From Lysobacterales bacterium 63-13 (GTDB taxonomy: Bacteria; Pseudomonadota; Gammaproteobacteria; Xanthomonadales; Rhodanobacteraceae): a stretch of 39,451 nucleotides of DNA. The translations under genes and the position numbers were made by a program. Shown here one piece after another: positions 1-39,451 of this stretch. Each line of letters begins with the position of its first letter. The stretch's first letter is position 1. Where the stretch lies: contig MKWR01000035.1 of the NCBI GenBank assembly GCA_001899855.1, forward strand, positions 1 through 39,451, given 5' to 3'. The notes beneath the pieces are model-generated. The model was not told the origin of the DNA and did no database searches. It saw only the letters and a program-made list of their open reading frames with translations.

Positions 1-45
1 GTACCAGCCTGATCTAAGTAGAGTCCGTTTTCTAGGAGAACGGAC

Positions 46-309
46 ATGAAGAAGCGATACACCGACGAGCAGATCATCGGATTCCTGAAGCAGGCGGAAG
101 CCGGCGCACCGATCAAGGAGCTGTGCCGCAAGCATGGCTTCAGTGATGCCTCGTTCTATTTGTGGCGCCGGCGCTTTGGCGGGATGAACATTCCCGACGC
201 CAAACGGCTGCGCGAGCTGGAGTCCGAGAACGCCAAGCTCAAGAAGCTGCTGGCCGAGGCGATGCTGGATGCAGACGCGTTGCGGGTCGTCGCGCGGGGA
301 AAATTCTAA
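46..309 (+). CDS. IS3-family transposase OrfA (DNA-binding subunit)
   Basis: An 87-residue protein of usual OrfA length. Residues 1-50 form a helix-turn-helix of the transposase_8 type (KELCRKHGFSDASFYLWRRR), which recognises the element ends. Residues 50-75 are a leucine-zipper-like helix (LRELESENAKLKKLL) used for multimerisation. An AGGAG ribosome site precedes the ATG. The frame ends just after a slippery heptamer at 297-303, so the product exists alone and as the N-terminal part of an OrfAB fusion. OrfA alone commonly acts as an inhibitor or end-binding partner in this family. Confidence 0.92.
   Translation: MKKRYTDEQIIGFLKQAEAGAPIKELCRKHGFSDASFYLWRRRFGGMNIPDAKRLRELESENAKLKKLLAEAMLDADALRVVARGKF
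297..303 (+). promoter_or_regulatory. Programmed -1 ribosomal frameshift site
   Basis: The heptamer GGGAAAA lies as G GGA AAA relative to the OrfA codons, which is the canonical X XXY YYZ arrangement. The OrfA stop codon TAA follows at 307-309. Slipping back one base opens the OrfB frame, which then reads G-K-I-L-S. IS3-family elements are known to make OrfAB this way. Confidence 0.8.
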
Positions 310-1184
310 GCCCGCGGGCGCGACGCGAAGCCGTCACGATCATGCGGGCAAAGACATCGATATCCGAACGCCGGGCGTGTGCCTTATTGGGTCTGTCTCG
401 ATCCGTGCTGCACTACAGACCTCGTCCCACGGACGACAGCCTGCAAGAGCGTCTGATCGAGCTGGCGGGCGAACGTCGACGCTTCGGCTATCGCCGCCTT
501 CACATCCTGCTCGAGCGCGAAGGATTTGAGGCCAATCACAAACGCGTGCATCGTTTGTATCGGAAGGCAGGCTTGGCCGTTCGCCGTCGCCGCAAGCGAG
601 ACCGGGTAGCCGTAGAGCGCAAGCCTCTGCAGATTCCCTCGGGTCCCAACCACACCTGGTCCATGGACTTCGTGTTTGATGCACTGGCCAACGGAAAGCC
701 CATCAAGTGCCTCACCGTCGTCGATGACTGTACCAAGGAGGCTGTCGAGATTGCGGTGGCACGGCGCATCAATGGCCAGGGCGTTGCCGACCTCCTCGAA
801 GCGGTTTGTCGCTTCCGTGGCTACCCGACGACGATACGAACCGACCAAGGCCCCGAGTTCACGGGCAAGTCACTGGATCAGTGGGCACATGCCAACGGCG
901 TCACGCTGCAACTGACGCAACCGGGCAAGCCAACCCAGAACGCCTATATCGAAAGCTTCAACGGCAAGTTCCGTGACGAATGCCTCAACGAGCATTGGTT
1001 CGTGTCACTGGACCAGGCAAAGGCAGAGATCGCAATCTGGCGACGCGACTACAACGAGGTCAGACCACACAGTTCACTTGATCAACAAACCCCAGCGGCA
1101 TTCGCAGAGACCCTGCGCGAGCAAGGATTGCTCTACCCAAACCCATCACCGAGCGATAGGCTCGAAACCAAGGACTCTGCTTAA
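300..1184 (+). CDS. IS3-family transposase OrfB (DDE catalytic domain), made by -1 frameshift from OrfA
   Basis: The frame is -1 relative to OrfA and joins it at the heptamer at 297-303; the first in-frame ATG is at 342. It contains an HTH_21-type region (ERRRFGYRRLHILLEREG) and then an rve integrase core. The acidic triad can be seen as D in HTWSMDFVFD, D in IRTDQGPEF and E in NAYIESFNGKFRDE. The C-terminus ends with the usual PHSSLDQQTPAAF motif. It catalyses strand cleavage and joining through the OrfAB fusion. No internal stop or deletion is visible, so the element looks able to make its transposase. Confidence 0.92.
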   Translation, partial: KILSPRARREAVTIMRAKTSISERRACALLGLSRSVLHYRPRPTDDSLQERLIELAGERRRFGYRRLHILLEREGFEANHKRVHRLYRKAGLAVRRRRKRDRVAVERKPLQIPSGPNHTWSMDFVFDALANGKPIKCLTVVDDCTKEAVEIAVARRINGQGVADLLEAVCRFRGYPTTIRTDQGPEFTGKSLDQWAHANGVTLQLTQPGKPTQNAYIESFNGKFRDECLNEHWFVSLDQAKAEIAIWRRDYNEVRPHSSLDQQTPAAFAETLREQGLLYPNPSPSDRLETKDSA

Positions 1185-1186
1185 GC

Positions 1187-1216
1187 CATGTTGGTACTGA
1201 AGTTGGGGGCAGGTCA
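1187..1216 (-). repeat. Right terminal inverted repeat of the IS3-family element
   Basis: Read on the minus strand the end starts TGACCTGCCCCC and continues through CAGTACCAACATGG. The last part matches the first bases of the window (GTACCAGCC), which supports base 1 being inside the left repeat. The boundary at 1216 is an inference from the TGA start and could be off by a base or two. Confidence 0.6.
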
Positions 1217-1657
1217 GCCCTGCGCTACTTCACGGGCAATTCTGCGTTTTCCCCAAAGTGGAAAGCGCTGACGTACCTGATAGACGGCCGATCCCACGTT
1301 GCCCGGAAGGAGTGATGGGCTGCTGCGATCAATACCCCGCAGCGCGATCGAAGCCACGGGATCGGGCAATGCACCCCTGGGATAGACGCTTGCTTCCGCG
1401 GCGTCGGTTTCTAACTGCAATGCCTGGAGTTGCGGGTTGTTGGCAATCAACCAACTGCGAACCGATTCGATCGTAGCGCCAGGAGCCGTTTCCGTCGGCG
1501 CTGCGAAAACCGGGGTGAATGGCGAGAGCACTATGCATGTGGCAAGCACAGTTCCCAGTAGGGCACTATTGAGAGGGATGAACGGTTGCTCTCTAGGCTG
1601 ACACGCGATCGACCGCGTTCGCGCCCAGCGCGAAGCCTTGCGAAGAAATGAGATCAT
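1217..1657 (-). pseudogene. 5' fragment of a TolC-family outer-membrane efflux protein (CusC/CzcC-like), cut by the IS
   Basis: About 147 codons remain from an ATG at 1657. The protein has an N-terminal membrane segment and an Ala-rich signal region ending near VFA-APTE. It continues with a TolC-type start (SWLIANNPQLQALQLE, then RGALPDPVASIALRG) and QRFPLWGKRRIAREVA. Normal members are over 400 residues; the frame enters the IS at 1216 and the rest lies outside the window or is lost. The small secreted protein at 1792-2187 lies just upstream on the same strand, the same pairing seen at 19322-21127. A second metal RND operon was probably once here. Confidence 0.8.
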
Positions 1658-1791
1658 GTTTCTTGCCTTGCGACACCACACGGCTGACGCCATGTGAAGG
1701 GGGTGCGAGGGCAACGTGCTGCCGTGAGACAGTCGCGCCGATGTGCTTCTCGTCAGGCGCACGGACGCGCCGGACAGACATCAGCCAAATA

Positions 1792-2187
1792 TCAGATCAG
1801 CAAAAGACTGGCGGGATGGCGTGTAGGTCGGTGCCAGGAAACAGGAGACCATTGGCTTGGAAGCACAAACCCGATGCCGCCGCCTTTGGTCGCGAAGGAC
1901 GGAAATACAGCCGCAGCGGGAATGTAAGGTAGATGGGGAACGTGCCCAACTACATCGCTTTGATCACCTTGGCTGCAATGTACCTTGCAGACGGGGGACT
2001 GTTGAGTTGGCGCTTCTTCGTGGCAAGTCGCGTGTGTCCTCGCATTCGACTGGATGGTCGTGAAAGCCCCAAGATTTTCCAATGCGTATGCCGGGTGAAT
2101 CGCGAGGACAAACTGCGACCACAGCAGCATCAGGCCTACAAGAATGGCGAGGCGAGACTGCAATCGGTGGCGGCGGAAGCGATGCAT
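1792..2187 (-). CDS. Small secreted Cys/His protein (CopL/CzcI-like), unknown function
   Basis: A 131-residue protein with one N-terminal hydrophobic segment (LAILVGLMLLWSQFVLA) that looks like a signal peptide. The mature part has a possible metal-binding cluster: ATCHEE followed by VCKVHCSQ, a C-x2-H-C motif. The protein at 19322-19702 has the same layout, with LCQKHCSP and a C-terminus ending in LLI. Each copy precedes a TolC-like gene, so a role in periplasmic copper or divalent-metal handling is likely but not shown. The ATG at 2187 has no strong ribosome site. Related families are CopL and CzcI; I cannot choose between them by eye. Confidence 0.6.
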   Translation of the reverse strand: MHRFRRHRLQSRLAILVGLMLLWSQFVLAIHPAYALENLGAFTTIQSNARTHATCHEEAPTQQSPVCKVHCSQGDQSDVVGHVPHLPYIPAAAVFPSFATKGGGIGFVLPSQWSPVSWHRPTRHPASLLLI

Positions 2188-2224
2188 GATGTTCGCACTT
2201 TAGAGCCGGGCAGGACGGGAGCTC

Positions 2225-2238
2225 TTGATCCAGATCAA
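2225..2238 (+). promoter_or_regulatory. FNR/ANR-type operator (perfect TTGAT-N4-ATCAA)
   Basis: The site reads TTGATCCAGATCAA, a full match to the FNR/ANR/DNR consensus. Its centre is about 82 bases upstream of the ATG at 2314 and about 45 bases upstream of the leftward ATG at 2187. The distance fits activation of the rightward ATP-grasp-like gene better. This suggests control by oxygen or nitric oxide. Confidence 0.6.
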
Positions 2239-2313
2239 TTGCATTCAATTTGACGAGGGATCCCGTCGGAATCCTGATGTAGAGTGTTCGCGTACTCGTT
2301 CTGGTCTTTAGCA

Positions 2314-3615
2314 ATGGATAAATCGCCTGACTCCATGATGGCTGATCTCGCCTGCTTGCCGTGTGTGCCGTACATAACCGCCGAGGCGCTGAATGAGGCC
2401 TGCTTTTGCGTTGCCGTCGAACCCGAGGTGCTCCGGGCAGAGCTTGGTCGTTTGGTAGAACCGCGAGGAGTTTCACGACCACTGGCGCTATCACACGAAC
2501 ATTTGTTTGCGTCGCATCCTATCTACGTTCCCCACCCCGCAATTGGGCAGATTGAGTCAGTGCTGACGGCAATCGAAGAGGTGACAGCGCTATCCGCGTA
2601 CAGATCGGCAGCCATGGGCTGGGCGCCAGACTTAGCAAAGATGGACCCGGGTTCGCCGGGTGGCCTCCTGGGTTTCGACTTTCATCTCAGCGCCGACGGT
2701 GCCCGGCTGATTGAGATCAATACCAACCCGGGTGGTGTTCTGCTCAATGCCATGCTGGCTCGGGCGCAACGAATCTGCGTGCCGAAGCACATGAGTTCAG
2801 CCACTGACATGTCGAGCATCGAACTAGAGGTCATGAAGGTTATTGAGGTGGAATGGCAACGGCAACGTGGGACGCTGCCTCTCAAGTCAATTGCCATTGT
2901 CGATGACTCGCCGACCGAGCAGTATCTGTATCCCGAGTTCCTGCTTTTTCAGGAGCTTTTTCAAAAGCACGGCTACCACGCGCAAATTTGTGCCCCGGAT
3001 GCGCTGGACTACAGGGACGGTCAAGTCTGGCTGCAGGGCGTTCCGGTGGATATGGTCTACAACCGGCTCACCGACTTCGCCTTGGAGGAGCCTGGAAACA
3101 GCAAACTCCACGCTGCCTATGTTGCGAGCGAGGTAGTGCTTTCGCCCCACCCCCGTGCGCACGCTCTGTACGCCGACAAACGCAATCTGATACTGCTTTG
3201 CGATAGCAAATTCCTTACTCAAGCAGGAGCGGATTCTCGTTCGGTGGCCGTGTTGTCGAAGGCCATTCCTTCCACGCAACTCGTTACCTTGGCGAATCGC
3301 GAATTTCTATGGACAAATCGTCGCCAGTTCTTCTTCAAACCCGCCGCTGGATATGGCAGCAAGGCTGCCTATCGTGGCGACAAGCTGACGCGCGGGGTGT
3401 GGGCAGCCATCGCAGAGGGCAAGTTCATCGCGCAAGAACTCGTGAGGCCGAGTGAACGTCAATTGTCGCCGGACTCGCAGCCGCTCAAGGTCGATATCCG
3501 CTGTTATGCCTACCAAGGTAGGCCGTTGTTGTACACGGCTAGGATGTACCAGGGGCAAACCACGAACTTTCGTACACCCTTTGGAGGGTTTGCACCGGTT
3601 CTGACCGTCGCCTAG
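2314..3615 (+). CDS. ATP-grasp-like protein with motifs in permuted order
   Basis: A 433-residue protein, with ATG 2314 chosen over an in-frame GTG at 2284; neither has a strong ribosome site. Residues near 132-140 read LIEINTNPGG, which looks like the Mg-binding E-x-N motif that normally closes an ATP-grasp domain. The other ATP-grasp elements come later: ADKRNLILL near 287, FFKPAAGYGSK near 340 (ATP-binding lysine and glycine loop), FIAQELV near 371 and LKVDIRCYAY near 391. The protein ends shortly after TTNFRTPFGG. The order E-x-N before K-P suggests a circular permutation. Its substrate is unknown; ATP-grasp enzymes usually join a carboxylate to an amine or thiol, as in glutathione-type ligases. 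It has an FNR-type box upstream and sits among metal genes. Confidence 0.65.
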   Translation: MDKSPDSMMADLACLPCVPYITAEALNEACFCVAVEPEVLRAELGRLVEPRGVSRPLALSHEHLFASHPIYVPHPAIGQIESVLTAIEEVTALSAYRSAAMGWAPDLAKMDPGSPGGLLGFDFHLSADGARLIEINTNPGGVLLNAMLARAQRICVPKHMSSATDMSSIELEVMKVIEVEWQRQRGTLPLKSIAIVDDSPTEQYLYPEFLLFQELFQKHGYHAQICAPDALDYRDGQVWLQGVPVDMVYNRLTDFALEEPGNSKLHAAYVASEVVLSPHPRAHALYADKRNLILLCDSKFLTQAGADSRSVAVLSKAIPSTQLVTLANREFLWTNRRQFFFKPAAGYGSKAAYRGDKLTRGVWAAIAEGKFIAQELVRPSERQLSPDSQPLKVDIRCYAYQGRPLLYTARMYQGQTTNFRTPFGGFAPVLTVA

Positions 3616-3756
3616 CGCCCAATGGGATTGAGCAGCGGCTGGTGAACCGGTGCGGTCAGCCCCAAATGACACGGATAGCTCGCTGTATGCGAACGACCCG
3701 GTTGGCAGGGGACCAGGCCACTGCTGCTGGTCAGCAATTTCCAAGAAGGAGCAATC

Positions 3757-4236
3757 GTGAATCAACCGCTGGTTTCGACCACGGACGTACGCATTGGTCG
3801 ATGTCGGATCATCGTATTTCTCGGGCTGATGATCTTGATCGGATTCGGCCTGAACGTACTGTGGGAAATGGGGCAGATGGCAGCATACGTCGAGACGGCT
3901 GGCCAGCCCTGGTCTGAGACGCTCGCGCTTTGTACGCGCGCTGCGGCAGGCGATGTGGTCATCCTTCTCGGAATCCATGCCGGGGCTGCGCTTGCGGCAG
4001 CCGATCCGTTCTGGAGCCTTCGAGGCAAGTGGAATCACTACGCGATTGCCATGGTGTTGGGGATCGGAACGGCTGCACTGATCGAGCATGCAGCGGTGGC
4101 CGAGGGTCGCTGGACTTACAGCAGCCAAATGCCCATGGTTCCCTACCTAGCGGCCGGACTGTGGCCACTCCTCCAGATGGTGATCCTGCCATCCTTGACC
4201 TTCTTCATGGCTGTGCGTCTATCGAGTCGGCGATAG
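3757..4236 (+). CDS. Small integral membrane protein, unknown function
   Basis: A 159-residue protein starting with GTG at 3757, preceded by a clear AAGGAG ribosome site. About four membrane segments can be seen: near 20-36 (IIVFLGLMILIGFGLNV), 65-82 (AGDVVILLGIHAGAAL), 95-110 and 130-152. It has an N-V-L-W-E-M-G-Q motif after the first segment and an E-H-A-A-V-A-E-G-R-W-T-Y motif before the last. It lies 141 bases after the ATP-grasp-like gene on the same strand and may share its transcript. I do not recognise the family, and no transporter signature is visible. Confidence 0.7.
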   Translation: MNQPLVSTTDVRIGRCRIIVFLGLMILIGFGLNVLWEMGQMAAYVETAGQPWSETLALCTRAAAGDVVILLGIHAGAALAAADPFWSLRGKWNHYAIAMVLGIGTAALIEHAAVAEGRWTYSSQMPMVPYLAAGLWPLLQMVILPSLTFFMAVRLSSRR

Positions 4237-4428
4237 ACTAGAAAGCGTGCATATTCTGACCGAACTCGATTTCTCGTGGCGAATGTGTCTGACAACCCCA
4301 CAAGAAGTCCCTGATTCGGGTAGCACCGAATCCTTGAAAGCTATGGCTGCCAATCAACCCTTTGAATTCGGGTCCGCCGCTTTTCCATGCGGCAATGGTC
4401 GCCTTCGGCTCATTGTGCCCAGAACGAA

Positions 4429-5193
4429 TCACATCGCGAATTCGTACTCCAGCTGAAATCGCAAGGTCGTATCGGGCGTCTCGCCCGTGGTGCCCAGCAG
4501 GATCGCCCCATCGTATTTGAACTTCTGTCCCGACGGCAGCTTGGCGCTGCCGAAAATCGCCGGGCCCAGTTTGAACTCGTGTACCTGGCCAAGCTCACCG
4601 AGTGCACCGACGCCACCGAATCCCTGCAAGCCGAATTCGACTGCAGGGTTGCCTCGGTGCTTCCATTGCCAAGCGTAACCGAGCTGGGTTTTCGCGCCAT
4701 CGACCAGTTCGCGCGAAAACTCGAAATTCAGATTGAACTGTTCCCGTCCGATCTGCTTTTGAAAGAGCGGACCGAATTCGAGTTCATTGAGTCCCTCGGC
4801 GCGATTGCGCACGAACTCGGCAAGAAATCCGACATCCAGCCAATGCTCTCCCGGCTCGGTCAAAAGAAAAATGTTCTCGGACTTGAATTCATCGACTTGG
4901 CCGCCCGCGTTGGGCGACTTGCTATAGAACACCGCGAATTCGCTGAACCAGCGCGGCGTGATTCCATAGCCGATGTCAAACACGTACTGCTGGCCGTCGC
5001 CATCCCGGGTGCCGTTGAAATTCTCCCAGCCACCGCGCAGCTCGAGTTCCAGTTCGCGATAGTCGACCTGTGGCATATAGATCTTGTCGGCGGGACCGGC
5101 GTGGGCAAATTTTGCGCCCACCAAGGCAGGTGCAATCGCTAGGATGGCAATCAGTGTGGCGCGGGTGCAGGCGAAGCGTGGGAGCGTCCCCAT
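4429..5193 (-). CDS. Outer-membrane protein of the FTR1 iron module, unknown function
   Basis: A 254-residue protein from ATG 5193 with a signal peptide (LIAILAIAPALVGAKFAHA). The mature part alternates short polar and aromatic strands, for example YRELELELRGGWENF and FNLNFEFSREL, and ends LRFQLEYEFAM. The terminal aromatic strand is typical of outer-membrane beta-barrels. The start overlaps the end of the FTR1 gene (5151), so translation is probably coupled. A role in letting iron reach the periplasm, or in anchoring the module, is inferred only from position. The ATG lies inside the FTR1 gene and no other start between 5193 and 5151 fits the signal peptide. Confidence 0.7.
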   Translation of the reverse strand: MGTLPRFACTRATLIAILAIAPALVGAKFAHAGPADKIYMPQVDYRELELELRGGWENFNGTRDGDGQQYVFDIGYGITPRWFSEFAVFYSKSPNAGGQVDEFKSENIFLLTEPGEHWLDVGFLAEFVRNRAEGLNELEFGPLFQKQIGREQFNLNFEFSRELVDGAKTQLGYAWQWKHRGNPAVEFGLQGFGGVGALGELGQVHEFKLGPAIFGSAKLPSGQKFKYDGAILLGTTGETPDTTLRFQLEYEFAM

Positions 5194-5978
5194 GTTTTCA
5201 TTCCAATCAGGATAAGGATGGCGGTGCTGGCATAGAACAAAAGTTGCATGCCGCTCGGTCGGGCGTCGTAACCCAGCAGTGTCTTCAAGGTTTGACCCGG
5301 CAGTGATTCGTTGGAAAGAATCCATGAGCTGTCCCAGACCCTTGTACCCAGGGCGGGCAGCCAGTCGGCCTGAATCAGAAAGTGCGCGGCTTGGGAGGCC
5401 AGCCCGGCGGCAAGCAGAAGCACCATCCAGTTGGTTACGGTGAAGAAGTGGCGTATTGGAATACCCAGCATTCCGAGGTAAAGACCGACGCCGATGGCGC
5501 TACCGGCTAGCAAGCCAAGCACGCCGCCGAGCAGCATGGCTTCACTACTGGATCCGCCGGCACCAAGGCCGAACAGGAAGAGCACCACCTCCGAACCTTC
5601 CCGCAACACGGCCAGCGCCACCACGAACATCAGCGCACGCAGCGGCTTCGATCCGCCGACAACCGCAGCGCCGACCGATTTCATCTGATGAGCAAGCTCG
5701 CGCCCGTGGCGTGCCATCCAGATGGCGTGCCAGGCCAACATCAGCACCGCCGCGATCAGCACGCCAGCATTCAACAGCTCCTGACCCACGCCTTCCATCG
5801 ATGAGGCGACGCGATCGGCACCAAAGGCGAGCAGGATGGCTCCAGCGACGCCCAAACCGACGCCCAGCGATACCCAAAAACCACGACCCCACAAGCCTCG
5901 GGTCGCCGCGCAGACAATGCTGATGATCAAGGCGGCTTCGAGGACTTCGCGGAAGACCAGAATGGCGGTGGCCAGCAT
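5151..5978 (-). CDS. FTR1-family high-affinity iron permease
   Basis: A 275-residue inner-membrane protein with about seven hydrophobic segments. The two iron-binding R-E-x-x-E motifs of the family are present: REVLE near residue 10 and REGSE near 126. Length fits bacterial FTR1/EfeU-like permeases. The upstream neighbour is a periplasmic cupredoxin-like protein 14 bases away and the downstream neighbour is an outer-membrane protein that overlaps it. The three together look like one iron-uptake operon crossing the envelope. A heme peroxidase-like EfeB is absent, so this is not a full EfeUOB system. Confidence 0.92.
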   Translation of the reverse strand: MLATAILVFREVLEAALIISIVCAATRGLWGRGFWVSLGVGLGVAGAILLAFGADRVASSMEGVGQELLNAGVLIAAVLMLAWHAIWMARHGRELAHQMKSVGAAVVGGSKPLRALMFVVALAVLREGSEVVLFLFGLGAGGSSSEAMLLGGVLGLLAGSAIGVGLYLGMLGIPIRHFFTVTNWMVLLLAAGLASQAAHFLIQADWLPALGTRVWDSSWILSNESLPGQTLKTLLGYDARPSGMQLLFYASTAILILIGMKTWGRSHASPAPAPH

Positions 5979-5992
5979 GGCGGACAGGGTTC

Positions 5993-6316
5993 CTATTCGG
6001 CGATCAAAACGCCTTTGGCGGTTTCCATATGAAACTCGCCAAAGAACGGATAGCGACCCGGCTTCAACGGGCCGATGAATACGACGATTTGACCGTTGCC
6101 GACGACGATTTTTTCCCGGTTGAGCTCATAGCTCTCAAACTCTTCCGGGGTATTGTCCTTGTTCACCACCGTCAGCTTTACCTTCCGATCAGCGGGCACC
6201 ACGAGTTCTGCTGGAGCGAAGCGATGGTCCTCAATGACGATCGTCGCCTCGTGGGTGTCGGCCGCCAACGAAACGTGGCAGGCAAGGGCAAGACAGGTAG
6301 CTGAAAACCATTTCAT
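5993..6316 (-). CDS. Periplasmic cupredoxin-like protein of the iron module
   Basis: A 107-residue protein with a signal peptide (MKWFSATCLALACHVSLA) and a single cupredoxin-like fold, as in the N-terminal domain of EfeO. Visible strands include ATIVIEDHRFAPAELVVPA and VKLTVVNKD. The C-terminal part has YPFFGEFHMETAKGVL, with His and Met in the usual copper-ligand region but no cysteine ligand there. The likely role is to oxidise or deliver iron to the FTR1 permease. ATG 6316 has GGAG eight bases upstream. A Fur-like site lies 25-43 bases before the start. Confidence 0.85.
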   Translation of the reverse strand: MKWFSATCLALACHVSLAADTHEATIVIEDHRFAPAELVVPADRKVKLTVVNKDNTPEEFESYELNREKIVVGNGQIVVFIGPLKPGRYPFFGEFHMETAKGVLIAE

Positions 6317-6340
6317 CCGGCATCTCCAATATATGCGGAT

Positions 6341-6359
6341 GATAATGACTCGCAATACC
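6341..6359 (-). promoter_or_regulatory. Candidate Fur box of the iron operon
   Basis: The 19-base site starts GATAATGA and agrees with the Fur consensus (GATAATGATAATCATTATC) at 13 of 19 positions by eye. It lies just upstream of the leftward cupredoxin-FTR1-outer-membrane protein operon. Iron repression would fit the operon's job. The match is imperfect on the right half. Confidence 0.5.
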
Positions 6360-6427
6360 ATCCGCAAGCTAAATCAATGATGGAAAGCCTTGATCCATGA
6401 GCCACCATTTCCACCCTTGGCGATCGA

Positions 6428-6700
6428 CTATCGCGTGAATGAGCGAAGCAACGAGACAACGTGGGCGACTTCTTTTTCTCGTAGTTCACTGTTTGCTTCC
6501 TCAGCAACGTGCTCACGCAAATGCTCGCCCAGCACCTCAAGCAGCAATCCCTGGACAGCGCCGCGCACGGCAGCGATCTGGGTCAGCACCGCAGAGCATT
6601 CCGCACCATCGGTGAGTGACTTTTCGATGGCGGAAACTTGACCGCCAATGCGACGGGTTCGCGCCAGCAGCTTTGCTTGATTGGTGGAAACATGCGACAT
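6428..6700 (-). CDS. dmeR: DmeR, CsoR/RcnR-family metal-responsive repressor
   Basis: A 90-residue all-helical repressor of the DUF156 family. It keeps the RcnR-type ligand pattern: N-terminal His (MSH), Cys in DGAECSAVL near residue 35, and His in EHLREHVAEE near 60-64. The RIGGQV start and AAVRGAVQGL segment are family signatures. These proteins bind Ni or Co and release DNA. The ATG at 6700 has a strong AAGGAG ribosome site. It is divergent from dmeF and an inverted repeat lies between them, the known dmeRF layout. Confidence 0.88.
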   Translation of the reverse strand: MSHVSTNQAKLLARTRRIGGQVSAIEKSLTDGAECSAVLTQIAAVRGAVQGLLLEVLGEHLREHVAEEANSELREKEVAHVVSLLRSFTR

Positions 6701-6714
6701 GGACAGCTCCTTGC

Positions 6715-6733
6715 TATACCCTATGGGGGTATA
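6715..6733. promoter_or_regulatory. Inverted-repeat operator between dmeR and dmeF
   Basis: The site is TATACCC, five bases, then GGGTATA. G/C tracts flanked by AT half-sites are typical of RcnR/CsoR/DmeR operators. It lies between the two starts (6700 and 6750) and so could control both genes. It also rules out starts for dmeF upstream of about 6734. Confidence 0.75.
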
Positions 6734-6749
6734 TTCTCACGAGTTGCCC

Positions 6750-7751
6750 ATGATGACAATTCAGGACGTCGCTGCCGCGCGCACGCACTCCCATGCTTTC
6801 GATGAAGGCAATCCGCTGGCCGAACGAAACACGGGCCGGGCCATGTGGCTGACGATCATCATGATGGTGGTCGAAATCAGCGGCGGCTGGATCTACAACT
6901 CAATGGCCTTGCTCGCCGACGGCTGGCACATGAGTTCGCATGCCCTGGCTTTGGGCCTCTCGGCGTTCGCCTACGCCTGTGCGCGCCGCTACGCAACGGA
7001 TCATCGATTCGCATTCGGTACCTGGAAAATCGAGATCCTCGGCGGGTACACCAGTGCCATCCTGCTGCTCTGCGTCGCAGCGCTGATGGCGTTCCAGTCG
7101 ATCGAACGCTTGATCAGCCCGCTACCGATTCACTATTCGCAGGCCATCGTGCTGGCGGTAGTTGGTCTCGCGATCAACCTGATTTGTGCCTGGTTGCTAC
7201 GCGGTCATCACGATCACGATCATGGCCACGCGCATGGATCCAACCACCACGCCGGTAACGATCACGGTCACGCACATCACCACGATCTGAATCTGCGCTC
7301 GGCCTATCTGCACGTTCTTGCCGATGCTGCAACATCGGTGTTCGCCATTATCGCCCTCGTCGGTGGCATGCTCTGGGGAGCGCGCTGGCTTGACCCGCTC
7401 ATGGGCATCGTCGGTGCAATTCTGGTGACCGTCTGGGCCATTGGGCTATTGCGTGACACGGGAAAAGTCCTTCTCGACGCCGAGATGGATGCTCCGGTCG
7501 TCGAGGAGGTTCGCGAGGTGATCGCCGAGTGCGACCCGACAGCGATCATCACCGATCTGCATGTCTGGCGGGTTGGCAAAGGCAAGTTTGCGTGCGTGCT
7601 GAGTATCGTGACGCATAGCCGCATGAGAGCCGACGACTTCCGAAAGCATTTGTCCATACACGAAGAACTGGTGCATGTAACGGTCGAAACGACATCGATT
7701 CCCCCTGACGAATTGATCCCAAGCAATTCAGGGTTAAAGCCCCCTGTTTGA
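6750..7751 (+). CDS. dmeF: DmeF, cation diffusion facilitator (Co/Ni efflux)
   Basis: A 333-residue inner-membrane metal/proton antiporter. It has six membrane segments; the H-x3-D metal site is split as ALLADGWHMSSH in helix 2 and LADAATS in helix 5 (YLHVLADAATS). A His-rich loop between helices 4 and 5 (HHDHDHGHAHG onward) and the N-terminal THSHAF are typical of DmeF. The C-terminal cytosolic domain carries ITDLHVWRVG. The start at 6750 (MMTIQDV) was chosen because earlier in-frame codons overlap the operator. No strong ribosome site is seen. Confidence 0.9.
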   Translation: MMTIQDVAAARTHSHAFDEGNPLAERNTGRAMWLTIIMMVVEISGGWIYNSMALLADGWHMSSHALALGLSAFAYACARRYATDHRFAFGTWKIEILGGYTSAILLLCVAALMAFQSIERLISPLPIHYSQAIVLAVVGLAINLICAWLLRGHHDHDHGHAHGSNHHAGNDHGHAHHHDLNLRSAYLHVLADAATSVFAIIALVGGMLWGARWLDPLMGIVGAILVTVWAIGLLRDTGKVLLDAEMDAPVVEEVREVIAECDPTAIITDLHVWRVGKGKFACVLSIVTHSRMRADDFRKHLSIHEELVHVTVETTSIPPDELIPSNSGLKPPV

Positions 7752-7999
7752 AATCAATTTGCTACAGGCTTTTTGGTTCAAATCATACGGGCACTTTTCG
7801 AATGCGAAAACGCGGTGGATCGACAGTTCATCGAGTTTCCCAGCAGGTCCGAGTGACTGGGATGATCTAACCGCTTCCGATCGCAGTGTCACGACACTGA
7901 TTTGGAGCATTGTCTGTCAAAGCCCCATGTACGTGCTGAAATAGTAAAAGCGGATCCGGGCTTCCTTTTGGCGTTGGAAAATCTTGCATCATTATCCAC

Positions 8000-9070
8000 A
8001 TGACGAAATGGTTGAAACAGATTCCGGGGATTGGTCCCGCGTTGCTTGCGGCGGTGTTTTTTGGCGCAAGCACACCGTTGGCCAAGTTACTCGTGGCCGA
8101 TGTCTCGCCGATCCTGTTGGCCGGATTGCTATACGCAGGCTCTGGCCTCGGGTTGGGCACTTGGCTGCTGCTGCGGCGACTGCGCCCGCGAGATGCGAGT
8201 TCTGAGGCAGGCCTGCAGCGTCGCGACTTGCCTTGGCTCGCGGGTGCGGTGCTCTTCGGCGGCGTATTGGGGCCCGTGCTGTTGATGCTCGGGTTGGCAT
8301 ATACCCCTGCGTCGACGGCATCCCTGCTGCTCAATACCGAGAGTGTCCTGACCGCCCTGATTGCGTGGATCGTGTTTCGCGAGAATGTTGACGTCCGCAT
8401 CTTCCTGGGGATGCTCGCCATTGTTGCCGGCGGCGTGATCCTGTCATGGTCCCAGGCGCCCTCGACAGGTTTGCCTTGGGGCGCGTTCGCCATTGCCGGT
8501 GCATGCGCGTGCTGGGCCATCGACAACAACCTGACTCGCGTGGTGTCGGGCGGTGATCCCGTTCAGATCGCCGCGATCAAGGGTGGCGTCGCAGGCACGA
8601 TCAACATTGCCATCGCGCTGATCATCGGGCAGCGCTTTCCGGGTCCGCTGCATGTGTTATCGGCCGGAACCATCGGGCTGATCGGCTACGGCGTCAGTCT
8701 GGCCGCCTTCGTTTTGGCTTTGCGCCATCTGGGTGCTGCGCGCACGGGCGCCTATTTTTCCACTGCACCCTTTGTCGGCGCAGCGTCGTCCCTGCTGTTG
8801 TTGAGCGAAACTCCCGGACTGAGCTTCTGGATCGCTGGTGCGCTGATGGCTTTGGGCGTCTGGCTGCATGTCAGTGAGCAGCATGTGCATGAACACGAAC
8901 ATGAGGCGCTCGACCATGAGCACCTGCACACCCATGATGACCACCATCGACATGCACATGAATTCGAGTGGAATGGGGGCGAACCGCATTCTCACCCGCA
9001 CAAGCACGAACCCATGATCCACTCGCATCCCCACTACCCGGATCTCCACCATCGGCACGAACACAACTAG
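8000..9070 (+). CDS. EamA/DMT-family transporter with a His-rich C-terminal tail
   Basis: A 356-residue protein with two EamA repeats, about ten membrane segments over residues 8-290. The first repeat starts LLAAVFFGASTPLAKLL and the second GAFAIAGACACWAIDNNLTRV. The last 67 residues are cytosolic or periplasmic and contain 24 histidines in H-x-H patterns (HVHEHEHE, HPHKHEP). Such tails bind Ni, Co or Zn, so a role in metal export is likely and fits the dmeRF neighbour. Ordinary EamA proteins have about 290-300 residues and lack the tail. The substrate is unknown; the first 250 bases upstream (7752-7999) show no gene. Confidence 0.82.
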   Translation: MTKWLKQIPGIGPALLAAVFFGASTPLAKLLVADVSPILLAGLLYAGSGLGLGTWLLLRRLRPRDASSEAGLQRRDLPWLAGAVLFGGVLGPVLLMLGLAYTPASTASLLLNTESVLTALIAWIVFRENVDVRIFLGMLAIVAGGVILSWSQAPSTGLPWGAFAIAGACACWAIDNNLTRVVSGGDPVQIAAIKGGVAGTINIAIALIIGQRFPGPLHVLSAGTIGLIGYGVSLAAFVLALRHLGAARTGAYFSTAPFVGAASSLLLLSETPGLSFWIAGALMALGVWLHVSEQHVHEHEHEALDHEHLHTHDDHHRHAHEFEWNGGEPHSHPHKHEPMIHSHPHYPDLHHRHEHN

Positions 9071-9138
9071 GCGCTGCATGCTTTTGACAACGTTTGCACT
9101 TCAGCGTCGGAACGATTCATTGGTCGTGCGATGAGAAG

Positions 9139-9168
9139 GGTGCAGCAGTCCCCTTGGACTGCTGCACC
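9139..9168. terminator. Strong 13-bp hairpin after the EamA gene
   Basis: Two perfect arms (GGTGCAGCAGTCC and its complement) flank a four-base loop. No T-run follows on the plus strand, so it may not be a classical intrinsic terminator. It could end the transcript of the EamA gene or protect its 3' end. It lies between this gene and the IS5-family element. Confidence 0.5.
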
Positions 9169-9180
9169 TCAGGGCATTCG

Positions 9181-9203
9181 GGCAACGCTGAATAAGTCCG
9201 AGG
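9181..9203 (+). repeat. Left terminal inverted repeat of the IS5-family element
   Basis: It begins GGCAACGCTGAATAAGTCC and its core CTGAATAAGT matches the right-end core CTGAACAAGT. The exact first base was set from the best alignment of the two ends. Confidence 0.6.
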
Positions 9204-9248
9204 AATGCGTTATACGTCTCCACAACACAGCATGATGATAAAGTGGCG

Positions 9249-10211
9249 ATGAAGCAGCAGACGTTGGCGTTGGCCGGTGACCAGAATCAGGGATTTGAGC
9301 AGTATCGTCGCCCGACACGACGCGATCTGTTTCTCACGGAGATGGAGAAGCTGGTGCCTTGGTCGGCCTTGTGCGCCGTGATTGAACCTTTTTATCCCAA
9401 GCGCGGCAATGGGCGTCCGCCGGTTGGACTTGAACGGATGCTTCGCATGTATTTCGTGCAGCACTGGTTCAATCTGGCCGACGTGGCCAGCGAGGACGCA
9501 TTGCTGGACAGCACAGCGCTGCGTCAGTTTGTGGGCATTGACTTGGGCCGCGAGCGCGTACCTGACGGAACGACGCTGTTGAAGTTTCGACGGCTTCTGG
9601 AGAAGCATGAGCTGGGCGCCGCATTGTTTGCGCAGGTGAACGAGACGCTTGCGTTGCGGGGTCTGAAAGTAGGGACAGGAACCATCGTAGACGCCACGAT
9701 AATCGGCGCACCGAGTTCAACGAAGAACGCCGACAAGGCGCGGGATCCGGACATGTGCCAAACCCGCAAGGGCCAACAGTGGTACTTCGGCATGAAGCTG
9801 CATATTGGTGTCGACAGCCGAACAGGGTTGACCCATAGCGCAGCTGTAACGGCAGCCAATGTGCACGACAAGCACCCGTTGGAAGATCTGCTGCATGGCG
9901 AGGAGCGCCGGGTCTATGGTGACAGTGCGTACGCCAGTCAAAAGGCGCTGATCGCGGAGCATGCGCCGCAGGCAAAAGACTTCACCAACCAACGAACCCG
10001 CAAAGGCGGCGAAGTCGATGAGGCCGAGCGCTCACGCAACCGGAACAAATCACGCATTCGCGCCCGCGTCGAGCATGTCTTTGGCGTCGTGAAACGACTA
10101 TGGGGCTTCAGCAAAGTGCGCTATCGAGGCTTGGAGAAAAACGCGAACCGCAGCTTCGTGATGCTGGGCTTGGCCAATCTGTACCTGGCACGCAGGAAAT
10201 TGGCGGTTTGA
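9249..10211 (+). CDS. IS5-family transposase
   Basis: A 320-residue DDE transposase of the usual length. An N-terminal domain (RMLRMYFVQHWFNLAD) of the DUF772 type is followed by the catalytic core. The acidic triad is visible as D in GTIVDATII, D in RVYGDSAYAS and E in RARVEHVFGVVKRLWGF. An R-E/K-type motif and the C-terminal NLYLARRKL are typical. ATG 9249 was chosen over the GTG at 9243. The frame is intact, so the element may be active. Confidence 0.93.
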   Translation: MKQQTLALAGDQNQGFEQYRRPTRRDLFLTEMEKLVPWSALCAVIEPFYPKRGNGRPPVGLERMLRMYFVQHWFNLADVASEDALLDSTALRQFVGIDLGRERVPDGTTLLKFRRLLEKHELGAALFAQVNETLALRGLKVGTGTIVDATIIGAPSSTKNADKARDPDMCQTRKGQQWYFGMKLHIGVDSRTGLTHSAAVTAANVHDKHPLEDLLHGEERRVYGDSAYASQKALIAEHAPQAKDFTNQRTRKGGEVDEAERSRNRNKSRIRARVEHVFGVVKRLWGFSKVRYRGLEKNANRSFVMLGLANLYLARRKLAV

Positions 10212-10213
10212 TG

Positions 10214-10244
10214 CTCACTGGGCATCCATTGGATGCCCAGTGAG
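10214..10244. terminator. Perfect 14-bp hairpin after the IS5-family transposase
   Basis: Arms CTCACTGGGCATCC and its complement enclose a three-base loop, starting just after the transposase stop codon. It is followed by GGAAAAAG, not a T-run. It lies inside the element and probably ends the transposase transcript or shields it from outside transcription. Confidence 0.6.
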
Positions 10245-10332
10245 GAAAAAGTTACCCGCCAATGATCGACAATCCGATCAAAAATTGACGAATGAAAGCC
10301 GTTTTTTCATGTTGACGCACGTTGCGTCGCCA

Positions 10333-10355
10333 GCTCGCACTTGTTCAGCATATCC
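10333..10355 (-). repeat. Right terminal inverted repeat of the IS5-family element
   Basis: On the minus strand it begins GGATATGCTGAACAAGTG. The stop codon of the leftward small protein gene (10356-10358) starts at the very next base, so the element sits exactly at the end of that gene. Confidence 0.6.
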
Positions 10356-10616
10356 TTAGCTGTTTTTGCGCGGCACCGTCTCGCCGGCGGCTTTCTTCTC
10401 GGCATCGCATTTCGCTTGCAGTGCCTTGATGTCCACGTCCCCCATATTGTTTGAATAGTGCTCGTTGTCCGCCAGCTGATCGCAGTTCACCGGCTTGGCC
10501 TTTGTTACCGGCGGAACATAGTCATCGTGCAAGCTGGGGTCGTGGGCATGCGCGCTGGCGGCAAGCAATAGGGTGGAGGTGGCAATGGCAGAAACGAATA
10601 CGGAACGTAGATCCAT
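10356..10616 (-). CDS. Small periplasmic protein, unknown function
   Basis: An 86-residue protein with a signal peptide (VFVSAIATSTLLLAASAHA). The mature part is short and charged: HDPSLHDDYVPPV followed by NCDQLADNEHYSN and KALQAKCDAEKKAAGE, with two cysteines that could form a disulfide. It is the last gene of the leftward czc-hupE group. The stop codon abuts the IS5-family element, so the original C-terminus may have been longer. I do not recognise the family; position suggests a part in metal handling. Confidence 0.65.
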   Translation of the reverse strand: MDLRSVFVSAIATSTLLLAASAHAHDPSLHDDYVPPVTKAKPVNCDQLADNEHYSNNMGDVDIKALQAKCDAEKKAAGETVPRKNS

Positions 10617-10688
10617 GATGATGCTCCAGTTGAGTGGCGCATGGCGCGCCACGGTTGTTGTGACTATGGGTGGCAAGGGTGACCAGCA

Positions 10689-11348
10689 CTACGGCCGGTG
10701 CAGGTCGGGTTGAAATCCGACGGCTTCAACTTCCACGGTGACCGGCTCGGCACCATGGTTTTTCCAGTACCAGCCGTGGCTGCCCTCGAAGGGGGCCACG
10801 AAGGTGCCAGAGGATTCGTGCTGAGCGGCTTCGACCGCATAGCTCGTCCAGGCGTTTTTCACGTTCAAACGCTCACCGTGCATGTCGACAGCCACATCGG
10901 CGCTCGCGGTCCAGTGGAACACCAGGCCTTCACCGGTTTTGAGCTGCGCCTTGACCTCGGCACCCTTGCCCGGTTCCAGGATCACCGTGAGCGTACTGCG
11001 ACGGAGTGGTCCCGCAACCAAGGAAACAGCACTGGCATCCAGGGACTGGCCATCCGATTTTCCGAACGCAGCTTCGGCCCTCGCTGCGAGGGCGGCATTC
11101 GCAGCATCCGAACCGTCGGTAGCAGAAGTTACCGGCACCTGCCCGGGTGGTGGCGGGGACGAGGGCGCTTCGGAATTTGCACCGAGCACATCGAGCCCGA
11201 GGTGGCCGCCGATTCCGGTGGGGTCGATGCCGTATTCCGCCGGCATGACAACCGTTATCAGTAAGAGAGCCGCCAAGGCCATGGACAGGCCGGTGGCCTT
11301 GAGTAGGCGCTGAGTGCTGGGAAGATTCTGATTCTGGGAAATGTTCAT
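10689..11348 (-). CDS. Membrane-anchored periplasmic protein next to HupE
   Basis: A 219-residue protein with one N-terminal membrane segment (LSMALAALLLITVVMPAEYG). A Pro-rich and Ala-rich linker follows (SSPPPPGQVPV). The soluble domain near 110-215 is beta-rich (STLTVILEPGKGAEVK, VFHWTASADVAVDMHGE) and ends with SHGWYWKNHGAEPVTVEVEA. It starts 11 bases after the HupE gene ends, so the two are surely co-transcribed. Proteins like this are often found beside HupE-type transporters; the role is unknown. The His and Trp residues near the end could bind metal. Confidence 0.7.
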   Translation of the reverse strand: MNISQNQNLPSTQRLLKATGLSMALAALLLITVVMPAEYGIDPTGIGGHLGLDVLGANSEAPSSPPPPGQVPVTSATDGSDAANAALAARAEAAFGKSDGQSLDASAVSLVAGPLRRSTLTVILEPGKGAEVKAQLKTGEGLVFHWTASADVAVDMHGERLNVKNAWTSYAVEAAQHESSGTFVAPFEGSHGWYWKNHGAEPVTVEVEAVGFQPDLHRP

Positions 11349-11359
11349 GCAAGCCTCGA

Positions 11360-12076
11360 TCAGGAAACGAAATAACCAGTGAGTTGATAGCCGATCAGCA
11401 CGAAGCCGGCGGTCATAAGCAGGGTATTGGCCGCGAAGGCCTGGCGGGCGAAGGCCGCACGGCGGCGCCAGAAGCCCATCGCGATCAAGATGCCGCCGAG
11501 CGCCAGCAACTGTCCCAGCTCAACCCCAACATTGAAGGCCAGGATGTTGGACACCAGACCATCGGGAGAGAGCTGGAATTCTTGCAGCTTGGTGGCCAGG
11601 CCGAAGCCGTGGAAGAAGCCGAAAACCAAAACGGCAAGCTTAGTGTTGGGCTGGAAGCCGAACCATCGCTGGAATGCGCCGAGGTTATCCAGTGCCTTGT
11701 AGACGACCGAAATGCCGATGATCCCATCGACCAGGTAGGCGTTGACGTGAACCCCGCCAAGCACACCGAATAGCAACGTCGCACTATGGCCGAGCGCGAA
11801 CAGGGTCACGTAGGCGGCGACCTCGCGCATGTGATACAGAAAGAACACCACGCCAAACAGGAAAAGTAAGTGGTCGTAGCCAGTGACCATGTGCTTGGCG
11901 CCTAGATACATGAACACGATCAAGTTTTGGCCGCTGCTTTGTTCGAGGAAGACTTTGTCTCCACCGGCGACCCCGTGGGCAAATGCGGCAGAAGCAACAA
12001 AGAGCAGCGTGATCGCGACCCATCCCTGCCAGAAGGGCGAAGTTCGTGTGGGCATTGCGGGAAATTTGAATGTCAT
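11360..12076 (-). CDS. HupE/UreJ-family metal transporter
   Basis: A 238-residue inner-membrane protein. It has a signal-like first segment ending in AAFAHG and then six or so membrane helices. The H-x-x-x-G-Y-D-H-L-L-F-L motif (MVTGYDHLLFLFGV) and the FFHGFGLA motif are typical and carry the metal-contacting His and Asp. The family imports or exports Ni or Co; the direction here is not shown. It lies 263 bases after czcC on the same strand and starts the hupE-anchor-small protein group. Confidence 0.88.
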   Translation of the reverse strand: MTFKFPAMPTRTSPFWQGWVAITLLFVASAAFAHGVAGGDKVFLEQSSGQNLIVFMYLGAKHMVTGYDHLLFLFGVVFFLYHMREVAAYVTLFALGHSATLLFGVLGGVHVNAYLVDGIIGISVVYKALDNLGAFQRWFGFQPNTKLAVLVFGFFHGFGLATKLQEFQLSPDGLVSNILAFNVGVELGQLLALGGILIAMGFWRRRAAFARQAFAANTLLMTAGFVLIGYQLTGYFVS

Positions 12077-12339
12077 TGATGGTTCCGTTGTGGCGAAAGG
12101 ATCGAAGCCTCCCTAGCGTGCAGGTCAGCGCGTAGGTAGGTCGTCCAGCACGAGCACGAGGACGTGGGCGAGCTGTCCATTGCAGAGGTTTTCGGCCAGA
12201 TAAGTGCGCGGCGAGAGTCCCCGTCACGGCACCGAGTCAGCCGAGGACCGGATGGGCAAGCAACCCGCACGCACCAGTGAAAACTGCGATGCGAATACGC
12301 ATGCGACGGCGAGGGCAAGGGGGAGTAGTTGCAAAGGCG

Positions 12340-13584
12340 TCACTCGTGTTCGAGTCCCCAGATGAGGTGGGCATCGACCAGCAAGGTGTAGTACGAGCGC
12401 AAGGCCAACACTCGGGCATCGAGCGCAGAATCTGCCGCATTCACTGCCTGCCGACGTGACAGCAGCAGAGTCTGCAAATCGACCTCGCCCAGCGAATAGG
12501 CGCGCTGGGTCAGACGAGCATTTTCACTTGTCTTGGTCCCACTTTGTTCGGCCAACTGCCAACGTTCGAAGCTACCTTTTGCATCGCTATAGGCCTGCGC
12601 AACTTCAATTTCGAGCAGTCGCAATTGCCGATCTCGCGCCGCCAGTGCCATGTCAACCTGACTCAGCGCTTGTTGCAGTCGCTGATTGCGGTGGCGCCCT
12701 GGAATCGGGATGGTCAGGCTCACGCCGATGACCCTCTCGTTGGAGAACGCCTCAGAAGCGCTATAGACCCCGATGGTCGGATCCGGGATGCGGTCCGCCC
12801 GAGCACGTGACGCCGCGAGCTCGGCCTTCTCGAACTCCACTTGGGCGATCCGGAGAGGATCGCTGGTACCCAGGATACGTTCCTTCCACACGGACTCAGC
12901 CTGAGTAACGGCCTGCGGGTCAGCCAACGTCAATGCGGCCCCATCGGCGCCCGGAAAGCGGATCCGCAATTTTGCCAGCGCCTTCTCCTCATCTGAAATC
13001 GCCAGGCTGAGCTGGCGACTGATCTCGGCGGTATCGGCCTCGATCACATTCAACTCCAGCGTGGCGGCATCGCCGGCCCGTCTACGCACTCCCACCACCC
13101 GCACGCTTTCCTCACCAAATTTGACCTGTTCCCGCATCAGTTCACGGGCGCGTACTGCGCCCTGCCAATCCATCCAGAGACCGACAAAGTCTCGGGCTGT
13201 CTCATGCATTGCTTCATCAACGCGCGTTTGCGCCAGGTCGATTTCCGCGTTGCCCAGCCGACGATCGATTGCGCGCTTTCCGGGAAGGCGCACTGTGCGG
13301 TCCACGTCCATCGCCCATTCGTTGGATGTCCGGCCACCGCCTTCATAGCGCCTGCGCTGCGACGACAGTTTGGCGGTGAACTCATAGGGCGATGCGCTGA
13401 GCATACCGGCGGCATGGCGGGCGGCTTGCAGGCCGGCATCGGCTTCTTGAACCGAAGGGTCTTGTCGCAACCACGCTTGCACTAACTCAGTCGGCGGCAA
13501 CCCTGGGGGCGTCGTGACGTCCAGTACTTCGGCGCGCAGTCCCGGTGAAAGCGCCAAGAGTACGGCGACCATCAAAACCTTCAT
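12340..13584 (-). CDS. czcC: CzcC-like TolC-family outer-membrane efflux protein
   Basis: A 414-residue protein with a signal peptide (VLMVAVLLALSPGLRA). Two TolC repeats are seen: residues 30-210, with PYEFTAKLSSQRRRYEGGG, and 220-410, with RIPDPTIGVYSASEAFSNE and IGVSLTIPIPGRHRNQ. It forms the outer-membrane channel of the Czc pump. The start overlaps the DUF3240 stop (13581-13584, ATGA), so translation is coupled. The gene order czcB-czcA-DUF3240-czcC differs from the common czcC-B-A order. The region from 12077 to 12339 downstream shows no gene. Confidence 0.88.
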   Translation of the reverse strand: MKVLMVAVLLALSPGLRAEVLDVTTPPGLPPTELVQAWLRQDPSVQEADAGLQAARHAAGMLSASPYEFTAKLSSQRRRYEGGGRTSNEWAMDVDRTVRLPGKRAIDRRLGNAEIDLAQTRVDEAMHETARDFVGLWMDWQGAVRARELMREQVKFGEESVRVVGVRRRAGDAATLELNVIEADTAEISRQLSLAISDEEKALAKLRIRFPGADGAALTLADPQAVTQAESVWKERILGTSDPLRIAQVEFEKAELAASRARADRIPDPTIGVYSASEAFSNERVIGVSLTIPIPGRHRNQRLQQALSQVDMALAARDRQLRLLEIEVAQAYSDAKGSFERWQLAEQSGTKTSENARLTQRAYSLGEVDLQTLLLSRRQAVNAADSALDARVLALRSYYTLLVDAHLIWGLEHE

Positions 13585-13883
13585 GCGATTTCTCCTTCAA
13601 CAGCCAGCGCCGTCATCCAGAAACGGATACCGGTGCCGGCGAAGTCGCGTCGCAACAGTTCATTGAGCGCGCCAGATTCGTCTTCAGTCACGATGATTTG
13701 CACAAACACCATTCGGCTGCGCCCCATCACTTGCTCGCCCGCGCTCAAACGGCCGTGCGCAGTGCCGTGGCTGGAGACCGGCGTACTCGTGAAGACCTCG
13801 TCGTCGAATGTGGTCAACAACGCGTCGAGGAGTTTTTCTTCCACGTCCGGGGAACAGATCAACGAGAAGCAATATTTAGACAT
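13581..13883 (-). CDS. DUF3240-family small protein of the Czc operon
   Basis: A 100-residue protein with a ferredoxin-like or PII-like pattern: YCFSLICSPDVEEKLLDAL at the start and SRMVFVQIIVTEDESGALN in the second half. DUF3240 proteins are found beside CzcA-type pumps and are thought to be regulatory or accessory. It overlaps both neighbours: the czcA stop by eight bases and the czcC start by four. His and Cys residues (SSHGTAHG) could sense metal. Confidence 0.8.
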   Translation of the reverse strand: MSKYCFSLICSPDVEEKLLDALLTTFDDEVFTSTPVSSHGTAHGRLSAGEQVMGRSRMVFVQIIVTEDESGALNELLRRDFAGTGIRFWMTALAVEGEIA

Positions 13884-16800
13884 GACGCGCCTCCGATTTG
13901 GCGTGTGCGAAGCGTAGATAAAGAATGGGAAGCAGAATCAGCGTCAGCGCGGTTGCAGTGACCAGTCCGCCGATGACAACGATGGCGAGGGGGCGCTGGA
14001 TTTCTGAGCCAGGGCCGGTCGCGAATAGCAACGGCACCAAGCCAAACGCGGTGATCGAGGCGGTCATCATCACCGGTCGCAATCGCCGCTTGGCCCCTTG
14101 GGTGACGCATGTCAGCAAGTCGTAGCCCTCTGCATGCAATTGGTTGAAGTAGCTGACCAGCACCACACCGTTCAATACCGCAATACCCAACAACGCAATG
14201 AATCCCACCGAAGCCGGCACCGACAGGTACTCGCCGGTGACCCACAACGCCACGATGCCGCCGACCAACGCGAACGGGATGTTGCTGAGCACCAACAAGG
14301 ATTGACGGACCGATCCGAACGTCGAGAACAGGATCAGGAAGATCAGTCCGATCGACAGGGGAACGACCAGGGTCAACCGTGCTGCGGCGCGCTGTTGATT
14401 CTCGAACTGGCCGCCCCAGGTGATGCGGTAGCCGATCGGCAACGTCACTGCGCTGGCAATTTTTTGCTTGGCTTCCTCAACGAAGCCGACGAGGTCGCGG
14501 CCGGTCACGTTGGCAATGACCACGCTGTATCGGCTGCCCATCTCACGATCGATCTTGACCGGACCGCTTTCGCGCTTCAGTTCCGCCACACTTTCCAGCG
14601 GCACGTTGCCACCATCGGGCGTGGCGATCTGCAATGCGGAGAACTCTGCGGGCGACAGCCGCACGCGGTCCGGGCCGCGAATCAATATCGGCACGCGCCG
14701 ATTGCCCTCGATCACGGTACCCGCACGTTGTCCTTCAATCTGGATGCGCAATGCATCCTGCACTTCCTCCACCGACAGGCCAAACCGGCCGGCTGCCAGG
14801 CGATCGACAATCACTCGCAGGTACTGCACACCGTCGTTCTGAACGGTGTACACGTCCTGGTTGCCTGGAACGGTCTTCATGATTCCTTCGATACGCGTCG
14901 CCAGCTCATTGAGCGTGTCGAGGTCCGGACCGAACACCTTGATCGCGATATCGCCGCGCACGCCGATGATCATTTCCGATACGCGCATGTCGATCGGCTG
15001 AGTGAAGCTGTACTTGATGCCCGGCAACTGATCGAGCACTTCGCGGATCTTGACGATCAGCGCCTCCTTGTTGGCGAATTTCCATTCCTCGCGCGGCTTC
15101 AGCACCAGAAATGTATCGGTCTGGTTGAGGCCCATCGGGTCCAAACCAATCTCGTCCGAGCCTGCGCGTGCGACCACCCCGACGATCTCGGGAATGTTCT
15201 GCATTAGCGCCTGGTGAATCTTCAAATCCAGCGCCGCGGTTTCCTCCAGGCTGACCGAGGGCAGTTTCTCGATACCCACGATGATGTCGCCCTCATCCAT
15301 GGTCGGCATGAAGGTCTTGCCGACCTGGGTGTACACCAGCCCGGCAACCACCAGCAGCGCACCGGCAACGATGAAGACGACCTTGTGCCGTGCCATCGCC
15401 CAATCGAGCGCGGGCGAATAGAGGCCAAGCAGCCTGCGCGGCAACCAAGGCTCCTCTTGCGATACGTTCTTGATCAGGAACGAGCTGATTACCGGGATCG
15501 CGGTGAGAGAAAGCACCAGCGAGCCTGCCAGCGCAAAGGCGATGGTCAACGCGACGGGCACGAAGAACTTTCCTTCCAGACCCTGCAGGGTCATCAAGGG
15601 CAAAAAGACCGTGATAATAATCAGGATGCCGGCGGTAACCGGAACCGCCACTTCGCGAACGGCGCGAAACACGATGTGCAGGCGAGGCACCTTGCCTTTG
15701 GTGGGGTCGTGGGCCAGATGTTCCACGACATTTTCGACCACCACGACCGCCGCATCGACCAACATGCCCAAGGCAATGGCCAAACCGCCGAGGCTCATCA
15801 GATTGGCCGACATGCCGGCACCGCGCATCAGGATAAACGTCGACAGGGCAGCCAGCGGCAGCACCAACGCGACCGTCACCGCGGCACGCACGTTGCCGAG
15901 GAATAAGCCAAGCAGAACCAGCACGATCAACGTCGCTTCCAGTAGCGCCTTGGAGACCGTACCCACCGCTTTCCCGACCAGCTCGGCGCGGTTGTAGAAG
16001 ACTTTGAGTTCAACGCCCTTGGGCAAGCTGGGCATGATCTCGTCGATCTTCGCGGTGACGCCATTGACCACTTCGCGCGCATTCGCACCAGCCAAACCCA
16101 GCACCAGCCCTTGCACCGCTTCGGCCTTGCCGTCCATCGTCACCACGCCGTAGCGCGTGGTCGACCCGAGGCGGATTTCGGCGACATCCGCCAGGCGAAT
16201 CGGCGCCCCGGCCTTGCTGCCGACGACCACGGCGCGCAAGTCGTCCTGGTCGCGGATGTTGCCTTCGGTGCGAATGAGTAAGACTTCATCGCCCTCGCCA
16301 AGGCGTCCGGCACCGTCGTTACGATTGTTGCGCTCGATTCGCTCCTTGAGGTCGGCCGTGGACAGTCCGACGGCGGCGAGCTTTACCGGGTCCGGGATCA
16401 CCTCGAAGCTGCGAACGGTACCGCCCAGCGCATTGACGTCGGCCACGCCCGGCACCGAACGCAACGCGGGACGGACTACCCAATCGAGCAAGCTACGCTT
16501 CTCATCGAGCGACATGTCCTTCGCCTCGATGGTAAACATGAACATCTCACCCAGTGGCGTGGTGATCGGCGCCATGCCGCCGCTTATTCCGTTCGGCAGG
16601 TCGGCCATGATGCCGTTGAGCCGTTCGCCCACTTGCTGGCGAGCCCAGTAGATATCGGTGCCATCCTGGAAGTCGACGGTGACATCGACCAGGCCGTACT
16701 TGGCGACCGAACGCAACATGCGCTGACGCGGAATACCCAGCATTTCTACTTCGATCGGGATCGAGATACGTGTTTCGATTTCTTCCGGCGTCATGCCGGG

Positions 16801-16959
16801 AGCTTTCATGATGATCTTGACCTGGGTGCTCGATACGTCCGGGAATGCATCGATCGGCAGGTTGCGGAACGCATACCAGCCGAATCCGGCCAGTAATACC
16901 GTGGCCAACAGAATGAACAAGCGCTGCGCGAGCGCGAACTGGATCAGTCGCTGCAGCAT
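13876..16959 (-). CDS. czcA: CzcA-like heavy-metal RND pump
   Basis: A 1027-residue inner-membrane proton/metal antiporter of normal length. ATG 16959 gives the family start MLQRLIQFALAQRLFILL. The helix-4 proton-relay region reads GMLVDAAVVVVENVVEH, and further family marks are FPDVSSTQVKI, FMPTMDEGDI and GFIALLGIAVLNGVVL. The relay lacks the D-F-G of Zn/Co/Cd pumps and the M-I-E-N-x-H-K of Cu/Ag pumps, so a divalent metal is likely but its identity is open. It starts one base after the czcB stop (TAA-C-ATG). With czcB and czcC it spans both membranes. Confidence 0.93.
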   Translation of the reverse strand: MLQRLIQFALAQRLFILLATVLLAGFGWYAFRNLPIDAFPDVSSTQVKIIMKAPGMTPEEIETRISIPIEVEMLGIPRQRMLRSVAKYGLVDVTVDFQDGTDIYWARQQVGERLNGIMADLPNGISGGMAPITTPLGEMFMFTIEAKDMSLDEKRSLLDWVVRPALRSVPGVADVNALGGTVRSFEVIPDPVKLAAVGLSTADLKERIERNNRNDGAGRLGEGDEVLLIRTEGNIRDQDDLRAVVVGSKAGAPIRLADVAEIRLGSTTRYGVVTMDGKAEAVQGLVLGLAGANAREVVNGVTAKIDEIMPSLPKGVELKVFYNRAELVGKAVGTVSKALLEATLIVLVLLGLFLGNVRAAVTVALVLPLAALSTFILMRGAGMSANLMSLGGLAIALGMLVDAAVVVVENVVEHLAHDPTKGKVPRLHIVFRAVREVAVPVTAGILIIITVFLPLMTLQGLEGKFFVPVALTIAFALAGSLVLSLTAIPVISSFLIKNVSQEEPWLPRRLLGLYSPALDWAMARHKVVFIVAGALLVVAGLVYTQVGKTFMPTMDEGDIIVGIEKLPSVSLEETAALDLKIHQALMQNIPEIVGVVARAGSDEIGLDPMGLNQTDTFLVLKPREEWKFANKEALIVKIREVLDQLPGIKYSFTQPIDMRVSEMIIGVRGDIAIKVFGPDLDTLNELATRIEGIMKTVPGNQDVYTVQNDGVQYLRVIVDRLAAGRFGLSVEEVQDALRIQIEGQRAGTVIEGNRRVPILIRGPDRVRLSPAEFSALQIATPDGGNVPLESVAELKRESGPVKIDREMGSRYSVVIANVTGRDLVGFVEEAKQKIASAVTLPIGYRITWGGQFENQQRAAARLTLVVPLSIGLIFLILFSTFGSVRQSLLVLSNIPFALVGGIVALWVTGEYLSVPASVGFIALLGIAVLNGVVLVSYFNQLHAEGYDLLTCVTQGAKRRLRPVMMTASITAFGLVPLLFATGPGSEIQRPLAIVVIGGLVTATALTLILLPILYLRFAHAKSEARHV

Positions 16960-16960
16960 G

Positions 16961-18073
16961 TTATTCGCCTCCGCTCTCGCCAAGCCAGGCGGCCTTGAGC
17001 GCAATCACGCTGGTGATGGCGACTTCATCATCCGCCTCGAGAGGACCGCTGAAGGTGACGGTCTGACCGGCGCTGCTCACAACCGTCACCGCCTTGGCTG
17101 TGAAGCCGTCGCCGCTGCGCACGAACACATAGTCTTCCTTGCCCTGTCGCACCACCGCGCCTATCGGCACCGTCCAAGCAGCCGCAGTCACCGCGTTGGG
17201 CACCAGTGCTTGCACGAACTCCCCGGGGCGCAATTGATCGGCACCCTCGATCACATCGGCACGCAGGGTCACCGTCTGGCCCGCGCTGACGGTGGAACCC
17301 ACGCTGAGTGGCACCGCAACAACGGCACGCTCAGGCACGGTGATTTTCCGCGTCGTCGCCCCACTCGATGCCCGCGACGCGGGTACCTGTATATCGAGCC
17401 ACAAGTGCCCGAGCGTCGCCATATGCAACAAGGGCTCGGCGCGATTAATGCGCTCGCCGGGTTTGATCTGTATCGACAGCACCGTTGCAGTTGTCTGCGC
17501 GAGCAGGGTCAGCCCATCCTGCAAGCTGCCACCGCTCGCGATGCGGTTGATGCTGTCAATGTCGAGGCCTGCCAGTCGCAAGGCGGCGCGTGTTTGTCGA
17601 TCGCGGGCCCCACCACTGTTCGCCGCCGCTTCTGCTTCAAGCACGCGGCGCCTTGGAATGATGCCTTCGGCGAAGAGTTCGCGCTCGCGCTTCAGTGTCT
17701 GTTGAGCGAGCCGGCTGGCGCTCGCTGCCTCCATCAGTTGCAGTTGCAGCTCGCCAAACTCGGGGCTGGCCAATCGCAACAGCGGATCGCCCGCACGCAC
17801 GGTCTGGTTCTCGCCGACCAGGATCCTGTCCACCATGCCGGCAACCGGCGCGCTGACTACCTGTTCGTTTTGTGGGGGCAACACCACCCGCGCCGGATAG
17901 GTCATGCCACCCGGTAGCGTGTTGCTGTCCAAACGCTGCACCGTGATGTCCAGTGACTTCATCTGGGCGGCCGACACTTTGAAGCTATCGGCGGCGTAGG
18001 CCACCGGCAGGGCGAGCAACAGTGCAGAGCAAAGTACTGTCTTGGAGAGGACAGTTCCAAAAAGGCGATTCAT
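16961..18073 (-). CDS. czcB: CzcB-like periplasmic adaptor of the RND pump
   Basis: A 370-residue membrane fusion protein from ATG 18073 with a signal peptide ending in LPVAYAADS. It has the usual lipoyl halves (VSAPVAGMVDRILVGENQ and VLSIQIKPGERINR), a helical hairpin (residues 130-190) and a C-terminal beta-barrel region. It links CzcA to CzcC. No His-rich N-terminal metal-binding segment is present, unlike Cupriavidus CzcB. It is the first gene of the leftward operon. The same frame stays open well upstream of 18073 but that part has no signal or family match. Confidence 0.88.
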   Translation of the reverse strand: MNRLFGTVLSKTVLCSALLLALPVAYAADSFKVSAAQMKSLDITVQRLDSNTLPGGMTYPARVVLPPQNEQVVSAPVAGMVDRILVGENQTVRAGDPLLRLASPEFGELQLQLMEAASASRLAQQTLKRERELFAEGIIPRRRVLEAEAAANSGGARDRQTRAALRLAGLDIDSINRIASGGSLQDGLTLLAQTTATVLSIQIKPGERINRAEPLLHMATLGHLWLDIQVPASRASSGATTRKITVPERAVVAVPLSVGSTVSAGQTVTLRADVIEGADQLRPGEFVQALVPNAVTAAAWTVPIGAVVRQGKEDYVFVRSGDGFTAKAVTVVSSAGQTVTFSGPLEADDEVAITSVIALKAAWLGESGGE

Positions 18074-18572
18074 GAGTGTAAAACTCCGAGATTGCAAAAG
18101 AAATATATATGAACGAGGCGCTGCATCGAGCGGAGCCACGGCTTCGCCCAGCGACTGCGGATGCAGGTGCGCGATCAGGGCAAATCGAGGCGTGGCCGTG
18201 GGCAGAACGCCAGCGACGTACTCGCAGGCCAACCCATGTACAGCGAGGTCCCGTCGTGCGTTTTTAGTTGGATTGGACGTCAGCTCATACGCAGTCGGGA
18301 TGGCCTTTGCTGGCGATGTTCCTGCAGCAGGTAGCCAGACGATGGTTGAGCTGTTCGCTGAGTTGGGCGTAGGCGCACGTGCCAGCAAGTGATCTCGCCA
18401 ACAAGCCACGCACGCAGAAGCACACAACGATTGCATGGCGCGCCTGAAAGAGACGGCACCACGCGCCCCGGCAAATGCCAAGGCGAGAAACCTAAGCGGA
18501 AACAGACCTCACCTCCAGATCGAGACCAACGCAGAAGCAAGCCACCCTGAAACAGGCAGCGCTACGACGGCA
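18074..18572. other. Long gap upstream of czcB with no supported gene
   Basis: About 500 bases lie between the czcB start and the end of the small secreted protein gene. Open frames exist on both strands but show no signal peptide, ribosome site or recognisable family. It probably holds the czcB promoter or an extended leader. It could also hold a decayed gene. Confidence 0.5.
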
Positions 18573-18944
18573 TCAGGCGATCGGAGGTCGGAAAAGTGAG
18601 GCGAGCTGCGGGGGCCTCGTCGAGGGAAAATCCACCACAGGCAATTTGGAAGCGGCGGGTACTACCGGCGAAGAAACCCACGCCGTCCAGATGTTGGCCG
18701 AAGAACCCGTATCAACCTGGTGCATCAGCCCATGGGCACCCGTAAAGTGATCGGGATCAGGAGTTGGGGCGCGGTTGTCAGGTTGGTCATGGCCATGATC
18801 GTTGGCACCAGCCAGCGTCGCATGCTCGACATCATGCAGCGTGCTCAACTGGTTGAGCATCGGCCGGACCATCACTCCCAGCATCAACAGCACCAGAAAA
18901 CTGGTGCGCACGGTTGATCGCAGAAGTGAGGAAATGCGGGGCAT
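18573..18944 (-). CDS. Small His-rich secreted protein upstream of czc (CzcI-like)
   Basis: A 123-residue protein from ATG 18944. An N-terminal hydrophobic segment (TSFLVLLMLGVMVRPML) is followed by STLHDVEHATLAGANDHGHDQ, rich in His and Asp, and later PDPDHFTGAHGLMHQ. The C-terminus ends LASLFRPPIA. It resembles CzcI-type proteins that precede czc genes; assignment is by layout and composition. A TTG at 18992 and an ATG at 18968 are other possible starts; the TTG has an AGGAGG site but lies inside a hairpin. The gap to czcB is about 500 bases. Confidence 0.6.
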   Translation of the reverse strand: MPRISSLLRSTVRTSFLVLLMLGVMVRPMLNQLSTLHDVEHATLAGANDHGHDQPDNRAPTPDPDHFTGAHGLMHQVDTGSSANIWTAWVSSPVVPAASKLPVVDFPSTRPPQLASLFRPPIA

Positions 18945-18949
18945 CCAAA

Positions 18950-19030
18950 TAGAGTACGACACGAGCATGACGTCCACAACCGTAATGCGCAAAGCCCCTC
19001 CTTTGCGGAGGCGGCTACTCCCCAGTGACG
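18950..19030 (-). promoter_or_regulatory. Leader with partial yybP-ykoY (manganese riboswitch) likeness
   Basis: On the minus strand the leader has GGGGAGTAGCC (19023 down to 19013), the signature 5' block of the yybP-ykoY riboswitch. A hairpin follows (CCTCC at 18997-19001, GGAGG at 19007-19011, closed by GCC/GGC). The usual GTCAACATACTCG block is not found; a shorter GTCATGCTCG is present further on. It may be a degenerate copy or chance. It lies just upstream of the small His-rich protein gene. Confidence 0.3.
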
Positions 19031-19120
19031 GGGGTCAAAATAGCAATGTAGGATCCTCGTGTCGACGCCCCGGGGGGCGACACAAGTTCGCGCGCGTTGA
19101 ACTGACACAATGTTTGGCGC

Positions 19121-19144
19121 GTCAATTTTGACTTTCATTGAAAG
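19121..19144. promoter_or_regulatory. Two adjoining inverted repeats in the czc/cus divergent region
   Basis: GTCAA-TT-TTGAC (19121-19132) touches CTTTCATTGAAAG (19132-19144). TTGACT in the middle could also serve as a -35 box for the rightward operon. They lie between the leftward His-rich gene and the rightward cus operon, so they may be operators. The regulator is not known and none is encoded nearby. Confidence 0.4.
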
Positions 19145-19321
19145 GAATTTGCGGGAATGGCTTTCTTCTCTCACTGACCGCACCCGCATTCGCGACTGCC
19201 AGACGAAGCCTTCGATGAACCTGTGCGTACTAATGCGGTCACATATGGGCGACTACTCTGCCGGAACCTTCATGTCATTCGCTAAAATGCCGATCAGATC
19301 TGGAAGCCCGAAATCGCTGTG

Positions 19322-19702
19322 ATGACCCGCAGAGGCCATCGACGCTTGCGAGTAGCCATTGTGGTGACGATCTGTCTGTTGATCCAGCAGATTACCCTGG
19401 CCGCCTATGCCTGCACGATGACGATGGCCCCGATCGCTTCCGTCGCCATGACCGAGAACTGTGCGGCCATGGAGAATCAACGGAACCATCCGCCAACGGC
19501 GCTGTGCCAGAAGCACTGCTCGCCTGACCCGACCTCCGAGATCCACCAAAGCCTTCCGAGCGTGCCGGCGCTGGCATTGCCGCCGGTGACATTTGGCCCC
19601 GTGATCTCTCGAATCTCCACCGGTGAGTCTTTCGCGCCGGACAGCTCACTTGCCCGGTCGCATCCGCCGCCGCGCCTGCGCTACTGCCGCCTGCTGATCT
19701 AG
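19322..19702 (+). CDS. Small secreted Cys/His protein at the head of the cus operon (CopL-like)
   Basis: A 126-residue protein with an N-terminal hydrophobic segment (LRVAIVVTICLLIQQITLAA) and a mature part with YACTMTMAP, MTENCAAMEN and LCQKHCSPDP. Met, Cys and His residues suggest copper binding. It shares the C-x2-H-C motif and the C-terminal LLI with the protein at 1792-2187. The ATG at 19322 follows a possible GTG at 19319; no clear ribosome site. It precedes cusC by 78 bases on the same strand and is probably in the same operon. Confidence 0.6.
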   Translation: MTRRGHRRLRVAIVVTICLLIQQITLAAYACTMTMAPIASVAMTENCAAMENQRNHPPTALCQKHCSPDPTSEIHQSLPSVPALALPPVTFGPVISRISTGESFAPDSSLARSHPPPRLRYCRLLI

Positions 19703-19780
19703 ATCTCCGTCCCGTACCTGCCATTCGTCGCACCGCTTCTGCGATAGCGATGCTCTTGCGCTTGTGTGTTCGGAGTTCCC

Positions 19781-21127
19781 ATGAATGTTTTAAAGCTGAG
19801 TGCGTGTGTGCCCGTTTTGGTACGCACGCAATGCCCGTCCCTTATTCTTCGCATCGCCGCCCTGGTGATGGTGATCGTGGCCCCGTTTTCCCGCACGATG
19901 GCGGCTGACAACGCACTTACGATCAACGAAGCCGTCCGGCTCGCCGCTGAACGTGCTCCGATGCTCCTTGCGAGGCAGTCCTCTCGCGTCGCTGCCTCGG
20001 AAGACTTGGTGCGTTCCGATGCCTTGCCGGATCCAACGCTCACCTTAGGCGTGCAGAACCTGCCCATTGGTGGGCAGGACGCGTTTACCGTTTCACGCGA
20101 TCGAATGACGATGCGGCGGATCGGTCTTTCGCAAGCGTTGCCTTCCCGTAGCAAACGCGATGCGAGACGCGAATTCGCACACGCTCGGCTTGAACAAGCG
20201 GACGCCGAGGCGCTGGCCACTGCACTGGATATCAAGCGCGCCACGGCGAGAGCGTGGGTACATCGGTGGGCGGCGGAAAAGGAGCGAGATCTACTCGGCG
20301 AGCTTCGTGAACAAGCAGGACTATCGGTTCAGGCGACGCAGGCGCGATTGCGCGGCGGCAGCGGTTCCGCCAGCGATGCATTGGCTGCGCGCAGCGCTGA
20401 ACTGGAGCTGCAGAACCGGATCGACGAAGCCGATGTCCGCATCGAGCAGGCTCACGCCGGCCTGGAGCGCTGGTTGGGCGAGCTGCCAGAAAGGGCCCTG
20501 GCGCCGCCTCCGGATTTTTCCCGCGCCCCTTTCCAGGAAGCCGAGTTGCTGGCCGATCTGGATCGTCAAGGCCCGCTGCTGAGCTGGGATGCCCGGGAAG
20601 CTGCCGCCGCCGCCGCAGTGGCCCTGGCTCGCGCCGAGAAGCGGCCCGACTGGAGTGTCAGCGCCGGCGTGGCGCGCCGCGGCGCTGGCGCATCGAATGT
20701 GATCTGGCTGGAAGTCGGAGTGGGACTGCCGCTGTTCTCCGGCAACCGTCAGGATCGCGGTGTCAGCGCACGCACGGCGGATCTCGATGCCATCCGCGCG
20801 ACACGCGAGGATGCCCGTCGCATGCAAGCCGAATCCATACGCAAGGATTTTGCGCTTTGGGAAGGCTTGATTCGCCAAGAGGTTCGCTTGCGCGACACGT
20901 TGCTGCCGTTGTCCCGCGATCGCAGTCGCACCGCACTGGCCGCCTACGCCGGTGGTGCCTCACTGCAGGACTGGCTGGATGCGCGACGCGACGAGATCGA
21001 CACCCGCATTGACTATGCCGAGGTCCTCGCTCGATGGGGTCAAGCCTGGGTCGAACTGGCCTATCTGCTGCCGGATACCGATGTGGATTCGGCGCACTCC
21101 CCAATCACCCAGGAGTCGACACGATGA
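19781..21127 (+). CDS. cusC: CusC-like TolC-family outer-membrane efflux protein
   Basis: A 448-residue protein from ATG 19781, which has GGAG six bases upstream. A signal region ends near FSRTMAADN. TolC-like repeats are seen: ERAPMLLARQSSRVAASE, DALPDPTLTLGVQNLP and, in the second half, EKRPDWSVSAGVARRG and VGVGLPLFSGNRQDRG. It forms the outer-membrane channel of the CusCBA pump. The stop overlaps the cusB start (ATGA). It is closer to Cus- or Czc-type heavy-metal channels than to drug-efflux TolC. Confidence 0.85.
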   Translation: MNVLKLSACVPVLVRTQCPSLILRIAALVMVIVAPFSRTMAADNALTINEAVRLAAERAPMLLARQSSRVAASEDLVRSDALPDPTLTLGVQNLPIGGQDAFTVSRDRMTMRRIGLSQALPSRSKRDARREFAHARLEQADAEALATALDIKRATARAWVHRWAAEKERDLLGELREQAGLSVQATQARLRGGSGSASDALAARSAELELQNRIDEADVRIEQAHAGLERWLGELPERALAPPPDFSRAPFQEAELLADLDRQGPLLSWDAREAAAAAAVALARAEKRPDWSVSAGVARRGAGASNVIWLEVGVGLPLFSGNRQDRGVSARTADLDAIRATREDARRMQAESIRKDFALWEGLIRQEVRLRDTLLPLSRDRSRTALAAYAGGASLQDWLDARRDEIDTRIDYAEVLARWGQAWVELAYLLPDTDVDSAHSPITQESTR

Positions 21128-22650
21128 ACCGTTCACTCAAGCGTCCTGCCCTCTGGGTCAGTGCCATTCTGGTCATTCTGACGTTGCTCGAAGGGGCCAA
21201 CTACTGGTTCGGGTTTCGACGGGCTGCCGACATGGATTCCGGCACGAGCGGCGAAAAGACCGTTCTGTATTGGTACGACCCGATGGTTCCCGACAAGCAC
21301 TTCGAGAAATCCGGGAAGTCGCCCTTCATGGACATGCAACTCGTGCCCAAATACGCGCAAACCACTGCCGCCGCCAAGGCCGAACCGATGTACTGGTACG
21401 ACCCGATGATCCCCGACAAGCATTTTGACAAGCCCGGCAAATCACCCTTCATGGACATGCAGTTGGTGCCCAAATATCCCGATGGAGCGGGTGACGATGG
21501 CGGGTCGATTCGGATAAGTCCCGCCACCTTGCAAAATCTTGGCGTGCGAACCAGCCAGGTTGAATCGGGCACCTTATCGGCCGCGGCGCACGTTCCCGGC
21601 AGCGTTGCCTGGGACCAACGATCGGCCTTCGAGATCAACGCACGCGTCGATGGTGTGGTCGATATCCTTGGCATTCGAGCGCCCTATGAAACCGTGCGCA
21701 AAGGCCAGGCGCTGGCCGAGCTGATTGCACCGGAATGGAGCGCGGCTGCGCAGGAATATCTCGAACTTGGGCGCGCCGAATCTGCCGATGCCCGTGCGTT
21801 GCGAAGCGCCGCACGCCATCGGCTGCTGGTACTGGGCATGGACGAGGGGCAGATCCGCCATTTGCGTGGAGGAAATCCTCGCGTGGTAGTGCGTGCGCCA
21901 GCCGATGGTGTCGTAAGCTCGTTACAGGTGCGCCAAGGTCAGCGGGTTCAGGCAGGCATGCCATTGATGACGATCCATGGGCTCGATACGGTCTGGGTCG
22001 AGGCGGCCATCCCGCAAGCCCAGGCGGCCGGTATCGTGCCGGGCACAGAGGTTATCGCTGAGGTTAGCGCGTTCCCTGGCGAATCGTTCCGGGGTTCGGT
22101 CGAGTCCTTGCTTCCCGATCTTGATGCGGGCACGCGAACCCAGATGGCGCGCATCGTCCTCGACAATCCCGGACACCGGCTCGCACCGGGCATGTTTGCG
22201 GACTTGCAGTTCGCAAGCGACACGCGTGATTCCCATCTCTTGATTCCTGACGGCGCTTTGATCGCTACCGGCACCGATGCGCGCGTGATTGTGGTCGTGG
22301 ACGATGGAACGTTCCGTCCCGTGCGTGTGATCGCAGGCCACTCCGCCGCCGGCAAGACGGAAATCCTCAAGGGACTGAACGTCGGTGATCGCGTGGTCGT
22401 CTCGGGACAGTTTCTGATCGACTCGGAGGCAAGCCTGTCCGGCGCGCTGGACCGCTTGTCCACACCCGACGGAGACATGGGAGGCAGCGGCAACGCCGAC
22501 GACGGCGGCATGCCCGGCATGGACATGCCGGCACCACAACAACCGCCGGCGATGGACGCGGACATGCGCAATGACGCCGACGCCATGAAGGACATGGCTG
22601 CTGATCGGAACATGCCTGGGACGTCGCAATCACAGGAGCACCCACGATGA
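21124..22650 (+). CDS. cusB: CusB-like periplasmic adaptor with two metal-binding domains
   Basis: A 508-residue membrane fusion protein. After an N-terminal membrane anchor (residues 10-25) come two tandem heavy-metal-binding domains: residues 49-77 ([12 protein letters not shown] ... [13 protein letters not shown]) and 90-118 with nearly the same sequence. Adaptor domains follow, with lipoyl halves near [15 protein letters not shown] and [14 protein letters not shown]. The tail near 455-508 is Met- and Asp-rich ([11 protein letters not shown]). CusB moves Cu(I)/Ag(I) from the periplasm to CusA through Met residues. Usual CusB proteins carry one or no such domain. The gene overlaps both neighbours by four bases. 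Confidence 0.9.
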
Positions 22651-25600
22651 TTGCGCGCATCATCCACTGGTCGATCGGCAATCGTTTCCTCGTCTTGCTG
22701 GCTGCCGCCGCCCTGGCCGTCGCTGGCGTCCTTGCCATCGAACGTACGCCCCTGGATGCACTGCCGGATCTGTCGGACACCCAGGTGATCCTGCGCACCA
22801 GTTGGCCCGGACAAGCGCCGCAGATCGTCGAGGATCAGGTCACCTATCCGCTGGCGACCACCATGATGTCGGTACCGGGAGCGACCACGGTGCGCGCCTT
22901 CTCGTTCTTCGGCGATTCGTACGTCTACGTGTTGTTCGCCGATGGCACCGATCCCTACTGGGCGCGCTCACGCGTGCTCGAATATCTGAGCCAGGTCCGC
23001 GACAAGCTGCCCGAGGGCGTGAGCCCCACGCTCGGACCGGATGCCACGGGCGTCGGCTGGATCTACGAATATGCCTTGGTCGATCGCAGCGGCCAACATG
23101 ATCTCGGTGAACTGCGTGGCTTGCAGGACTGGTTCCTGCGCTATCGGCTCAAGACCGTTCCTGACGTCGCCGAAGTCGCCAGCATCGGCGGCATGGTGCG
23201 GGCCTGGCAAGTCGTCGTCGATCCGCAGGCGCTCGCGGCGCGAGGACTGACAGTTCAGCAGGTCAAGACCGCGATCCGCGACGCCAATGGAGCCAGCGGG
23301 GGTTCGGTGATCGAGCAAGGCGAGGCCGAACTGATGGTGCGCAGTGTGGGCTACCTGGCCTCACAAGTGGAATTTGAGAGCATCCCCCTGCAGACCGGAA
23401 GAGACGGAGTGCCGGTGTTGTTGCGCGATGTCGCCCAGATTCGGCGCGGACCGACACTGCGGCGCGGGATTTCCGAGCTTGACGGTCAGGGCGAAGTCGC
23501 CGGCGGCGTCGTCATCTTGCGCTCGGGCAAGAACGCACTCACAGCGATCGATGCGGTCAAGGCGCGCCTGCAGGAGCTCAAAGCCAGTTTGCCTGAGGGC
23601 GTCGAGATCGTTCCGACCTACGACCGATCGGTCCTGATCCGCGCCGCGGTCGACAACCTGTCGCACAAGCTGATCGAGGAATTCCTGGTTGTGGCCTTGG
23701 TCTGCGCGCTGTTCCTCTGGCACCTGCGTTCATCGCTGGTCGCGGTGATCACATTGCCGCTCGGCGTGCTGGCCGCGTTCATCGTCATGCAATGGCAAGG
23801 CGTGAGTGCCAACCTGATGTCTCTGGGCGGCATCGCGATCGCCATCGGCGCGATGGTCGATGCGGCCGTGGTGATGATCGAGAACACGCACAAGCACATC
23901 GAGGCCTGGCAGTTGGCCCATGAAGATCGCGATGAGCCCAGCGCATCGGAACGCTGGGGCCTTGTTGGTGCGGCGGTGGCTGAAGTGGGCCCAGCCCTCT
24001 TTGTCAGCCTGCTCGTGATCACGCTTTCGTTCCTGCCGGTGTTTGCATTGGGTGCGCAGGAGGGACGGCTGTTCAAGCCCTTGGCCTACACCAAGACCTA
24101 CGCCATGGCTGCCGCCGCGGGGCTGTCGATCACCTTGATCCCGGTTTTGATGGGTTATCTGGTGCGTGGCCGCATTCGGTCCGAGCACGCCAATCCGGTC
24201 AATCGTGCGTTGACCGCGGTGTATCGGCCTGCACTAGGCTGGGTCTTGAAAGCACCAAAAATGGTGCTGTTGGCCGCCGGGATCGTGCTGGTTTCGGCGG
24301 TGTTGCCATGGAGCCGCTTGGGCAGTGAATTCATGCCGCCGTTGAATGAAGGGACGCTCCTGTACATGCCCACCGCGCTGCCCAGTCTCTCTGCAGGCAA
24401 GGCTTCCCAGCTTCTGCAACTGACCGACCGGATGCTCAAGACCGTACCCGAAGTCGAGCATGTCTTCGGCAAGGCTGGGCGCGCCGATTCGGCCACCGAT
24501 CCCGCACCCTTGACCATGTTCGAAACCACGATCACTTTCAAACCAAAGGCGCAGTGGCGTGCCGGGATGACGATCGAAAAGCTCAAAGGTGAGCTTGATG
24601 CCGCTGTGAGGGTGCCCGGTCTGACCAATCTGTTTGTCTACCCGATCCGCAACCGCATCGACATGCTCGCGACCGGCATCAAGAGTCCAATCGGCATCAA
24701 GGTACTGGGTCCGGATACCCGCCGACTGGAGCAATTGGCATCGCAGATCGAAGCGGTGGCCAAGGCGGTCCCCGGGGTGAGTTCGGTGATCTCGGATCGC
24801 GCTGCAGGGGGACGATACGTCGATATCACCGTGCGGCGAGACGCTGCGGCCCGATATGGCCTGACACAGGCCGCCGTGCAGTCCTTGCTGGCCATGACCG
24901 TAGGCGGGGCACCGATCGACCAGACGGTCGAGGGCCTTGAGCGCTACCCGATTGTGTTGCGTTATCCACGAATCCAACGCGATTCACTGTCTGCGCTTCG
25001 CGAGATGCCGATCGTCACCGCCAATGGCAGCCAGATCACCCTTGGGCAGGTAGCGGATATCGGTCTCAGCGGAGGTCCGCCGATGCTTAAGAGCGAAAAC
25101 GGGCAGCTGGCGACGTATGTCTACGTCGATACGTCGAACTCCGATCTTGTCGCACAAGTCGAAGCGATCCGGCAGGCGGTGGCTGCAAAACTTGACCTGC
25201 CCGCTGGCTACACGTTGGCCTGGTCGGGCCAGTTCGAGTATCTGCAACATGCCTTGGAGCGATTGCGCCTTGTGGTGCCGGCAACGCTTGGCATCGTTTT
25301 CCTGCTGATTTATCTGGTGTTCCGCCGGGTCGACGATGCATTGATCATCATGCTCAGCCTCCCGCTTGCGCTGGTGGGCGGGCTTTGGCTGATCTGGCTG
25401 CTCGGGCATTCGATCTCGGTGGCGACCCTGATCGGATTTATCGCGCTTGCCGGCGTGGCAGCGGAATTCGGCATCATCATGCTGCTGTACTTGTGGCACG
25501 CGTGGGAAAGACAACTCGCGATAAACCCCGCTGCGGGCGATGCAGAACTCGATATCGCAATTCGCGAAGGTGCTCTCCAGCGTGTGCGGCCCAAAGCCAT

Positions 25601-25811
25601 GACGATCGCTGTCATCCTGGCAGGCCTGCTTCCAATCATGATCGGGACCGGAGCAGGCTCGGAAGTCATGCAGCGCATTGCCGCACCCATGGTCGGTGGC
25701 ATGATCACGGCTCCCCTGTTGTCGATGCTCGTTATTCCAGCGGCGTTCCGGCTATCGCGCCGCCGCGACCTTGCGCGACGTGCCCAACACAATTTGAAAG
25801 CCATGACATGA
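22647..25811 (+). CDS. cusA: CusA-like Cu/Ag RND efflux pump
   Basis: A 1054-residue inner-membrane proton antiporter. The relay motif [19 protein letters not shown] is the monovalent-metal (Cu/Ag) type. Met residues that form the CusA metal site can be placed: [19 protein letters not shown] and [12 protein letters not shown]. FPLxx-like [15 protein letters not shown] and a C-terminal [16 protein letters not shown] are family marks. It begins inside the cusB stop (ATGA), so the two are translationally coupled. Substrate Cu(I)/Ag(I) is inferred from these motifs. Confidence 0.94.
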
Positions 25812-26141
25812 GCAAGATCGGACTTCTTCTTCCAAAGGAGTGCTGGCACATCGGCAGGACGAAAATTCGTTGCCAAACGTGAAGGACCCACTGCGGTGGT
25901 GGTGTGGATCGGTGGTGTTGGACTCCAGAACCAGGGGGTCAATGCCGCCGATCCGACCGACAGCGCATGTTTTCGAGATGCCGACAGGTTCTCTGGCGAT
26001 GGTCATACGAAGTGTTCTTTGAGTGGCTAGGTCAGCCGTGGTGCGTTTCTCACCTAAAACGCACACTACTAGAGATCCTCATCGCAAAAGTTCAATACCA
26101 AAACTTAGGAGCAGTCACTCGTTTCTCCGAACCACGCCACC
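25812..26141. other. Junction after cusA without a supported gene; contains a 10-bp hairpin
   Basis: This stretch separates the rightward metal operon from the leftward accessory region. Open frames here have no ribosome site or known family. An inverted repeat (GGATCGGTGG at 25906-25915 with its complement at 25945-25954, one G-T pair) encloses 29 bases and could end the cus transcript. No tRNA or attachment site was found. Confidence 0.5.
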
Positions 26142-26741
26142 TCATGGAAAGTGACCTCGCGCAAGATTGCCCAGCCAAATTTCGAATTCCGCCACAGTGT
26201 CGAACGGAAAATCCGCGATCTGTGTCGCCCGAAATGTGGCCAGTTGCGCGGTATTTCGTTCGAGGCCGTTGTAGCCGAACTCCCTCGTCCCGGTGGCGGC
26301 TAGCGCGGACATCCACGCGATCACGTGGCCAACATCTGCTTCGAGGTGAGCCGCGGTGAGCTTCTGTCCTGTGAGCTGCCCATGCAGGATCTTATTTCGG
26401 TACCGATGGATGCGACTGATCTCCGGGGATAACTGCGCATGTGCGACACCGATAAGGTCGGCCTCAGTACATCGTGCGAGGCGCACGATGCCTGATAGGA
26501 ACGTGCTGGGGTAGAGCTGGCGGTTGGCGAGGATCGCTCTGTTGATCGCGCTCTGCGCTAGCATGTCCAGACCGAAATGTTGCTGGACGAGAAAGCTAAA
26601 AAGTCGACGGGTCTGCTTTTCGTACTTCACCCAGGTAAGGATCAGCGCGTCGACGCGGCGGGTCGACGCCTGTAACTCCCAGATAGCTTGTACGGTTGCG
26701 AATTCGCCTTTTAAGGGATCAGGAATGGTGAGTGTGCCCAT
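26142..26741 (-). CDS. HEPN-like helical protein, unknown function
   Basis: A 199-residue protein that looks all-helical. The motif R-N-K-I-L-H-G at residues 115-121 fits R-x4-H, the catalytic motif of HEPN ribonucleases in defence and toxin systems. The segment is HRYRNKILHGQL, with the glycine after the His that is common there. The ATG at 26741 has AGGAGA four bases upstream. It lies 196 bases after the E1-like gene, same strand. It may be an effector or a passenger. The rest of the protein is not recognised, so the HEPN call is tentative. Confidence 0.55.
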   Translation of the reverse strand: MGTLTIPDPLKGEFATVQAIWELQASTRRVDALILTWVKYEKQTRRLFSFLVQQHFGLDMLAQSAINRAILANRQLYPSTFLSGIVRLARCTEADLIGVAHAQLSPEISRIHRYRNKILHGQLTGQKLTAAHLEADVGHVIAWMSALAATGTREFGYNGLERNTAQLATFRATQIADFPFDTVAEFEIWLGNLARGHFP

Positions 26742-26758
26742 TGGGTCTCCTCATGTAG

Positions 26759-26786
26759 TTCAAGCGTTGCCAGGCACGTGCTTGAA
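26759..26786. promoter_or_regulatory. 7-bp inverted repeat upstream of the HEPN-like gene
   Basis: TTCAAGC and GCTTGAA are separated by 14 bases, 18 bases upstream of the HEPN-like start. It could be an operator or the terminator of the conjugation operon. The region 26742-26937 holds no supported gene. Confidence 0.35.
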
Positions 26787-26937
26787 AGATTGCTGGGGGT
26801 CACTATTGCATCGTCAACGAAATACGACCGTGGCGGCAGCGCTTGCGATTTCAAGTGATGCCCAAGCAGGAGGGGTAGCAACCTGGACGCCTCCAATTGG
26901 AAATTTCGTGCAAGGCGATCACTTGTTCCAATCTACT

Positions 26938-28302
26938 TCATTTGTTGACATCAATGAACGCACATCGCGTGCTTGGAGATGTCGTCGGCGCACCCAGCCG
27001 ATGTGACAGAGATTGCATCTGGAGGTCGAGGCTGACGTGTGTGCCACCCCCGTGCAGGGGTCGTACGAGCTCCGCAATGACCAAGCTCGCGGCGACTGCG
27101 CCCACGAACGGCGTGGCCACCGCCTTGGTGGCGAGCATCGTCACTCCGCACAAATCGCCGCTGTCGTGCGCGAGCTGTTGGTAGGCCTCATTGAGCGTGG
27201 CGACCCCTTGGCTTGCCGCCTGTGCAGGCCACAGCTCGCTGGCCGGCCGCGGTCCGGGCAAGGTATGCATCCGCAGGCTGCGGAAGTCGCGGTAACCGCT
27301 GCCCAAACCGGCCTCGATCACCAGCGCGAATGCGGCCGTGTCGAGGTCGCGCCTCGCGGCGATGTTGTCTACGCCAAACAAGGCGACCGTCGGTTCACCT
27401 TGCTGCAGGCGGTGGTGTGCGCCGAACCGGCGTTCAACGAGCTCGATGTCAAAGCCGATCGCCTCCAGGCGGCGCGCCACCACGCGGGTCTTGCGCACCT
27501 TGAGATCGTCGGCACCCACCAGAAGGCAGGTACTCAGGTTCGACGTGGTAACCCGGTCCACGTCTTGGAGCACGAGGCGGGGGCGTCGATCCTGCGGATA
27601 CGGCAGCATTCCTAGGACCCATGCGTAGGCTTGGCCTAGATGTCCTACCCCGACCAGCCACAGGTCGTTGGGCAAGTACGCAAGTCGAGGACCTCGCCAT
27701 TCGGGCGACTGCCAGTCGGCGACCGCCAACGGATTCCACAAGGACAGGCCGATTCGGCGGTGGCCTGCCTCGAGTGAGTCTCCGCGTACGTGCGAGAACG
27801 CTTCGCTCACCGCTAATGCGCCGGCGCAAACGCCCGCCAGGGGATTGTCATCGCTCGTGGTCAGATGGCCGCCGCTGCCGACGGGGGCGATTTGCGCGCA
27901 CCAGCCATCCCACGTCGGTCGAATGGCGAACGTGGCGCTGGACGGAACCGCACCGTCCCCGATGAGCAGCGACGGAACGTGCGGGGTCGGGGCGTCGACC
28001 ACCGTGCCGCCCAGTTGCTGCACAACCTGCGCCGTGGGCAGGCCGGCGAACAGGGGCAACCGAAGGAGGGGGGCGAGGTCGCCATCCACCTCCACGCGGC
28101 CAAGGAATGCTCGGGACGCGGTGCTAAGCGCCGTTACGAAGCACGCTTGGCCGGCAAGGGTGTCCGCCCAGCCCGTGCCCAAGTGGATTCGCACGCGATA
28201 CTGCTGGAAGAGGGCAAGCGCCGCTTCGGGCGTAGTGGCTTCGCCGGCATCGAGCGCCAGCTTGGCCAGGCGGTGCATCGAGTCGGAATCGAACTGGTTC
28301 AT
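26938..28302 (-). CDS. E1-like (ThiF-fold) activating enzyme of a ubiquitin-like system
   Basis: A 454-residue protein. Residues 1-205 are an extra N-terminal domain I do not recognise. The ThiF/E1 fold follows: nucleotide loop LWLVGVGHLGQAY (G-x-G-x-x-G at 218-223), LVLQDVDRVTTSNLS with aspartates 247 and 249 and S-N-L at 254-256, and lysines near 268-271. FGVDNIAARRDL near 309 is typical. Cys 385 in GDLCGVTML is the likely thioester cysteine. It would adenylate the C-terminus of the ubiquitin-like protein and pass it to the E2-like protein. The start overlaps the JAMM gene stop (ATGA). It is the last gene of the operon. Confidence 0.85.
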   Translation of the reverse strand: MNQFDSDSMHRLAKLALDAGEATTPEAALALFQQYRVRIHLGTGWADTLAGQACFVTALSTASRAFLGRVEVDGDLAPLLRLPLFAGLPTAQVVQQLGGTVVDAPTPHVPSLLIGDGAVPSSATFAIRPTWDGWCAQIAPVGSGGHLTTSDDNPLAGVCAGALAVSEAFSHVRGDSLEAGHRRIGLSLWNPLAVADWQSPEWRGPRLAYLPNDLWLVGVGHLGQAYAWVLGMLPYPQDRRPRLVLQDVDRVTTSNLSTCLLVGADDLKVRKTRVVARRLEAIGFDIELVERRFGAHHRLQQGEPTVALFGVDNIAARRDLDTAAFALVIEAGLGSGYRDFRSLRMHTLPGPRPASELWPAQAASQGVATLNEAYQQLAHDSGDLCGVTMLATKAVATPFVGAVAASLVIAELVRPLHGGGTHVSLDLQMQSLSHRLGAPTTSPSTRCAFIDVNK

Positions 28303-28790
28303 GCAGTGTCCTCTGCCGCAGCGAACGTAATGAGCGTGGTGACAGGCGGGCCGCGAAAGCGCTGCCAGCGATGAGCACCCTGGTACAGATACAGGCCGAC
28401 ATCTTCGAGGTGCACGGGCCCTTGGGCGAAGTGGGGAACGATGAGTGCAAGGTGACCGGCGATTGCGAGCATCGGGTTCTCGCTGTCGCTGCGGCTCTGT
28501 CCGGCCCCGTAACGATGGGTGTGCACGTCGGCCACCACATCGAGGTCGTGGTCGGCGCAGTAGGCCCACAGCCGACCGAAACTGGCGGCGGACAAGTGCA
28601 CGAAGTCCGCCTGCAGGGCGTCGTGCTGCAGCTGTTCGTACGGAAGGAAGTGGGTCGCGACACGCCGATCGCGCTGCACCTTGCCCAGCAGAAAGCCGCC
28701 GCTCTCGCGCACCCCCGCACCCTGCTGGCGAAGATGCGCGAGGGTCGCTTGCCACAACGCAGGGGAGAGCTCAAGCAGCGGCGCTGACAT
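28299..28790 (-). CDS. JAMM/MPN-type metalloprotease, probable deconjugase
   Basis: A 163-residue single-domain protein. The zinc motif is complete: Glu 29 in RESGGFLLG, His 90 and His 92 in DVVADVHTHRYG, and Ser 99 and Asp 102 in QSRSDSENP (H-x-H ... S-x-x-D). Such proteins remove ubiquitin-like tags from targets or process precursors, as BilD and Cap3 do. It begins 20 bases before the E2-like stop and ends in the E1-like start, so the operon is tightly packed. ATG 28790 was chosen as the start because the preceding in-frame sequence is shadowed by the E2-like gene. Confidence 0.87.
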   Translation of the reverse strand: MSAPLLELSPALWQATLAHLRQQGAGVRESGGFLLGKVQRDRRVATHFLPYEQLQHDALQADFVHLSAASFGRLWAYCADHDLDVVADVHTHRYGAGQSRSDSENPMLAIAGHLALIVPHFAQGPVHLEDVGLYLYQGAHRWQRFRGPPVTTLITFAAAEDTA

Positions 28791-29241
28791 GGTCGTGGCC
28801 TTGCAAGAGGTCGTGGACGACTTCCAGGTAGTGCGAGATCCCCTTCGCCGGTTTCCAGATGAGCTGGGGATACTGAGACAGCCATGCATCGTGACCGACC
28901 AGGCTCTCCCGGTCGCAGGGCAGGTACAGGGCATGTCCGTTCTTCCACTCAGGCCTGAAGGCCAGGCGCATGCACTCGCCACCGGTGGGCCAGCGTGCAG
29001 CGGCCAGGTGACAATCGCCTTCGAGGTCCCAGAAGCCGCCGGTCGGCGCAATAGCCGGGAAGCCTTTGCAGTTGAGCCGGAGCACGAACTCCTGCCCGTC
29101 GGGTGCGAAGACGCCCACGAAGACAAACGGCCAGTCGACCCGGTGAAATCGCCAGCGCCCCCGATCCTGGCCCGACAGGAAGCGCGCCGACGCGAGGTCG
29201 GCGCGCAAGGACAGCTCATCCGGCGATACCTGCGCGGCCAT
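28771..29241 (-). CDS. E2-like conjugating protein (tentative)
   Basis: A 156-residue protein between the ubiquitin-like and JAMM genes, where Bil-type operons have their E2. Features that fit an E2 fold are a beta-strand set (WPFVFVGVFAPDG, EFVLRLNCKG), a Pro-rich turn (FPAIAPTGGFWD), and a Cys followed by a helix and Trp: ALYLPCDRESLVGHDAW with Cys 109, then LIWKPAKGISHYL. The proposed active Cys and His cannot be proved by eye. Its ATG at 29241 overlaps the ubiquitin-like stop (TGATG). It would take the activated protein from the E1-like enzyme. Confidence 0.7.
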   Translation of the reverse strand: MAAQVSPDELSLRADLASARFLSGQDRGRWRFHRVDWPFVFVGVFAPDGQEFVLRLNCKGFPAIAPTGGFWDLEGDCHLAAARWPTGGECMRLAFRPEWKNGHALYLPCDRESLVGHDAWLSQYPQLIWKPAKGISHYLEVVHDLLQGHDHVSAAA

Positions 29242-29747
29242 CAGCCGTTGATCCGGTGTGCAGGCACCAGGTCGAACACGATGGAGCAGTTGGGGTGCTG
29301 CACCAGGGCACCAACGTGGGTGTCCATGTCCGGCTGCTCGTTGGAGCCGGCGATCTGCAAGACGTGCTCAGCGATGTCGCCGGCCTTCATGCCGAACTGG
29401 CGCCCAGCCCACTGACGAATGCGACCGATCGTCGTCGCAGGGCGGAAGCGGTGTTCCTCCGTGCGCCCCCCAAAACGAACCCCGACCGTCACGTGCTTGC
29501 AGCGATGCAAGTGGACGCGCACGCCGTGGCCCTGGTTCAGGTCCTTGACACGTCGAGGCGACGGGGCGTCCTCGTCGTCCGCGTCATCGTCCTCGACGGA
29601 AAGCGAAAGCTCTAAGGCGTCGGTGCCAGGCGGCAGCAGGGCAAGGGCGGCGCGCTTGAGATCGGCGATGGTGGCGTGGCCGTCGATCTCGACCAGCTTG
29701 ATGTCGGAAAAGTGCTCCGACTGCACATAGACACGGGTACTGGACAT
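29241..29747 (-). CDS. Two-lobed ubiquitin-like protein (BilA-like)
   Basis: A 168-residue protein with two beta-grasp-like halves. The first is about residues 4-82 (RVYVQSEHFSDIKLVEIDG, helix ATIADLKRAALALLP), the second about 83-163 (HVTVGVRFGGRTEEHRF, helix TTIGRIRQWAGRQFG, strand NCSIVFDLVPA). The halves are joined by an acidic linker (VEDDDADDEDAP). It ends ...HRING, so a C-terminal Gly is exposed with no tail, but the residue before is Asn, not Gly. A two-domain ubiquitin-like protein is the feature for which Bil systems were likened to ISG15. AAGGAG lies nine bases before the ATG, and a bipartite promoter-like site 54 bases before. Confidence 0.78.
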   Translation of the reverse strand: MSSTRVYVQSEHFSDIKLVEIDGHATIADLKRAALALLPPGTDALELSLSVEDDDADDEDAPSPRRVKDLNQGHGVRVHLHRCKHVTVGVRFGGRTEEHRFRPATTIGRIRQWAGRQFGMKAGDIAEHVLQIAGSNEQPDMDTHVGALVQHPNCSIVFDLVPAHRING

Positions 29748-29800
29748 GCGGTGTTACTCCTTTGGGTTGGAGCCGCGCGTTTTTGCGTGGCTCTTAAGGA

Positions 29801-29831
29801 GTAAGTCGCAGTGAATCCCAAAAATCGGAAA
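29801..29831 (-). promoter_or_regulatory. Bipartite promoter/operator site B, upstream of the conjugation operon
   Basis: On the minus strand: TTTCCGATTT, 11 bases, TGCGACTTAC. Both blocks and the spacing are identical to site A at 34558-34588, while the spacer differs. It lies in the gap between the helicase stop (29850) and the ubiquitin-like ATG (29747), 54 bases before that ATG. A short imperfect hairpin (29772-29792) lies between the site and the ATG. The sigma-like factor encoded in the same cluster is the best candidate to read it. Confidence 0.8.
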
Positions 29832-29849
29832 CCAATCCGCCGCGTGACG

Positions 29850-32800
29850 CTACGCAGGGCAGTACAGGAAGTGCCGGCATCCCGGGCACACCCACGAACT
29901 GGGCGCCGCGCTGAACTGACCGACCGATAGTGCCTGCGCGAAGTGCGTCAAGTTGAAGTCCGGAACCAGATGCCCATACGCCACGACGGGCTCAGTCTGG
30001 CGTGTGCTCAGAACATGCAAGCTGCCTTGGAAGCGCAGCGGCGGGTACGCCTCATTGAGATGTTTGAGCACCCATCGGATGGCCTTGTGCTGCTTGGCCA
30101 GTGGGCTGGACGGCTGCGCGCGCACAAAGTGCAAGGTAACCGCATTGCCTTGGCGCGTGATGCGGTGTGAAATCACACGAATGGGTAGCCCGTCGCACAC
30201 CACGTCAACCGGGGGCGCCACCGCCACGCGGTCGGCGCCGGACCAGGCGCGTCCGGCCTGCAAGAGCTGGTCGGCGTACGCCCGAAGGTGCGGCCTGGTC
30301 ACCTCATAGTCCTCGGGAAGCCTGCTCAGTTCGAGTTTCACGTCGTTCACCGGCGTCGAAACCTCGCCTCCGTGCGGCACGAAAAGCTCGCGCAAGACCG
30401 CGGACTCGATGCGTACGGCCGGATGCAATCCCGCCGCTGGCGTCAGCTGCCTCACTTCGTCGTAGTAGTAGCGACGAGGACACGTGCGGTACGTCACGAA
30501 CTCCTTCAAGCCCACGGGCAAGGAGGGCCCTTGTGCGGTCCGGTGCGTGGTGCTGGTGGTGTCGGCCTGGACCCGCGTGCCGACGACACGATCAAGCAAG
30601 TGAGAGGCGCGCTGCACCGTAGGCGTGCACGCCGCCTTGTAGTAGCTCTTCTCCTCGTACAAGGTCAGATGCGAGCGCGCACGCGACAGGGCGACATAGA
30701 GCTTGTTTGACGCCTCGGACTTGGCTTCGTCCACGCCGCCGGCCGTCTGCGTAAACGCAGCGGGAAGCCAGGCTGCGTCGTCGGACCGCTCGAAGTGGCG
30801 GGCGTCGACGTCCATCAGGTGAACGGCTTCAAACTCCAGTCCTTTGCTCTGGTGGATCGTCATCACGGCCACCGCCTCCAGCCGCTCGGCTTCCGGCGGC
30901 GGAATGCGCAGATCGCGGTCCTCCGCCAGACGCAAGCGCCGGCGCAGCCGGGTCAGGAATGTGCCCACGGTCTGGTAGGCGCGGCCACCGTCAGGAACGC
31001 GCAAGTAGTAGATGATCTGCCAAAGCGCGAGTCGTCGCGTCACCGCTTGCAAGTCGTCGCCCGCTTCGTATGCCCCGAGCCATCCGGTGCGATCGAACAG
31101 CACCGTGCACGCGACGTCCCAAGGCGAGTCGCGTGCGCTCAATCCAGCAAAGGTTTCGCGCCACCGCTGCAACGCAACTACGCCCGCGACGGACAGGCCG
31201 ATCGGCGGAGCGGTGAGCCAAGATAAGGGCTCGGGGCGGGTACGTCGAAGATGGGCAAGCAGAAGGTCCAGGTCTTCGGCGGGCAGGGCCAATCCCGGCA
31301 ATTGCGCGATCCGCACGAGCGCACTTCCCGAGCGATCGACAAACAATTGCAGCAGCGCCAGCAGGTCTTTCACCTCCGGGCGTTGAAAGATGTCGCCCAG
31401 ATGCAACACCGGAATGCCGGCGGCCACCAAGGCCGCCGCCGCGGCATCGCAGGTGTCGTGCCTGCTGGCCAGGATCACCTGGTCGCGATAGGCGACGCCT
31501 TGGGCCTGCAGCCCGCGCACACGCGAGACCAGCTCGCCATGGGCGATGCTCGGGTCATCGCAGCTCACAAGTGTCGGACGCAGCCCGCCTTGGCCCCTGA
31601 TCGGCGCGACGCCGTCCAGCGGAAGCACGCCCTGCAGCGGATTGTCGTCGCGGCCAGTGTGCTCCACGAGCCGAACGATCTCCTCGAAGCTGCGCCAGTT
31701 GCCGTTGAGTCGAAACACGCGGTGCTTGGGAAAATCATCCTCGAAGCGAACGATGTTGCGCATTGATGCGCCGCGAAAGCGGTAGATCGCCTGGCGCGGA
31801 TCGCCCACCACCCACAGGCTGTCGGCGTTGGCCGCGAGCGCCTTCACCAGCTCGGCGCTGGCGCGGTTCACGTCCTGGTATTCATCGACCAACATGTGTC
31901 GGAATCGTCCGACACTGGGCAAGAATTCGCCCATCCCCGCGCCCAGCGCTCGGGCGGGCAGCATGATGAGGTCACCAAAGTCGACGAGCCCGCCATGGGC
32001 CCGCAACAGTGACTCGTAGTGGCGGTAAAGCGTGGCTACGTCGCGCTCTCTGGCGAGCCGGTCCGCGTCACTGCGAGCGGCGCTGTCTTCCACCATCGTG
32101 CCGAACGCCTCGGCATCCAGCAGTTCGTCCTTGGCGCGCTGGGTCGTCTTGACCACCTGATCCAGCCAGGGCAGCGGATCGCCCAATGGGTTGAACGACC
32201 GCAGGGGCAGGCCGTAGATATGCGGTTCGAGGAGGGCGATCTGCGCCATCTTGTCCGCCACGCCGAACTCGGGGCGCAGCCCGAATCGTTCATGGTTCTT
32301 GCGGAGGAATTCCAGCCCGAAGGCGTGAAAGGTCCCCACCCACATTTCATGCGCGCCAGGCACCCCTGCGGCCTCGAGGCGGTCGACCAACTCTCGCGCG
32401 GCGCGGTTGGAAAACGTCAGGACCAGCAGTTCTGCTGGCATGGTGCCGTTAGCCAGCAGGTGCTCAATGCGCATGAGCAAGGTGGCGGTTTTGCCGGTAC
32501 CCGGTCCGGCGACGACAAGGGAGGTCCGCGCATCCGAGCGCGCGGCATCGCGTTGCTCGATCGTCGGGGACAGCGCTGGCTCCGGCGATTCCTCCGAGAT
32601 GGCGTCGTGCGGCAGTAGGACAGCATCCAACAGCTGCTGGCGAACCAGTTCGAGTGGCAGTTCGAGCTCCGCGGCAATTTGGCCCGCCGTCCGACCGGCA
32701 TCGAACAGGGCGCGCGCCAGAGCGTGGGGCAACAGAAGGTCCCGCGCGAAGAGGTTGGCTTGCAGCTCGGCCCGCTCACGAGCGCCGTACGCTTCGACGC

Positions 32801-33164
32801 GCTTGGCGCCGAGGGTGTCGTCCTCGGCCGGATTCAGGTGGCTGACGATGACTTTCCGGCAGCCCTCCTGCTCTTCAGGGTGCAGCACCCAGTGCCCGAA
32901 CTCGTGCGCCACCAGAAAGGCCCGCTCTGGTACGTCCACGTCATCGCGGACAATGATTTGGCGAAAGGCGCGGACCAGCACTGCGTCGGCTCCGCTCAAC
33001 GCTGAATCGTCCGGCCGCGCCAGCGTGATATCAAAATCCTCGGCGTCCACCGCGGCAATGCACGCGATCAGGTCGCTGGAGCGAATGCCGGTTGGCGTGG
33101 CTTCGCCGCAGTGCCGCTCGCGCAACTGCTGCGCCGCTAGCCGCGCTTGCCGAAACGGTGTCAA
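29850..33164 (-). CDS. ImmA/IrrE metallopeptidase fused to a UvrD-family helicase with C-terminal Fe-S cysteines
   Basis: A 1104-residue fusion. The N-terminal domain (1-150) has the zinc motif H-E-F-G-H at 87-91 and ERAELQANLFA with the third ligand near 133, as in ImmA/IrrE repressor-cleaving peptidases. The helicase follows: Walker A GPGTGKT at 220-226, MLVDEYQDVNRAS, WVVGDPRQAIYRFRG, MTIHQSKGLEFE and KLYVALSRARSHL. The C-terminal part has one Cys in TCPRRYYYDE and C-x2-C-x5-C in CPGCRHFLYC, the AddB/Cas4 Fe-S layout. The nuclease site between them looks degenerate, without a clear D...E-x-K. It overlaps the HTH gene (ATGA). It may sense damaged or foreign DNA and cut the adjacent regulator. 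Confidence 0.88.
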   Translation of the reverse strand: MTPFRQARLAAQQLRERHCGEATPTGIRSSDLIACIAAVDAEDFDITLARPDDSALSGADAVLVRAFRQIIVRDDVDVPERAFLVAHEFGHWVLHPEEQEGCRKVIVSHLNPAEDDTLGAKRVEAYGARERAELQANLFARDLLLPHALARALFDAGRTAGQIAAELELPLELVRQQLLDAVLLPHDAISEESPEPALSPTIEQRDAARSDARTSLVVAGPGTGKTATLLMRIEHLLANGTMPAELLVLTFSNRAARELVDRLEAAGVPGAHEMWVGTFHAFGLEFLRKNHERFGLRPEFGVADKMAQIALLEPHIYGLPLRSFNPLGDPLPWLDQVVKTTQRAKDELLDAEAFGTMVEDSAARSDADRLARERDVATLYRHYESLLRAHGGLVDFGDLIMLPARALGAGMGEFLPSVGRFRHMLVDEYQDVNRASAELVKALAANADSLWVVGDPRQAIYRFRGASMRNIVRFEDDFPKHRVFRLNGNWRSFEEIVRLVEHTGRDDNPLQGVLPLDGVAPIRGQGGLRPTLVSCDDPSIAHGELVSRVRGLQAQGVAYRDQVILASRHDTCDAAAAALVAAGIPVLHLGDIFQRPEVKDLLALLQLFVDRSGSALVRIAQLPGLALPAEDLDLLLAHLRRTRPEPLSWLTAPPIGLSVAGVVALQRWRETFAGLSARDSPWDVACTVLFDRTGWLGAYEAGDDLQAVTRRLALWQIIYYLRVPDGGRAYQTVGTFLTRLRRRLRLAEDRDLRIPPPEAERLEAVAVMTIHQSKGLEFEAVHLMDVDARHFERSDDAAWLPAAFTQTAGGVDEAKSEASNKLYVALSRARSHLTLYEEKSYYKAACTPTVQRASHLLDRVVGTRVQADTTSTTHRTAQGPSLPVGLKEFVTYRTCPRRYYYDEVRQLTPAAGLHPAVRIESAVLRELFVPHGGEVSTPVNDVKLELSRLPEDYEVTRPHLRAYADQLLQAGRAWSGADRVAVAPPVDVVCDGLPIRVISHRITRQGNAVTLHFVRAQPSSPLAKQHKAIRWVLKHLNEAYPPLRFQGSLHVLSTRQTEPVVAYGHLVPDFNLTHFAQALSVGQFSAAPSSWVCPGCRHFLYCPA

Positions 33165-33781
33165 GACGGGCGGCCCCGATCCTGCATCGCGCGCAGCCGG
33201 GCCTTTTCTGCCTCGTCAACGGCGAGCGCACTGATCGCGTCCTCCCACGACTCGCCGGCGGTCATGGTCGGCTTGTCCGCAGCTTTGTAGCTGCGATGCA
33301 ACGCCACCTGGGGCCCCAGTTCTTCCGAAAGCAATGTCACTGTGACATTCAAGAACTGCGCGAGTCGGTCCAGCACCGCCCGAGGCGGATCGATGATCAT
33401 CCGCGTCAGAATTTTGCTTAGAAGCACCGTCGAGCCCACACCAGTCGCCTGTGCGGCCGACCTGAGGCGTTGCCCGGCCAGCGCCCCAATCGCCTTGCGA
33501 ACCGCGTCAGCGCCCTCCAGGACGGGCGGGGCATACAGTTGATTGAGCACGCGGCTCTGCAGGCGCATGACGGAAGCGTCGGAAACCTCCAGTTCGGACT
33601 CGGCCGGTTCGGGCAGGGCGTCTTGCGCCATCCAGAGCGCGGAGAACTCCAAGATCTCCTCGCGATACTCCGCGTGCGCTTGACAGGCTTGGACGATCAT
33701 CTCGGGCGTCGGCGCGTTGTCTTGCTGAAACAACGCGTCCAACACGTCCTCGAGCGAGGGATTACGGTTGGGCGAAGTCAT
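33161..33781 (-). CDS. HTH regulator, possible target of the metallopeptidase
   Basis: A 206-residue soluble protein. Residues 100-155 look like an XRE-type helix-turn-helix: LRSAAQATGVGSTVLLSKIL, then DPPRAVLDRLAQFLNV. The N-terminal half is helical and acidic (EDVLDALFQQDN, AEYREEILEFSALW), which could bind the sigma-like protein. The C-terminal tail is charged. Gene pairs of an XRE repressor and an ImmA/IrrE peptidase are known (ImmR-ImmA, DdrO-IrrE), where the peptidase destroys the repressor. It overlaps both neighbours by four bases. It could instead be an anti-sigma factor. Confidence 0.65.
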   Translation of the reverse strand: MTSPNRNPSLEDVLDALFQQDNAPTPEMIVQACQAHAEYREEILEFSALWMAQDALPEPAESELEVSDASVMRLQSRVLNQLYAPPVLEGADAVRKAIGALAGQRLRSAAQATGVGSTVLLSKILTRMIIDPPRAVLDRLAQFLNVTVTLLSEELGPQVALHRSYKAADKPTMTAGESWEDAISALAVDEAEKARLRAMQDRGRPS

Positions 33782-34509
33782 ATGTTGAACTCCTTGTTAA
33801 TCTTGTCTTTGATGCTTCTTTCGTAGTTGTTGATGGTGCGCGGGTTGACGCCGAGTGCTGCGGCGATGTCCTTGATCTTCATCTGTTGGCGCCACAACAT
33901 CACGAAGACCGAATACTCCTTGCGCGTGAGCAGGGTCTGCAGGAGAGCATGGAACTGCTCGAACTCCCGCGAGTGGCCAAGGGCCACATCCGGCGTCCAT
34001 TCGTCCTGCAAAGCGGTGTCCCCGTCGCCGCCGTCCTCGTCGCTGCCTTCGTATTCGCGCTCCGCTTGGTGCCATTCTTCGAGGCTTTCCATCCGCGAGC
34101 GACATTGCGCCAGGATCGAGCGCAAGAACGAGATCGACTGGTTCTTGAAAAAGACGCCGAACCGGCGCGCGGCGAACTGCGCGTTCTTGTCCTTGAGCAG
34201 GCGTTCCCATACGTACGCGGACAACTCGTGGGCGGCCTCGTCGATGTGGGAAAAATGCTGGGGGACCAAGCTGTTCTTGAGTGCGAACGACCGGGAGCGC
34301 CGCAATATCCGCCGCGATAGCGCGCTGCTGAACAGCCCAACGCGGGTCGTGCTCCCCGCGGCCCGAGCGACCTGGAACTGTCGTACGAGCTGCTCCTCGC
34401 GGATGAAAAGCGGATCGTCCCAGTCTGCGCAACTCAGGCGCTCGACCAGTTCCCGGTCCGCCAAGTTGTCCAGATTTTCTGTTTCAGATGTGTCCATCGC
34501 GTCGTCCAT
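33778..34509 (-). CDS. Sigma-70-like (ECF-type) transcription factor
   Basis: A 243-residue protein from ATG 34509. Region 2 is suggested by DEAAHELSAYVWERLLKD and FGVFFKNQSISFLRSIL. Region 4 is a clear helix-turn-helix: LLTRKEYSVFVMLWRQQ, then MKIKDIAAALGVNPRTINNY. The linker is very acidic. It lacks a region 1 or 3, as ECF factors do, though it is longer than most. Its own promoter-like site A lies about 50 bases upstream. The stop overlaps the start of the HTH gene. A later ATG at 34497 is also possible. A DNA-binding regulator other than a sigma factor is not excluded. Confidence 0.7.
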   Translation of the reverse strand: MDDAMDTSETENLDNLADRELVERLSCADWDDPLFIREEQLVRQFQVARAAGSTTRVGLFSSALSRRILRRSRSFALKNSLVPQHFSHIDEAAHELSAYVWERLLKDKNAQFAARRFGVFFKNQSISFLRSILAQCRSRMESLEEWHQAEREYEGSDEDGGDGDTALQDEWTPDVALGHSREFEQFHALLQTLLTRKEYSVFVMLWRQQMKIKDIAAALGVNPRTINNYERSIKDKINKEFNI

Positions 34510-34557
34510 CTTGTTAGCAGGGTCCCCACCGCCACCGTGGCGTACATCCCCTAGTAC

Positions 34558-34588
34558 GTAAGTCGCAGGCCGCGACACAAATCGGAAA
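34558..34588 (-). promoter_or_regulatory. Bipartite promoter/operator site A, upstream of the sigma-like gene
   Basis: On the minus strand: TTTCCGATTT, 11 bases, TGCGACTTAC. It is 49 bases before the ATG at 34509. Site B at 29801-29831 has the same two blocks and spacing. Placement before the sigma-like gene suggests self-control. Confidence 0.8.
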
Positions 34589-34684
34589 TCGGGTCTTCAC
34601 CGACGGCGAGGGCACTGAAAGCGGTTTCGAGGCACGCTTCCGGGATCGCCGGGCCAGAGTGGGGTCGACGCAATGGGCGGGCGG

Positions 34685-34936
34685 CTACTTGCGCTCCCCA
34701 GGATGCTGCGTGAGCACGCTGCCGGCCAAGGTCTTGGTGCTAGCGTTGGTCCGGCCGTCGTTGAGCGCCTTCGCTGCGGTTCGGACCGTGGTCGCCGTGG
34801 ATGACTTCGTCGTGCGCGCCGGGGCGAGGGCGCTGCCCGCCAGACTCTTGGAGGTCTTGCTGGCGCCACTGTTTCGCAGCACCAAGGACGCCGTGCGCAT
34901 CACCTTGTGACCTGGGCACTCGTTCTTTTTGGTCAT
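34685..34936 (-). CDS. Small basic repeat protein, unknown function
   Basis: An 83-residue protein, Lys/Arg/Ser/Thr-rich. It has about four repeats of a short helical unit: HKVMRTASLVLRN, SKTSKSLAGSALA, TVRTAAKALND and STKTLAGSVLTQ, sharing K-x-x-A-x-x-x-L. The ATG at 34936 has GGAGA six bases upstream. It follows the subtilase gene by 74 bases on the same strand. Small proteins with such repeats occur in accessory regions, but the function is not known. A DNA- or RNA-binding or decoy role is a guess. Confidence 0.6.
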   Translation of the reverse strand: MTKKNECPGHKVMRTASLVLRNSGASKTSKSLAGSALAPARTTKSSTATTVRTAAKALNDGRTNASTKTLAGSVLTQHPGERK

Positions 34937-35010
34937 ATCGCGTCTCCGTAGGGGCGAACGGAGCGCGACGGGCTGCCCTTGGGCCCGCCGTGAGATCGAA
35001 CTAGTGAGGC

Positions 35011-37209
35011 TCATGGGCTGCCACCCACAGGAACCTGCACCTCGACAGGCAAGGTCTGGAGGACCGGGAATTCCGTCTGGATCCGCGTCATGAGATCGAC
35101 GACCCCTGGGGCCTGCAGCGTCACGATCAGCGCGTAGGGCATAGGCACGGCGTCTTCCGTGCGGACCGCTTCACTCTCGTCGCGCACCTGGTAGTTGATG
35201 TGGAAGTAGGGCGATTCCAGCTCGTCGGCATTGACCGTGCAAGAGTTGTTCAACACGGTGTCCCAGCGCATGGCGTCGCGACGCAGTTCTTCTTCGGACT
35301 TGTACATGCCGGTGCCGAACAGGGGCAGGCTGTTGCCCGGCGCCTTGTAGCAGCGCACCCACAGTCCCGCCCGCGTGTAATTGATTGCGTGGGCCGAATC
35401 GACCGGCGCGCGGTAACAGAACGTCGCGCCAATGCGCACCTTGGTGCCGGGAGGCAGACCTTTTGGCACGGGGATCAACGCCTTTTGCGGATGACCAGGA
35501 CGCGTGATGCCCTGGTATACCACGCGCACGACATCGAGCGGTGTATACAAAATCCCCTCCGGATCGAGAGGAATTCGCCCCCAGCCCACATCCGCTCGCT
35601 TGTGACTGCGCCGGTACTCGGCCGCGTTGATCAGCAGGGCCTGCAGCGTGATCGGGGCAAAGCGCGACTGACTGAGAACGTCGATTCCCACCGCAGTGCG
35701 CAGGGCCAAGGGGCTCGCAAAGCTGGTGCCACCCACGGCAACGACGCCACCGGCCAACGGGCTGTACACCGGCAAGGGCTCCCCGTTGGATCCTCCGAAG
35801 GCAACCACATCAGGTTTCACAAAGCCCGGACTGCGCCCGGGTCCGGTGGCGCTGTACGGGGCGCGATTCCATTTCTTTCGGCGGGTGTCAGCTGCGCCGA
35901 TCGCAAACACGTTCACGGCGTCGCCCGGGGGCTGGATGCGGCCGAGCTCTCCGCCCAGCGCACCGTTGTTACCGATGGCCGCCGTACACAACGTGCTCCC
36001 ATCAGCGAGTTCGGTGTCCAGTCGCGAAGTCCACTCGTGGATGTCGTCATCAAAGAAGGTAGCCACAGGGCCGAGGCTGATGTTGGCGAAGCGGTAGGGG
36101 CGACCCGCGGTGCGGGCACTGCGCAAGGCAGTGACGATGCGATCGAGCACGTCGAGGGCCTGCTCCGGGCTGTCCGTCGTGGGCAGCACGCGATGGTGCT
36201 CGACCGCCCACGGTGGCGTGGGCAATATCCCTTGCTTTGGGTCGACCGGACCAAACAGCAGCGCGGAGGTGACGTTGACTCCATGGGTCAGGTCGCCGAC
36301 GGCGGCCGGTGGCAAACCTGAAGCGGCCAGTTCGACCACGTGACTACCAAACGCTTGCGCGGTACCGCCGTCGAACACCGCCACGCGCGGCCCGTGCGGG
36401 GTCGGCATCGGCGCCGGCAAGCTCAACTTGGGATACGAACGGCCCAAGGCTGCCGTTAGATCGAGTTCCTCGCGCAGGCGCGGCATCGAGCGCACCAGCC
36501 GGATGCGTTCGAAACGAGCGAGCTCCGGCACCTGCGCTGCGGGCAACTGCACGGCCACGAAGGCCAGCCCGGGGACGAAGCGGAAGCCCCTCAGACTGAT
36601 TTCACCGCCGAGCTGCAGCACCAGCGTCTGGAACGCGGCGAGGATGTCGGCGTCGTTTTCTCCTGCGTGCAAGGTGACGTGCACGAAATTCGGCCATGGA
36701 GTTTCGGTGTCCAGCCGCAGCTTGGCGTTGCTTGCATAGGCGTGAATCGACTCGATGTGGGTGAACTCTTCCTGGCGGCCTTTACCGATCGCCGGATCCT
36801 GGAGGTAGCGATCCATCACCTCAAACTCCTCTGGCGTTCCTGCCACCAGAATTTCGGCGGTGTCCTGCGCCCCCGGCTTGCCACCTTGGCTGATCCGTGG
36901 CGTGACGCGGGTCGTTCGCGAACCCAGGATGGTCAAACCCGCGTCGCGGAGGATGTGGGCGGGGAAGTGGGTTTTCGCAAGAAAGGTGGGATGAAGGGTT
37001 AGTTGCGCCGTAATCTCACCACGGGGGGAAAATCTACGGGACACTGCTCGCGCCGCGCCGGCGACGGCGGCCAACTGAGGATGCAATGTCTCGCGCGCAT
37101 CTGCGATTGAGTAGGGGTGCCACTTCGGTCCGCCCCCCTGGGGCCACGACAAGGAACCGATGAGTTCTTGCCCGTTGGCTATCAGCACGTTCCGAGGGGT
37201 TGCGGCCAT
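35011..37209 (-). CDS. Subtilisin-like (S8) serine protease paired with an AAA+ ATPase
   Basis: A 732-residue protein without a signal peptide, so probably cytosolic. Residues 1-260 are an extra N-terminal domain. The protease core carries the triad: Asp 280 in RVAVFDGG, His 309 in GDLTHGVNV, Ser 496 in GGTSFASP, with the oxyanion Asn in AAIGNNG near 414. A C-terminal beta domain (510-732) follows. The ATG at 37209 has AGGAGA six bases upstream and lies ten bases after the ATPase stop. Pairs of AAA+ ATPase and subtilase are found in accessory regions of many bacteria. It may kill the cell or degrade phage proteins when released. Confidence 0.9.
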   Translation of the reverse strand: MAATPRNVLIANGQELIGSLSWPQGGGPKWHPYSIADARETLHPQLAAVAGAARAVSRRFSPRGEITAQLTLHPTFLAKTHFPAHILRDAGLTILGSRTTRVTPRISQGGKPGAQDTAEILVAGTPEEFEVMDRYLQDPAIGKGRQEEFTHIESIHAYASNAKLRLDTETPWPNFVHVTLHAGENDADILAAFQTLVLQLGGEISLRGFRFVPGLAFVAVQLPAAQVPELARFERIRLVRSMPRLREELDLTAALGRSYPKLSLPAPMPTPHGPRVAVFDGGTAQAFGSHVVELAASGLPPAAVGDLTHGVNVTSALLFGPVDPKQGILPTPPWAVEHHRVLPTTDSPEQALDVLDRIVTALRSARTAGRPYRFANISLGPVATFFDDDIHEWTSRLDTELADGSTLCTAAIGNNGALGGELGRIQPPGDAVNVFAIGAADTRRKKWNRAPYSATGPGRSPGFVKPDVVAFGGSNGEPLPVYSPLAGGVVAVGGTSFASPLALRTAVGIDVLSQSRFAPITLQALLINAAEYRRSHKRADVGWGRIPLDPEGILYTPLDVVRVVYQGITRPGHPQKALIPVPKGLPPGTKVRIGATFCYRAPVDSAHAINYTRAGLWVRCYKAPGNSLPLFGTGMYKSEEELRRDAMRWDTVLNNSCTVNADELESPYFHINYQVRDESEAVRTEDAVPMPYALIVTLQAPGVVDLMTRIQTEFPVLQTLPVEVQVPVGGSP

Positions 37210-37219
37210 GCGAATTCTC

Positions 37220-38311
37220 CTACTTGTGCAGCCAGCGTGAGACGGTGGCGGCGCTCACGCCAACATGCTTAGCGATTGCGCGTGTAGACAAGCCATCGGC
37301 ATGTAGGCGTTTGACCAGCAGCCATCGCTCACTTTCGGCTGGATCGGTCGCACTAGGCAGTGCCAATCGAATCAATACGTCGTCCAGCTCGCCGCCGTTG
37401 ATGGCGATTTCGCGCCGCGCCCGGGTCACCAGCCGACTCGCGTCTGAGAGCGGCTTTCCGGCGAATGCCGGCGCGATCTGCCGGGAGACTGCGTGGCCGG
37501 CCCCCAAGTTGGAAAGCAAAGCCTCAACCTGACGGGTCGTGCTGTCGGGGAAGCGCAGCCAGATATCAAAACGGCGAAAGACGGCGCGATCTAGCAGTTC
37601 CTCGTGATTGGTGGCCGCCACAAGCAACGATGTCCCTGGCCATTCGTCGATGGCTTGCAGCAGCACGTTGACGACGCGCTTGAGCTCGCCAACGTCTTGG
37701 CCGTCGTCCCGTCGCTTGGCCAAGGCGTCGAATTCATCTAACAACAAGACGCACGGCTGAACCTTGGCATGAACCAGCACGCGGGTGAGGTTGGTGCCGG
37801 TCTTGCCAAGCAGACTGTTGACGGCGGCCGCAAGGTTGAGCGTGATCAAGGGGAAGTTCAGCTGTTCGGCAAGATAGGTCGCGGCGAGGGTTTTGCCGAC
37901 GCCAGGTGGTCCGGATAGCAAGACGGTGCGAGAGGGCGACAGGCCCGCTTCACGCAGACGATCGGCATGCCGCCATTCATTCACCAGGCCGCCCAGGATT
38001 TCGTCGACCTTTGGAGGCCACACGGGCTCGTGCTCAAGAAAGGCGGGAAACTGTATTGAGGTCAAGGCGAGGTTGCTGTCGGAGTCGACGGGGCTGACCA
38101 ATGCTTGCTGAGCCGCGCCGTCGCGTGCGAGCGTCAGGCGAGAACTGTTTGCCTCGGTTAGCGCTCTAGCTAGCAAAGGTGTCAAGGCAGACTTCTCTCG
38201 CCGCAAGCGGGCAATCAATCGGCTCAAGCGCAACTGGAACGCAGCAGCGTTGCCGGCGCAACCCTCCCGGACAAGCGCCAACCATTCGGCCTCGGAAGAT
38301 GGTATCGACAT
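37220..38311 (-). CDS. AAA+ ATPase with C-terminal helix-turn-helix
   Basis: A 363-residue protein from ATG 38311, preceded by GAAGG. Walker A GPPGVGKT is near 134-141 and Walker B VLLLDEFDALAKRR near 188. Sensor and arginine-finger-like residues follow (LLVAATNHEELLDRAVFRRFD), as in classic AAA proteins. The last 30 residues are a helix-turn-helix: LHADGLSTRAIAKHVGVSAA, then TVSRWLHK. It would control the adjacent subtilase, its own gene, or both. Other in-frame starts upstream (38329, 38368) lie within or beyond the repeat site, so they are less likely. Confidence 0.88.
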   Translation of the reverse strand: MSIPSSEAEWLALVREGCAGNAAAFQLRLSRLIARLRREKSALTPLLARALTEANSSRLTLARDGAAQQALVSPVDSDSNLALTSIQFPAFLEHEPVWPPKVDEILGGLVNEWRHADRLREAGLSPSRTVLLSGPPGVGKTLAATYLAEQLNFPLITLNLAAAVNSLLGKTGTNLTRVLVHAKVQPCVLLLDEFDALAKRRDDGQDVGELKRVVNVLLQAIDEWPGTSLLVAATNHEELLDRAVFRRFDIWLRFPDSTTRQVEALLSNLGAGHAVSRQIAPAFAGKPLSDASRLVTRARREIAINGGELDDVLIRLALPSATDPAESERWLLVKRLHADGLSTRAIAKHVGVSAATVSRWLHK

Positions 38312-38321
38312 GGGAGCCTTC

Positions 38322-38362
38322 TGTTTCATGTGTTGCACAGTGTTGCATGTCATTATGAAACA
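38322..38362. promoter_or_regulatory. Repeat-rich control site upstream of the AAA+ gene
   Basis: TGTTTCAT (38322-38329) and ATGAAACA (38355-38362) form an inverted repeat around two direct repeats of GTGTTGCA (38330-38337 and 38340-38347, ten bases apart). This looks like an operator with iteron-like direct repeats. The HTH tail of the ATPase is the obvious candidate to bind it. It covers the likely promoter of the AAA+-subtilase operon. Confidence 0.7.
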
Positions 38363-38392
38363 GCGCAAGAGCCCCTCGAGGTGCCTACCGGG

Positions 38393-39427
38393 CTAGGGTT
38401 CGAGCAAGCGCGCCGCTGGGTTGTCTGCTGCTCCACCGGTTTGAAAATACCCAATCACACTCGAAACGGCCCGATGTTCCGTCATAGCCATCACCGCGCC
38501 CAATGCAATGCCTTGCCGCCCGGCCTCGGTCACAAACCCCGACCGAAGACTGTGTCCCGCAAAGTCACCCTCCAAACCGGCGAGTCGCGCACGCCGCTGG
38601 ACGATTTCGCCAACGGCGGCCGGTGAGAGAGAAGGGCCAACGCGAGTCTTCCAGAGCCGCCGAAATATCGCCCCCTCAGTGATCGCGGCCCGTTCCAGCC
38701 AGGCGGCAAGTGCATGCGCACTACGATCAAGAATGGGCTTGTCGGGCGTCGACGCCGATGTTGGCCCGGCCTGCTGTGTCTTGCTGTGTTCAAGTCGGAA
38801 GATGAACGAATCTAGCCCAGTGCGTCGCAGATCGTGCATTTGCGCCGCCGCAATCTCGCTGCGCCGGCGGCCGCCACTGGCAAACCCAAAATGGAGCAAG
38901 GCGCAATCGCGGAGGCCTTCAAGAGATTCATCGCACGTGGCCAGCATCGCTTCGAGTTCGGTCTTGGTGATCGCGGTTTTCTTGGCCGGCCGCTCACCGC
39001 GCTTGACGGCGGCTCGTCGGGCGCGGCTCAGCACCGTGCGTACTGCTGGCTGTTCGCACGGATTGGCTAGGCGCTTGAGTTTGTGGGCCGTCGACAGCAC
39101 CGCCACGCGATGGACCACGCTGGTCAGCTTCCAAGGGCCGACCTTTACCTTCAGGCCGGCGGTGACCAGGGCCCGATCGATTTCGGATGGCAGCTCCCAC
39201 GTCAAACCGGTTTTGCCGCGGCGAGCGACGTGATCGACGACAAATTGGATGACGATCGCCTCGTCGAGGGGCAGGGCGAGTTCGACGCCATAGCGAGCAC
39301 GGTGCCAGCCCGCCCAGTAGCGCAAAGCGGTGGCGTAACTCCGCGTCGTATTGGCAGCTGCGGCTTCGGCGAGCAACTCGCGCACCGCCTCGGCCGCACT
39401 GGCAGCCAGTTGTGCCGGCAGGATCAT
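38393..39427 (-). CDS. Tyrosine recombinase/integrase
   Basis: A 344-residue protein. The N-terminal SAM-like DNA-binding domain (20-120) includes NTTRSYATALRYWAGWH. The catalytic domain has Arg in SGGRRRSEI near 189, Lys near 216, His-x-x-Arg in AGHSLRSGF (292/295), His 318 in TEHRAVSS and Tyr 327 in VIGYFQTGG. All core residues are present. It lies upstream of the AAA+ gene on the same strand, at the edge of the window. It may move the whole accessory region. No attachment site or tRNA was found next to it. An IncP- or Xer-type role is less likely because of its divergent sequence. Confidence 0.9.
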   Translation of the reverse strand: MILPAQLAASAAEAVRELLAEAAAANTTRSYATALRYWAGWHRARYGVELALPLDEAIVIQFVVDHVARRGKTGLTWELPSEIDRALVTAGLKVKVGPWKLTSVVHRVAVLSTAHKLKRLANPCEQPAVRTVLSRARRAAVKRGERPAKKTAITKTELEAMLATCDESLEGLRDCALLHFGFASGGRRRSEIAAAQMHDLRRTGLDSFIFRLEHSKTQQAGPTSASTPDKPILDRSAHALAAWLERAAITEGAIFRRLWKTRVGPSLSPAAVGEIVQRRARLAGLEGDFAGHSLRSGFVTEAGRQGIALGAVMAMTEHRAVSSVIGYFQTGGAADNPAARLLEP

Positions 39428-39451
39428 CGCGTGACTGGGCGAGGCGAGGGC

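Follow-up and report, generated by a model that had tools for sequence, protein, structure and literature searches.

Bil operons (BilABCD) of four genes are described as sufficient for defence, and other Bil systems are reported to attach BilA to structural proteins of the phage. CapP is an M78-type protease, and after DNA damage the M78 protease of the IrrE/DdrO pair targets a protein of XRE type. Controllers of immune operons include CapH+CapP, CapW and CapK+CapS (PMC13373217, available part of the text). CapH+CapP, a small DNA-binding protein and the protease cleaving it, are found beside Bub, CBASS and other immune operons, and CapK+CapS have been reported beside five Bil operons (same part of PMC13373217).

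The window, that is, the whole stretch of 39,451 nt analysed here, hosts a seven-gene unit, in which a Bil operon is preceded by what is probably a dedicated control cassette. All seven genes lie on the minus strand. The operon includes bilA (29241..29747), encoding an ubiquitin-like protein of 168 aa; bilB (28771..29241), encoding an E2-like protein of 156 aa (Cys109, His117); bilC (28299..28790), encoding a JAMM protease of 163 aa (E29, H90, H92, S99, D102); and bilD (26938..28302), encoding an E1-like enzyme of 454 aa (Cys385). PADLOC matches to BilA (9.1e-56, residues 1-168), BilB (1.2e-59), BilC (2.1e-58) and BilD (9.5e-173) span nearly the full length of the four proteins. Because these profiles, the gene order and the catalytic residues agree, the genes almost certainly make up a standard Bil conjugation operon, BilA being the tag, BilB the E2, BilC the JAMM isopeptidase and BilD the E1. 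A sequence-only reading had assigned the four genes to Bil by their parts, and its assignment holds: the E2-like protein matches Pfam DUF7665 as well (2.4e-69), the zinc motif of the JAMM protease is complete and kept in 13/13 aligned BilC sequences, the E1-like enzyme matches Pfam ThiF (1.4e-8) and has its cysteine, and the genes overlap one another, by 1 (bilA/bilB), 20 (bilB/bilC) and 4 nt (bilC/bilD). The comparison of gene order which that reading had suggested gives bilA-bilB-bilC-bilD, the order defining the Bil system. It had also set the locus apart from CBASS, and the PADLOC matches listed for ten scanned proteins of the window (25 of 54 matches for HEL, see below) include no CD-NTase model. 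By themselves, the four Bil genes are ordinary for Bil.

The BilA profile match covers the whole protein, and a two-lobed beta-grasp fold is predicted from it; no Pfam match to BilA was found at E 1. BilA ends with ...RING, and the C-terminal glycine is already exposed, unlike in the relatives L043, L058 and L075 (L numbers denote individual loci), which carry a C-terminal extension. His117 of BilB is found in 14/14 aligned sequences, Cys109 in 11/14, being absent from L046, L060 and L076. BilC scores 22 bits against Pfam Prok-JAB, under the cut-off of 25, and its sole significant PDB sequence match is 8tyx, a solved BilC (3e-7). Cys385 of BilD, set in a DxCG motif, is present in 14/14 aligned sequences, and we infer that it is the E1 catalytic cysteine. 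The window sequence is included in all these counts. BilD had no match in the phages collection, and query P0004 gave no relative in Viral_contigs. A BilD family search over the class hit 212/369 genomes, mostly at model positions ~205-320 (ThiF domain), and was excluded from counts.

Beyond the operon edge, where the sequence-only reading ended, lie the upstream cassette (34578-29850) and two promoter-like sites. The cassette encodes three proteins, SigL, G2 and HEL. The longest SigL ORF extends to 34578, but the likely start is the ATG at 34509, downstream of a promoter-like site, and the gene is accordingly placed at 33778..34509. SigL is a sigma-70/ECF-like factor as far as its sequence supports. 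In the window protein the TIGR02937 sigma70-ECF match (3.3e-8; 33.3 bits) is under the cut-off of 42.9, as is the match to Sigma70_r4_2 (region 4), and both profiles are matched by 9/9 aligned family members at E 0.1 or less. Region 2 is suggested by the ECF profile and fold similarity only. The Foldseek list is mostly made of sigma-factor chains, with a single match reaching E 0.001; the predicted model has pLDDT 68.5, and TM-scores to sigma factors are 0.22-0.27. PDB profile matches include response regulators, and Pfam GerE, a LuxR-type HTH, scores 24.7 bits, just above its cut-off of 23.5. Since the sigma matches are under their cut-offs while GerE passes its own, SigL may be an activator and not a sigma factor.

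G2 (33161..33781) is a partner of 206 aa with a weak XRE-like HTH (HTH_31 and Xre-like-HTH, both under cut-offs) and a SYKSxxKP-like motif near the C-terminus, kept across the alignment. Neither an anti-sigma family nor any other was assigned to it by profile search, and its predicted structure (pLDDT 50) was set aside. HEL (29850..33164) joins an IrrE-type (M78) protease (Pfam Peptidase_M78 7.4e-11), a UvrD helicase (Pfam UvrD 4.5e-57) and a degenerate nuclease-like C-terminal region featuring four Cys. These cysteines, HExGH, Walker A and DExQD are invariant in 13 sequences. PADLOC matches of HEL to GajB and RTasHel were read as generic UvrD similarity.

The promoter-like site TTTCCGATTT-N11-TGCGACTTA is located in the 102-bp gap before bilA (29802..29831, minus strand), and the same site before SigL (34559..34588, minus strand), hence also ahead of G2 and HEL. 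Allowing up to 3 mismatches, these two are the sole matches, whether the window or the whole 3.75-Mb genome is searched. The -10-like GCGATTA is more like that of sigma-28 than that of ECF factors. One element before SigL's own gene and before the target operon is found in relatives too, as judged by a motif-blind pairing test. As the same bipartite element stands before SigL and bilA, and SigL is sigma-70/ECF-like, SigL probably activates itself and the Bil operon.

Pairing gave p 0.0133 or less in 12/22 loci (Fisher 4e-15; 1.2e-9 over 15 loci after dropping seven near-duplicates), and p 0.01 or less in 9/9 further loci (Fisher 4e-13), in most of which motifs had been recognised before the test; related loci are not independent, and all Fisher values given here are therefore only indicative. 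Values of p ranged from 0.05 to 0.12 in L053, L057, L058, L070 and L079, and pairing failed in L052, L069, L071 and L080 (p over 0.5). The 22-locus test left out L041, L042, L043 and L060, for which the region upstream of SigL was not fetched, the IS-interrupted L054, L055 and L076, and L082, which has a divergent layout. L055 was included among the further loci, L082 and L054 in no pairing test; L002 and L004 (contig end) stayed outside the motif tests, save a scan of L004. Six Bil loci lacking HEL or SigL alongside were opened. Five of them, whose fetched sequence contains no SigL (L045, L046, L095, L096, L098), served as control and gave a pairing value of 0.97 and no site of at least 18 bits; L097 was outside this control.

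A PWM was trained on the 22 gaps ahead of Ubl genes that fit a loose pattern, 4 of 26 loci (L076-L079) having no such site. Scanning 37 loci (1.08 Mb) on both strands at 18 bits or more gave 53 matches; of these, 50 fall at the three expected places, a figure that includes the 22 training gap sites. Six of the 15 loci outside training have a gap match. No gap site of at least 18 bits was found in 9/37 loci (L054, L076-L079, L082, L090-L092), nor in L094; several of the loci lacking one still show paired variants. No site reaches 14 bits in the divergently arranged Robbsia L082.

The cassette is found before Bil operons and also before multi-ubiquitin operons. Outside the source genome, 10/11 matches of the G2 profile lead into an Ubl+E1 operon. 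The eleventh, G873 (E 6e-4), was judged false, the rest of the cassette being unrecognised in 16 kb. Further named records also show the cassette ahead of Ubl operons, and in L002 the seven-gene set of the window recurs. In Aquincola L051 and P. koreensis L055 the cassette is present, and the annotation of the fetched sequence lists no Ubl gene. Cupriavidus L044 has no HEL next to its SigL and G2, yet both promoter-like sites are present. In L046, L095 and L098, Bil loci lacking SigL, HTH and ImmA/IrrE genes adjoin bilA instead, and the slot beside bilA therefore looks regulatory.

Might the locus be an ordinary Bil operon under no special control, and the motif a coincidence or a coding constraint? 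The sufficiency of four-gene operons for defence would fit, and conserved sigma codons ((Y/F)R..L..AI) do overlap the sites inside SigL. However, there are two sites only in 3.75 Mb, every one of the nine further loci is paired, and sites within the coding end of SigL exceed what synonymous recoding yields (15 loci, Fisher 4e-22; 10 dereplicated loci, 8e-15; 9 comparison loci, 0.71; bilD codon use was adopted for L044, which has no HEL). On this test, coding constraint was rejected as the source of the SigL-internal motif, and the explanation as a whole is extremely improbable. There is a slim chance that HEL, with G2 and SigL, is a separate defence system sharing defence islands with Ubl operons, and does not control them. 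All 10 credible G2 matches share gene order, orientation and a short gap ahead of the Ubl gene, and motifs are paired between gap and SigL, which argues against it; L088, where HEL and a G2-like domain are present but neither SigL nor Ubl was recognised, and the Bil loci without HEL alongside (L044-L046, L095-L098) are in its favour.

The bipartite element could also be an operator, bound either by G2 as a repressor or by SigL as a LuxR-like activator; SigL would then be no true sigma factor. GerE in the window SigL and the weak HTH matches of G2 point that way, the 20-22 nt spacing fits two half-sites too, and control by CapH+CapP is via a repressor (PMC13373217, available part). We consider it unlikely, as both sigma profiles are matched in 9/9 members vs GerE in 2/9, and L088, despite its G2-like domain and HEL, has no site over 13 bits. 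Furthermore, in loci with a divergent SigL (L091, L094) the motifs are divergent yet still paired; in L092 the best pair lies elsewhere, 119 nt into the longest SigL ORF, and may be on either side of the true start.

A tentative scheme can be drawn. In the resting cell G2 would keep SigL in check. DNA generated by phage or damage would engage the UvrD motor of HEL, activating the fused IrrE-type protease, which would destroy G2, much as CapH is cleaved by CapP. Once freed, SigL would drive a burst of synthesis of itself, HEL and the Bil proteins, after which BilA would be conjugated to phage structural proteins. We infer these upper steps, and give them slightly less than an even chance. Multi-ubiquitin operons in other bacteria might be controlled by the same cassette. 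The broader reading, in which DNA-activated HEL destroys G2 and frees a dedicated sigma factor for a private promoter that the cassette shares with multi-ubiquitin or Bil operons, across Pseudomonadota and as far as a cyanobacterial plasmid, is plausible but falls a little short of an even bet.

The window shares with Bil all four proteins, the catalytic residues and the gene order; BilA terminates directly in Gly, and the SigL-G2-HEL cassette is outside the four genes defining Bil. The BilB motif is PCDRxxxxxH, and the C-x5-E-x-H-x4-H spacing, which follows from the residues given for the structurally studied BilB in the available part of PMC11354881, is unmatched here. The multi-ubiquitin operons (polyUbl, class 6e) of Iyer et al. 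2006 feature Ubl and E1 genes, which elsewhere follow the same cassette; the terms helicase and sigma factor are absent from the main text of that paper, in the part available (PMC1779556). A literature search, which did not cover the main Bil papers, found no description of the cassette. The proposed control suggests that two different bacterial Ubl systems have one regulatory input in common; it also provides a concrete promoter sequence for testing and predicts when Ubl systems turn on. ECF sigma factor regulons likewise combine a sigma-like protein with a bipartite element that precedes its own gene and the target operon, but G2 gave no recognised anti-sigma family. HEL and G2 are comparable to the M78 protease and XRE-type protein of IrrE/DdrO, from which the cassette differs by the helicase fusion and the sigma-like factor. 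G2 and HEL also resemble CapH+CapP, as a small, putatively DNA-binding protein and a protease adjoining an immune operon; if the proposed control is true, a sigma-factor type would join the known controllers of such operons. CapH+CapP are, however, separate HTH repressor and protease genes, whereas in the window M78 is fused to UvrD, the HTH match of G2 is weak, and the cassette adds a sigma-like protein and one promoter-like element before both units.

The four-gene Ubl/E2/JAMM/E1 operon described by the sequence-only reading is borne out, and all four PADLOC Bil models are matched nearly end to end. Genes bilA-bilD run on the minus strand (29747-26938) and do overlap, by 1, 20 and 4 nt. The residues of the JAMM zinc motif (13/13 aligned sequences) and the E1 cysteine, Cys385 (14/14), likewise hold up, and E2 Cys109 is present in 11 of 14 aligned BilB proteins, window included in all three counts. 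BilB proteins of loci L046, L060 and L076 have no cysteine at this position, and the BilD cysteine is kept there; either another E2 residue is used in these, or the E2 is inactive. Taken as Bil alone, the window operon is a fresh example of an already known system. A 199-aa ORF found after bilD (26142-26741, minus strand) fits no family above cut-off in family searches. The upstream cassette adjoins an IetAS-like pair (35011-39427, minus strand), made of an S8 subtilase matching PADLOC IetS (2.9e-32) and an AAA ATPase with a HTH, then followed by a phage-type integrase; a large RND-type efflux protein, recognized by eye (22647-25811, plus strand), borders the defence region at its other end. 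S8 peptidase genes likewise follow Bil in the Cupriavidus locus L044.

Cassettes encoding SigL (sigma-70/ECF-like), its 206-aa partner G2 and HEL (M78 protease plus UvrD helicase) precede Bil, in window order and orientation, on a Xanthomonas and a Variovorax plasmid, and in Zoogloea and Pseudoxanthomonas. Cassettes lead into multi-ubiquitin operons in M. huakuii, R. beringeri, Cereibacter, Klebsiella, Agrobacterium, A. johnsonii (with an IS in between), one E. coli chromosome and a Leptolyngbya plasmid, where the Ubl was recognized in a separate search. HEL of the E. coli locus has matches in 2 of 5426 E. coli genomes, one of which was examined. In Klebsiella and E. coli, the gene at the SigL position is annotated as a short one. 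HEL and the Ubl start are mostly ~60-130 bp apart, and ~30 bp in L072 and L090. In Robbsia the multi-ubiquitin operon is divergent from the cassette, and in P. koreensis an IS66 element follows HEL. Aquincola has the cassette and no annotated Ubl, and probably lost Bil, because the gene following bilD in Zoogloea is retained there. The same seven genes as in the window are found in a Dokdonella MAG (L002), where HEL (3141-6453) reads as two ORFs that overlap in different frames, through either an assembly error or a real split.

Genome searches with the G2 profile A1 (13 rows) allowed a count without selection by Ubl. Outside the window genome six matches (398 genomes), four new ones (385) and one (369) were found, 11 in total, a count not fully blind, as BilD or HEL similarity had led to the loci that supplied the rows. 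HEL is directly followed by Ubl and E1 genes, assigned by similarity to reference proteins, in 10 of the 11 (eight multi-ubiquitin, two Bil), and SigL was recognized in all 10. Around the eleventh match (G873, E 6e-4), a 16-kb stretch shows nothing else of the cassette. With the single window G2 as query, a search at family level (233 genomes) added G390, G564 and G459: the G390 contig equals in length that of the seven-gene locus L002, the G564 match (L087) is found with Bil, and G459 (L088) has HEL and a G2-like domain, neither SigL nor Ubl being recognized. BilD matches occur in 37 plasmid records. Of these, 19 were examined, partly picked because HEL matched them, and HEL lies directly upstream of Bil in 12 (L041-L043, L058-L060, L075-L079, L094). 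In L044 SigL and G2 are present with no HEL beside them. HTH and ImmA/IrrE genes adjoin bilA in L046, L095 and L098, a XRE regulator in L096; L045 and L097 show neither the cassette nor such regulators within the stretch examined. Regulators seem to be interchangeable in one slot beside Bil.

HEL-Ubl gaps, set side by side, share TTTCCGRTTT and, after a further 10-12 nt, a GCGAYT-like box. The window has two copies of TTTCCGATTT-N11-TGCGACTTA, one ahead of bilA and one ahead of SigL (0.01 expected). With up to 3 mismatches, these are the only sites in the 3.75-Mb genome, where the reversed control has zero matches. The site ahead of SigL reaches into the upstream end of its longest ORF, which makes ATG 34509 the probable SigL start. 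Over 37 loci (1.08 Mb, both strands), a PWM built from 22 gaps gave 53 matches at a score >=18. Gaps account for 28 of these (22 being training sites), the stretch before SigL for 9, and the 3' end of the SigL gene, ~135-215 nt ahead of G2, for 13; of the remaining 3, one stands before a second multi-ubiquitin operon in L053. A gap match is found in 28/37 loci, and in 6/15 outside the training; 20/37 have both sites. L094, examined after the 37 loci, has no gap match. The second site lies within the SigL coding end, not before SigL, in L053, L055-L057, L068, L070, L072, L080, L081, L089, L090, L093 and L060, mostly multi-ubiquitin loci, L060 being a Bil locus. In such loci G2-HEL transcription may be initiated apart from that of SigL.

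The pairing of sites was also assessed motif-blind, scoring per locus the top pair of 9+7-nt boxes of like spacing, one in the gap and one in the SigL region, against dinucleotide shuffles. The loci are related, so p values are indicative: 12/22 loci reached p <=0.0133 (Fisher 4e-15), 8/15 after dereplication (1.2e-9); nothing was found in L052, L069, L071 and L080. Nine further loci, including the divergent SigL of L091, L092 and L094, all reached p <=0.01 (Fisher 4e-13), motifs having already been seen in most before the test. Five Bil loci without SigL gave 0.97. Since sites inside SigL overlap conserved codons, they were compared to synonymous recodings following the HEL codon use of each locus, and scored above these over a set of 15 loci (Fisher 4e-22; 10 dereplicated, 8e-15), L069 being the lone exception (0.09). 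Nine loci with the second site elsewhere gave no signal (0.71).

All nine aligned SigL match NCBIfam sigma70-ECF and Pfam region 4 at E <=0.1 (best 5e-12 and 2.6e-8, respectively). The window SigL does so at 3.3e-8 and 0.0032, both below curated cut-offs, and its sole Pfam family above cut-off is GerE, a LuxR-type HTH (24.7 vs 23.5 bits), a match that counts against the sigma factor reading. Among PDB sequences, FliA tops the matches of the family profile (3.6e-8); an ECF factor is matched along positions 57-250 (1.8e-4), and response regulators also match the HTH. An AlphaFold model (three sequences, pLDDT 68.5) features two helical domains with a disordered linker between them. The best 50 of 299 Foldseek matches are, by titles and chains, sigma factor or RNA polymerase entries, RPSH, RPSD and RPSB being sigma factors; TM-scores of these 50 are 0.22-0.27, one at E <=0.001. 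G2 has no family above cut-off in family searches. All 13 HEL sequences compared keep the M78 HExGH motif, Walker A, DExQD and four C-terminal cysteines without variation. The C-terminal nuclease-like motif of HEL looks degenerate, reading RxVRTG where active relatives carry DYKTG.

That SigL reads the promoter-like element, and therefore drives Bil and its own cassette, is well supported. We infer that G2 would restrain SigL, and that DNA, via the helicase, would activate the HEL protease to remove G2. Downstream, BilA would be conjugated to phage parts, as published for other Bil systems. The HEL-G2 step is proposed by analogy with CapH/CapP; CapP is a M78 protease, as is the protease domain of HEL.

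Among the matches listed by a literature search, no paper dealt with a sigma factor or IrrE-helicase cassette accompanying Ubl operons; the main Bil papers fall outside its scope, and priority is not certain. The literature compared includes passages of PMC11354881, PMC1779556 and PMC13373217. In the last of these, "sigma factor" occurs 12 times, in the passages compared as anti-sigma factors, and "helicase" never. This paper names CapK/CapS, CapW and CapH/CapP as controllers of immune operons, and reports five Bil operons with CapK/CapS; in CapH/CapP, ssDNA activates the protease, which cleaves the repressor (PMC13373217), as HEL might do with G2.
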